Shown here: piece after piece, positions 1 to 64,000 of the stretch
How positions within the stretch are numbered: the first letter of the stretch is position 1
Layout of the letters: each line of letters begins with the position of its first letter
Assembly: GCF_040183065.1 (NCBI RefSeq)
Contig: NC_091132.1
Location: 162,924,102 to 162,988,101, forward strand
DNA length: 64,000 bases
Source of the DNA: Periplaneta americana
Taxonomy: Eukaryota > Arthropoda > Insecta > Blattodea > Blattidae
Direction of reading: 5' to 3'
The notes under the pieces: generated by a model
What the model was told of the DNA's origin: nothing
Database searches by the model: none
Seen by the model: only the letters and a program-made list of their open reading frames with translations
Made by a program: the position numbers and the translations under genes

Positions 1-1330
1 CATCATGTAAACCTAATTATAAAAATGAGTCAGTAGTAAAATTCCTAGCATTTCTGATATGATACTCTATATTTAATAATACATGGACATCATTTTATTT
101 TCCTAGCATTTCTAATAATAGCCTGGCTATATCCTTGGGTTAACAATTGGGAACCGGAAACAGCATTTGCCACCTGCTTCCACGAATGCAGTTCGATGAT
201 ACTGGCATAAAATACAAGCAAATCACTTTACTAGGTATAGGACGAAAGAAAAGTATTTCACCCATTTACGTAAACTAGGAAATTTCGCGATTTTGTATTT
301 GTGATTTTCATTGGGTTTTTCTTTAATCAAAATATAGTACAGTATTAACAATAAGGGTTTTTTTCTCATGAACTGAGCTATCCATTCGGACGCATTCATT
401 ATACAGTGTACATTATACTAACTACAACAATTTAGCATACTATAAAGAGAGTGGATTAAATGAAAAATAAACATAATATGGATATTTAGACACATTTTTG
501 AAAATGGTGGCAGTTCATTTGCATAGAGGCTTTAGCTCTTTCCTGCATATTATTCCACTATAAACTATTGTATCTAATTCCAATTACCAGTTTCGTCCTT
601 CGTACTAGTAACTCATGTTGAAATAATTCTGTACCTACTCTATAAAAGAGTACCTTAAGTACTGTAAATTCAAACTTCACTTCTGCCCGATGTCAAAAGA
701 TAAAATTACTCAGACATGCTCAGTACTGTCCGTCCAAATGGTTCTGTCGCAGTATCGTAGACAGGAGGGGGTGAATCGCATGACAGTTCATTACCTAACG
801 AGGCCCTTTAATTTTACTTATTTTAAACAGTTGTATAATATTACGTAGACGTCCAATTCCTAACAGAAATTAATGTTTTCAGAAAATAGATAAGACAGTC
901 CAACCACTAGCCTTTACAGAGGGGCGAGCAGAAGTGGGTAGGGAGGAAACCGGGATGCGACGTAGGCAAGCGGACGACAGTACCTGTGCGAAAATATAAT
1001 TCAATATTGAAAACTCTTTCGTCACTGGAAAAGGCGAACATGTTTGTGGAACATACTATACTCACTAACTCAGTACTGTTTACTATGACTGTAAGACGAC
1101 TTGACTGCACACGCAGCCTTGGTTCTGTGTGGGATTGGAATTTTACTAGTAGAGGGGTTGGGAGTGAAGCACATTCAAAAACTAAGGTACAATATAAATT
1201 GAAGTAAAAATAAAATAATGCCCCTGTATAATACGACAATGTTGAATCAATTTTACAACCATAAGATTATTTACAGTACATTTTCATGGCTCATAAGTTG
1301 GGTGCAGAAGGATAGAGGGAGCAACAAGCA
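1..1330. other. Non-coding spacer of copy A, nothing recognised
   Basis: I see no coding exon, RNA gene or convincing element here. The first 60 bases and about 1215-1330 match copy B near 29960-30120, so about 60-1215 is an insertion specific to copy A. I could not assign it to a transposon family. The two overlapping short open frames at 907-1239 and 986-1207 are on opposite strands and have no recognisable product. Confidence 0.4.
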
Positions 1331-1520
1331 ATTACGGCCCCATGTAGTATTTTGTACCTGAATCGGCAAAATTAGTACCAAGAGGGGTGGGGATCTTATG
1401 ATAGTTACCAATTTGGTCCCAGCTTGGACTTTGAGGAATGTGGTCTCTTATGTTAATGGCTGTGACATACTTAAAATAAGCACTACTGGTATATCTGCAT
1501 ATTAATAGTAAACTACTTAC

Positions 1521-1658
1521 ATCAACTTCAGACTTCACCATAGGAAAGGTAATAGGCACTGAAATGTGTTCTACTTTTATCTCTGATTTGAGATCACAGC
1601 AGTGGTCCACGCATTCCATCTTCATACCCATCACTTCCAGATTCGATAAATTGCCTTC
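1521..1658 (-). CDS. Second zinc-finger gene (copy A), coding exon 2
   Basis: This internal exon of 138 bp (46 codons, phase 0 at both ends) encodes an acidic leader peptide starting EGNLSNLEV and ending MVKSEVD. It is bounded by an acceptor (tag at 1659-1661) and a GTAAGT donor (1515-1520). It is the paralogue of the exon at 30286-30417 with two additional codons. In insect zinc-finger genes of this kind, such exons lie between the start exon and the finger-array exon and carry no fingers themselves. The finger exons of this gene would be left of the window, so the gene is partial here. The assignment is strong because both splice sites and the frame are conserved between the copies. Confidence 0.8.
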
Positions 1659-1925
1659 CTACAGAAAATAAAGTCATCTTGGATAAAATTATTTAGCTAT
1701 TTTAAAGTTCAATTGATGTGTAATAACTTACAATCTAGTTCTGCTTGGCAATCACTGACTAACTCTTTCAACACAGACAACAAATTAAAGAAGAATACAG
1801 AAGGCAGAATAGGAACTAGATCATAAGAGACACAGGTAACGTCTGATAATAAGCGAGGTGTTCCTTCCAAAAGTAAATTACATAGTTACTGCAATAATAT
1901 GTGTAACAGAAGCTGAATTGATAGA
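1652..1925. repeat. Direct repeat, first copy (exon 2 acceptor and upstream intron)
   Basis: This stretch is repeated at 3772-4030. It begins with the last seven bases of intron and first bases of exon 2 (ttgccttcctac) and continues into the intron. Copy B has only one version (30411-30660). The 1.85 kb between the two copies, which holds a LINE fragment and a SINE, is absent from copy B. Confidence 0.7.
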
Positions 1926-2704
1926 AAGATTTATTGATATTAGTTCACAAAAGTACCAAACTTAATAATTTAACAAAAAAATCTATATACAAAAGTAGTT
2001 ATACATAATAAATATAAAATATCGTAAACTACTTAATTTATCGCAAATCTCAATAATTTATTGGTTCAAACTCGCACTTACGTCTGGTTTTAGTGCATGC
2101 TTAAACCAATCGTGATAACCATTAAAACTTTAAACCTTATTTATCTGCTCCTTTTCACAATTTACTACCATGAATATTTTTAATACTTTTTAAATTTTAA
2201 CTCTACAATAAACAAGTGCAAATTAATCTTTCCTGTTGCTCTATTTATCCAATATTTATGTTTAATGTTTAGGTCCTATTTTACATAATAACTTATCATT
2301 TCAAATAGGGGACAGACGTCGACATACTGTAAGTCATGAGCCTGAAATAGCTGAATCGGTACATTCCATATGTAGCTTAATCTTTACTCTTGCAATATTT
2401 TCTTGTCAGCGGAATCGTTTGCGTAACTTCAATGAAGACTACCGCATACATGTTTCAACACAAACTTGACAAGTTGCTTACATAATCAACATCAATTTAG
2501 TTTCATTATTGTATCGTATGCACTCATTTTCGATTCATTGCTATTAACAATAACAATAACAAACAAAACTGCCTCCCATTGGAGGTAGCCCAGAAGGACT
2601 CAGTATACTCTCCTACATGAATTTTGCAATATTGAATGTTTACATAAATTTTGTAGAAAGAAAATTAAAATAAACATATATGAATAGAAAGTGAATAAAA
2701 AAAA

Positions 2705-3220
2705 TTAAACAGAGTGAATATGATGACTCAGAATTTGGCAAGAGCGTTTCAAAACTGAAGTTATGATGTCAGCAGTAAGTGTCTGTGGTAGTTCAAAAGT
2801 CTTCCTGAAGCTTTCAAAGAACTTGGGAATCACACCACGAGCTCCAATAAGAAGACCAATCACCTCAATGTCTTCAAGCTGGTATTTTGCTTTGAAGTAA
2901 TCAACTGTTGGCAGATAAATGTTGATCTTTTCTTTATTGACATCCTCCGGCTGGCTACTCCCTGTTTCAATCCTTATGGTAGGATCAATTATATATCCTT
3001 TCTTGGTAGTCTGGGAATACGCTATGATGTCAATACATCTAGAGGAGCCATTAGTAGCAAGGCAAAAGACTTCCTCTTCTACTGTCCAAGACTTTTTTCT
3101 TAAAGCAGTTGCAATTAAGGATCGAACATGATGGTGTCTGGCATTTCGGAGGAGTAAACCTCTGTTACACTGACCTTGGACGTGGGCATTCTTATTGAAT
3201 TTAAAATATAGGAGTTAACC
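2705..3220 (-). pseudogene. LINE 3' fragment, C-terminal endonuclease-like domain
   Basis: Read on the minus strand, an uninterrupted frame runs from about 3220 to a TAA at 2705-2707. It has no start codon because it is a 5'-truncated copy. The peptide includes GLLLRNARHHHVRS, then SRCIDIIAYS, GYIIDPTIRIE, INIYLPTVDYFKAKY and VIGLLIGARGVIPKFFE. This order resembles the C-terminal domain after the reverse transcriptase in some arthropod non-LTR elements; the pattern of acidic D residues (CIDIIA, IIDPT) suggests a restriction-endonuclease-like fold. The family is named from memory and is tentative. It is absent from copy B, so it inserted after the duplication or was lost there. It lies in an intron of the partial zinc-finger gene, in the same orientation. 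Confidence 0.6.
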
Positions 3221-3370
3221 AATTTATAAAGTCACATTATCTTCTGAACTTTTAATAATTAATATAGCTATCGGAATACATTAATAACTTCATTAATTCT
3301 CTGTTTTCAATATTTTTTTATTATTATTTTAAAACCTAGACGTTATTCTATCTTATTTTCAAAAACTGTC

Positions 3371-3612
3371 TTTTTTTTTTTATTGGGTTATTTTACGACG
3401 CTGTATCAACATCTAGGTTATTTAGCGTCTGAATGATATGAAGGTGATAATGCCGGTGAAATGAGTCCGAGGTCCAGCACCGAAAGTTACCCAGCATTTG
3501 CTCGTATTGGGTTGAGGGAAAACCCCGGAGAAAACCTCAACCAGGTAACTTGCCCCGACCGGGATTCGAACCCAGGCCACCTGGTTTCGCGGCCAGACGC
3601 GCTGACTGACTG
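3371..3612 (-). mobile_element. tRNA-derived SINE (minus orientation)
   Basis: A B-box-like motif on the minus strand (GGGTTCGAATCCC, complement near 3560-3575) marks the tRNA-derived head at the right end. The body reads towards a tail with attttacgacgctgtatcaa at about 3390 and a poly-A (here poly-T, 3371-3381). The tail matches those of the SINEs at 20969 and 42028. Confidence 0.7.
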
Positions 3613-3771
3613 TCTTCTTATCTTATTTAGTTAATAATTAGATTTTCTAATTTTAGGAAAATTTAATCTTTGCTGATGCCTATCTCTTAGTAGGTAGTTT
3701 CGTTCAGTATCTATATCCTTGATTGAATTTACTTTATTTCTGCGATAGTTTCTATTTGTCATTTTACCTCT

Positions 3772-4030
3772 TGCCTTCCTACAGAAAATAGTCATCTTGG
3801 ATAAAATTATTTAGCTATTTTAAAGTTCAATTGATGTGTAGTAACTTACAATCTAGTTCTGAATGGCAATCATTGGCTAACTCTTTCAACATAGACAACA
3901 AATTAAGGAAGAGTACAGAAGGCAGAATAGAAACTAAATCATAAGAGGCACAGGTAACGTCCGATAATAGGCGAGGTGTTCCTTCAGAAAATAATTTACA
4001 TAGGTACTACAATAATATGTGTTACAGAAG
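3772..4030. repeat. Direct repeat, second copy (truncated exon 2 edge)
   Basis: Duplicate of 1652-1925, starting with only the first bases of exon 2. The exon here is broken off and not functional. Sequence continuing to the right (4030-4115) matches copy B at 30660-30755, so this copy is the original intron flank and 1652-1925 stays attached to the intact exon. Confidence 0.65.
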
Positions 4031-4426
4031 TTGATTTATATCCTATACAATCTGTGTCAATGTTTTTCCAAGAAGAATATTTGATTACTAAGGACAATAC
4101 CGAAGTGGAATTATGTGTACTTGTGGGAGGGAATTATCACTCACAATATATCACAGATTGTTTTAAATATTCTACAGAGACAAATGTAACTACAGCAACC
4201 TTACAGTATTTCACCATTAACAGCTACTTGGAAGAAATTCCTAATACTATCATCGTGTAAGAGCTAACTACTAGAATAGTACCACTTTACCCACAGAAGA
4301 GGTGAAAGATCCTACGGCGTAGCACTCTAATTTAGTCTACTGAATATAAAGTGTAAAATGTAATATTTTTCTTGCATGGTCAAACAAACAAATAAACAAA
4401 ATACATAGTGTGTCTTTTCAGTTTAC

Positions 4427-4527
4427 CTCTGATAAAGTGTTATTCTCCCTTATTTCGTATGTGTCACCCTGTGGTTGTAAGTCCAATGGATCAGCGTTAG
4501 GTTCCATCTTGATAACATCCATCAGAA
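4427..4527 (-). CDS. Second zinc-finger gene (copy A), start-codon exon
   Basis: The minus-strand exon begins after a polypyrimidine-AG acceptor (tag at 4528-4530), has five bases of 5' UTR, then ATG at 4520-4522. It encodes 32 residues beginning MDVIKMEPNADPLDLQ and ending NNTLSE, and stops at a GTAAAC donor (4421-4426), phase 0. The paralogous exon at 35068-35168 has the same length, start, acceptor and donor. A non-coding first exon must therefore lie upstream (higher coordinates). This acidic leader with the MDVIKMEP start is typical, from memory, of a large cockroach/termite C2H2 zinc-finger family. Confidence 0.8.
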
Positions 4528-4530
4528 CTA

Positions 4531-6480
4531 AAAAAAAAAAGGTTGGATAACCGGCAGTGGTTGACACAAAATGAGCTGTGATGAAAAACTTATTTCAATT
4601 CGCTATCACACAATTAATATACATGTCTAAAGATTTCGGTAAGTAGGCTAATAATGACGTTACATAGTAATATGAACATATTTAGTAATGTGTAATTTTG
4701 ACGAAAGATCAACTACATTTATTTTATGTAGCTACAGACAATGTACTTGAAATATATTAACGTTTCTATAATATGGTACTGACTTTACCATTGTTTTTGG
4801 CTAAATTAAATGGCTCTGTTAATGTATTCTTGTTATTCCCATATTACATATTGGGATAACTTTGTACCGTCAGTCTAACATTGTACCTGTTCCCAATTTT
4901 ATACAAGATGTAATTTCACATATCCTAAGTGTGATAGGGCCAAAATCTTTGGATCTTATTACCTAAGATCTCTATGCCTTGCTTTCTATCTATTATGTCC
5001 GGTTCCTAAACAATATCTAAGGCTGCAAGTGGTAAATATTACATTCTGTTTATAGTAGCTGGTTTATATATGTATATAATTTTATGTTACCATTACAATT
5101 ATTATAAATGTTAATGCTCATCCTCTCTTCTTTAAAATACAATAATAACCTAGTTGACATACATAATTCCATGTCCTGCAAAAATCATAAAATTAATTCG
5201 ACAGTGCTGTTTCGGCTCGATTTCAGGGTTACTTTGTGCCAACAAATAAAAACCAATAATGTTAGTCATATGACTTATTTTAATGGAAAATATTATGGTA
5301 ATTACTTGGCACTATATGATATGATTTTTTTTATGTCAACATTTACAACCATGTAATGTGGACCTCACAATTTTTGTATCCTGTGCCACAATTACATTCG
5401 TTACAGATATACCTTTTCTAGACGCTCTTATACTTGACTTTCGACCCGATTTAAATTGATCAGTATTCACACATTAAATCCTAACAACTTATTTAGATCA
5501 TTCAAAATTGATACTTTTACGACTCTTTTCTTGATTTTCAGTTCACTTATATCGCACACACACTGTTTCTAATAATACTTGTTACTAAAACGTACAGTAC
5601 CATTGTCCAATAAGTTCGTTATTATGTCTGTTTCTTGTGTACTTTTCTTTTTCAGATTGCACTAATTTTCTACATGTTATACTTCACTATCCTAGCTAGC
5701 CTCCTCCGCCATACTCATCATCTATTTTCAATATCTCTATCGCTTTTCTTAATTCCTATTACAGTTCTCTAATTCATTCACAATTGACACTCTATCACTC
5801 TGTTCTTGATTTTCAGTTCACTTAGACTATATCGAGGACACACTGTTTCTAATAATACTTGTTACTAAATCATATTATACCATTGTCAATACGCTCGATT
5901 TATGTCTGTTTCATGCGTATCTTTCATATTCCGATCTCACTATTTACACTATATTATTATTAACAATGTGAACGTTCTCGCCGAATCTTGGCATCTTCAG
6001 ATGTAATTAGTTTACATCTTATGAAAACATTGGAATACATATTAAAATGTGTTAAATAATGTAAGCAATGTTGCAATTAAAAGTTAAAAACATGAAAAAG
6101 ATAAAAAAACAATGATACATATGAAGTCACTACATATTTCATATACAGTAATTATGCATACTTAACTAAAACCAGAGCACATGTGCGGGGAATATTATGT
6201 CTTTTTATTTGCTGATATTTGAGTTATTGGAACTTATAAAAGATGAATTCTAAATTACTTTGTACCGCTACAAAGTTTGTAAGCATAAGCAATTAAATTT
6301 GATTATTAATAAATTTAATCAATTTGTTTATTAAATAACATGAGTTAGTTATTACATGAAATTAATATAAAATGTAACTATTAGATCTACTACAGGAACA
6401 TTTTAAATTTTCATTGAAGAATTAAGTTAATTTTCTTTTTACTAAGTCTCACATAGTTTGCGCTTTAATGAAATTTCTTT
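4531..6480. other. Intron or upstream sequence of copy A, no gene seen
   Basis: AT-rich sequence, colinear in part with copy B (about 35170-36920). The only structure I see is an imperfect tandem repeat at 5510-5945, listed separately. Open frames such as the one at 5108-5356 have no recognisable product. Confidence 0.5.
5510..5945. repeat. Imperfect tandem repeat, period about 275 bp
   Basis: The string ttcttgattttcagttcact occurs at 5528 and again at 5803, each followed by acacactgtttctaataata or a near match, with similar sequence for about 150 bp. It is absent from the aligned part of copy B. Confidence 0.6.
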
Positions 6481-6539
6481 GACCTTGTTTATTTAAGTAC
6501 TATTCTAATTTTTACACTCGTCTTCAATTTCCACAATGT

Positions 6540-6790
6540 GTTGAAATTTTTAGATGGCAAGATGTTAAAAGGGTTCCCCAAAGCGAAGATAGTGTGCAAT
6601 AACTGCAAGGTATTCCAGAAAACGCTACAGGAAGGACTAAAGAATATAAACACTAAAAAACTTTGTGAATGAGAAGCTTCATGTTTGTGTTCCATCCCAA
6701 GGCAAACAACATGAATAAATTGCAAAATTAACACACAAATACGTTTTCACCGAGAATGTTGTTTCTCCGTGCTATGATGACATTGTAATG
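6540..6790 (+). pseudogene. Decayed pipsqueak-type helix-turn-helix sequence (copy A)
   Basis: With frameshifts and stops, the plus strand reads fragments such as NINTKK, EASCLCSIPRQT and INCKI. The better-preserved paralogue at 38690-38900 reads SLEDINTGKVSQREATCLYS followed by IPRQTLVNKL, which matches the HTH_psq/CENP-B type DNA-binding motif found in pogo-like transposases and pipsqueak-domain proteins. In copy A the sequence continues after the hAT-like insertion, at 8735-8935. It is a relic present before the duplication and is not a working gene. Confidence 0.5.
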
Positions 6791-6798
6791 GTCTTAAG

Positions 6799-8729
6799 CA
6801 GAGCCTTCTTCAGTTACAAGCCGGAGCATGGGTAGGTTTGGCAACTCTGAGTGGAGGCAGGAGATTCTAAAGTGGTATTGATATAATTGTGCTTGCTCAT
6901 TGCTTTCGTTGTACGTAACGTGTATTTTTTCAATATTACTTTATGCACAAAGGTAAGATCAAGATTCAGAATAGTGATGTAAATTATTATGGATTCGAAA
7001 ATAGTGTTTTATTGCAATCAATTAGCTATACTTCAGAATACGGCGTAAGTAGGCTACTTACATACAAAGACTTCCACTTAAAATAATTACAAAAAAAAAT
7101 ATTTTTATTGATAGTACAAATGTAAATAAATAAAAAAGATATTCCTTGCACCGAAAATAATAAAATCAATAATGCAATAAAGACTTAAGTTTCTACGCAG
7201 TATTCATAAGTTCCATTCACTTAACAAATTTGTGGCTAGCAAATTGACAATGTTTTGCGACTTTATGGTGTTTCACCTGTAACGTGAAAGGTTTACGATA
7301 CATTTTAATATTATCTTATGCGATTATCCATCGTGCTTTTCTATAAATACTGTATTTCAGATGCCCAGGAAGCCAGTTTTAGTTTGAACCTGGCCAGTCA
7401 CTGTAAGGTTCCTGTTATCCTAAATTATTTGTTATAAACTTTTTAAGATATAACTACTGCAAACAAGCTAAGAATGTAAATTATGCAAATAAAATAAAAA
7501 GGTAAATAGAGGAAACTATTGACATATAATAAAATATGAGTACGTAAATACAGTTAGGTCAAATATACAGATCTATGAAAACATGAAGAAACATACCTTC
7601 AACATAATACGTAACAAAACACATCATTATCTATTAAGTATGTGCCAATTAGCGTAAACTCAGTGAACTTTAAATCCTGTAAATACGAAGTGAAAAGAAA
7701 CATATTTATAACTAATTTATTACAAAAGAAATAATATTAATCAACAAACTTTGAAAAGAACAAATGCATCCACAAATTATAGGTAGTTCTGACGAATAAC
7801 AGGCATTCCGAATCTTCAACAAAACTGCAACATTTATGGGATCACAAAACAGCTGTTTACAATGAACTTGAAACTCAACGGCGTAACTTTATTGATATAT
7901 TAATATTCAGGGAGAAAAATTCGCTCCGGCGCCGGGAATCGAACCCGGGTCCTTGGTTCTAAGTACCAAGCGCTCTGACCACTGAGCTACGCCGAATCCG
8001 ATCCACAGCACCGGACCGAACCTTCCTCCCCGAATGTTTCCCTTTTGGCCTGACTCCAAGTTAGGCATATATGTTGACGTATATGTCCAATGTCAACTGC
8101 CATTATATTAGGAGCGCACTCAGTTGAGTGACTTGTTTGGCCGGGATTCCGCAGTTAAGTGCACAGTAATCTGTACAGAAATATGCACTGCCAGCTATGA
8201 GAGCGCTTGGTACGTAGAACCAAGGACCCGGGTTCGATCCCCGGCGCCGGAGCGAATTTTTCTCCCTGAATATCAATTGTCAATATTACAGATATTATTC
8301 TGTAGGACAAATTAATAAAAATATCTTTATTGATATAGCAGGTGAGACCCAACAATTTGGCTAGAATTCTGATACACCACAAACCACAAATAAGACTATA
8401 AAAATGTAGTTTATATAATATTTAATATTTAGAAAATTGTCAATTATTTTGTCATTATTAATAACTGTAAAAATTGGCAAAGACTGCAACCATATTTTCA
8501 TTTATTGCCTTGTTTTTCTCGCCAATACGCACTTAGTTTATAATACATCAACAATTAACGTTTGGTACAACCGCGAACATAATTCCATCGACACACACTT
8601 ATATTGTAACATTAATTTACATTGAAAATCGGCATTAGCACAAACACGTGTTCTGTGTGGTAGGCCTACGGTTGACAGTTAATGACAGTGTTGCCGACGT
8701 ATGGCTCCCGCTTGTAACTGAAGAAGGCT
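6799..8729. mobile_element. hAT-like non-autonomous DNA transposon (copy A)
   Basis: The terminal inverted repeats (TIRs) begin CAGAGCCTTCTTCAGTTACA at 6799 and end with the inverse at 8729. The element is flanked by tcttaag (6792-6798) and tcttaag (8730-8736). Copy B shows the uninterrupted site at about 38921-38940. The CAGAG terminus and 7-8 bp duplication fit the hAT superfamily. No intact transposase is visible. The same element, inverted, occupies 37003-38692 in copy B at a different target site. A tRNA-like palindrome is nested at 7902-8322. Confidence 0.75.
7902..8322. mobile_element. Palindromic element with tRNA-like arms, nested in the hAT-like element
   Basis: The left arm at about 7908-7995 is the reverse complement of the right arm at about 8195-8275. 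Both arms hold a tRNA-like half with the B-box-type motif GGGTTCGATCCCC (right arm) and the sequence CTTGGT...ACCAAG, which would form an anticodon stem. The left arm keeps the D-arm-like end gagctacgcc. The element is flanked by the 11-12 bp duplication tttattgatata, at about 7890 and 8325. The copy B version of the hAT-like element lacks it (37405 region), so the empty site is known. Confidence 0.7.
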
Positions 8730-8734
8730 CTGTC

Positions 8735-8935
8735 TTAAGTAAAGGATCACTGTCTGGAAGATCTACAGTCAATGGCATTGAACTGCATGGTCCCATCTCC
8801 AAATACAAAAACAGTGGAAACGTCAAGAAGGGAAGGCAAATCATGTTGCATGACCAGTTTGAAATAACAAAGGAAGTTAATAAGTTAGCAAATAAAAAGG
8901 GCACATATGAACTGAATAGGTTAAGATTGTGAAGA
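8735..8935 (+). pseudogene. Continuation of the psq-like relic (copy A), right of the hAT-like element
   Basis: This stretch aligns with 38930-39125 in copy B. Copy A still has an open frame ending KGTYELNRLRL with TGA at 8930-8932, whereas copy B has an internal stop but keeps the same terminal residues and stop. The open frame starting at 8648 crosses the end of the transposon, so its first part is not coding. I do not recognise this C-terminal peptide. Confidence 0.4.
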
Positions 8936-9212
8936 ATTTGATTAGCGAATTAAAAATAACTAATATCAAACATTTGTGTAGGCAATAAACACATAAAAAT
9001 AGTGTTTATATTTTCTTTTGTAGTGCTAGTATAGTGTAGGCCTATTGCTATATATTGTAAATATTCTATGTTTTGCAATAAACTTTTTTTTCGTGACTTC
9101 ATATAAAATAAACTTGTATGGTCAAATTTACCTTGAATTTGAAGGGGAATATAGAGAAACTAATTTAATAGGAAAACACTCACGTGGTACAGTTTTCCCA
9201 ATTAGTCCTGTA

Positions 9213-9504
9213 TAGTCGGAGGCACCGATTTTGGCAGATGACCTCGAAGACATTTCCAGTAGGCGAGCCAGTATTGTTTGTGTAAGCTGCGAGAATGAGA
9301 TGCGATAACATTCTGAGTCGTTCATATTTTCATAACAGCAGCTCATATCAATTATCCTTATTATGAAACACACCACGGTACAGTCCTACTCAAAGAATAC
9401 CTTTAATAAATGTAAATGACTTCCGTTCGCAATGATTTTACAATATGTCTCCTACATTTTCTAAATTAAATTAATTCTTAATTAAAAGGAAAAAGCATTG
9501 CATT

Positions 9505-9551
<47 letters not shown>

Positions 9552-10825
9552 CCTACCCTTACCAGATCAATATACAAGATTTGTCCAGTAATATTCTAGG
9601 GATCTTCTACTGGTGGTACAATTCAAGTTAATAAAATTAAGATTCTTCTTAATAATCGAAATATAATTTGGTTAATTGGGTAAAATTGCATGCTGCGGAA
9701 GTTAGATTTATATAAGAGTATAATAAATAGGATTGTAATGGATATTACAAGGGCAATAATTTCTTCACACGCACATTGTGAATAGAACAGAGAAGAAAGC
9801 ATTTTAAAATATTCGAAATCGTACAAAATATCGGAGAAACAAATTTTCCCTGCACAAATTGCACCAATTGAAAAACATAATTACCATTCACAATAAATAC
9901 TGTACTTTATGGATTCTAAAAAGTTATTTATTAATCTAGAGGTATTGGCTGATGACTATACTCAATTCCAGCAAAACATTCATTCAGAATATGTACAAAT
10001 TACACTTTGGATTTTACTAAATGTATAGGCCTACTATCAAAAGGTGTTACATACCCCCTTAAATACTGTGCATGTGTTACCTGTGCGATATCCGATGTTT
10101 AATTTTTAAAAATATAATTCATAGTACTGAAACTGCCATATTGAATTCGCACAAATTGTATTATTCGTAATTTTCATCTCGAAAACCCCTAAGATATCTA
10201 ATTTAATTTTTCACCCATTTTTGTCCCACTCCACCACTTTAGGGACAAAGTCGGACTAAATAATACCTTATTCGTATTCTGTGCTCGCAAAGATCCCCAG
10301 ATATTGACTTTCATCGAGATCGGATGACATGAGATTTCTCACTCCCTTCTGCCTTTTCATCAGTACCGTACCTTAGGATATGGTATTTAAAAAATCTAAG
10401 AATGTTTAACCAATATTGTAGAGAGTAACCTTCATTTTAAATTTTACGTCTCTAGTTAAATATAGTTTAGTGAATTTTTAAAATCGTCGACTTCTTTCTC
10501 TCTCCTCTCTGCTCGGAAGTAAAAAAACCTGAACTTATTTCAAGGGAGTAGCCTACATGAAATTGAATTTTTTTACTTTCCTTTTACATTTTAGAAACAA
10601 TTCTGAGAGATGAGATGAATAGTCTAACCCAATTTTATGAGTGAATCTTTGTTTTAAATTTAAAGGCTGCACGTCTGCTGGTTAAAAAAAATAAATCGAT
10701 ATAATTATTTTGATCATTACTGCTTCCCATTTTCCATCCCTTAATGTTCGTATTTCGTAAAACTCAGTCGTATCTATTGACTAAGGATTAACATATTTCC
10801 ATCTACATATATATTTCCATATCCT
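9213..10825. other. Copy-A-specific insertion, mostly unassigned
   Basis: About 9213-11432 is absent from copy B, where the flanks join near 39405-39420. It contains an (AT)n microsatellite at 9510-9549 and the RTE-like LINE fragment at 10826-11200. I see no other gene. The remainder could be the body of an unidentified repeat. Confidence 0.45.
9510..9549. repeat. (AT)n microsatellite
   Basis: Uninterrupted AT dinucleotide repeat of about 20 units. Confidence 0.95.
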
Positions 10826-11200
10826 ATAATAGATTATATTTCCATTTCGTACAATATTCTGGTCACGAGACATAATCATATACTTTGTCTTTTCGGGATT
10901 TACTACCAAATCTATCGCTTTATTTGCTTCAAGTAAAATTTCCGTGTTTTCCCTAATCATTTGTGGAGTTTTCCTAACATATTCACGTCGTCCGCATAGA
11001 CAAAAAGCTGATGTAACCCGTTCAATTCCAAACCCTCTCTGTTATCCTGAACTTTCCTAATGGCATATTCTAGAGCGAAGTTAAAAAGTAAAGGTGATAG
11101 TGCATCTCCCTGCTTTAGCCCACAGTGAATTGGAAAAGCATCAGATAGAAACTGGCCTATAAGGACTCTGCTGTAAGTTTCATTGAGACACATTTCAATT
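10826..11200 (-). pseudogene. RTE-like LINE, reverse transcriptase fragment
   Basis: The minus-strand frame 10957-11193 encodes [20 protein letters not shown] and [20 protein letters not shown], then the catalytic FVYADD box and NMLGK. A frameshift follows, after which the sequence continues as IRENTEILLEANKAID and NPEKTKYMIMSRDQN down to about 10826. These are RT motifs around the palm domain of a non-LTR element. It is truncated at both ends. The downstream part of the same family forms the fragments at 35387-36185 and 21252-21407. Confidence 0.8.
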
Positions 11201-12079
11201 AATCGAACAAGTTTCTTGGGAATACCAAAGACACATATAGACTACTGTATTATTTGTATAGTTTTTGAAGGTGACTGTCCAGAGTGCACAAAAGCTCGGG
11301 CGTGCATGTTTACTCTTATGTCCTACCCATTCCACTGCGACAGAGATAACAGCCGATCTTGCAGAGGTGAGGGACTCGCTCTCCAGATCACAGTAAGAAA
11401 ATCCATCTGCCAAAATCCCTGGCGCGACCTATAACTCTCTACCATCATTTAATGTCAAATTTCACCTTTTTAAAATATGATTCTTGATTCAACCCATAAA
11501 ATATGTAGTTTTCTTAAATAATTTACTTTTAAATAACAATTTCAAAAGACATTACTGTAGGTAGGCTACAATAAGTATAAACATATTATAGAAGTGGTAC
11601 AAAGTTACATCAAATGACTGTAGCTATTAAAATGTATATAGCCTACTTACCTCTTTATTATAATTGCAAGCGCGCTTACACGTCTTTTTGTTTATAATTT
11701 CAATACTTAAACCTAATAACCACACTTCAACAATGTCCAATATTCTGTCTCGTTTCAAAACTGGAAGATAGAGTTAATTGGAGTCGAACGTTTTCACGTA
11801 ACATTTAATTGCATTCGAACCCTTTCACACAGGACTACTGATATGCTACAAAATGAATATAAGACGTTGGATTCAACTGCAGTCACGCTAGAATCAGAAA
11901 TCTTGTAACGCAAGAAAATAGATATTTTAAGAATATAAGACTTTTCGTGAAACAATGCATATATTTTAGCCTATACCATAGATTATGTTACTGTAACTGT
12001 TATAGGAGTACTCGTACACTAAGTTACTATAGCCTGAGCAATGTTTTGAACGTTCATTGGTAAAGGTTACGTAGTTATA

Positions 12080-12965
12080 CACTGGTGGCCATAATTCTGG
12101 AAACTTTTTGTTTTTGTACTGAATTATTATAACATCTGCATTGATTCACAGATTTATACAATTGAAAATGTTACTCGTGACTGATTCGTTAATTATGGGG
12201 TTATAATAAAGGTATTATATTAAATCCTGAATATTTTAACAATAAATAATCATTTCTATGTGGGAAATTATGTTCTTGTCGTTTAGAAGAGTTCCTTTGA
12301 TCTTTCAATGCTAATCGACAAATCTGCCTCACATCTCTTGGACTTACTTTAGGTTTTCTACCAGTCCTAAGTGTTCCTTTACAAGATTTTGTGGATTTCT
12401 ACTTCTGCAATACCTTTTGGATGCCAGATACTGTAGCACCATTACCAAGTTTTCTTGCAATTTCCTTGAATGTAATCCTTCTTCTCGAAGAGTGACTGCC
12501 CTAGAAGGTGTCCAGTCCTTTCGTGGATCCATTGTGATAAAATGATCAATAAAATTTGTTGTAAAGCATCAGATGTTAACCTAACGAAATCTTAAGTCAG
12601 ACTAATGATAGAAACACACTAATAATGTCCACATTTTATGCTAACAGTGCTCAACAATGCTTCTACCGATGAACAATAATCTTAAAATAAAAAATGGACC
12701 AGTTTTTATTACAGTAAATAATTGGAAATTATAATGAAATCTGAAATTAATATTTAGATCTTTAACGACAAGAACATGACTTCCCACATAGTAATGATTA
12801 TTTATTGTTAAAATATTCAGGATTTAATATAATACCTTTATTACAACCCCATAATTTACGAAACAGTCATGAGTAACATTTTCAATTGTATAAATCTGTG
12901 AATCAATGCAGATGTTATAATAATTCAGAACAAAAAAAAAAGTTTCCAGAATTATGGCCATCAGT
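12080..12965 (-). mobile_element. Tc1-like transposon relic with long terminal inverted repeats
   Basis: The ends are CACTGGTGGCCATAATTCTG at 12080 and its near inverse at about 12945-12965. The inverted repeats extend about 205 bp inward. The insertion is at TA; copy B shows the empty site near 40040 (gtagttatattctgg). Inside, the minus-strand frame 12344-12532 starts MDPRKDWTPSRAVTLREEGL, which resembles the N-terminal helix-turn-helix of Tc1 transposases. The catalytic DDE region is missing, so the copy is internally deleted and dead. Confidence 0.75.
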
Positions 12966-13302
12966 ATATTCTGGTATTAGCGTAATTCAACCAGACCCAC
13001 TTGAAATATTGAAAAACGAATGCAGTAAAATCTAACACGGCTACCACTGCTCTGGAGATAATAAGAGATAGGGTTCGTTGGTGCACGGCCTTCTGGATTT
13101 TAATATTTGTTAAATTTAATAAGAGAAAGTTGCTATTTGTTGTTTACTTATTTATTATGCTAATGGCCAGTTTTTCCAAGTAATGTTTAATTTGGCTTAA
13201 CAAATGTTAAATCAACAGCTGGTTTATTTTAAACGTTTTGTTAAGATGTTTTCCATTTTTCCAACATACTTTTGTTTAAAATAACCAACACTTAACTTTA
13301 AC

Positions 13303-13556
13303 CCTAGATCATATATGTAACAGATATGTCGGGGTTATAGGCTTTGAGGTTAACAACTTTTGTCAGGTTTACTACGCTGCCATCTAGTTGTTACATAAGG
13401 AGTCACGTCATAATACCCATTTGAATTGCATTAGCGACTGTGCTGCCATCTCGAGTTCGTTTACGGCGGACGGGTGGCGATCCTGGCGGTTGTTCTCTTC
13501 AAAGTGCTGCCGATTTTAACGTAGCAAGGAGTTATCTGTTACATATATGATCTAGG
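13303..13556. mobile_element. MITE, 254 bp, perfect 24-bp terminal inverted repeats
   Basis: The element starts CCTAGATCATATATGTAACA and ends with the exact inverse, 24 bp in each arm. It is flanked by ctttaac on both sides (13296-13302 and 13557-13563), a 7-bp target-site duplication. The superfamily is not obvious to me. Confidence 0.8.
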
Positions 13557-14999
13557 CTTTAACTGTTTTTAATACTATTCTAACTACTCAACAGCAGTTG
13601 GTAATAATTTTGCATATATAAGACAACTTCTTATTGGCTGATATTATTATTATTTAAATTCTGTACTGTAGAGTAAGTCATGAAACATGTGTAAAATCGT
13701 AACCTGTTACAGTAGCCATGATTCATACAATACAGAGCGTTGATAAATGAAAGTTGCATTGACTACTATTGAATAATAATAATTATTATCAGTATGGTTA
13801 TATTTTATAATGTTAAATATGAATTTCTGTTTAGAAAAATCTCAGCTTTATGACCACCAGGTGACAATAATTACACGAATGTGTGTAGTCAACTGTACAC
13901 AAAACCCCGAAGAGAATTCCGTATCATGTAAAATTCTCTAATTCAGGTCCATTTAGCCTATAAATTATATGTAATTTCGTCCTAAAGAAGCAATTGCTGC
14001 TGAAACATTTTATTATTTACTGACTGCGTATTTTGAAGTACTATTGACATCGGCTAAGGCTGAAGAGCCAGTAACATAGAATCTAGAGTTAATAGTAACT
14101 GGTGAATTGGAACAAATGGCCTATTTCTGTTTGTAGGATATTCAAATCTGACTTCAATTTCTTGCCGCGTTGAGATCGCACATTTCCTCAATACTAAATG
14201 AATAATAGCTCAGCATCGAAATAAGCGTCAGTATGATAATCAGTTGACTTATAAAGATTATCTTCCCTATATTAATATTCCAAAATAGCTTTTAAATTAT
14301 AATATTACCAGTCTTATGGCCGGTTTCACAAAGCTTCATTAAGGTTTTAATTATTCATTAATTTATTTACTGGTTCAGTAAATCATTTTTATATCTCACC
14401 AAGCATCTTTAGCCTAAGGAACCAGTAAAACTATCATTAAATTTAGTGACAGAAATTTCAGTCTTTAAATTTTTAATTATTCATTAGTTGCAATATAAAA
14501 TGCGGAACGTTTCGACGCAGAATTGTTATAAATGGAACTGCTCCAAAATTAAGAGTCAAATAGAGATAATGTTAACCATTTAAAAACCGATCATTTTGAA
14601 AATTTGAATGACACAAAAATTCACAAAAGATACCGCGTCAAGAAGATCGTGGTACCGGTACTCAAAATTTTAGAAGAAACTGATCATAGGTTAGAATGTC
14701 ATAAAAACGGCTGAGACAAAGCTGAAACTAGTCAACTAGGTAACATACAACTGAGTTTTATTTTAAGACAATATGAAAGTGATTATTATAACTACATACC
14801 GGTACCTAAGAAATATTAGTAAATTAATACATAATGTGCATTCCAACATAACAAAACTTAATTGGTATATTAACTTTCATTTATTAGAATTATATTATAG
14901 CTAGAGATAAGATATGTTTTCACTAGCTTTAAAACAGAAGCGAAAGAGCTGGATTCTTGGAATTTATAATCGTTTTCTTTCCGATGGAAATTTAATTTT

Positions 15000-15240
15000 T
15001 CCAGCAGGATAATCACCGCCATAAACGTTCAAAGACGGTTCACGGAAAAGCATGAAAAAAAGGAGGATTGACAAATACCGAGACATCCCACCTCAAAATC
15101 CAGATCAGTTCTGGGATCAAGTTCTGGCTACCTGGGAAGATTTCGCTAAGGACCAGAACTATTTCCGCGATCTGGTGGACTCAATGCCCCGAAGATGCCA
15201 GGCAGTGATAGACGCCGGTGGAATGTGGACAATGTATTAG
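15000..15240 (+). pseudogene. Tc1-type transposase C-terminal fragment
   Basis: Upstream of the open frame, codons from 14998 read FQQDN, a hallmark near the second catalytic D of Tc1/mariner transposases. After a frameshift, the frame 15052-15240 reads NPDQFWDQVLATW and LVDSMPRRCQAVIDAGG, ending MWTMY and TAG. This matches the usual C-terminus of Tc1 transposases (SMPRR, QAV). It is a 3' fragment, unrelated to the surrounding Harbinger-like ends. Confidence 0.75.
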
Positions 15241-15419
15241 ATCCACATGTGTATTTCTTTTATTTTTATTTAATTTGTTTGTTTATCTTTTTATTATTTC
15301 GGGAAGAAAATTGATCTCCCAAGAGTTTTTTAAATTCTCCTAGTGGAGCCAGAGCTGCGAAATAATTCGTTTCACTACACAAAATTAAGAAAATGAAGAA
15401 AGGTAACATGTATAAAAAA

Positions 15420-15540
15420 ACGTACCACCGAGAATCGAACACGGGCCCCTGGGATGGCAAGCCAACTCGCTACTGACTCTTCTAGCGGAAAGTCATGACG
15501 TAACCAGCGCGACGAGGCACATATAGCTGCTCAGCTTGAA
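15420..15540 (-). mobile_element. tRNA-like SINE head fragment
   Basis: On the minus strand a B-box-type motif (GTTCGATTCTC) is preceded by a potential anticodon arm around GGCTTGCCATCCC. It is truncated and without a clear tail, so it is a SINE fragment or tRNA pseudogene, not a functional tRNA. Confidence 0.5.
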
Positions 15541-16162
15541 GTCTAGGGAGAGCGCACATATAAATGTACTCGTGTAAATATTTTAATGTTCAGTACTAGC
15601 TAATGTTTCATTTGGACTGATTTACTGAAGCTTGGTGAAACCGGCCTTTACTCTAAACATTCCTCAAAGAGAAACATAACATGTTATTTTCACAACTTTT
15701 GTCTGAACAGCTGTGGTGTTATCCGCCATGTTTAACTGTTTGTTAAATGAGTTAACGGCCTAAAATCCAACGTTTAAAGTTAACAAACGGTTAAGAATCT
15801 GTTAAGCCAAACTGGTGTTGAACAAATGGAAAAACTGTATTTAACAAACTGTTGAAGGTTTAACAGTCGTTAAGTGTTCTAACAATACTTGGACAAACCG
15901 GTCATAAGAATTGTAACATAAAATATAAATAAACAGAAAAACTTTAGTTCGCCCGTGAAAGAGTAGAAAGAGTAGAATTATGTCAGATATATTTCTGAAA
16001 ACTAAACCGTGTAACGAAATGGCGGTAAAAGTAAAAAATAATGATATAATGTCTAGGCTTATAATGAAAGTCGAATGACTAATTATATTCAAGACTAAAT
16101 AAAACCTGTGTTTACTTATACACGTTTAAATCCGTACTCTCTCTTAACTCCCGAGTCATGAG

Positions 16163-16910
16163 TAGATACGGATTTTTAGGTCAAAATGTAATTTTAGGTG
16201 CCTGAAATAGGTTTAAAGTGCAGGAAATAGTCTCTAAAGAATTGAAAATAGGCTCTATGAAAAAATAACGCTTTCAAGTTACATATAAACTAAACAATTA
16301 TATGTGAAAAATAAGTTTTAGACATAAATTCAGTCACAAACAAACCAAATACGATCAATTTTTACTAAGACTAGTCCGTTAATGTCTACAATTAGCTTCA
16401 CAATAAATTATTAACCTTTTTCCTACATTTTTAACTGAAAAGCAATTCCGTCTCTCACTCAACACAATTTGTAGCCTATGCTGAAAATGAACGCTCCACA
16501 TCCACTGGCTGAAGTAACAGAAGTGTGTTTCAGTTTTGATACTAGTTGTATAGGATTGTTATACTATAAATCCATGTTCTTCCCAGCTAGCATATCTGAA
16601 GCAGTACACAGGTCCTCCCGCCGTACATTTCTCTGCAGAACTTGCTCCAGATTATCCCCTTTTTCCAACAGAACCAGCGACACATTTCGAATTTTAAAAC
16701 AAATTTTCGGAATAAAAAAGGGTGTTTTGACCTATTAGAAATAAACATACTTAATAGGTCAAAACATGTTTTGTCGACAAAATAGACATTTTCAGATGCT
16801 ATTAAACTAGCAATTTTAGACATAGTTTTATATGACACATGTACTTGCAAGTTTTTATGAACTTATCTTTTAAGGACTAAAATAGGCTTTTACCTAAAAT
16901 CCGAAGTCTA
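16163..16910. mobile_element. hAT-like MITE, 748 bp
   Basis: Both ends are flanked by the identical 8-bp duplication gtcatgag (16155-16162 and 16911-16918). The termini TAGATACGGATTTTTAGG and the inverse of TAGACTTCGGATTTTAGG form imperfect inverted repeats. Copy B shows the empty site near 40590. No transposase frame is evident. Confidence 0.8.
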
Positions 16911-17886
16911 GTCATGAGACAATCTTGGTTTCATTTTTAAAGATCAATATAATTCGACATTTAAAAAAAAATCAATGAAATGAGGAAAAGTGATGAAAAA
17001 ATTCTGCGAGTTATAGTTAGGGCACAAAATTAATGCAGGCACGGTATACAATACTTCAGGCCTCTGCACATAGCTATATTTTATATCATATTTTTTTCAC
17101 CCTTATAGTATAGTGTTTACTGTGTAGGCCTACTTACTTCGAAAACATGTCCTACGGTGCCTTTTCCCGCCATTATCATTTACAAATAGCTGAAACACGC
17201 ATTACAATGATTGAATCCTTCTTCTTGTGTTTCCTCTAAGTCCCAAGAGGTGTCAGGAACTTCACAAAGCACAGAAAAGAAGTTGTAGCTAGAATACAAT
17301 ATACTGAGTAAATGAAACTCAAGAACAGTTTTTATTTCTCGTCAGAAGGATACAAACAATTCAAAACAAAACCGTTGCCAAGGAGAGCTGAATTTCCATA
17401 GCCCACTCCGTTTGTATCATGAACATAGACGTAGGCCAGTTATGACTGCTGAACTCAGAGCCCTACAAAGTGATTGATAACGATACCATCTAGTGGCGAA
17501 TTTGAAACTAAATGCATGTATGAAGTATAGTATACTCTATTCCAGAACCCAGGATGATAAAAGCAAAAATTGCAACCTACCTCTTCCACAACTCTGTGTC
17601 CTATCGCACATAATACTGATGTCTGATTTGAGGTCGCTTTAGTCATTTGCTGCCTGTGTGGTGCGGTAAAGTACTGTATTGAAGTTTCAGTTTACATCTT
17701 TATTATATATATGGTTCTATTAATATTAGTAGACTTAAATCTGAAGTTGAAACAATTACAAATAATAACTTATTTAATAAATGATAATCCAACTTATTTA
17801 ATAAATAATAATCCAAGCGTTTAGGACATGCACATCAAATTTGTTTTGAGTTATAACATTACAATTTTGTAAATGTAAACTCACCT

Positions 17887-18000
17887 CCATTAACTCGTGG
17901 CATTTCCGTGATGAAACTAGCGCTGAGTTTGTTCCGATGATTTCTCCATAACACTACCTCATTACCAACTTTAGAAAACAATCACCAACCCTCCCAGCGT
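17887..18000 (-). other. Candidate 5' exon with a consensus donor
   Basis: On the minus strand a GTGAGT donor (17881-17886) follows the sequence ATGCCACGAGTTAATGGAG. The copy A zinc-finger start exon at 4427-4527 has an upstream acceptor and so needs a non-coding first exon at higher coordinates; this site is in a suitable place. Nothing else supports it, and the upstream limit is a guess. Confidence 0.2.
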
Positions 18001-18689
18001 ACATGTAAAGCACAGTAAAAGCCTATACTAACCTCATCCAATCTGAACAGATTCGTGTACACAAAGCATAACAACAGCCCAAAAATTACCTGTCACAGAC
18101 TCGTATATGCAGGGCATGGTGTTAGTGTAGACTAGCGTGAAACTTTCGTAATGTAACCAAAATTACTTTACTAATATTATACAGGAGAGAGCTGAAGGTG
18201 TGGAAGCGGAGTACGAGGAACAAACACTTGAGCGACAGGCACAGATAAGTTGAATGGAAGTTTAATGAATGAGAGAGACATCATTATTATTACCAAGAAA
18301 ATTTTAACACGTAAGAAATGTCAACAACAGAAATTCTCAGAAAATGAAATAGACGGTTAAAAATTTCGTGTTGAAGAAATGAAAGCAGAAGAGAAGTGTG
18401 GCAACACCATAATTACTGAGTTAGCAGAAAATTTTAGGAATACTAATGACAGAATTATTACAATTCAGATTTCAACTATCTTTGAAGATTAGCGAGAGAA
18501 ATATATTACGTTCAATATTTATTATAATGGATACTATTACGCACAGGAAGTTTATGTTATGGAGAAATAAATTTCTGTCATTGCTTGATTTTTCTATTAT
18601 ATTATTCAAAATAAAAAAAAATACGTATTATATTTTCCTGTCCCATTTCACATGGAATATCCCACATGCCTTTGCAACTTATCCATATA

Positions 18690-19024
18690 CGTAAAACATA
18701 TTCCGCAAATATCACATTTCAAACGTAATTCGCCTGTGTGAAGGACTTTTACGTTTTTTTAACTTTCCGATTCAGGATAACTTTTTCGACATACATTGCA
18801 TTTGGTTTCTTGCCAGTATGTGATTGTTGAGGTGTCCCACTTGTGAAATACAGATTCCATAGACATCGCCTTTCAATGTTTTTAGCCTGTGTGAAGGCTT
18901 ATGTGTTTAAGTGCACCAATTACCAAAAACACTTTACATACACCCAGCTCCAGAATGGCATTATGCCTGTGAGTATGCATGCATGCATTTACGCTTAAAA
19001 ATTACGATGCATATGAATGGCGTT
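18690..19024 (-). pseudogene. Decayed zinc fingers after the stop codon
   Basis: Beyond the stop at 19025, the minus strand still shows finger and linker remnants in shifting frames: LHTGELRLKCDICGI (about 18695-18740), CNVCRKSYPESES (about 18765-18810) and other partial CxxC and HTG pieces up to 19020. The array was once longer at its C-terminal end and has been shortened by stop and frameshift mutations. The remnants would now be 3' UTR. Confidence 0.65.
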
Positions 19025-20057
19025 TCACCTGTGTGTCTGTGCATGTCTCGTTAATTTTGACGAAGCTGAGAAACGCTTTCCACAAATCTCGCATATGAAT
19101 GGCCTTTCCCCTGTGTGAATGCGCACATGATGGTTTCGGTGTACCAATTGCGAGAAACCTTTTCCACAAACGTCGCATTTGTATGGCATTTCACCCGTGT
19201 GTGAGTATCCATGTCTGGTTAAAGCTATCGATGACGAGAAACACTGTCCACAAATCTCGCATTTAAAAGGCTTTTCGCCTGTGTGAATGCGCACATGCCG
19301 CTTATGGTGTACCAATTGAGAGAAACACTTTCCACAAAAGTCGCATTTGTATGGCATTTCACCCGTGTGTGAGCGTGCATGTATGGTTAACGCTGTGGAT
19401 GCCGAGAAACACTTTCCACACAATTCACATTTGAATGGCTTTTCGCCTGTGTGAATGCGCATATGACGCTTCCGATGCACTAATTGCGAGAAAAACTTTC
19501 CACAAACGTCGCATTTGTATGGCATTTCACCTGCGTGTAAACGTGCATGTCTGTTTAAAGCTGTCGATGACGAGAAACACTTTCCACACAATTCGCACTT
19601 GAATGGCCTTTCGCCTGTGTGTATGCGTGCATGAATGTTTAGATGTACCATTTGTGAAAAACATTTTCCACACACTTCACATTTGAATGGCTTCTCCCCT
19701 GTGTGTATACGTGCATGTCTTTTGATTTCGCGTGATCTGCTGAAAGACTTCCCACACGTATCACAATGAAATGACATCCCGTTTGTATGTAGAACTGAAT
19801 GTCTCTTTATAGCACTCAACTTCGAGAAACACTTCCCACAGACGTCACATTTGAATGACTTTATTGCGTGTATATCAAAATGAAATTTCAGAGATTGTAG
19901 TGTAACAAAAACCTCGTTGCATATATTACACTTGATAGAAATACCGCTTATGTCTCCAATTTCCGAACCCTCTGGCCTGTTGCTGCCACATTTGTCTTCT
20001 TCTCGATCAATGTTGGCTTGATCTTGCGACACACCCTTCTCAAGATTATCCACAATG
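19025..20057 (-). CDS. C2H2 zinc-finger protein, finger-array exon (last coding exon)
   Basis: The exon starts after a ttattt-CAG acceptor (20058-20060) and ends with a stop at 19025-19027. Its first base completes an AGC (Ser) codon with the AG that ends exon 3, so the phases fit. After an acidic linker (IVDNLEKG, REEDKCGS) come 11 C2H2 fingers with TGEKPF-type linkers. The last finger ends LTRHAQTHR at the C-terminus. Fingers 5-6, 7-8 and 9-10 are alternating pairs (CELCGKCFSSST- and CDVCGKFFSQLV-type), which indicates growth by duplication of a 168-bp two-finger unit. It is presumably a nuclear DNA-binding protein; target unknown. All fingers keep both Cys and both His. The upstream ATG at 20074 is inside the intron and is not the start. 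Confidence 0.88.
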
Positions 20058-20254
20058 CTGAAATAATTATACAATTTATCGGTCTACACAATAATCAATT
20101 TCGTCAGTTAAAAATATTAGGCAAGCTGGACAAAATTCCGGCAGACTGGCGACGCTGATTTAACCTCTCCAGTTGCAAGCGTCGTTAAATAAAAAAAAAA
20201 CATAACCATTCATGTAAATGTATACGCATGTGTATATTAATTCGTGCATATCTA

Positions 20255-20415
20255 ATTAGAACCGTAAAATTCGAGAAAACACTTTCCAATTACCTCACAA
20301 TTAAATTGCATTTCGCCTGTTTGATTACGTACATGGTGATTTAAGTGTCCCAGCTGTATAAAGAACTTTGTAAATACATCGCATTTGAATGACCTTACGC
20401 AATTTATATAATGGC
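20255..20415 (-). pseudogene. Decayed zinc fingers in the intron upstream of the array
   Basis: The minus strand reads KCDVFTKFFIQLGHLNHHVR, then QTGEMQFNCEVIGKCF, with the second Cys of each finger lost. These are two relic fingers of the same type as the array, left in the intron between exons 3 and 4. Confidence 0.65.
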
Positions 20416-20446
20416 AGCCTCTAATTTGAGGAAGTTCTGATAAATG

Positions 20447-20924
20447 AATAAATAAATGAATGAATGAATGAATGAATGAATGAATGAATCAATCAATAAA
20501 CAAACAATCAAACAAAAAAACAAATAATCAAATAAATAAAGAAATAAGTACAGAAATAAGAAAATCAATAAGTCAATAAATAAATAAATAAATAAATAAG
20601 TAAATAAATAAGTAAATAATTAAGTAAATAAGTAAATAATTAAGTAGATAAGTAAATAAGTAAATAAATAAATATGTAAATAAGTACGTAAATAAATAAA
20701 TATCTAAATAAGTAACTAAATAAATAAATAAGTCAATAAATAAACAAATAAGTAAATAAATAAATAAATAAGGAAAGAAGTAAATAAGTAACTAAATAAG
20801 TAAATAAATAAATAAGTAAATAAGTAACTAAGTAAATAAATATGTACATTAATAAGTAAATAAGAAAATAAATAAGTACATAAGTAAATAACTAAATAAG
20901 TAAATAAGTGAGTAAATAAATAAG

Positions 20925-20967
<43 letters not shown>
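20447..20967. repeat. TAAA/GTAA-rich low-complexity block, ending in (AT)n
   Basis: A long run of taaa, gaat and gtaaataa units from 20447 to about 20928, then an (AT)n tract (20928-20967). The open frames across it, rich in LFTYL and IYIY, are low-complexity artefacts. Confidence 0.9.
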
Positions 20968-20968
<1 letters not shown>

Positions 20969-20970
<2 letters not shown>

Positions 20971-21203
20971 CCACTGGCGTAGCATTGTCGGCTATGGCGC
21001 TTGCCTGCCGATCTCGAGTTGCATTTGGGCGCGAGTTCGATTCCCGCTTGGGTTTTTTCCGAGGTTTTCCCTAACCATAGGCAAATGTCAGGTAATCTAT
21101 GACGAATCCTCGGCCTCACCTCGCCAAATATCATCTCGCTATCACCAATACCATCGACGCTAAATAATCTCGTAGCTGATACAGCGTCGTTAAATAACCA
21201 ACT

Positions 21204-21208
<5 letters not shown>
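20969..21208 (+). mobile_element. tRNA-derived SINE
   Basis: A pol III B-box-type motif, GAGTTCGATTCCCGC, lies near 21032, with an A-box-like stretch near 20990. The body continues (ttttccgaggttttccctaa) to a tail gcgtcgttaaataaccaact at about 21186-21205. It is bounded by (AT)n tracts. The tail is shared with the elements at 3371 and 42028; the body with 62425. Confidence 0.8.

Positions 21209-21251
<43 letters not shown>
21209..21251. repeat. (AT)n microsatellite
   Basis: AT dinucleotide repeat between the SINE and a LINE 3' end. Confidence 0.9.
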
Positions 21252-21252
<1 letters not shown>

Positions 21253-21404
21253 GTAGGTGGGAAGATAATATTAAAATGGATTTGAGGGAGGTGGGATATG
21301 ATAGTAGAGACTGGATTAATCTTGTTCAGGATAGGGACCGATGGCGGGCTTATGTGAGGACGCCAATGAACCTCCGGGTTCCTTAGAAGCCAGTAAGTAA
21401 GTAA

Positions 21405-21407
<3 letters not shown>
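21252..21407 (+). mobile_element. RTE-like LINE 3' terminus
   Basis: The codons from about 21258 correspond to RWEDNIKMDLREVGYD, then DWINLVQDRDRWRAYV and the C-terminus MNLRVP with TAG. The tail is (agta)n running into (AT)n. One in-frame insertion (tag after gatagt) breaks the frame. It is a heavily 5'-truncated copy of the family at 35387-36185. Confidence 0.75.
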
Positions 21408-21441
<34 letters not shown>

Positions 21442-21629
21442 CAAAATGGCTGATATTATATTGGACACAAGGGTTTCTCTCTGCTACGAAATTGAATCAG
21501 ATCACTATTAGTTAGTTGCACCAGCGCGATTACTTCGAAGGTGGTATAATAATAAACAAATTGTTAAACAACCTACATATTGTTTTACGGTTTTACTACT
21601 TAATGACCCAAATATTCGGTGGCTCTAAG

Positions 21630-23100
21630 AGAAAAGGGTAGTTAATTTACTAAATATAAAATAGGAAGTAATATTGAGGAAGAATGGAGTAATTTGAAGG
21701 ATATTATAACTACAGCGGAAAGTCTAGGAACTAAAAAGAAATGGAACAGAAATCGTGGTTTAAGGAAATGGGACGATAATGCAGCCAAAATTATTACTGA
21801 TAAGAGGGAAGCATTTAAAAAATGTCTATCAACTGGTAAACATGTTGATGAAATGGAATATAAGAAGGAAAGAGTATTAGCAAAGAGGGAAGTTACGAAA
21901 TATCATAGAAAATGTTGGAATAACTTTGCTGTTTAATTGGAAACAGATATTACTAGACCAAATCCAAAAACATTTAAAATTTTGAAACAATTGAATGGGG
22001 AGGTACAAGAAAGAGTTAAAATTAATACAATCCATTTGGAGGAATGGGTTCATTATTTTCAAGATTTATGGCAGCAGAAGAATGCTATTTTATGCTCTTC
22101 AAATTCTTATATTGATGACATGGAAAATTTTATTTTATATGAATTACAAACAGTGCTATCACAATGTAAAATTAATAAGGCACCTGCGGAAGATGCTATC
22201 AATTGCGAATTATTCAAGTATGCAGTAGATGCTTTTAATAATAGGTTTTTACTTTTTTTAAACAGAATATTTAATGATGAGAATCCTTCATCAGAAGGTT
22301 GGCAATGAGTAATAGTAATTCTGGTACACAAAAAGGTGTTATAAGTAACTGTGATAACTTTAGAGGAATAAGCCTTCTCAATTCTGGCTACAATTAAATT
22401 GAACCAATTTTATGACACTACACTGGATGAGGCACAAAATGGATTCCGAAAAGGTAGATCATGCGCAGATGGATATTTTACACTGAAGTTTTTGATCGAA
22501 AATCATAGAGAATTTAATATTGAAACCCATCTGGCATTTACTGATATGAAGAAAGTCTTCGACAGAGTAGATAGACACCAATTATTGAATATTTTAGCAC
22601 ATGATAGTATTCCAAATCAATTAATAACAGCTATTTACAATATTTATAATAATAATCATATACAGGTTAGGATTGGAAACAAATATTCAGAATGGAAAGG
22701 AATAAATCAAGGAGTGAGACAGGGTTGTAGTTTACCTCCTCTATTATTTATAATATACATGAATCACATTATTAAGAAATGGAGATTGAAACCATACGCA
22801 AGTATACCAATAAGTCGTTTGTTACAAATAGATACCTTATTATTTGCTGATGATATTGTGTTTATGGCAACTCCAGAAGATAATTTACAACGTTTGGTTT
22901 ACAACTTTAATCAAATGGCAGAAAGTTTCAATATGGAAATTTCAACTGATAAATCTAAAGTGATGGCTTTTTAGGAAAGGAACCAGTCCGTAGCAAAATT
23001 TGACGGATTTGGCGTTGTAACATATAGAAGGATCTACATTCAAATATCAGATAAAAATAACACAAGTGAATAAATTTCTTATTCTTGCCTTGGTAGTTAG
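21630..23100 (+). pseudogene. Degenerate non-LTR retrotransposon with reverse transcriptase domain
   Basis: Successive plus-strand frames (21694-21936, 21937-22308, 22399-22974) form one broken polyprotein. The first holds a Lys-rich region between endonuclease and RT (KEMEQ, KYHRKCWNNF). The second has FKILKQLNGEVQERVK and the INKAPAEDAINCELFKY motif (RT domain 1-like). The third has QNGFRKGRSCADG, LAFTDMKKVFDRVDR, GINQGVRQGCSLPPLLFIIY and the catalytic LLFADDIVFMATPEDNLQ. Several stops and frameshifts separate them, and the endonuclease is missing. It lies in the zinc-finger gene's intron 3, antisense to it. Confidence 0.85.
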
Positions 23101-23519
23101 ATTTCTAGTTAAGGCTATCTGGGGCACTGATTCGGAAAATGACATTCGGTAGACTGTACCAGTTCTAGTTTCTTTAGGCAATGTTCAATTCATGTAACAA
23201 CTATATAATACAATATATTACAATGCTGATTTGTTATATTATCCGTAAAAGCTTATAGATGGTTATTATGATTATGGATTTCATCTTTATAGACAGTTGC
23301 GCATCGGAGTTTCCTCTCTATTTCCTAGTTTGTTTTTTTGTGTGCGTACCAGTTAGTAAGAATTGTGTTTTCGTGCTTCCAACTGTATTTTACATCTGAA
23401 ACACTGGATTGTGAAAAGTAAGTTCTTAATTACATCATACTTACGATATTTTAGAAGATCTCTATAATTATATTCTCACGCATATCGTTTCATTTTTGGC
23501 GATCAAGAATCGCAAAGGA

Positions 23520-23930
23520 ATGGCTAGTTCAGAACAGTCGTGCTTGAATCATCGTGAATTACTTTGCTATATATTTGTAAGGAAACACAATTAAAGCAAG
23601 TAGGAACTCTATTTCCGAGTCTGTGAAGACAGCTCATTTAAATTATTTTGGTGTCAAGCTTGGAGATCAAAATAACACATGTACTGCTCATATTGTACGC
23701 AAAATTTGTAAGGAGCATTTGGACCAGTGGACAAATGGAAAGAGAATTACCAATATTCATTTTTGCATTATTAATATTATAGGGATCAGTCGAAATAATC
23801 ATGATAAGAGGACACATCCTCATCCACCTGCACCTATGAGACATGTGCCGCACTCGGATCTTGTACCCATTCCACCTTTCCAAGAGCTACGACAATTCAC
23901 AGCAGATGAATCTTGTGTTCATGTCTTATA
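23520..23930 (+). pseudogene. Relic of a repetitive arthropod protein (N-terminal part)
   Basis: From an ATG at 23520 the sequence reads MASSEQSCLNHRELLCYI, is frameshifted, then resumes as VKTAHLNYFGVKLGDQNN, VRKICKEHLDQWTNGKR and MRHVPHSDLVPIP. From memory, an uncharacterised multi-copy protein in many arthropod genomes carries the same order (YFGVKLGDQDK, Cys-rich CxxC, RPVPH), apparently spread with mobile elements. The central Cys-containing piece is deleted and the 3' side is interrupted by a transposon at 23931. The relic at 44335-44915 looks like the C-terminal half of the same protein. Identification is by recall and should be confirmed. Confidence 0.55.
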
Positions 23931-24364
23931 CAGAGTGATTCACGAGGATTTACCGTCACTTATGGAATTATTTCCGAACATATTCTAAGCAAAAAATGTC
24001 ATATAAACATGTGGCCTAATCTCAATATTTTCAGAGTTACACTAATTTTAATACCATTTTTCTTTAGTTTTAAGGGTAAAAAAATATTATAAGTAGAGAA
24101 TGAACTATTCAAAGGTGCCATTTCTTTAATTGGCTAGTGTTCTGAAGCTAAACATATGTTGTAAATTTCTTTGCACAGACTTCGTTTTTCAATTCTTAAC
24201 AAAAAATTACATCATTTTTACGCACTTATCACGACAATCATTACAAATCATACGACTTCAAGAACTTAATTCTTTACAGTTTAATTCTGCATCCTACTGT
24301 ACAATCTTAAAGAATTTGTAACAAATTGCTGTGACAAATGCGTAAGAAAATGTAATTTTTGTAA

Positions 24365-24715
24365 ATCTAGTCTTTCAGGTAAAGCTCCCTGTAAAGCAGA
24401 TTTGAATAATTTCAAGGGAAAAATTGTTCCGGGGCCGGGTATCATCTCCGGAACCTCTGGTTGAACGTACCAGTGCTCTGCCAACTGAGCTACCCGGGAA
24501 CTCCACCTGACACCGTCTCAACTTTTCCCTTTATATCCACACAACTCGCGTGGGCTGACCCCAGACGCCAGAGACCCACATCGAATGCACACAATCTCTG
24601 TGTGACTTGGAATTGGCAGAGCGCTGGTACGTTCAACCAGAGGTCCCGGGATCGATACCCGGTCCCGGAACAATTTTTCCTTTGAAATTATTCAAATCTG
24701 CTTTACAGGGAGCTT
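24365..24715. mobile_element. Palindromic element with tRNA-like arms
   Basis: Left arm gtctttcaggtaaagctccc at 24370 pairs with its inverse at about 24700-24725. Each arm includes a tRNA-like sequence: minus strand at 24428-24500 (gagctacccggg end preserved) and plus strand at 24610-24670, with CTGGT(7)ACCAG able to form an anticodon stem and a T-arm-like CCGGGATCGATACCCGG. Confidence 0.7.
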
Positions 24716-24887
24716 TACCTGAAAGACTACATTTGCATAATATATACGTCACTGTGTACATTAACAGAAAACCACAATTCCAAGTCACACAGAGATTGTG
24801 TGCACTCGATATGGGTCTCTGGCATTTCATCAGCCCACGTGAGTTGTGTGGATATATAGGGAAAAGTTGAGACGGTGTCCGGTGGAG

Positions 24888-24962
24888 TTCCCGGGTAGCT
24901 CAGTTGGCAGAGCGCTGGTACATTCAACCAGAAGTCCCGGGATCGATACCCGGCCCCGGAAC
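24888..24962 (+). pseudogene. Full-length tRNA-like sequence (tRNA pseudogene or SINE head)
   Basis: It has all arms: acceptor gttcccg with gcccggaac-type partner (one mismatch), D-arm TAGCTCAGTTGGCAGAGC, anticodon stem CTGGT/ACCAG with loop ACATTCA, and T-stem CCGGG/CCCGG. The loop lacks the usual T before the anticodon (C at position 33), and the T-loop is ATCGATA, not TTCGA. It repeats the arms of the adjacent palindrome, so I treat it as element sequence, not a working tRNA gene. Confidence 0.55.
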
Positions 24963-25944
24963 AATTTTTCCTTTGAAATTATTGTAATTTTGTAGTTAAA
25001 AATCGAAAAAAATTCTGTATGACACAACTATGAAATTCACAACACATTTTTAGCTTCAGAATACTAGCTAATTAAAGAAATGATACTCCTGAATAGTTCA
25101 TTCTTTATTAGTAATATTCTTTTACCCTTAAAACTCAAGAATAATGGTATTTTACAAACTACCTAAAATTAGTGTAACTCTGAAAATATTGAGCTTAGGA
25201 CAAATGATTATATGATATGTTTTGCTCAGAATGTCTCTGAAAACAAGTTCCGTAAGAGACGGTAAACCCTCGTGAATCACTCTGTATAGCACGAGGTAAA
25301 GAAAGTTGGAACAGCAATAGAGATTCTCAAACTTAATACAGTGAATGCTTTGACCAGAGCCAATTGAGTGGTCTTAACATACCCATTTGATGATAGTTTA
25401 TTAATCTATCAGAACACAACTTCTCAAAATTTGCTAAACATTATAAATTCTCTACCTATAAAAGTTCAATTTACTAAAGATAGATAATGAATTAAACAAA
25501 TTACTACTAACTGCTACAGTGAAAATAAAAGGCAATTTGCCAATGCTTGAAAATTTTAATTGATATTGTAAAGAATAACTTTCACGAACTTTAGACTCTA
25601 TAGAATTAAGGTTTGTAAAATTAAAAAGTAAATTTTACTGACAATTTAAAGCAGTTCTTAAGAAATAGACCTTATAACTTCACGCTGTTCTCTGTTTTAT
25701 TCAGTTCTTGACCAAATCTCTTCCTTTATTTATCATTCAAACCTTTTCTTTCCCTTTCATAATAGAAAACAGCTATATAAGTTACATTTGCCTGCATTTC
25801 ATATAATAAAAACCTGACATGGAAATCAACCCAAAAATACAGTGAAAGATGATCAGAGAATCGAAAAGGTAACGCAACCTGTATGTACAGACCTAAAAAA
25901 CTTCGGAAAACGTATTATTTGGCTTTCTTGTGTTAAATGTTACA

Positions 25945-26400
25945 TTACCTCATTAACATATTTGAGCCTCCTGTTGGCCATCTCCAGAACTGATTGTTGT
26001 TGGTCTTGGCGCCATTTGTGTTGTGTTTGTGTAGTGTAATGTGGAGTCAAAGAGTGTGTGTGTTCTGAAATTGAGTTGTGTGTTGAGAATTTCATTTGGA
26101 TGTGTTTTTGTGTGTCTATATATTTCGTATTGTTCTAGTGTGTTTAGTTTCTGGCTTTTTTGTTGGATGTGTAGGATTTCCATGTCTTTGTTGATGTCTC
26201 TGTAGGTGTGGTTAGCATTTGTGATGTGTTCTGCATATGTGCAAGTATTTTGTAATTTTCTTATGCTTGTGGAATGTTCCTTGTAACGTGTTTGAAATGA
26301 ACTGCCTGTCTGTCCTATGTAGAAGTTGTTGCAGGTGTTACATTTGAGTTTGTATACGCCTGTGTGGTTGTATTTGTTTGTTTGTGATATATTCAGGTCT
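25945..26400 (-). pseudogene. Penelope-like element fragment, GIY-YIG endonuclease domain
   Basis: A minus-strand frame from about 26400 encodes KYNHTGVYKLKCNTCNNFYI followed by GQTGSSFQTRYKEH. That is the GIY-YIG core (here GVY...YIG) with the following conserved R and the CxxC just before it. It continues AEHITNANHTYRDINKDM and LNTLEQYEIYRHTK before losing similarity near 25955. This arrangement is characteristic of Penelope-like retroelements, whose C-terminus is a GIY-YIG nuclease. The reverse transcriptase is absent. It ends about 90 bp from zinc-finger exon 3, in its intron. Confidence 0.85.
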
Positions 26401-26488
26401 TAATAAGAATAACCACCAAATATAGTAGAATTCTTTCCCTACGTCTTCATTAAATGAAGTTCTGAAAGAACCAGCACAGTACACTCAC

Positions 26489-26571
26489 CTCTCAGTCAAC
26501 ACTTCATCCTCTTCTGAAGATACTTCCACTTTCTGTTCCTGCTGAACTCTGTCCACATCGAACAAATCATC
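26489..26571 (-). CDS. Zinc-finger gene (copy B), coding exon 3
   Basis: This 83-bp exon lies between an attttCCAG acceptor (26572-26574) and a GTGAGT donor (26483-26488). It encodes DDLFDVDRVQQEQK and VEVSSEEDEVLTE, then AG of a split Ser codon completed by exon 4. The peptide is acidic and likely disordered. Phase 0 in and phase 2 out match exons 2 and 4, which is the main reason for joining them. Confidence 0.8.
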
Positions 26572-27048
26572 CTGGAAAATGAGTAAACAATGAAGAGAGC
26601 TCTAACTGATCATCTGGGTCTTTGGTTTATTATGTCAGGAACCTGTGTTTGAAACCTAATTAAGACAATCTAACTTTTCAGTAAGGTTGTAATGACTTTT
26701 ACAAAAAATTGAACGGTTCCCCCTAACTGCTTTGAATTACATTCTTCAAAAATCCTTCCATAAATTCAGATTCTTTGCTTGTATTGAAACGCATTGGAGT
26801 CACGCTGCAACCTTGAAAATATCAGCATCTGATGTATAATTGTGCTACAAAATACATAATTAGAATTTGTTACAATATTTGATGCAAATAAACAGTAAAA
26901 AATTTAATTAAAAGTTTCATATCCTCCAAAATGCAGACTCTTTAATACGACTTGTTCTTTTCAGATAAATAGCAGAAAATAACGGTTATGGCTCCACACA
27001 CGCAAATGGGCTTTATTCAATTTTATTATAAAATTATATGTAACATAT

Positions 27049-27886
27049 TGTGACAGCTGCACCGGGGTTCGACACGTGTCCGACAGGGCGCGTGGCAGAC
27101 GAAACGCTGGTACGGGGAGCATCTGCATGCTGAGAGGGCAGAGGGGGTGTATTACGGCAACGTGGCGAGGGGAGGTTGCGCGCATCTGCTACTTGCCGAG
27201 TGAGGATGGAAGCAAACTGCTAGGTGCGGAGTGAAGGGGGGACGGACCCTCCCGAATCGTCCAGAAGTCCGTCGAAGTGGAGATACCAGTTAATTCGAGA
27301 CAGCTATCTCTGGACACCCGTAGAAATTTCTCGTAACTATGGTTTAGTTATAAAAGACGAAACGCGAGTGAACTTCAGCAGTTTTTATTCAGCCAGTCAG
27401 TAAGCCAGCGTTGTTACAGTCAGTGAACAGAGCAAGCCAGCCAGTCTTGTGTACCGGAGTTCGACTTCAGTGTGCGTCCGCAACTGTGTCAGCATCCGAA
27501 GGCCTGAGTTCGAGTGCGGTGGACCGCAGTTGGAGGGACCCGAGTTCGAGTACAGTGGACTGTCTCTGAATGTCTGGGGTTCGAGATTCTGTGAACGCGA
27601 GTGACTGAGCTAGAAGAACTAGCCAAGACAAACGAGCTGTGAACTGAGAACTGACAGTTCTGTGTTGTAAATAGTGCTTTGTGAATATTAGTTAAGATTA
27701 ACAGTTCATTGTTGTTCGTAATAGTCCAAGTAAATTGTCATTGTCGTCTGTGGAGTGCACACGGATACTGTGTTACTGTGTGGAGAGCAAATCCCATTGT
27801 TGACGGGAGTGAAATTAAATTGTAGAGAGCGATAATTATTGTTGCTTTGAATAAAAGTTACATTGTTGAGTTGGAATAAATTTACA
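27049..27886 (+). mobile_element. Solo LTR, probably Gypsy-type, 838 bp
   Basis: The sequence starts TGTGACAGC at 27049 and ends TTTACA at 27886, with a 4-bp duplication ATAT on both sides (27045-27048 and 27887-27890). It is GC-richer than its surroundings, has a TATA-like ttataaaag at about 27347, and aataaa-type signals near the end (about 27850, 27875). No internal retroviral-type coding sequence adjoins it, so it is most likely a solo LTR left by recombination. A 4-bp duplication suits Gypsy elements; BEL/Pao is the alternative. Confidence 0.7.
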
Positions 27887-28229
27887 ATATAATGTCCCCA
27901 GGGCTTGAGGAGATTCACAAGTTAAAATCGATAAAGGAATGCAATCTGAAATTTATCGCCATTGTAGAAGATTCCAAGGTATTAAGAAACTGGTTTCATG
28001 GCAGGTAAAGAATGTTATGGCAGTTCAGACTCCGCAACAAAGGTTATTAATGCCGATTTTAGAACTGTAAGTACAAGAATTTATAAATATATATGAAATA
28101 TAGAACATGCCGAATGCAGAGTGAATCAAGTTGCGAGGGAACAGATGAGGTACTGAACAATGTGGCGTATTTTTACGGATTTGTTTAAAAAAGAATAAAA
28201 CCAAGTCCTTTATAAACAAGACTATATTA

Positions 28230-28323
28230 TTCTTATTATTACTATTACTACTACTATTATCATTATTATTATTACTATTACTATTAATATTATTGTTATT
28301 ATTATTACTATTATTATTATTAC

Positions 28324-28395
<72 letters not shown>
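28230..28395. repeat. (ATT)n microsatellite
   Basis: Interrupted ATT/ACT repeat becoming a pure ATT repeat at about 28318-28395. Open frames of poly-Ile across it are artefacts. Confidence 0.95.
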
Positions 28396-28396
<1 letters not shown>

Positions 28397-28590
28397 ATCC
28401 TACTTGTCTCTGGTGTAATAATCATGATGAAGATCTGGATCACAATCTTCTATACTGTCCATCCATAAACCACAAAAGAAGTAAATTAAAATCATCAGTA
28501 CCAGTTGCAGAAGACACAGCCCTGCAGTATATATTGAATACACCTCAATTCTGGCTACTAGCAACAGGCATCTACAATGAACACCGATAA
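28396..28590 (+). pseudogene. LINE C-terminal fragment with zinc knuckle and (ATT)n tail
   Basis: The plus-strand frame begins NPTCLWCNNHDEDLDHNLLY with Cys next, a CCHC-type knuckle (Cys, Cys, His, Cys) as found near the C-terminus of many non-LTR elements. It ends FWLLATGIYNEHR with TAA at 28588-28590. A 3' UTR of about 100 bp follows, then an (ATT)n tail (28693-28730). The very short copy length points to 5' truncation on insertion. Confidence 0.65.
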
Positions 28591-28693
28591 AAATACCCCT
28601 CATTTCTCATGAAAAACAAAAACTGACTAGACTACAGTGGACTATATTGGACTTTATGTTGTCAGCAAACAGCTGGATACATTAAGACGACTG

Positions 28694-28730
<37 letters not shown>

Positions 28731-29321
28731 TTTTATTTTTATTATTTACTTATAAACTCATTTCTTAGCAAACTTAGAGGACTTTCAAATCTTTTGTGAG
28801 TTTTGAATAAACTAATGCTATATCAGTTTGAACCTATGTTTCAAAGTATAACATACTAATAGCTATACCAGTATACAACAAAAGAAAAGTTCTATAAAGT
28901 CCAAATAAAATCCTGTTCCTATGCACAACTTTCTCAATGCATTCGAGATAATTCACTGTTACCACCATAATTATATATTTGTGAATTATTATTCTATTTA
29001 AATTGTAAAAATCAAAGCTGCCAAATTTGGAAAACATTGCAAAAAAGAGAACAGTTAATACTATTCAAGACTGTTAATGTAAGGTGACCAGATGTCCCAA
29101 TTTTGCCGGGACAGTACCAGTTTTCAGAGTCATGTCCCTTTGTCCCCACCAGATTCGGCTGGGATGCTAGGATGTTCCGGTTTTCCCAACTCAAATGAAG
29201 TGACCGAAGATTTGAGATTCTAATGTAATTGTATAACTTTCAACACTAGTGAATAGTTATGAAAGAGTGTAGGCAAAGTTAAGATGTTAGTGTTAGGTTA
29301 AGTATGAGTAAAAAAAAGGTC

Positions 29322-29890
29322 CACTATTGTGGCTGAGGGGTTAGCGAGTCTAAGTCCGAACCCAGCGGTCCCGGGTTCGACGAGTTGCCTGGATGAGGTT
29401 TTTTCGGGGTTTTTCCCCTCATTCCTATAGATGAATATCAGGTAACTATATCAGGTGATTGGAACCCCACTCCAATTCGCCACTTTCTTTCCTCCCCCAT
29501 CACCCTTTCCTCATCATGCCGTTTCTGATTTTTCAGATCACTCTACAGGTGGCCTCCCGAAGCTGCCGACTCTCTCGACCGGCCTCCGTGGAATGTAGTT
29601 AAGCGTCATTGGATGGCTTCTGCAATGGCAACCGAGGCAGACATACTTGGGGGAGGAGTTTCGCCTCGGACTGACAGGGGGGCCTTGGGGGAATTTGCCG
29701 AAGCAGGAATGGTATATGGATTCTGTCGACTGCAGGGACTGGTCGTTAATGGAGTCATGTGCTAGGGCGGTGTGAATAGGGGATCTGTGGCATACAACTC
29801 ATTCCATATCGAGGGTTAGTGCAATAGATCACAATAGGTCACAGTGCTGGGCCATCCGTGCCCTCCTCACTTAAATTCCATTCCATTCCA
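29322..29890 (+). mobile_element. tRNA-headed SINE-like element
   Basis: The head has ggctgaggggttagcgagtc (A-box region) and GGTCCCGGGTTCGACGAG (B-box region). A long body follows to about 29880, ending in an attcc-type simple tail (ttccattccattccac). It is longer than usual SINEs, so it may be a composite. It adjoins the start of copy B. Confidence 0.6.
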
Positions 29891-30285
29891 CGGGTAAAAA
29901 AGTACTCAGGTCATGACATAACAATGTTTCTCGCATTTCATCAAATAAAGCCAATTAAAAAAATGAGTCAGCAGTAAAATTCGTAGCAAGTCAAATATGT
30001 CATAATATAATATGACAATCCTGGATCAGTTTTATAATCTTACGATTATTTACGTTTTCATGGCTCATAAGCAAGTGTAAGTGCAAAACCACAGAGGAAG
30101 CAAGAAGCAATTATAGCCTCATGTAGTATTTTGTACCTGATCGGCAAAATTACTACCAACTTTTGGTAGTTACCCATTTGGTCCCAGCTTGGACTCTGAG
30201 GAATGAGGTCCCTTATGTTAATGGGTACGACATACTTAGAAAAAGCACTACTGGTATATCTGCATATTAATAGTGAACTACTTAC

Positions 30286-30417
30286 ATCAACTTCAGGCTT
30301 CACCGTAGTTAAACCAACTGGACTGTCTTCAACTTTTATCTCTGATTTGAGATCCCAGCTGTGGTCCACGCATTCCGTCTTCATGCCCGTCACTTCCAGA
30401 TGCGATAAATTGCCTTC
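30286..30417 (-). CDS. Zinc-finger gene (copy B), coding exon 2
   Basis: This exon of 132 bp (44 codons, phase 0 both ends) lies between a TAG acceptor (30418-30420) and a GTAAGT donor (30280-30285). It encodes EGNLSHLEVTGMKTECVDHS, then WDLKSEIKVEDSPVGL and TTVKPEVD. It is the paralogue of 1521-1658; the two differ by two codons and about a third of residues in the second half. No fingers are encoded here. The DLKSEIKVE and VKPEVD segments contain (I/V)KxE motifs of the SUMO-site type, an inference only. Confidence 0.82.
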
Positions 30418-31057
30418 CTACAAAAAACAAAGTCATCTTGGATAAAATTATTTAGCTATTTTAAAGTTGAATTCATGTGTAACAACCTCCAATCTGGTTC
30501 TGCTTGGCAATCATTGACTCTTTCAACACAGACAACAAATTAAAGAAGAATACAGAAAGCAGAATAGGATCTAGATCATAAAGGCACAGGGAACATCTGA
30601 TAATAGGCGAGGTGTTCCTTTCGAAAATAATTTACATAGGGACTACAATAATATGTGTAATAGAAGTTGATTTATATTTTACACAATCTGTGTAAATGTT
30701 TTTCCGAGAAGAATATTTGATACTCAGGACAATACCAAAGTGGAATTGAATCAGGAATTTGCAAAAGGGACCAAGTCCATATTTTTTTTGCAAATTGAGT
30801 TTATACCTGTTTCTGGCTCTCCATACACTCTTCTTAGATTTCAGCATTAAAAAGAACCAAGTCGTATAGAATGTACTCATTTAAATTGTGTATCAACATG
30901 TTTGGACTGTTATACAACCAGATCAATACAAAAAGGTTTTTAGTTGTTTCCTTAAAATTTTCATTTTCGGACTTAGTGCCTTTTGCTAATTCCTGATTCA
31001 ATTATAAAACACATAAAAAAACCAAGAATTGAAAATATCCAAACTCTTTTACAGCGA

Positions 31058-31421
31058 TGTACCAAAGTAAATATATTTCCATGCAGGAATTCTGCGTTAT
31101 CATATGATGAAGGGTCAGTGGAGCGGAGAAAAATTCTCTCCGGCACTGGGATTCGAACCCGTGTTTTAAGCTCTACATGCTGACGCTCTATCCACTAAGC
31201 CACACCGGATTCCAATTCCGATGCCACATTGAATCCTCTCAGTTTAAGCCCCACCTCTTAGTTTTCCTTTAGTGGCCAACCCTCATGCACTGTGTCACAG
31301 ATGTGTGACAGTGGTGCAATGTTCAACACACTAATGTACAGAGCTGCATCCTTCATTATATAATAACGCAGAATTCCTGCATGGAAATATCATATGTACT
31401 TCGGTATATCATTGGCTTCCT
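31058..31421. mobile_element. Palindromic element with tRNA-like sequence
   Basis: The arm at 31058-31105 (with ttccatgcaggaattctgcg) is the inverse of 31364-31421. Inside, the minus strand has a tRNA-like stretch at about 31135-31210 with GGGTTCGAATCCC-type B-box and the D-arm end ggcttagtgg. It shares its interior, inverted, with 32490-32790. Confidence 0.65.
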
Positions 31422-32389
31422 TTTTGATAATAATCTAAGTTGGAATTTTCAAGTTAAAGAAACGATAAAAAAAATCTGTTCCTCCATTCACTGTTTGAGT
31501 CGCTTGAGAAACTTCTTGCCCCAGCAACTAAAACTTACCCTAGTACAAACCCTAGTAATGCCGCACTTCGATTATTGTGACGTTTTGTTAAGTGACCTAA
31601 GTTCTGAACTGTCAGTCAAGTTACAGCGAGCTCAGAATATGTGCGTCAGATACGTGTGCAATATCCGACGATATGATCACATATCACCGTCCTTCGCAAG
31701 ACTCTCGTGGCTCAGACTTAAAGAACGTAGAACTTTACACACTTTGTCTTTACTCTTTCGAATTCTGCACACTTCAACACCAAATTACCTTTCTTCTTGT
31801 TTCTCTTATCTATACTCTAACCACGACGTAAATACCAGATCACTTATCTGTGGCGCGCTAAGTATACCTCTTCATAGAACATCTTGTTATTCATCATCTT
31901 TTACAATATCCACCTCGCGTCAATGGAATTCCTTGTCACAAAGTATTAGGGGCTGCAAGACAACAAACACCTTTAAGAACAGCTTAAAAGATAACCTTAT
32001 TAGCATTTCACTCCAATCATACTGATTTAAAATATCACTGACTACACTGTTACTTTTTTCTTTAGACATCATCCTGATTGTGCTGTATTTTAATTGTCTC
32101 ATAATAATCTCTTTCTATTATCTAATATTATTTGAAATATATTAACATTCTATGTATTTTAGTTTAATTCTGCTACACAGTTTATTTCAGTGTTTAATTA
32201 ATAGTTCATAGTATTTTGTTGTTTAATTCGTAAATAACTCTTGTATACATGTAACTCTCATCTAAATCAAATTGTTGAATTCTTTGTAAGTTCATGCATA
32301 TGTATATACACTTTTTGCTGGTTGAGTGGAAGAGAAGGCCTTACGGCCTTAACTCTGCCAGCTAAAATAAATCATCATCATCATCATCA

Positions 32390-32457
<68 letters not shown>
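31422..32457 (+). pseudogene. LINE 3' fragment, CR1/Jockey-like C-terminus
   Basis: The frame 31381-32025 (its first residues belong to the flanking palindrome) encodes FLFDNNLSWNFQVKETIKKI, LVQTLVMPHFDYCDVLLSD, LQRAQNMCVRYVCNIRRYDH and RQWNSLSQSIR. This is the thumb/C-terminal region after the RT of CR1/Jockey-type elements. It stops at 32023-32025, is followed by a 3' UTR and ends in an (ATC)n(ATT)n tail at about 32369-32457. It is 5'-truncated and inserted between two tRNA-like palindrome halves. Confidence 0.75.
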
Positions 32458-32458
<1 letters not shown>

Positions 32459-32489
32459 GATATCCGTATATAATCACTTAGTGATTTAA

Positions 32490-32790
32490 GACGGCGCTCA
32501 TTCCGTCGGATCACAGCCACTTAGTCTATCGTAATGAGTGCACCTCTGCACATTTGTGTGTTGGACATTGTGCCACTGTCACACATCTGCGACACAGTGC
32601 ATGAGGGTTGGCAACTAAAGCGAAAACTAAGAGGTGGAGCTTAAACTCAGAGGATTCAATCTGGCACCAGAATTGGAATCTGGTATCGCTTAGTGAATAG
32701 AGTATCAGTACGTAGAGCTGAAAACCCAGATTCGAATCCCAGTGCCAGAGAGAATTTTTCTTCGCTCCACCGATCCTTCATCAAAACTCA
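32490..32790. mobile_element. tRNA-like element, inverse of 31110-31360
   Basis: The stretch from about 32540 to 32770 is the imperfect reverse complement of 31120-31330, including a plus-strand tRNA-like region (gcttagtgaatagagta to ttcgaatcccagtgcc, 32687-32750) followed by gagagaatttttctt. It represents another copy or the other arm of a larger foldback split by the LINE. Confidence 0.6.
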
Positions 32791-33027
32791 TGCGTGATAC
32801 AACATGCAATATTTTGGGTTTTAAAAACCTTATAATAATGTGATGTATTTGAAATTGAATACTCTAAGCTATTACGCCATCAAAACAACCACGATTAGAA
32901 AGTGAACTTCAATACTATCTTGTGTACTACAAATATCTGCAATACAGTAATAGTATGTATGTGAAGTATGGAGTTCGAAACCCAATTGGAATCTCGTAAG
33001 TGGCTCCAATAAGTCATTGCTCATAGA

Positions 33028-33135
33028 CAGACAGAGATAGAGAGAGAGACAGACAGACAGACAGATAGAGAGAGACAGACAGACAGATAGAGAGACAGAC
33101 AGGAGAGACCAGACCAGACGAAGACAGACAAACAG
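33028..33135. repeat. (CAGA/GATA)n microsatellite
   Basis: A run of gaca, gata and gaga units, abutting the 3' tail of the LINE on the minus strand (agatagatag at 33132-33145). Confidence 0.9.
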
Positions 33136-33967
33136 ATAGATAGATTTATTCGTTCCATAATATTCTTACATTTGCTTTATAGAATATAATAAAAAACATG
33201 TCTAATTCTTACGTTTAACATATACAAATACAAATAAGAAATACGTACAGAATTAACACCTGATATCATATACATAAATTTTCTGTACACAGAATCAAAG
33301 TATAATAAAATACAATATGGTGTATTGATATGAATTGATTAATTAAAGCAAGAAAATTTCATTTAAATGAGAGGACTCAGGGAAGGATGCAAGAATACTT
33401 GTTGCATTACCACGCTGAATGGCGATACCAATGCACAGACATAGATATTGACCGCTTTGAGGTCCCCAGAAAGCTGCATTAAACTTCTGTCTATGGTGGA
33501 GATAAGAGCTTTGGTTTCACTACACCATGATCCAAATGATTCAACCGCAAAAGAGATAAAAATATAATTATCTGCAAGATGTTTATATTTATGGTGTTTA
33601 CTGAGAGCGGCACTTTCTGCTGCAGATCCTGTGTCTTAGAGGCTGAAGACAGATGAGAAGGGGCGAGTATATCCACACATGTGGAATCCCAAATTAAGTA
33701 TTTGCCTACATGCCAGCGGACTAGAGTCAGACCATCGGGTCTCTTGCCGTCTGAACGGCTGATCCCAGGAGGTTCTAAGATGGATGGAACCCCTGAGGAT
33801 GTTAATGCTCTTTTAATGATATCGTTAAGCGATGAATGAGAAGAGACACGCCCCTTACTCATGACATAACTTAAGGCATAGTGGCCATAAGAATCTATAA
33901 TATTGCCTGAGATACATATGAATGTGACAGATTTTGCAACCAAGTTGTAAAGTCTCTCTTCCCCCAT
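33136..33967 (-). pseudogene. LINE 3' fragment, C-terminal endonuclease-like domain
   Basis: The minus-strand frame 33491-33967 contains RVSSHSSLNDIIKRALTSSG, then PPGISRSDGKRPDGLTLVRW, GKYLIWDSTCVDILAPSHLS. From memory, RPDG-(x)-hLWDxTCxDTLAPSH is a frequent signature in the C-terminal region of certain LINE-type pol proteins. The acidic residues in RPDGLTL and WDSTC suggest a PD-(D/E)XK fold. The 3' UTR extends to the (GATA)n tail. It is a 5'-truncated copy in copy B only. Confidence 0.65.
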
Positions 33968-34960
33968 TATTGCTGGACTTTCACTGCAGGCTTTCGACTC
34001 AATCCATCAATATTTTCCCATCACAGGAGACAGTTATCAGCCTTGTGATAGGGATTTCAGTATTGTGAAAAGAACTGTAAGAAAAAAGACAGAGTGTATT
34101 TAACACTGGATTACAGAGAATTAATTATCTCTTCGACCACTAAAAGTGGTTCCACAGTATACACATGGTCCATAAAGAAGAAATTCGCGCTTTCAAATCT
34201 TGATGGCCAGCACATTATATGAAAAATGTACTAACTGTGGAGTCACAAGGAAGAAAAGTCGTTAGAGAGATTAAATAGAATTGTTCAATTTCAGGGTTTA
34301 TGGAGTTTTCCGATTGCAAACAAATCCCTGGTGTGGTCAAAGCTCGAAATTTCATTGATGGGCTGCAGGAACATACCTTCAGACTTACGAAAAATCTAAT
34401 TCCAGATTTTCCATAAAAATCAGCTTTCCCTTCTGAAGTGACAAAAGGAAGGCCCATTTGAAAAAATTTGAGCCTTACCTTCCTCACTTTCCAGAAATTC
34501 AATACTTTTATGTACATTTGTATTCCAAACCCACTTATGTGTCCCAAGAAACATAATTTAAGTTATATTGAACAGAACTGAATAATTTTGTAATGGTTTT
34601 TGCATACAATGTGCTTTCTTACTAAATTGTGTGTTTTTACAGCAGAAACTCCTCATGTCCAACATATTCAATACATTATATCTTGGACCTCAAAATAACA
34701 GGATGCCTCCCACTTTACAGAAATCATGTGGTTTCTATCCACTATACGTAGATTAAAATGGAGTCCCATTTCTGACTCTGGATTCAGATTAATTCATATT
34801 TTTCCTCCTGAAAATTACAATAATTGAACATGAGATGTTTCTGCACTAAGTGATTCAGTTAGACCTCATATGAAAAAAATTATTTCTATGTGGAGACTTC
34901 AATCCACGCATTTCATATCGCCAGTCCAAATCATGACGTCTTATACCACACTAATAAGTT
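33968..34960. other. Copy-B-specific spacer, nothing recognised
   Basis: About 30755-34965 is absent from copy A (flanks join near 4115-4326). This last 1 kb has one open frame (34215-34547, minus) with no recognisable domains or codon signature, so I do not call it a gene. Confidence 0.4.
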
Positions 34961-35067
34961 GTGGCACTCTAATTTAGTCTGATGAATATAAAGTGTAAAA
35001 TGTATATTTTTCTTGCACTGTCAAACAAACATATAAACGAAATACATAGTGAGTCTCTTCAGTTTAC

Positions 35068-35168
35068 CTCTGATAAACTGTTATTATCCCCTATTTCGTA
35101 TGTATCATCTTGCGGTTCTAAGCCCAATGGATCAGCGTCAGGTTCCATCTTGATCACATCCATCACAA
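35068..35168 (-). CDS. Zinc-finger gene (copy B), start-codon exon
   Basis: The ATG is at 35161-35163, preceded by five UTR bases and a poly-T CAG acceptor (35169-35171). It encodes 32 residues beginning MDVIKMEPDADPLGLEPQ and ending NNSLSE, with a GTAAAC donor. With exons at 30286-30417, 26489-26571 and 19025-20057 it builds an acidic-leader C2H2 protein of about 448 residues: 32 + 44 + 27, one split codon, then the array. A non-coding first exon should lie above 35171. The acidic leader, with no KRAB- or ZAD-type domain visible, is the typical layout of this family as I recall it. Confidence 0.82.
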
Positions 35169-35386
35169 CTGAAAAAAAAAATAAATAAATAAAAGGTTGC
35201 ATAATTGGCAATAATTAACACAAAATGAGTTGTGCTGAAAAACTTATTTCAATTTGCTATCATAAAATTAACTTAATTTATAAAGATTTCGGTAAGTGAT
35301 AATGATGTTACATAGTAATATGAGAATATTTAGTAATGTGTTATTTTGACGAAAATTCAACAACATTTATTTTATGTACAGACAAT

Positions 35387-36185
35387 TTATTACAAACGAT
35401 TAGGGAAAACACGGAAATTTTACTTGAAGCAAGTAAAGCGATAGGTTTGGAAGCAAACCCAGAAAAGACGAAGTATATGATTATGTCTCGTGTCCTGAAT
35501 ATTGTATGAAATGGATATATAAAATTTGGAGACTTATCTTTCGAAGAGGTGGAAAAACTCAAATATCTTGGAGCAACACTAACAAATATAAATGACACTC
35601 GGGAGGAAATTAAACATAGCATAAATATGGGAAATGCGTGTTATTATTCGGTTGAGAAGCTTTTGTCATCTAGTTTGCTGTCATAAAATCTGAAAGTTAA
35701 AATTTATAAAACAGTTATATTACCGGTTGTTCTGTATGGTTGTGAAACTCAGACTCTCACTTTGAGAGAGGAACAAAGATTAAGGGTGTTTGAGAATAAG
35801 GTTCTTAGGAAAATACTTGGGACTAAAAGGGATGAAGTTACAGGAAAACGGAGAAAGTTACACAACGCAGAAATGCATGCATTGTATTCTTCACCTGACA
35901 TAATTAGGAACATTAAATCCAAACGTTTGAGATGGGCAGGGCATGTAGCACATATGGGCGAATCCAGAAATGCATACAGAGTGTTACTTGGGAGGCCGAA
36001 GGGAAAAAGATCTTTGAGGAGCCCGATACATAGATGGGAGGATAATATTAAAATTGATTTGAGGGAGGTGGGATATGATAGAGACTGGATTAATCTTACA
36101 CAGGATAGGGACCAATGGCAGGCTTATGTGAGGGCGGCAATGAACCTGCGGGTCCCTTAAAAGCAATTTGTGAGTACGTAAGCAA
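35387..36185 (+). mobile_element. RTE-like LINE 3' fragment with 11-bp target-site duplication
   Basis: The duplication gtacagacaat occurs at 35376-35386 and 36186-36196; copy A has the uninterrupted site near 4735. Inside, the first part (about 35395-35760) decays with frameshifts (NPEKTKYMIMS, KYLGATLTNINDT, VVLYGCET). The frame 35762-36160 is intact: REEQRLRVFENKVLRKILGT, RLRWAGHVAHMGESRNAYRV, and the C-terminus AMNLRVP with TAA. It is the thumb and C-terminal region of the element whose RT palm is found at 10826-11200. The insertion postdates the segmental duplication. Confidence 0.85.
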
Positions 36186-37002
36186 GTACAGACAATGTAC
36201 TTGAAACACATGAACGTTTCTATAATACAGTTCTGACTTTACCAATCTTGATGGATAAATTAAATGGCTGTGTTAATGTATTCATGTTATTCATATAATA
36301 CATATTGGGATCACTTTGTACCAGTCAGTGAAACTTTTTACTAGTTCCCAATTTTATAAAAGATTTCATTTCACATTTCTTAAGTGTGATATGTTTGGAT
36401 CTTAGGCCCATCTCCTTAACCCAAGATCTCTATGCCTTGCTTCCTATCTATTATGTCCAGTTCCTAAACAATATCTAAGGCTCCAAGTGGTATTACATTC
36501 TGTTTATAGTAGCTGGTTTATGTACAATTGTCAACTTTATATTGTATGTATATAATTTTAGCTTACCATTACAATTATAAGAAATGTTAATGATTATCCT
36601 CTTTCCTTTAAAATACAATGATAACCTAGTTGACATACATAATTCCATGTCCTCTAAATTATAAAATTAATCCGACAGTGCTGTTTTGGTTCGATTTCAG
36701 GGTTACTTTGTACTGCTACAAAGTTTGTAGGTCTAAGCATTTAAATTTAATTATAAATAAATATAATCAATTTCTTTATGAAATAACACGAGGCAGTTAT
36801 TACATGAAATTAATATAAAATGTAACTACTAGATCTACTACAGACAAGCTTTAAGTTTTCACTGAAGAATTAATTTTCTTTTACTAAATCCCTCACAGAT
36901 GACTTATTAATGAAATTTCTTTGACCTTGTTTATTTAACTACTGTTCTAACTTTGACACTCGTCTTCGATTTCCATGATGCGTTGACATTTTTAGATGGC
37001 AA

Positions 37003-38692
37003 GATGGAGAGATTTCTTCAGTTACAAGCCGGAGCCATACATAGGCAACACTGTACTTAATTGTCAAGCAGAGGCCTACGATCCATAAGATGTGTTGATG
37101 CAAATGCCGATTTTCAATGTAAATGAATGTTGCATTGTAAGTGTGTGTCGATGGAATTATGTTCGCGGTCGAACCAAACATTAATTGTTGATGTAAAACT
37201 AAGTGCGTGTTGGCGATAAAAACAAGACGATAAATGAAAATATGGCTGCAGTCTTTAGCAATTTTTACGGTTATTATTAATAACAAAGTGACTGACAATT
37301 TTTCTAAATATTAAATATTGTATAAACTACATTTTTATAGTCTTACTTGTAGTTTGTGGTATATCTGAATTCTGGCCAAATTGTTGGATCTCGCGTGCTA
37401 TATCAGTAAAGTTACGCCGTTGATTTTCAAGTTCATTGTAAACAGCTGTTTTGTGATCCCATAAATGTCGCAGTTTTGTTGAAGATCCGGAATGCCTGCT
37501 ATACGTCAGAACTACCTATAATTTGTAGATGCATCTACTTACTTTGTTGGTTTTCAAGATTTGTTTATTAATATTATTATTATTTATATTAAATAATGTA
37601 TAAACTACATTTTTATAGTCTTACTTTAGTTTGTGGTATATCTGAATTCTGGCCAAATTGTTGGATCTCGCCTGCTATATCAATAAAGTTACACCGTTGA
37701 TTTTCAAGTTCACTGTAAACAGCTGTTTTGTAATCCCATATATGTCGCAGTTTTGTTGAAGATTCAGAACGCCTGCTATACGTCAGAACTACCTATAATT
37801 TGTAGATGCATAGGCTACACTTACTTTGTTGGTTTTCAAGGTTTGTTTATTAATATTATTTCTTTCGTAATAAATTAGTTATAAACATGTTTCTTTTCAC
37901 TTCGTATTTACGGGATTTAAAGTTCTCTGAGTTTACGCTAATTGGCACATACTTAATAGATCATGATGTGTTTTGTTACGTAAGTAGGTCTATTATGTTG
38001 AAGGTATGTTCCTTCATTTTTCATAGATCTTTATATTCGGCCTCAAACTGTTTAAAATTATGGGCCTATTTTACAAATTTATAACAAATAATTTAGGATA
38101 ACAGTATATTTTTATGGTGACTGGCGAAGCTCAAACTAAAATTGGCTTCCTGGGCATCTGAAATACTCATAGAAAAGCACGACAGATAATCACATAAAAT
38201 TAAAATGTATATGACATCCTAGACCTTTCACGTTAGAGGTGAAACAACATAAAGCGGCAAAAGATTGTCAAATTACTAATCACATAATGGTTAATTGATT
38301 GGAATAGGGTATTGCGAAAGTACGTTGTTATTTTATTTATTTTTGGTATAAGTAACATTTCTTTAAGTATTTATTTATTTTCCCTTATATCATCAATAAA
38401 AAACACGTATGCTTTTAATTTTTCCAAGTTATAAGTGACTGTATGCAATTAATTGCGCGGTATTCTGAAACTCAAATAAAATACCATTTCGGATGCCGTA
38501 ATAAATTACGTACATCACTACACTGGATCTTGATCATATGCACTTAGTTTTGTATCAATTAATGTCGAAAATGTACATGTGACAACGAAATCAAAGCACT
38601 AAATCATCAAACGTCGTGCCTTAATTTCGCCTCCACTCAGCGTTGCCAAACCTACCCATGCTCCGGCTTGTAACTGAAGTTGACTTTGCAAG
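37003..38692. mobile_element. hAT-like element (copy B), inverted relative to copy A
   Basis: The element is flanked by the 8-bp duplication gcaagatg (36995-37002 and 38693-38700). The uninterrupted site is in copy A near 6552. The body is the reverse complement of 6799-8729 without the nested tRNA-like palindrome. Termini are degenerate: gagatttcttcagttacaag on the left, and on the right cttgtaactgaagttgactt. It contains an internal tandem duplication at 37308-37573 and 37590-37853. Confidence 0.7.
37308..37853. repeat. Tandem duplication, two copies of about 265 bp
   Basis: 37308-37573 and 37590-37853 are near-identical, each starting near attaaata-ttgtataaactaca and ending near ggttttcaagatttgtttat. 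Copy A's element has a single copy, so the duplication arose inside the transposon. Confidence 0.75.
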
Positions 38693-39125
38693 ATGTCAAA
38701 AGGATTCTTCAAACAGAAAACAATATCCAATAATGGCAAGTTATTCCAGTGAAACGCTACAAAAAATCATTAGAGGATATAAACACTGGAAAAGTTTCTC
38801 AACGAGAAGCTACATGTTTGTATTCCATCCCAAGGCAAACATTAGTGAATAAATTGCCAAATAAACACAGAAATATGTTTTCACCGAGAATGTTGTTTCT
38901 CTGTGCTATGATGACTTTATAATGGTCTCAAGTAAAGGATCACTGTCTGGAAGGCCTACAGTCAATGTACTGAACTGCATGGTCCCATCTCCAAATACAA
39001 AATTAGTGGTAACATCAAGAACGGAAGGCAAATGAGTGGCCTGACCAGTTTGAAGTAACAAAGAAAGTTCATAAGTTGGTAAATAAAGACGGGACATATG
39101 AACTGACTATGTTAAGACTGTGAAA
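38690..39125 (+). pseudogene. Decayed pipsqueak-type helix-turn-helix sequence (copy B)
   Basis: From about 38722 the codons read KQYPIMASYSSETLQKII, then after one frameshift SLEDINTGKVSQREATCLYS, IPRQTLVNKLPNKHRN. This corresponds to the psq/CENP-B-like helix-turn-helix (ETL-KAIEDIxxGKxSQREA-xxxxIPRQTL). Downstream it degenerates (39000-39125), ending with the same DGTYELTMLRL-type terminus as copy A. Such domains occur in pogo-type transposase derivatives and insect BTB-psq factors. It is too short and broken to be functional. Confidence 0.5.
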
Positions 39126-40947
39126 AATTTGATTAGCGAATTAAAAATAATTTATATCAAATATTTTTCTAGGCAATAAACACATAAAAATAGTGTTTAT
39201 ATTTTCTTTTGTAGTGCTACTACATTGTAAGCCTATTGCTATATAGGCCTATAGTAAATGTTCTACGTTTTCCAATAAACTTTTTTTTTTGTGACTTCGT
39301 ATGAAATAAACGTGTATGGTGAAATTTACCTTGAATTTGAAGGAGAATATAAAGAAATGAATTTAGTAGGAAAACACTTATGTGGTACAAAGTTTCCCCA
39401 GTTAGCCGTGTAACTCTGTACCAACATTAAATGTGAAATTTGACCTATTTAAAATAAGAATCTTGATATTTATTATGTCTCAACCCATAAAATAAGTAGT
39501 TTTCTTAAAGAATTTACTTTTAAACATCAATTTCAAAAGACACTACTATAGGTAACCTACCATATGTATAAAAATATGATAGAAGTGGTACAAAGTTACC
39601 TCAAATGACTGTACCTATCAAAATGTATATAGCCTATTTACTTCTTTATTACAAGCGCTTACATGTCTTTTTGTTTATAATTTCAATGTTTAGACCTAAT
39701 AACCACACTTCAACAATGCCCAATATTCTGTCTCGTTTCAAAACTGGAAGACAGATTTGATTGGATGCATGCGTTTTCACACAAGATTTAATTACATTCA
39801 AACGTTTTCACACAGGGCTACCGGTAATCTATAAAATGATTATAACACGTTGGATTCAACTGCAGTCACACTAGAATCAGAAATCTTGTAATGCAAGGAT
39901 ATGGATATTTTAAGAATATTAAACTTTTCGTGGAACATTACAAATATTTACACACCTAATGTTACTATAACTGTTATAGGAATACAGTAGGAACCTGTAG
40001 ACTGAGCAGCAATGGTTTCAACGTTGATTGGTAATGATTACGTAGTTATATTCTGGTATTAGCGTAATACAATTAGACATACTGAGTTATTATTGAAAAA
40101 CGGATGCAGTAAAATCTAGCACGACTCTGATGATAATACAAGACTGCGGTTGTTGCGTACACGGCCTTCTGGATTTTAATATTTGTTAAATTTAATGAGA
40201 CAGAGTTGCAATGTGTGGTTGGAATATATACTTTAATATAATTCTACCACTTTTTAATTCCCGAGTCGTTTTGCTTCCATTCCACTGAAGTTACCCTTCT
40301 ATTTTAAGACGAAATACGCTGCTGTGTAAGCCACAATTATTGGAACAGGTCACCTTTCCCAAATTAAACGGATACAGTCAGAATAAAATGAAAGTAGTAA
40401 ATAAGTTTAAATTATGTTTGATATACGGTACTTTCGAAAACTAAACTGTGTTACAAAATAGCGGTAAAAGTAAAATAGTGATGTAACATCTAGGCTTATA
40501 ATGAAAGTAGAATGACTAATTATATTAAAGACTAAATAAAACCTGTATTTACTTATACACGTATAAATCCGTACTCTCTCATAACTCTTGAGTCATTCTT
40601 TATTTCATTAAAGTTCTGTATAAAGCTATACTTAAAAAAAAAAGTCACTCAAATGAGGAAAAATGCAGAAAAAAAATCTGCAAGTTACAGTTAGGGCACA
40701 AAATTAATGCAGGTATGCTATACTATACTTCGGGTCTCTGCACATAGCTACATCTTATATCATATTTTTTTTCATCCTTAAAGTATAATGTTTACTGTGC
40801 ACTTACTTCGAAAACATGTCCTATGGTGCCTTGTCCCGCCATTTTCATTTTCAAATAGTTGAAACACGGATTGCAATGATTTTTTTTTTATTCTTCTTGG
40901 ATTTCGGCACAATATCGGACTTCATAATATCCCTGACTATACTAATA

Positions 40948-41219
40948 CGAGGGGCATCCAGAAAGTAAGTTTCCCGATTTTTTCCCCTTGAAAGTAAACA
41001 TAATTAACCGTGTCAATTGCGCATGCGTTACATATCTATGACGTTTCAATCATATGCCAGCAGGACAGGTCCCGCCTGGTGCCAGTAGCGTGGCAGCAAT
41101 GGTTCGAAATGGAAGCTCTTATTCCTTCTCCCGCCGCCTCGAGGTTCGGTCGGTGTAAAGTTCTTTAATGCACAAAGCATTGCCAGCTCTCATCGGCAGC
41201 TGTCAGGTCTATGGGCCGA

Positions 41220-41252
<33 letters not shown>

Positions 41253-41580
41253 TTCTCCATCTCCCCCAATCTCTCTCGCTCTCTCGTTCTCTCCCTTTCT
41301 CCCTCTCTCTCTCTCTCAATAAATTCCTGTCCTCCGGTGAGAGTTTTGGCAACGACGAAGAGCTCAACACGTCTGTCACAAGCTGGTTCCATTCACAGGC
41401 AGCAGAGTTCTACGACAGAGGGATACAAAAGTTGATCCCACGATACAAGTGTCTCAATTCTGATGGTGGCTATGTTGAAAAATAGCTTAAACATTGCTGT
41501 ACCTGTTGCCAATAAATGTTTTCCTGAAAGTGTGTGTTCTTTTTTTTAAATAGGGAAACTTACTTTCTGGATGCGCCTCG
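40948..41580 (+). mobile_element. Mariner-like element, internally deleted
   Basis: The termini CGAGGGGCATCCAGAAAGTA (40948) and the inverse of CGAGGCGCATCCAGAAAGTA (41580) lie at TA dinucleotides (40946-40947 and 41581-41582). The 3' part encodes a transposase C-terminus at 41324-41485: SSGESFGNDEELNTSVTSWF, then GIQKLIPRYKCLNSDGGYVE and K, TAG. The catalytic D,D(34)D core is deleted. A (CT)n block at 41226-41318 sits at the deletion. The copy is dead. Confidence 0.8.
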
Positions 41581-41945
41581 TATGTTGTTGTTCCTTGTGT
41601 TGTTGGTTCACAGTATCTCTTTTTCGCACAAATTCGAAGACCTTGATGTCCTTGAAAATTGTTTGAAAATTTGTTTGTACTTAGATGTGAAAAGAAGTGA
41701 TCGATAACGATTCCACCTGGTGGAACATTTGAAACTAAATGCATTTATGAAGTATATTATACTATACTACAGAACCCAGATGATAAAAGCAAAAATTGAA
41801 ACCTACCTCCTCCACAACGATGTCCTGCTGCACACAATACTGATGTCTGATTTGCATGGATTGCTACAATTTAGAGGTCGCTTTAGTCATATGTGCCTAT
41901 TCCTGCCTGTGTGGTGCGGTTAAATATTAAAGTTTCACTTTACTT

Positions 41946-42017
<72 letters not shown>
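41946..42017. repeat. (AT)n microsatellite
   Basis: About 35 uninterrupted TA units, at the end of copy B similarity. Confidence 0.95.
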
Positions 42018-42019
<2 letters not shown>

Positions 42020-42027
42020 CTTAAATA

Positions 42028-42250
42028 AATTATGGTTTATTTAACGACGCTCGCAACAGCAGAGGTTATGTCAGCGTCACTGGTGTGCCAGGATTTTGTC
42101 CCGTATAAGTTCTTTTACATGCCGTAAATCTACTGATATGAGCCTGTTGCATTTAAGCATACTTGAATGCCATCGACCTGGGCCGGGATCGGACCCGCAA
42201 CCTCGATCACAGAAGGCCAGCACTATACGACTGCGCTACCCAGGCCGACA
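42028..42250 (-). mobile_element. tRNA-derived SINE (minus orientation)
   Basis: Read on the minus strand it begins GGCCTGGGTAGCGCAGTCGT (tRNA-like 5' end with A-box) and has GCGGGTCCGATCCCGGCCCA (T-arm and 3' acceptor, B-box). The body follows to the tail gttatttaacgacg-like sequence near 42035-42055. The acceptor-like ends pair well, so the head is little decayed. Confidence 0.8.
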
Positions 42251-42302
42251 AGTTAATAAAATCTACAACAGATATTTTATTCATTGTTACATCAAACTCC
42301 GA

Positions 42303-43527
42303 ATAGGGATATCTTATGCGAAGTTTTACCGCTAGATGGCAGGAGCGTTCCATGCGGCGCAACATGTTGTAGGGCTATGTTATGTCATATGCTACAGTTG
42401 ATTACGTTTTCCCGCTTGTGGTTTTCTGTGCGTGTCAAAATTATATTTAGAGTTATTTTGTATAACCTACTATAATTTAATATAATTCAGTATTTTCTTA
42501 CCTCATTATTGAATTTAATTTACAATAAATAATAACGTAAACCTGTATAATATTGAGCGATTCCCCTTAAGAGATGGGTGGGGAAATCTGCAGTATGCAG
42601 AATATAGATACGAGTATATTGAATGTTCATGAACCTAAACGAGAACTTGGAGAATGAGGTGCACGAATAAAAAAATAGGAACTATGTCGAAGGTGAATAT
42701 CATCTTTAATCATTAGTATTTACGAACCGTATGCTAAAAACAGGATATGCAGCCACCAGTGTGTTTTTTATATACGGAAGGGACTATCGAGATTGAATTC
42801 CTTGTATTTTTTTCTGTAGTTGCAGAAAGATCAAATGCAATTTTGAATAGAATGATATAATATGATCGCAGTAGTATCACGATTAGTCGTGCGTTTCGTA
42901 GGTTATAGACATGCAGTTTTGAATACTATGTACCGGTAGGATAATTTTGAAAATTTTCAGTTAAAATATGGTTTTAATAATTAGGGTACAGTATATTAAA
43001 AACATAATTCACGAAATGGATTTCACTACATATCGTCTTGGATAATAAACATCCCAGTTTATCGAGAGTTTACTGCAGGCGTAAACTTCGGAGACTCCTA
43101 TAACTACTGTATAATATAATCTAAGCTAACATAGCTTGCTGTCGAGGTTGCATATGTCTTTATTAATTTTTCTTTTTCCTCTTCCAAAATGAAACTGTAG
43201 TCAACGATTTCTTACTTGAAGTAGTTACTTTTATTTAACAGCTAGCATTTTCGAGGCACAATTTAATTACTTATATTTTTAAGGTTTAAAGCATATATTC
43301 AGAATATTTCGGGACCCGATTGAAGACAAAAAGCTTTCCCTGATTTTTAGATATAGGAACATAACAAAAATTTGCGATTTTTTGTTGTTTTTAAGAGTAT
43401 TTAATATACTAATACACTACGTACATCCTCAATGTTTATATACCAAAAAACAAATGCACACACAAAGCGCATCCCTCAAAGTACGCGTGCGCTATCTGTT
43501 GGTGCTAGTTCAGGATATCCCTATTAC
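42303..43527. mobile_element. Possible DNA transposon bounded by 13-bp inverted repeats
   Basis: ATAGGGATATC at about 42304 is matched by the inverse GATATCCCTAT at about 43516-43527. The inner sequences are only weakly complementary and no clear target duplication is seen. Listed as tentative. Confidence 0.3.
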
Positions 43528-43914
43528 CGTCTTCTCCAATAACTATGCTATAACTTGACCACTTAAATGGACAAGTTAAAAAATTATTAAGATTTGATAA
43601 AAAAAAACTAATATCACCGATAGAAGTACGATAAATATTAACAACAATAATTAAACGTTAAAGAGTCTATTACAATGGTCAACAGCCATTTTGCGCCAGA
43701 TATAAAACTAACAAATTCGACTACCTGAATTCAAAAATAGCAAGAAAAATGTTCCATCAGTTCGGGTTTTCGAGATGCACAATATAATTAATTTTCTATG
43801 CATTTTATTTTTAAAATTACTGTATTCCGAGTGTAACTATTTTGTTTTACAAATGTGACGAGCAATTATGTGATAACAATAATATTATAAGTAGGCCACC
43901 ATATTAGAAGCACT

Positions 43915-44255
43915 TGTAGAAACTGAAATTATTCTATTGCCCTTTTACGAGTCTATTTGGAGGGGTTGAAACAGGTTCACGGCATGAATTCACTTGAGTT
44001 TACTTGATTTTATTTGATGTGTATTTCTTTCACTGTGAGCTTCAATAACATTACTGTAGTTTATATTTTGCAATACACCATCCTGTCAAAACAATTTCTA
44101 GAAGTGGAAATTGTTTTGTTGCCCTTTTCGGTTCCATTTGGAAGGGGAGAAACAGGTTCACCATATCAAATTGCTTCAGTTTACCAGGAGATTTCTGTGG
44201 TGTTATTATTCTGTGTAAGACGTGCATTTCTTTAAAGTGTGCTTAAGTGATAATA
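43915..44255. repeat. Imperfect tandem repeat, unit about 180 bp
   Basis: agaaactgaaattattctat at 43918 and agaagtggaaattgttttgt at 44101 begin two copies that share ttgccctttt, tttggagggg-type and gaaacaggttcac segments in the same order, ending in gcatttcttt-like sequence. Confidence 0.6.
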
Positions 44256-44334
44256 TTCAAAGTACGAATGGTTTATATTGTGGATTTAAAGGTTGTTTCT
44301 TGGAATGTAATTAGGGTACACAAAATTTTGCTGC

Positions 44335-44915
44335 TTTCAGTGCGAATGGAACAGTCGCGCTCAAGATAAGCATTATAAAATAAAAGTAAGGCCAACACGA
44401 CAATCACTACAGCCAAGGAAGAAAAGTATTATACATCAACCCCTTGTACCTCAAAGTAAAGTAATTTTACTCCATTTACACATTAAGTTAGGGTTAATGA
44501 ATAATTTTGTTAAAGGGATGAATCATGAAACCGAACCATTTAAACATATCCAGGAAAAATTTCCTGCTATTAGTGACGCAAACATAAAAGAGGGAGTTTT
44601 CAATGGGCCCAAAAAGGAGAAATATTAAAGGACAATCACTTCGAATCTCTGTTGGAAGGAAAAGAGAGAGGCATTTGGATTGCATTCAAGGAGGTTCTAT
44701 TACATTTTCAGGGTAACTGTAAAAATGAGAACTATGAAGAACTAGTGCAAAATTTACTGTTGGCGTATGAAACTATGGGTGGTAACATGTCCCTGAAAAT
44801 TCACTTCCTTCACTCACATCTTGACTTTTTTTCCGAGAATTGTGGCGAAATCAGTTTTCACTCACTCTGTACTATCCCTAACTTTCTGAAAATGTCACAA
44901 CATAAAGTAGGCCTA
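44335..44915 (+). pseudogene. Relic of a repetitive arthropod protein (C-terminal part)
   Basis: A frame from about 44338 reads CEWNSRAQDKHYKIK, PTRQSLQPRKK, QPLVPQSKVILL, HIKLGLMNNFVKGMNHETE, then IQEKFPAISDANIKEGVFNG and a stop at about 44627. After a frameshift it resumes FESLLEGKERGIWIAFKEVL and MSLKIHFLHSHLDFFSENCG. From memory, this order (CxWDSRA, LHIKLG, FP-SDAKIKEGIF-GP, MS-KIHFLHSHLD-FPEN) is the C-terminal half of the uncharacterised arthropod protein whose N-terminal half resembles 23520-23930. One frameshift and a truncated end mark it as dead. Identification rests on recall. Confidence 0.55.
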
Positions 44916-44929
44916 TGTCATATTTGACC

Positions 44930-46360
44930 ACAACTTACATTGTTCTCTCACCATTATTAGTTGTATTAACATTAGCGCCTCTTTGTGTTAAGAATTTCGT
45001 AATACTTCTATTAACATTTAAAACTACCAACAATACTGCATAATCAGCATTCTCAAATTAGCAATGTCTCTCTTTATATAGAACCTCACAACTCCCAAAG
45101 AACTACTTTCCAATGCCACAAATAATTATATCACTATCACAATTTACTTTCTATACAACGTTGTTAACTCCTCTTCTTGTAAACAAGGAAATGTGCACCA
45201 GCACCAGAGACTATGCACTCCATTTCTTAACCAGGAATGGCTAAAATTGAGACTATATGTCACTATGAATACGAAGTGTGTTTAGGGTTGGAAGTGTATA
45301 TTTTGTAGCGTAAAATAAATAGTCTTTCAGTATGCACTGCACGGTCATCAACTTGGAGGAACCCACCTCGACCAGAGCATCTGATGAAAGGTAACGAGCA
45401 CCAAAATGTTATGTTGTTCCACAATTAGTTGTTTCAAAAATTGCAGACCACAATACAAATCGAAATATGACAGCTGTTCTAGTCAAATATTATGCGGAAT
45501 AATTTATAAGATCAAACTACAAAACATGACTATTTCTTCTGTTAAATAAAGGATATTAATACTATGTAATATTAATTTTGATCAAAGTTTCAACATTTTA
45601 TTTCTAACAAACTGGTTAGTTGGGCACATTTCCAATATTATGTTACACAAAATATATAACAAAATACAATATCGTACATTTCCGTCCATCACACTGGTTC
45701 TCTGTCAGTTGTCTTTTGATGCCTCAACAGCAGCCCTGCATTTGTGTGATCCAATGAATTTCATTCCTTTTTCCCCAAGTAATATGTTAGTGACATTAAA
45801 GGGGAAGTAAAGCAGATAGAATAATTAAAATATTATAGTTTTATAATATTTCCTCATTGAGTATATAACTTAACAATGACTTCGGACTATAACAAACACA
45901 ATAATCTCACAATTGGAAATGGTACAGATTCCAGTTGCAATATAAATAGCAAAGAGTATGAATGAAGTTGATTATTCAGAGTAATTGTGTAATTATTGAA
46001 ACAAATCCAGCAACTGCATTGGAGGTAAAAATTCCATACTCTCCTCAACATATACAACTGTGAACAAGTTAAATGCAGGGACAACACTTTGGCTGGAACT
46101 GCTATGGTCTCTCAGGAAGAATCTGGAGTGTTCCGACAAAAAAGGATGGAAGGTATAGGGGCCTCTACTTAAAGTACTCTGGTTCCCATGGGGGACTGTC
46201 CATCAGGAACTCCGAATGTCATTTTGGAACAGAAAGTTTCCGAACTGCTGCTCTCTTCTGGAATTATTCCGAACGTACTATACGTTATATTTTTCTATAT
46301 CTATGTCCAATGCTACAAACAGTAAAAAAATCATCTTAAATGTTACATATTTTAACATTA
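44930..46360. other. Spacer downstream of the NACHT-ankyrin gene, nothing recognised
   Basis: AT-rich sequence with no recognisable exon or element. Short open frames at 45887-46087 and 46073-46339 show no domain. It holds the likely 3' flank of the NACHT-ankyrin gene on the minus strand. Confidence 0.45.
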
Positions 46361-46369
46361 ACACTTCCC

Positions 46370-46375
46370 TTTATT
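46370..46375 (-). terminator. Candidate polyadenylation signal of the NACHT-ankyrin gene
   Basis: AATAAA on the minus strand (tttatt on plus), about 150 bp after the last stop of the ankyrin frame at 46527. It is the nearest canonical hexamer I see, but such hexamers are common in AT-rich DNA. Confidence 0.35.
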
Positions 46376-46429
46376 TAAGAGGAACAAAGTACATAGATTA
46401 CCTTTTCTTACTGCAATTGAAAATTACTA

Positions 46430-46526
46430 TAACCATTCTGTTACATGCATTAAGTGAGAGCCTTTATGCATTAGGAGTCTCACAATACCCACATAACCTC
46501 CTCTCACAGGAGCAAATATTAGGCTT
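46430..46526 (-). pseudogene. Decayed ankyrin repeat beyond the stop codon
   Basis: Directly after the TGA at 46527-46529 the other frame reads ESLIFAPVRGGYVGIVRLLM then HKGSHL. This matches the repeat consensus (ESPIFAAAQRGNLDVVRLLM, DKGADV). At least one more repeat was once coding; a frameshift created the present terminal stop. Confidence 0.75.
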
Positions 46527-49500
46527 TCAAAACACGTTACATTCATTAACATTAGCTCCTTCATCCATCAGGACCATCATTACATCTATATTACCTTCTT
46601 CAGCAGCTACGAGTATTGGACTTTCACCAGACTCGTTACAAGCATTAACATCAGCGCCTTCATCAAGTAAGATTCTCACGATATCCAAATTACCTCCTCT
46701 CACTGCAGCGAATATTAGACTTTCACCTGAATTGTTACATCCATTAACGTCAGCGCCTTTATCCATTAGGAAACTCACAACATCCAAATTACCTTGTTGC
46801 GCAGCAGCGAATATTGGACTCTCTCCATCCTTGTTATATGTATTAACATCAGCGCCTTTATCCATTAGGAGTCTCACAACATCCAAATTACCTACTTCTG
46901 CACCAGCAAATATTGGAGTGTCACCATCATCATCACGTACATTAACATCAGCGCCTTTATCCATTAGCAATCTCACAACATCAATATTACCTTGTTGCGC
47001 AGTAGCAAATATTAGACTGTCACCATCCTCATTACGTACATTAACATCAGCGCCTTTATCCATTAGGAGTCTCACAACATTCAAATTACCTCGTTGCGCA
47101 GCAGCGAATATTGGACTCTCTCCATCCTTGTTATATGTATTAACATCAGCGCCTTTATCAATTAGGAGTCTCACAACATCCAATTTACCTTGTTGCACAG
47201 CAGCGAATATTGGACTGTCACTATCCTTGTTACATGCATTAACATCAGCGCCTTTATCCAGTAGGAGTCTCAGAACATCGAAATTACCTCGTTGCGCAGC
47301 AGCGAATATTGGACTGTCACCATCCTTGTTACATACATTAACATCAGCGCCTTTATACATTAGGAGTCTCACAACATCGAAATTACCTCGTTGCACAGCA
47401 GCGAATATTGGACTGTCACCATCCTTGTTACATACATTAACATCAGCGCCTTTATCCATTAGGAGTCTCACAACATCGAAATTACCTCGTTGCGCAGCAG
47501 CGAATATTGGACTGTCACCATCCTCATTACGTACATTATCATCAGCGCCTTTATCCATTACGAGTCTCACAACGCCAAAATTATCTAGTTGCGAAGCAGC
47601 GAATATTGGACTGTCACCATCCTCATTACGTACATTAACATCAGCGCCTTTATCCATTAGGAGTCACAGAACACCAAAATTATCTAGTTGCGAAGCAGCG
47701 AATATTGGACTGTCACCATCCTCATTACGTACATTAATATCAGCGCCTTTATCCAATAGGAGTCTCACAACATCCAAATTACCTTGTTGCGCAGCAGCGA
47801 ATATTGGACTCTCTCCATCCTTGTTACATGCATTAACATCAGCGCCTTTATCCATTAGGAGTCTGACAACATCCAAATTACCTTGTTGCGCAGCAGCGAA
47901 TATTGGACTCTCTCCATCCTTGTTACATGCATTAACAGCAGCGCCTTTATCCATTAGGAGTCTGACAACATCCAAATTACCTTGTTGCGCAGCAGCGAAT
48001 ATTGGACTCTCTCCATCCTTGTTACATGCATTAACATCAGCGCCTTTATCCATTAGGAGTCTGACAACATCCAAATTACCTTGTTGCGCAGCAGCGAATA
48101 TTGGACTCTCTCCATCCTTGTTACATGCATTAACATCAGCGCCTTTATCCATTAGGAGTCTGACAACATCCAAATTACCTTGTTGCGCAGCAGCGAATAT
48201 TGGACTCTCTCCATCCTTGTTACATGCATTAACATCAGCGCCTTTATCCATTAGGAGTCTGACAACATCCAAATTACCTTGTTTCACAGCAGCGAATATT
48301 GGACTCTCTCCATCCTTGTTACATGCATTAACATCAGCGCCTATATCCATTAGGAGTCTGACAACATCCAAATTACCTTGTTGCGCAGCAGCGAATATTG
48401 GACTCTCTCCATCCTTGTTACAAGCATTAACATCAGCGCCTTTATCCATTAGGAGTCTGACAACATCCAAATTACCTTGTTGCGCAGCAGCGAATATTGG
48501 ACTCTCTCCATCCTTGTTACATGCATTAACGTCTGCGCCGTTATCCATTAGGAGTCTGGCAACATCCAAATTACCTTGTTGCGCAGCAGCGAATATTGGA
48601 CTCTCTCCATCCTTGTTACATGCATTAACATCAGCGCCTTTATCCATTAGGAGTCTCACAACATCCAAATTACCTTATTGCGCAGCAGCGAATATTGGAC
48701 TCTCTCCATCCTTGTTACGTACATTAACATTAGCGCCATTATCCATTAGGAGTCTCACAACATCCAAATTAGATTGTTGCGCAGCAGCGAATATTGGACT
48801 CTCTCCATCCTTGTTACATGCATTAACATCAGCGCCTTTATCCATTAGGAGTCTGACAACATCCAAATTAGATTGTTGCGCAGCAGCGAATATTGGACTC
48901 TCTCCATCCTTGTTACATGCATTAACATCAGCGCCTGTATCCATTAGCAATCTCACAACATCCATATTACCTCCTCTAACAGCAGCTAATATTAGACTGT
49001 CACCGAACTTGTTAAATGCAATAACATCAGCGCCTTTACCAATTAGGAGTCTAAGAACATCCAAATTACCTCGTTGCGCAGCAGCAAAAATTGGACTCTC
49101 ACCATACTTGTTATGTACATTAATATCAGCGCCTTTATCCATTAGGAGTCTCACAACATCCAAATTACCTTGTTGCGCAGCAGCGAATAATGGACAGTCA
49201 CCATCCTCATTACGTACATTAACATCAGCGCCTTTATCCAATAGGAGTCTCACAACATCGAAATTACCTAGTTGCGCAGCAGCGAATGTTGGATTCTCAC
49301 CATACTTTGTACGTACATTAACATCACCGCCTTTATCCATTAGGAGTCTCACAACATCCAAATTACCTCGTTGCGCAGCAGCGAATATTGGACTCTCACC
49401 ATATTTGTTATGTACATTAATATCAGCGTGTTTATCAATTAGGAGTCTCACAACATCCAAATTACCTCGTTGCGCAGCAGCGAATATTGGACTCTCGCCA

Positions 49501-52500
49501 TACTTGTTATGTACATTAATATCAGCGCCTTTATCCATTAGGAGACTCACAACATCCAAATTACCTTGTTGCGCAGCAGCGAATAATGGACTGTCACCAT
49601 CCTCATTACGTACATTAAGATCAGCGCCTTTATCCAATAGGAGTCTCACAACATCCAAATTACCTCGTTCCGCAGCAGCGAATATTGGATTCTCACCATA
49701 CTTTGTACGTACATTAACATCAGCGCCTTTACCAATTAGGAGTCTCACAACATCCAAATTACCTCGTTGCGCAGCAGCGAATATTGGACTCTCACCATAC
49801 TTGTTATGTACATGAATATAAGCGCCTTTATCAACTAGGAGTCTCACAACATCCATATTACGTCTTCTCATAGCAGCGAATATTAGACTGTCACTATCCT
49901 TGTTGCATGAATTAAGATCAGCGCCTTTATCAATTAGGAGTCTCACAACATCCAAAGCACCTGCTTCTGCAGCAGCGAATATTAGACTGTCACCATCCTT
50001 GTTACATGCATTGAGATCAGCGCCTTTATCAATTAGGAGTCTCACAACATCCAAAGCACCTGCTTCTGCAGCAGCGAATATTAGACTGTCACCATCCTTG
50101 TTGCATGCATTAAGATCAGCGCGTTTATCAATTAGGAGTCTTACAACATCTATATTATGTACTCTCATAGCAGCGAATATTAGACTGTCACCATCCTTGT
50201 TACATGCATTGAGATCAGCGCCTTTATCAATTAGGAGTCTCACAACATCCAAAGCACCTGCTTCTGCAGCAGCGAATATTAGACTGTCACCATCCTTGTT
50301 GCATGCATTAAGGTCAGCGCCTTTATCAATTAGGAGTCTCACAACATCCAAAGCACCTGCTTCTGCAGCAGCGAATATTAGACTGTCACCATCCTTGTTA
50401 CATGCATTGAGATCAGCGCCTTTATCAATTAGGAGTCTCACAACATCCAAAGCACCTGCTTCTGCAGCAGCGAATATTAGACTGTCACCATCCTTGTTGC
50501 ATGCATTAAGATCAGCGCCTTTATCAATTAGGAGTCTCACAACATCCAAAGCACCTGCTTCTGCAGCAGCGAATATTAGACTGTCACCATCCTTGTTGCA
50601 TGCATTGACATCAGCGCCTTTATCAATTAGAAGTCTCACAACATCTATATAATGTCCTCTCATAGCAGCGAATATTAGACTGTCACCATCCTTGTTGCAT
50701 GCATTAACATCAGCGCCATTATCAATTAGGAGTCTCACAACATCTATATTATGTCCTCTCATAGCAGCGAATATTAGACTCTCACCATCCTTGTTGCATG
50801 CATTGACATCAGCGCCTTTATCAATTAGGAGTCTCACAACATCTATATAATGTCCTCTCATAGCAGCGAATATTAGACTGTCACCATCCTTGTTGCATGC
50901 ATTAACATCAGCGCCTTTATCAATTAGGAGTCTCACAACATCTATATTATGTACTCTCATAGCAGCGAATATTAGACTGTCACCATTCTTGTTGCATGCA
51001 TTAAGATCAGCGCCTTTACCAATTAGGAGTCTCACAACATCCAAAGCACCTGCTTCTGCAGCAGCGAATATTAGACTGTCACCATCCTTGTTACATGCAT
51101 TAACATCAGCGCCTTTATCAATTAGGAGTCTTACAACATCCAAAGCACCTGCTTCTGCAGCAGCGAATATTAGACTGTCACCATCCTTATTGCATGCATT
51201 AACATCAGCGCCTTTATCAATTAGGAGTCTCACAACATCCATATTACGTCTTGTCATAGCAGCGAAAATTAGACTGTCACCATCCTTGTTGCATGCATTA
51301 ACATCAGCGCCTTTATCAATTAGGAGTCTCACAACATCTATATTATGTCTTCTCATAGCAGCGAATATTAGACTGTTACCATCCTTGTTGCATGCATTAA
51401 CAACAGCGCCTTTATCAATTTGGAGTCTCACAACATCCATATTAAGTACGCTCATAGCAGCGAATATTAGACTGTCACCATCCTTGTTGCATGCATTAAC
51501 ATCAGCGCCTTTATCAATTAGGAGTCTCACAACATCGATATTATGTCCTCTCATAGCAGCGAATATTAAACTGTCACCATCCTTATTGCATGCATTAACA
51601 TCAGCGCCTTTATCAATTAGGAGTCTCACAACATCCATATTACGTCTTGTCATAGCAGCGAAAATTAGACTGTCACCATCCTTGTTGCATGCATTAACAT
51701 CAGCGCCTTTATCAATTAGGAGTCTCACAACATCTATATTATGTACTCTCATAGCAGCGAATATTAGACAGTCACCATCCTTGTTGCATGCATTAAGATC
51801 AGCGCCTTTATCAATTAGGAGTCTTACAACATCCAAAGCACCTGCTTCTGCAGCAGCGAATATTAGACTGTCACCATCCTTATTGCATGCATTAACATCA
51901 GCGCCTTTATCAATTAGGAGTCTCACAACATCCATATTACGTCTTGTCATAGCAGCGAAAATTAGACTGTCACCATCCTTGTTGCATGCATTAACATCAG
52001 CGCCTTTATCAATTAGGAGTCTCACAACATCCATATTATGTCCTCTCATAGCAGCGAATATTAAACTGTCACCATCCTTATTGCATGCATTAACATCAGC
52101 GCCTTTATCAATTAGGAGTCTCACAACATCCATATTACGTCTTGTCATAGCAGCGAAAATTAGACTGTCACCATCCTTGTTGCATGCATTAACATCAGCG
52201 CCTTTATCAATTAGGAGTCTCACAACATCTATATTATGTACTCTCATAGCAGCGAATATTAGACTGTCACCATCCCTGTTGCATGCATTAAGATCAGCGC
52301 CTTTATCAATTAGGAGTCTCACAACATCTATATTATGTACTCTCATAGGAGCGAATATTAGACTGTCACCATCCTTGTTACATGCATTGAGATCAGCGCC
52401 TTTATCAATTAGGAGTCTCACAACATCCAAAGCACCTGCTTCTGCAGCAGCGAATATTAGACTGTCACCATCCTTGTTACATGCATTGAGATCAGCGCCT

Positions 52501-55500
52501 TTATCAATTAGGAGTCTCACAACATCCAAAGCACCTGCTTCTGCAGCAGCGAATATTAGACTGTCACAATCCTTGTTACATGCATTGAGATCAGCGCCTT
52601 TATCAATTAGGAGTCTCACAACATCCAAAGCACCTGCTTCTGCAGCAGCGAATATTAGACTGTCACCATCCTTGTTGCATGCATTAAGATCAGCGCCTTT
52701 ATCAATTAGGAGTCTCACAACATCCAAAGCACCTGCTTCTGCAGCAGCGAATATTAGACTGTCACCATCCTTGTTGCATGCATTGACATCAGCGCCTTTA
52801 TCAATTAGAAGTCTCACAACATCTATATAATGTCCTCTCATAGCAGCGAATATTAGACTGTCACCATCCTTGTTGCATGCATTAACATCAGCGCCATTAT
52901 CAATTAGGAGCCTCACAACATCTATATTATGTCCTCTCATAGCAGCGAATATTAGACTCTCACCATCCTTGTTGCATGCATTGACATCAGCGCCTTTATC
53001 AATTAGGAGTCTCACAACATCTATATAATGTCCTCTCATAGCAGCGAATATTAGACTGTCACCATCCTTGTTGCATGCATTAACATCAGCGCCTTTATCA
53101 ATTAGGAGTCTCACAACATCTATATTATGTACTCTCATAGCAGCGAATATTAGACTGTCACCATTCTTGTTGCATGCATTAAGATCAGCGCCTTTACCAA
53201 TTAGGAGTCTCACAACATCCAAAGCACCTGCTTCTGCAGCAGCGAATATTAGACTGTCACCATCCTTGTTACATGCATTAACATCAGCGCCTTTATCAAT
53301 TAGGAGTCTTACAACATCCAAAGCACCTGCTTCTGCAGCAGCGAATATTAGACTGTCACCATCCTTATTGCATGCATTAACATCAGCGCCTTTATCAATT
53401 AGGAGTCTCACAACATCCATATTACGTCTTGTCATAGCAGCGAAAATTAGACTGTCACCATCCTTGTTGCATGCATTAACATCAGCGCCTTTATCAATTA
53501 GGAGTCTCACAACATCTATATTATGTCTTCTCATAGCAGCGAATATTAGACTGTTACCATCCTTGTTGCATGCATTAACAACAGCGCCTTTATCAATTTG
53601 GAGTCTCACAACATCCATATTAAGTACGCTCATAGCAGCGAATATTAGACTGTCACCATCCTTGTTGCATGCATTAACATCAGCGCCTTTATCAATTAGG
53701 AGTCTCACAACATCGATATTATGTCCTCTCATAGCAGCGAATATTAAACTGTCACCATCCTTATTGCATGCATTAACATCAGCGCCTTTATCAATTAGGA
53801 GTCTCACAACATCCATATTACGTCTTGTCATAGCAGCGAAAATTAGACTGTCACCATCCTTGTTGCATGCATTAACATCAGCGCCTTTATCAATTAGGAG
53901 TCTCACAACATCTATATTATGTACTCTCATAGCAGCGAATATTAGACAGTCACCATCCTTGTTGCATGCATTAAGATCAGCGCCTTTATCAATTAGGAGT
54001 CTTACAACATCCAAAGCACCTGCTTCTGCAGCAGCGAATATTAGACTGTCACCATCCTTATTGCATGCATTAACATCACCGCCTTTATCAATTAGGAGTC
54101 TCACAACATCCATATTACGTCTTGTCATAGCAGCGAAAATTAGACTGTCACCATCCTTGTTGCATGCATTAACATCAGCGCCTTTATCAATTAGGAGTCT
54201 CACAACATCCATATTATGTCCTCTCATAGCAGCGAATATTAAACTGTCACCATCCTTATTGCATGCATTAACATCAGCGCCTTTATCAATTAGGAGTCTC
54301 ACAACATCCATATTACGTCTTGTCATAGCAGCGAAAATTAGACTGTCACCATCCTTGTTGCATGCATTAACATCAGCGCCTTTATCAATTAGGAGTCTCA
54401 CAACATCTATATTATGTACTCTCATAGCAGCGAATATTAGACTGTCACCATCCCTGTTGCATGCATTAAGATCAGCGCCTTTATCAATTAGGAGTCTCAC
54501 AACATCTATATTATGTACTCTCATAGCAGCGAATATTAGACTGTCACCATCCTTGTTACATGCATTGAGATCAGCGCCTTTATCAATTAGGAGTCTCACA
54601 ACATCCAAAGCACCTGCTTCTGCAGCAGCGAATATTAGACTGTCACCATCCTTGTTACATGCATTGAGATCAGCGCCTTTATCAATTAGGAGTCTCACAA
54701 CATCCAAAGCACCTGCTTCTGCAGCAGCGAATATTAGACTGTCACCATCCTTGTTACATGCATTGAGATCAGCGCCTTTATCAATTAGGAGTCTCACAAC
54801 ATCCAAAGCACCTGCTTCTGCAGCAGCGAATATTAGACTGTCACCATCCTTGTTGCATGCATTAAGATCAGCGCCTTTATCAATTAGGAGTCTCACAACA
54901 TCCAAAGCACCTGCTTCTGCAGCAGCGAATATTAGACTGTCACCATCCTTGTTGCATGCATTGACATCAGCGCCTTTATCAATTAGAAGTCTCACAACAT
55001 CTATATAATGTCCTCTCATAGCAGCGAATATTAGACTGTCACCATCCTTGTTGCATGCATTAACATCAGCGCCATTATCAATTAGGAGCCTCACAACATC
55101 TATATTATGTCCTCTCATAGCAGCGAATATTAGACTCTCACCATCCTTGTTGCATGCATTGACATCAGCGCCTTTATCAATTAGGAGTCTCACAACATCT
55201 ATATAATGTCCTCTCATAGCAGCGAATATTAGACTGTCACCATCCTTGTTGCATGCATTAACATCAGCGCCTTTATCAATTAGCAGTCTCACAACATCTA
55301 TATTATGTACTCTCATAGCAGCGAATATTAGACTGTCACCATTCTTGTTGCATGCATTAAGATCAGCGCCTTTACCAATTAGGAGTCTCACAACATCCAA
55401 AGCACCTGCTTCTGCAGCAGCGAATATTAGACTGTCACCATCCTTGTTACATGCATTAACATCAGCGCCTTTATCAATTAGGAGTCTTACAACATCCAAA

Positions 55501-58500
55501 GCACCTGCTTCTGCAGCAGCGAATATTAGACTGTCACCATCCTTATTGCATGCATTAACATCAGCGCCTTTATCAATTAGGAGTCTCACAACATCCATAT
55601 TACGTCTTGTCATAGCAGCGAAAATTAGACTGTCACCATCCTTGTTGCATGCATTAACATCAGCGCCTTTATCAATTAGGAGTCTCACAACATCTATATT
55701 ATGTCTTCTCATAGCAGCGAATATTAGACTGTTACCATCCTTGTTGCATGCATTAACAACAGCGCCTTTATCAATTTGGAGTCTCACAACATCCATATTA
55801 AGTACGCTCATAGCAGCGAATATTAGACTGTCACCATCCTTGTTGCATGCATTAACATCAGCGCCTTTATCAATTAGGAGTCTCACAACATCGATATTAT
55901 GTCCTCTCATAGCAGCGAATATTAAACTGTCACCATCCTTATTGCATGCATTAACATCAGCGCCTTTATCAATTAGGAGTCTCACAACATCCATATTACG
56001 TCTTGTCATAGCAGCGAAAATTAGACTGTCACCATCCTTGTTGCATGCATTAACATCAGCGCCTTTATCAATTAGGAGTCTCACAACATCTATATTATGT
56101 ACTCTCATAGCAGCGAATATTAGACAGTCACCATCCTTGTTGCATGCATTAAGATCAGCGCCTTTATCAATTAGGAGTCTTACAACATCCAAAGCACCTG
56201 CTTCTGCAGCAGCGAATATTAGACTGTCACCATCCTTATTGCATGCATTAACATCAGCGCCTTTATCAATTAGGAGTCTCACAACATCCATATTACGTCT
56301 TGTCATAGCAGCGAAAATTAGACTGTCACCATCCTTGTTGCATGCATTAACATCAGCGCCTTTATCAATTAGGAGTCTCACAACATCCATATTATATCCT
56401 CTCATAGCAGCGAATATTAAACTGTCACCATCCTTATTGCATGCATTAACATCAGCGCCTTTATCAATTAGGAGTCTCACAACATCCATATTACGTCTTG
56501 TCATAGCAGCGAAAATTAGACTGTCACCATCCTTGTTGCATGCATTAACATCAGCGCCTTTATCAATTAGGAGTCTCACAACATCTATATTATGTACTCT
56601 CATAGCAGCGAATATTAGACTGTCACCATCCCTGTTGCATGCATTAAGATCAGCGCCTTTATCAATTAGGAGTCTCACAACATCTATATTATGTACTCTC
56701 ATAGCAGCGAATATTAGACTGTCACCATCCTTGTTACATGCATTGAGATCAGCGCCTTTATCAATTAGGAGTCTCACAACATCCAAAGCACCTGCTTCTG
56801 CAGCAGCGAATATTAGACTGTCACCATCCTTGTTACATGCATTGAGATCAGCGCCTTTATCAATTAGGAGTCTCACAACATCCAAAGCACCTGCTTCTGC
56901 AGCAGCGAATATTAGACTGTCACCATCCTTGTTACATGCATTGAGATCAGCGCCTTTATCAATTAGGAGTCTCACAACATCCAAAGCACCTGCTTCTGCA
57001 GCAGCGAATATTAGACTGTCACCATCCTTGTTACATGCATTGAGATCAGCGCCTTTATCAATTAGGAGTCTCACAACATCCAAAGCACCTGCTTCTGCAG
57101 CAGCGAATATTAGACTGTCACCATCCTTGTTACATGCATTGAGATCAGCGCCTTTATCAATTAGGAGTCTCACAACATCCAAAGCACCTGCTTCTGCAGC
57201 AGCGAATATTAGACTGTCACCATCCTTGTTACATGCATTGAGATCAGCGCCTTTATCAATTAGGAGTCTCACAACATCCAAAGCACCTGCTTCTGCAGCA
57301 GCGAATATTAGACTGTCACCATCCTTGTTACATGCATTAACATCAGCGTCTCTATCCATTAGCAATCTCACAACATCCATTTTACCGCTTCTCATAGCAT
57401 CTAATATTAGACTGTCACCATACTTGTTACATGCATTAACATCAGCGCCTATATCAATTAGGAGTCTCACAACATTCAAATTATCTCGTTGCGCAGCAGT
57501 GAATATTGGCGTCTCTCCATCCTTTTTACGTGCATTAACATCAGCGCCTTTATCCATTAGGAGGCTCACGACATCCAAATTACCTTGTTGCGCAGCAGCG
57601 AATATTGGACTCTCTCCATCCTTGTTACATGCATTAACATCGGCGCCTTTATCCATTAGGAGTCTGACAACATCGAAATCACCTCGTTGCGCTGCAGCAA
57701 ATATTGGACTGTAATCATTATTGTTAGGTACATTAACATTAGCGCCACTTTCTATTAAGAACTGCACAACCTTCATATGGCGACCACAAATTGCATAGTG
57801 CAAAGGAGGTCGGTTCCACTCAAATGCTGCATTAACATTTGCACCTCTCTCAACTAGTAATCTCACCGTTTCTAGATGACCGCTGACTGCAGCCCATGAC
57901 AAAGATGTTCTGTCGTCAGAATCTTTTGTTTCTAGACGCAATTTGACAGTAGCAAATGCCGTAGTCTGCTCAGTTTCTAGACGATATTGGTCGACAGCCC
58001 ACGCCAAAGCCCTTTTCTTTATAAAGCCTTGTGTGTCTCCAGCCTCGAGCAAAAATTCCACCAGCCTCGTTTGTCCAGCAAAAGATGCTATGTGTAACAT
58101 TGTGGCAGTAACATATTTTCCATACACATTATCATTAAAGAATGTTTCAATGGGATGATAGACACATAAGCCACATTTAAACATCAATTTTGCAATATTC
58201 ATATATCCCTGTAATGCAACAAATTTCAAAAATCTGCTCAAAAACTCATTACCCTCTTCACCCTTGACCAATTCCATAGTGAATATCATGTCTCTACTTT
58301 CAGCACGACTGCCCAGCAGCATGTCAACAGCTGACCATGCTTCTATCTTGTCAGCAAGTGTCAGGGGTCGCCAGTGAAATACTTCATCTTTAACTTTAAA
58401 ATCACAATGATTCTTCAATAATAACTCCATGATTTGAAATGTAGTTTTATTTGGTGAAAAATGAAAACCTTGATGGTGATTCATAATTGCCAAGTGCAAG

Positions 58501-61355
58501 GGTGTCCTCCCACCCTTATCCTTTCCATTCACATTACATTCAGGGAATGTCAGCAATTTGAGAACACAAGCTTTGTCTTCATTTAGAATGGCAGTATGAA
58601 ATTCATATCCTTCTGCCAGAATCCTATCAAAAAATTCTCTCACGACTATTAATTCTTTTGTAAATAATATTTCTTTTAGAAATTCTCTTTCTCCTTCGAA
58701 ATTTTTTGTGAACCACTTGGCGGCAAAGAACTCTAAAAATGTTCTGTGAATGAACATTGCTGTGGAATTTACAATTTGAGCTACAATTCCACTTTTCTCA
58801 TTTCCATTTCTAAATCGGTCCTGGAAACATTCAACTCGTCTCATAATATCTTTGGAGGACTGCAGTTTGTTAAGGTCTTCAGTCTTCAGCAAAGAATGCA
58901 CGGCAGATGCCATATGGTCTTTCTCATATTCTTCCCTCTTCGTCAGCATTAACTGATGCTGCACCAAATTTGTTAAATCTACTCGCCCCTTTTCACGAAC
59001 AAAGATATTCCACTTTCTATCCACGAATTTCTTATACAGTTCCAACAAATCCAGTTTGCGGTCAAATTTCACCTCGCCTGACTGACAAAAACGAGAAGCT
59101 TCATCACGAAATACTTCAGCCAACATGAGAATCTGTAGAGGAATTTCTGTGAATTGGCCAAGTTTGCCATTCAAAGAATTCCCTGTCACTTCTAACAAAT
59201 TGGCAATAAATATGTCTAAGTTACATGGACCATCTCTTATACCGTTCCAAAGTTTAGCAAGGAAATCACGTTGATCCTGTTCTTTGAAAGGTTGCAGTTC
59301 AAATGAAAGACAGGAGAACACTTCCTCCAGCATATCCTTCATTAAAGAACGAGAAGTGATCCAAAGCTGTTTAAATTTACAGTTGATGATAAGTTGTCTT
59401 AACATGAACAACACCTTCTCTGCGTAATCTGGGCTGATCTCGTCATACCCATCTATCAGTATCACAATATTGCCACCATGATGTAACTCGTGTTTGAACA
59501 GTGATGTAGCGAAGTCACTCGTGAACTTTCCTGCACGTAACAGAAGTTCAACTGCAGAAACTCCACAGTTACTCAGGTAATCAGTGTGCTCATTCAGAAC
59601 TACAGTGACCACCCAAAATGCCGGTTCATGTCGCTTGAATTCCTGAGCTAAATTTACAATTTCTGTTGATTTTCCCATTCCAGGGTGAGCCACAAGCAAC
59701 TTGACCTTGTCAGAGAGCATCATCACTTCCTGCAAACTTCTGATCGAGGTCACATCCATTAAGTGAGACTTAATATAGGATATACTGCCTTTGGACTGTT
59801 TCCAAATAAAGCCATTCTCTTCTTTATGAAGCCAATGGACTCGTTCAAACACGTTTTTGGCCTTCTCGAAGTCCTCTGTTCTTCGAATTACGAAACAGTG
59901 ACACACACTTTTCGCAGAATGTTTCGTTTCATCAAACATCTCTACTTCTTTCTTAGGCTGAACTATTTGCCTCAGAGCCTCCAGTGATATTCCACTTACA
60001 ACTAAGTAGTCCCGATCATCAGAAAAGATTTCCTCACTCACATGTTGTCTATTAAAAAACGTACGAGGTATATAGTATTCATTTTGTTGAGTGAGTTCAT
60101 CTCCAATGCGTTCGACAACTCCAGAGACCAACTGAGTTACAATTTCAGCGTTTGCTACTTCGTCGAATGTTGTGTCGTCAACCAATGTGTTAAGTTTGAT
60201 GGACTCACCTTGGAAATTTATTTTGCAATCTAATACTTGGATCTTTGATTCCTCATTCAGTTGCCCAAAACGAAACTCGTCTTTGTGAATGAGAGAATTT
60301 AATTCCCTCCCCTTCTCACTGTCATGAATCACTACAAGGGTCCTTCCTGAACCTAAATTGGTGACGACCTTTTCTATTGTCTCAACCCAGCCATCAATTA
60401 CAAGTACATCGCATTCAGGCCACCGACCCCACATTGCCAACACTTCACTCATTCTATCCTCCAACACGTTGGCATCTATCTCAATCTTGTTTGGAATGCT
60501 TTGGTGAACTTTGAGACAAGTGAGAGCATTAGTCTTGTGGACATTCAGAAATCCACCATCCACTGGCAGCTTCATTGCAAATGACTTCAACTCCTCTTCG
60601 TCAAACTGCAGATTAAATTTTGCGAGCTGATCTACTTTTTCTCTACTTAAGTCATCAACACTACACTTCACCATATTCTTCCAAAACTCAACACTCTCCA
60701 TAAGATAAGTTCCTGGACCTTTCCTCCAGTTCTCTATATTAGTCACAAATGTCTGGAACTGAGAATCTGTTCCCAATGCCCTATTAAGTTCAGATCTGAT
60801 TAAGGAATCAAGCTTCTCCTCACTTGCTTGCTCTGTGTAGAACCTGAACTGATGGAGGAACTGGTTGAAGTCAGGATCGTTCTCCAAAGTGGGGAAGTCA
60901 TTACTAGAGTATCGTTTGCATTTTCCTCCTTCTGTCATGAGGATAGTGTTGGAGTCAGTGTCAACACCTCCACCCTCAACCAGGGCTCCATTTGTGTAAA
61001 GAACATACCACACACTGCTGAACGGACCCCAGTGCTGTAGGCACTGTTTTCCTCCCCAGTATCCTCTTATCTTGAGGTAAGACTCGTAGTGCTCGTGGAT
61101 TCTAAAGATTTTGTCCATCGTATATTTTCTCTTTTTTGGTGCACTCTGTGAATCTTGCTTGTGTTTCAACTGTATCAACATCATATTATCATCTACATTA
61201 AGTATCAAGTCATCAAACTTTCCAGCTGCCTTCATGTTAGTTGCAATACGAAAGCTCTTTCTCTTATTGATGACTCTAAGAAAGAGAAGTCCAGCCATCT
61301 TCACTTCATACAGGTATCCTGCATTGCTGCAAGTCCCGTCAGTCTTCTCATAATC
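46527..61355 (-). CDS. Giant NACHT-ankyrin (NLR-like) protein, main exon, two in-frame stops
   Basis: One minus-strand frame spans the exon from a ttttacAG acceptor (61356-61357) to TGA at 46527-46529, about 4,940 codons, broken only by TAA (48675-48677) and TGA (47664-47666). The start codon is in an upstream exon not found here; a GTG at 61304 is an internal Val. Order: GYLYEVKMAGLLFLRV (61300s), FDDLILNVDD (about 61206-61223) and LIQLKHK (about 61160-61180), a possible PD-(D/E)XK-type arrangement. About 400 unassigned residues follow. NACHT: Walker A HPGMGKST (about 59665-59687), Walker B ILIDGYDE (about 59439-59462). The NLR-like HRTFLEFFAAKWF lies near 58715-58755. Then degenerate ankyrins from about 58600, and about 115 regular 33-residue repeats from about 57935. 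Role inferred: cytosolic sensor with STAND-type ATPase switching. If translation stops at the first TAA the product would still hold more than 90 ankyrin repeats. Confidence 0.85.
47664..47666 (-). other. In-frame TGA in the ankyrin array (second interruption)
   Basis: The usual GTT GTG AGA CTC CTA is here GTT CTG TGA CTC CTA: two substitutions, one of which turns AGA into TGA. The frame continues unchanged to 46527. Confidence 0.9.
48675..48677 (-). other. In-frame TAA in the ankyrin array (first interruption)
   Basis: Neighbouring repeats read GCG CAA CAA GGT at this place; here the second CAA is TAA, a single C-to-T change. The frame on both sides is the same, so this is a point nonsense mutation and not a frameshift. 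Confidence 0.9.
50150..56700 (-). repeat. Higher-order repeat: three tandem copies of a 22-ankyrin block (2178 bp)
   Basis: Corresponding sites recur at exactly 2178 bp (for example 50652, 52830, 55008; and 50890, 53068, 55246). 2178 is 22 times 99, so the block is a whole number of ankyrin repeats and keeps the frame. Copies differ by few bases: ggagtctcac at 50722 is ggagcctcac at 52907 and 55087; catcagcgcc becomes catcaccgcc at 54074 (Ala to Gly). Flanking repeats outside these blocks are more diverged. This indicates recent block duplication by unequal exchange or gene conversion. Confidence 0.9.
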
Positions 61356-61396
61356 CTGTAAAAGAACAACACATAATCAGTATGAACCACCACCAC

Positions 61397-61436
<40 letters not shown>
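61397..61436. repeat. (ATT)n microsatellite
   Basis: About 13 ATT units in the intron upstream of the NACHT-ankyrin exon. Confidence 0.9.
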
Positions 61437-61438
<2 letters not shown>

Positions 61439-61439
61439 G

Positions 61440-62424
61440 ACTTGTCGACAGTACCATGTTTGTTGCTATGGACATGTAAGACTTAAAAGACAACAGCAGC
61501 TACAAATAATAAAGTATAAAATATGCATAATACTGGAAATACCAGTAGGAACATCATGAATCCTCTAGATTCAAAACCCCCTAATGACCATTTTGTTCAT
61601 AACTGAGTTATGCCCAAGTATTATTTGCTAAGAATGAATTCTAATGATTTATGTAGTTTTAATTAAAGAGGCTACTAAATTCAAAAAGTCACTGTTAGGT
61701 TGAAAATTCCCTCTATTTGCCATCAGTTACTACCAAAATCATTTAATTAATTCCCTTGATTTTCAAAACTAATTCCGGTATAATTTCAATCGTTACAAAA
61801 TTAATAATGAATTTACACCAAAATTAGCTTTGAAAATCAAGGGAACTAAAAGTGACGGTGCATTTTTCTTTCTCATGGAAAATACTTTTAAAAACAGTTA
61901 GCAGATATGTTTAAGCGCAGCAACGATATAGGGGATTTTGAATCTATACGATTTTCTATCTACTAAGAAAAAGTCAAAACTTTTTCTTCTATAATCGCTA
62001 TACCTTCTCGTTTATAGTCACCCATAATGATGGAAAGTTTTCAATAACTTTCAACAGACAACAAAATTATAGCAAATTAATCTGATTAAGCTCACAGTAT
62101 TCATTTATAGAGTAGTAACGATTACCGGAATACCATTTATGTAATGCATCTCTAAATAGAACAAATGTTATATTGTGTACTTCCTGTGGTAACCTATTGG
62201 TCACAGAAATGGCAACAGAATTACACCAGCTTTTCCAATTGGTCAATCTAAAAATGAGGCTCAACAAAATGTGGTGGTGGTGGCGGCAGAAGGGTAGTGG
62301 TAACAGCAGCGGCTGCAGCAGTTAATATGAGGAATGGAAAAACAGAATTTATACGTGTTGTGAACATTACACCATTTGTAGTATCTGACGTACTGCAACT
62401 CAGTGGAGTTATTTTCCTTCTGAT
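61440..62424. other. Intron or upstream region of the NACHT-ankyrin gene
   Basis: I found no exon that convincingly carries the start codon. A (GTG)n/(GCA)n stretch occurs at 62272-62325. The region 61730-61850 contains complementary segments around gaaaatcaagggaa (61759 inverse, 61835), a possible small MITE. Confidence 0.4.
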
Positions 62425-62555
62425 TTGGACCTGCGCTCGTGCGTGCTTCGATACCCGCTTGGACTCATTACCTGATTGGGTGGTTTTCCCCAACCGTAAG
62501 TGGAATGTCAGGTAATCTATGCTGAACTGCCTTATCCAATACTTCATAATATTTT
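62425..62555 (+). mobile_element. SINE fragment
   Basis: Related to 20969-21208: cttcgatacccgcttgga (B-box region), ggttttccccaaccgtaa and atgtcaggtaatctatg occur in the same order. The tRNA 5' part and the tail are missing or diverged. Confidence 0.65.
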
Positions 62556-62782
62556 TAGTGATGCTCTTTACTCGTATGCAATACTCTACTCTGGCTTATA
62601 GTTATGTTTAATTTATAGCAATAAACGATTTCACCAACAGTTAAGTTTCAATCACACAAATGCAGTCATTCCCAGTTGATAATAACGTTTCCCCAAGTGA
62701 AGCCATTGCCGAAATATTTGAAACACTAGGCTACTACCGGCGCAGGCCACTGCATCGAAACCAAGATTTAAACTGCTTACTA

Positions 62783-64000
62783 GATAGATAAATGGATTTA
62801 TTGAGTAATAATATACTGTACATACATATGTACTATATTATCATAATTTTCTCTTATATCCGATGCACGGGTCTCCTGGTTGTACGTGCTTTGTACCTAA
62901 AACAAGTCCTACTTTGTAGGTTTCACCCATCTCACCTATGATTAGATCCAACCAGTCTCTAAAAGAACACACAGATTAAAATGAAAATGGCACAAACAAA
63001 ACACATTATATAATATATAATAATCTTAAACAGACATAAAAGTGTATAATTGAATAGATACCGTTATCCCTTCGTCAGTTCGCATCACAAACTTCAACAG
63101 CTGAAGTTCTAATCTTTCTCGCCTTCAAGAGGAACAATCCAGTCTTTTGTTCGTATTCTCTATTCCCCATGAGGTTAAGACATGCAAGGGAACACCTATT
63201 CTGACTTAGCATAGAAAGTGGTAGATATTTTCTCCGGATATGTTCCAATTCGACAGAATGCAGTAAAATATGTCTATAGGAGTCCTTTTCTCCGCACAGT
63301 GGACAAAGGCGCTCTCCTTCTTTGTTGACAATTTTATCACCTTCCCATGCCCCCAATCTTAGCCACGCTAAACCTGCTCTACTGTCTTTGTTACAAGAAT
63401 TTATGTAGTCACACCTCCCCCAGTTAAGCATGAGATCTGATTGTAAATTAATGTAGTGAGGACTTTTCCGAACATTAGAGCTCAATCTCTTTCCTCTCGA
63501 TATCAATTAATCGCATCTTCACATTACACCATACATTTCTTCTTTATTATCACCTTTATCCCACACCCATCCCATTCCTATATGATGCAGCCTTCTCTGC
63601 AGTTTATAAACCCACCCATTTTCCCAACTCTCTCTTTATTGAACTTTGTAGCAAATCGACCGTAAAAGCGACTGATCCCCAAATATAATTTTTAACCAGT
63701 CCTATTTTATCACCCTAACGTTCACATGAATTGCTTCCTTTTGTAGCCCAAACTCCTTTAGCACCCCGCAATTAGCTGTGCTTCTGCCAATTCCAAGTAT
63801 TCGTTTCAGGAAGTCCGTCTGTACCTTATTTAATTTTCCCGCATTTTTCCAACCCCAAATATCTGCCCCATACAACATAGATGACCTAACCACAGCACCG
63901 TATGCTAGCTCCAATGTTGCTGCAGGAATATCTGGCATTTTAGTGATCAATTTCAATACCTCCGCACTTTTTACCCCACACTTGCGTTTCGTTATGTCAA
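62783..64000 (-). pseudogene. LINE 3' part, extends past the right edge
   Basis: Minus-strand frames 63702-63956 and 63075-63506 belong to one element. The first reads LELAYGAVVRSSMLYGADIW and FLKRILGIGRST (thumb region after the RT). The second reads CDYINSCNKDSRAGLAWLRL and a knuckle CPLCGEKDSYRHILLHSVEL, ending EVCDAN with TGA at 63075-63077. Between them the frame is broken (63507-63700). The 3' end has a (GATA)-type tail (agatagataa at 62783) and resembles the tail of 33136-33967. Confidence 0.7.

Follow-up and report, generated by a model that had tools for sequence, protein, structure and literature searches.

A cockroach gene family combining a predicted Cap4-like nuclease fold, a NACHT domain and an ankyrin array

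A stretch of 64,000 nucleotides from the genome of Periplaneta americana (C16:162924102-162988101, genome of 3.23 Gb), hereafter called the window, carries on its minus strand a gene that probably belongs to a large NLR-like family of this cockroach. In the members of this family, a Cap4-type PD-(D/E)XK nuclease would be joined to a NACHT switch with its helical parts and to an ankyrin arm, and would be operated by the mechanism proposed below. A similar order, with a nuclease-type head ahead of a STAND ATPase in a single chain as in the bacterial Avs proteins, had been suggested in an earlier note made from the letters of the window only, and it is borne out for the NACHT domain and the predicted fold of the head. 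The features of the window copy, all located on the minus strand, are the following.

61356..61363 (-): splice acceptor TTTTACAG, which opens the main exon; the AG recurs in most aligned copies and the start codon is expected upstream
60591..61355 (-): N-terminal module, residues 1-255, Cap4/LmuA/DUF4297-like PD-(D/E)XK core with a helical extension (AlphaFold2 model, VIA-align)
60993-61325 (-): the PD-(D/E)XK core itself, approximately residues 11-121
61305..61307 (-): E17 of helix 1, the putative active-site Glu (E in 49/50 aligned loci, D in 1/50)
61209..61217 (-): F47-D48-D49, directly ahead of strand 2 (50/50)
61164..61172 (-): Q62-L63-K64 in strand 3 (Q and K 50/50, L 45/50)
59757..60677 (-): stretch linking the head to NACHT, residues 227-533, with a tentative AAA-like fold
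59253..59687 (-): NACHT domain, Pfam match to residues 557-701 (PF05729, 30.0 bits, cut-off 26.7)
59664..59687 (-): Walker A, HPGMGKST, read directly
59439..59462 (-): Walker B, ILIDGYDE, read directly
58557..59252 (-): helical portion that follows NACHT, residues 702-933, including HRTFLEFFAA at 58719-58748 (VIA-align matches span 540-933)
48678..58556 (-): ankyrin region to the first stop, degenerate units followed by about 90 regular 33-residue units (TRF, Pfam, motif)
50223..57152 (-): 2,178-bp higher-order repeat of 22 units, about 3.2 near-identical copies (repeat comparison)
48675..48677 (-): first in-frame stop, TAA (frame reading)
47664..47666 (-): second in-frame stop, TGA (frame reading)
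46527..48674 (-): array beyond the first stop, frame unchanged, with a terminal TGA at 46527-46529

Reading frame, exon boundary and ankyrin array

Within the window, the minus-strand frame can be followed from 61376 down to 48678 without a stop, that is over 4,233 codons. The uninterrupted frame reaching 46527 that had been read at the outset is ruled out by the TAA at 48677-48675 and the TGA at 47666-47664, both of which lie within the ankyrin array. The description of the gene as a single exon holds for the main exon and fails for the gene as a whole, whose frame offers no ATG ahead of the conserved E17 and opens at a splice acceptor. The boundary of the main exon reads TTTTACAG followed by GATTATGAG at 61356/61355 on the minus strand. 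An acceptor AG is found at the equivalent point in all 32 copies from L009 to L040 and in 37 of the 50 aligned copies; because of this conserved AG, the start codon is placed in an upstream exon. Four paralogue models from the NCBI (P0015, P0020, P0013 and P0022) display 7 extra residues ahead of the acceptor point.

Two other readings of the frames were discarded. A start at the first ATG would lose E17, and the plus-strand frames across the array are interpreted as an antisense shadow of the repeat. Upstream of the gene (63000-64000 of the window, minus strand), broken frames resemble by eye the final part of a non-LTR reverse transcriptase.

The estimate of about 115 ankyrin repeats of 99 bp proved accurate. 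TRF puts the array at 46432-57746, with 114.3 copies of its 99-bp unit, and 112 units are recognised by motif with an indel-free spacing of exactly 33 residues; given the position of the TAA, about 90 of the 112 are ahead of the first stop. The arm is of the ankyrin type, no leucine-rich repeat family being present among the Pfam matches. Some 6.9 kb of the array are occupied by the near-identical 2,178-bp repeat, successive copies of which differ by 3 mismatches at the best offsets, and the fact that the array stays open over such a length is therefore not independent evidence of coding. This block may originate from a recent tandem duplication or from an effect of assembly.

The N-terminal head and the NACHT switch

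The E...FDD...QLKHK pattern that had evoked a PD-(D/E)XK nuclease is indeed present in the window copy. The E, D and Q-x-K positions, whose conservation in orthologues had been set as a test of this reading, are kept in 49/50, 50/50 and 50/50 of the aligned genomic loci, respectively, and in a 33-sequence alignment the columns without any variation are F47, D48, D49, Q62, K64 and T121. The AlphaFold2 model of the head was built from 24 sequences (pLDDT 78, pTM 0.80) and displays a helix at 11-30, strands at 35-39, 50-54 and 57-64, a helix at 86-100 and a strand at 115-121. The predicted core is thus of the alpha-beta-beta-beta-alpha-beta type, with E17 in helix 1, the two Asp residues ahead of strand 2 and QxK in strand 3. 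The identical core reappears in a second model of 942 residues, built from largely the same sequences, so that the three-stranded core, also set as a test, is found in both predicted structures.

Structures were ranked with VIA-align, for the head as for residues 540-933, among the candidates returned by Foldseek. The best score for the head was obtained with HerA-DUF (15.8, rmsd 2.8, 178 residues aligned), followed by the N-terminal part of Avs3 (13.7), two LmuA entries (13.0), Cap4 (12.0 and 11.8) and Hachiman (11.4). The remaining LmuA/DUF4297 entries range from 4.8 to 8.1 and the first unrelated nuclease, McrBC, scores 5.7.

Profile searches were less uniform. The head of the window copy has no family match in Pfam, PADLOC or NCBIfam, and the link to nucleases at the sequence level consequently rests on its paralogues. 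The PADLOC LmuA profile PDLC03848 matches 9 of the 33 copies, the window copy not being among them, with a best value of 1.9e-7 for a noise level at which Cas8a and Cas11e appear at 0.002-0.004. When compared to the core alone, this profile gives 7.8e-7 for L043, 0.0006 for L048 and 0.01 for L041, and it matches neither of the two helical halves tested. Pfam provides no support for a nuclease, since Cap4_nuclease reaches 0.018 at best, in 1 of the 33 copies, and is outscored by the unrelated DUF7944 (0.0024, 7 of the 33 copies). The Cap4_nuclease model has no match over the P. americana genome, and equally none in 14 control genomes, so that its silence carries no information. In the profile search of solved structures, LmuA is retrieved at no better than E 0.086 and 0.19, ranks with or beneath unrelated chains, and is aligned outside the active site. 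The case for a nuclease is made by the fold, which is matched most closely by bacterial antiphage nucleases, by the conserved E, D and Q-x-K residues and by the LmuA profile in paralogues, and it supports the initial assignment of the head.

No Walker A motif was seen in residues 227-533 (59757-60677), between the head and NACHT, where a weak structural match suggests a possible degenerate AAA-like domain. As reported in the earlier note, Walker A, Walker B and HRTFLEFFAA share one frame; the Pfam NACHT score lies above its cut-off and a second, genome-wide profile search put the domain at the same site. The Walker A residues P, G, M, G, K, S and T each reach at least 90% in alignment A2. According to VIA-align, residues 540-933 of the predicted structure resemble NLRP3, NOD2 and NLRC4, and the NLR-like arrangement of NACHT, winged-helix and helical parts is present, with low model confidence at residues 682-710, 721-744 and 763-768.

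The cockroach family and its relatives

Comparison of the head profile to the genome yielded 104 matches (E up to 1e-3), merged into 93 loci, a number that is a lower bound. These loci are distributed over 12 contigs, among which C2 carries 30 and C16 carries 24. A NACHT match follows on the same strand in 57 of the 93 loci, 1,545-2,214 bp on from head start to NACHT start, and the other 36 have no NACHT match within 4 kb; conversely, 57 of the 65 NACHT matches come after such a head. Open frames of at least 1,000 codons (1,000 to 4,233) are found in 71 of the 93 loci and short ones in 22, the window copy having the longest frame among the listed loci. In three paralogue groups comprising 16 loci, the dN/dS of the head ranges from 0.29 to 0.78, and in the clade of the window copy (4 loci) from 0.59 to 1.23. 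Most of the family is therefore constrained, if weakly, and the window clade less so.

A number of loci depart from this layout. At C2 9.9-13.5 Mb, NACHT-ankyrin frames in which no head was found account for 5 of the 8 headless NACHT matches, some of them at about 25 kb or less from headed loci; L004 (C2:10375069-10378536) has a NACHT domain and no nuclease head in its frame. Loss or exchange of the effector is possible at these C2 loci. The strongest NACHT match genome-wide, L001 (C17:28305446-28309015), has the P-loop GGPGSGKT and no head match, and looks like a different NACHT protein. One NCBI model of 1,755 aa (P0002) displays two tandem heads, as a real fusion or as merged neighbouring copies.

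Named matches with the head or the head-NACHT part were restricted to P. americana and a single Daphnia protein in the protein searches, which depend on shared 5-residue words that relatives in other Blattodea could escape; the homologue search with the whole protein was dominated by ankyrin proteins. A metagenome protein (P0028) has E, FDD and QLK. The Daphnia galeata protein (P0121, 838 aa) carries FDD and QAK and has a Glu displaced by one column from E17. Its head is attached to a different remainder for which no Pfam domain is listed, and the head domain is therefore also found outside the NACHT layout.

The sensor arm of Avs proteins is TPR-like. Avs3, a bacterial antiphage STAND protein (PDB 8dgc), has its nuclease in front of a STAND ATPase within one polypeptide, an order shared by the cockroach protein with its nuclease-type head, from which it differs in that the latter has an ankyrin arm, a NACHT part like that of vertebrate NLRs and an animal host. 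The Cap4/LmuA/DUF4297 nucleases of CBASS, Lamassu and HerA-DUF share the fold and the E, D, QxK layout, and some paralogues match the LmuA profile; their control is exerted by a SAVED domain or by partner proteins, whereas the cockroach head has a NACHT domain in the same chain. The NACHT domain with its Walker A and B motifs is shared with the animal NLRs NLRP3, NOD2 and NLRC4; in contrast to these, the cockroach protein carries an ankyrin arm and a nuclease head, and neither a death-fold head nor leucine-rich repeats were seen in it.

Two published families of arthropods and their symbionts share features with this protein. Tox-REase-8 of arthropods and Wolbachia has in common with the cockroach family DD and QxK, ankyrin arrays, arthropod hosts and an intron: in the account of Zhang et al. 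(2012), it also occurs in Daphnia, mosquitoes, ants, beetles and Trichoplax, and most of the insect genes have at least one intron (PMC3482391). Compared by description, its printed motif is GxxxQ where the cockroach family has GxxxE, and that account of it names no NACHT domain (PMC3482391). A NACHT-ankyrin-latrotoxin protein of prophage WO has an animal-like NACHT followed by ankyrin repeats and homologues across arthropods and crustaceans; unlike for the cockroach protein, no nuclease head is named in its description (PMC5062602).

The prokaryotic-virus protein family phrog_9049 (4,700 positions) aligns with the 952-residue window protein over three stretches (5.7e-46), the best of which pairs 624-887 with 2163-2437. 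P0028 (1.7e-64) and P0121 (5e-11) are matched as well, as are 9 of the 10 proteins tested in all. The heads of P0028 and paralogues map to positions around 1113-1299, and phrog_9049 therefore contains head and NACHT regions arranged as in the cockroach protein. We tentatively equate this family with the NACHT protein of prophage WO. Two phage WO records, searched over their first 50 kb with profiles that do recover the cockroach copies, gave no match. Peptide-pattern scans of GTDB and IMG/VR retrieved no prokaryotic or viral relative, and tblastn retrieved none from phage records, a single match at E 9 being taken as chance.

The separate parts of the cockroach protein have been seen before in print, and their three-part combination was not found there: no account of the protein or of a cockroach repertoire was retrieved from the open-access journal articles searched.

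Mechanism, rival explanations and meaning

In the proposed mechanism, the ankyrin arm would keep the protein shut and act as a sensor by binding a ligand. The NACHT domain would then exchange its nucleotide and oligomerise, and the nuclease heads clustered in this way would become active on DNA, either foreign or the cell's own. The invader would be removed or the cell would die. By comparison, a review regards oligomerisation as the probable trigger of Cap4 in CBASS and leaves the question undecided for Lamassu (PMC10586767).

The likeness to toxins raises another explanation, namely that the head derives from toxins of the Tox-REase-8 type, of bacterial or endosymbiont ancestry, and that the family spread as killer or drive-like elements, not as immune sensors. 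Tox-REase-8 (GxxxQ, DD, QxK) is described mainly from Wolbachia and Amoebophilus, in most cases together with ankyrin arrays, as well as from arthropods (PMC3482391); Medea1 of Tribolium combines an NTPase with an REase domain, as its description states (PMC11342252); and the phrog_9049 match points the same way. The diverse clustered copies on 12 contigs and the splice acceptor conserved in the nearest clades look, on the contrary, like host genes, and the GTDB and IMG/VR scans brought up no relative within the peptide patterns used. This origin is considered quite improbable. Still less probable are heads that are inactive scaffolds, the fold being retained for binding of DNA or protein in what would be an ordinary ankyrin adaptor: likeness of fold alone shows no activity and dN/dS is near 1 in part of the window clade, but six head positions, those of FDD, Q62 and K64 included, are invariant in the alignment.

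Decay of the window copy within an otherwise working family is rather unlikely, though the likeliest of these alternatives. A pseudogene cut by stops, with an array inflated by recent tandem duplication, would account for the two in-frame stops, for the near-identical 2,178-bp repeats and for the dN/dS range of the clade, and two of the three nearest copies are shorter (L010 with 1,092 codons, L012 with 682). Against it, the third (L011) has 1,560 codons, and the window copy itself keeps 4,226 codons open, the longest listed frame, together with its active-site and Walker residues. Under the preferred reading too, the stops in the array may shorten the protein and the constraint on its clade is weaker, so that the window copy may be a decaying or polymorphic member of a working family.

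For the family as a whole, the preferred reading remains that of a nuclease under the control of a NACHT switch, with a candidate role in immunity suggested by analogy with the bacterial systems. Animal NLRs are known to act through adaptor and signalling domains, and the insect lineage is usually said to lack classical NLRs. There is about an even chance that cockroaches possess a large and diversified repertoire of intracellular NLR-type receptors with a DNA nuclease effector in the same chain, as an animal counterpart of bacterial Avs. Numerous copies with arms of differing length are the expected look of a sensor repertoire. If this holds, NLR immunity of animals and bacteria would be linked by the effector as well as by the switch, and insects would gain a class of receptors open to infection, knock-down and nuclease-assay tests. 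In the available text of an arthropod immune-gene survey, the terms NLR, NOD-like, NACHT and nucleotide-binding never occur (PMC4833078). NLR-containing sequences and one NACHT-WD40 sequence are listed in a termite transcriptome report (PMC3712931), and they speak against the idea of insects without NLRs.

The remainder of the window contains a few minor features. Rfam identifies four tRNA matches in the 64 kb (7924-7996, 24889-24961, 31138-31209 and 32679-32750) and ARAGORN three tRNAs, one of which has a stop anticodon; some of these matches may be SINE-like. A frame of 349 codons at 19009-20074 (minus strand), with a tandem period of 84 bp, has by eye the look of C2H2 zinc fingers.
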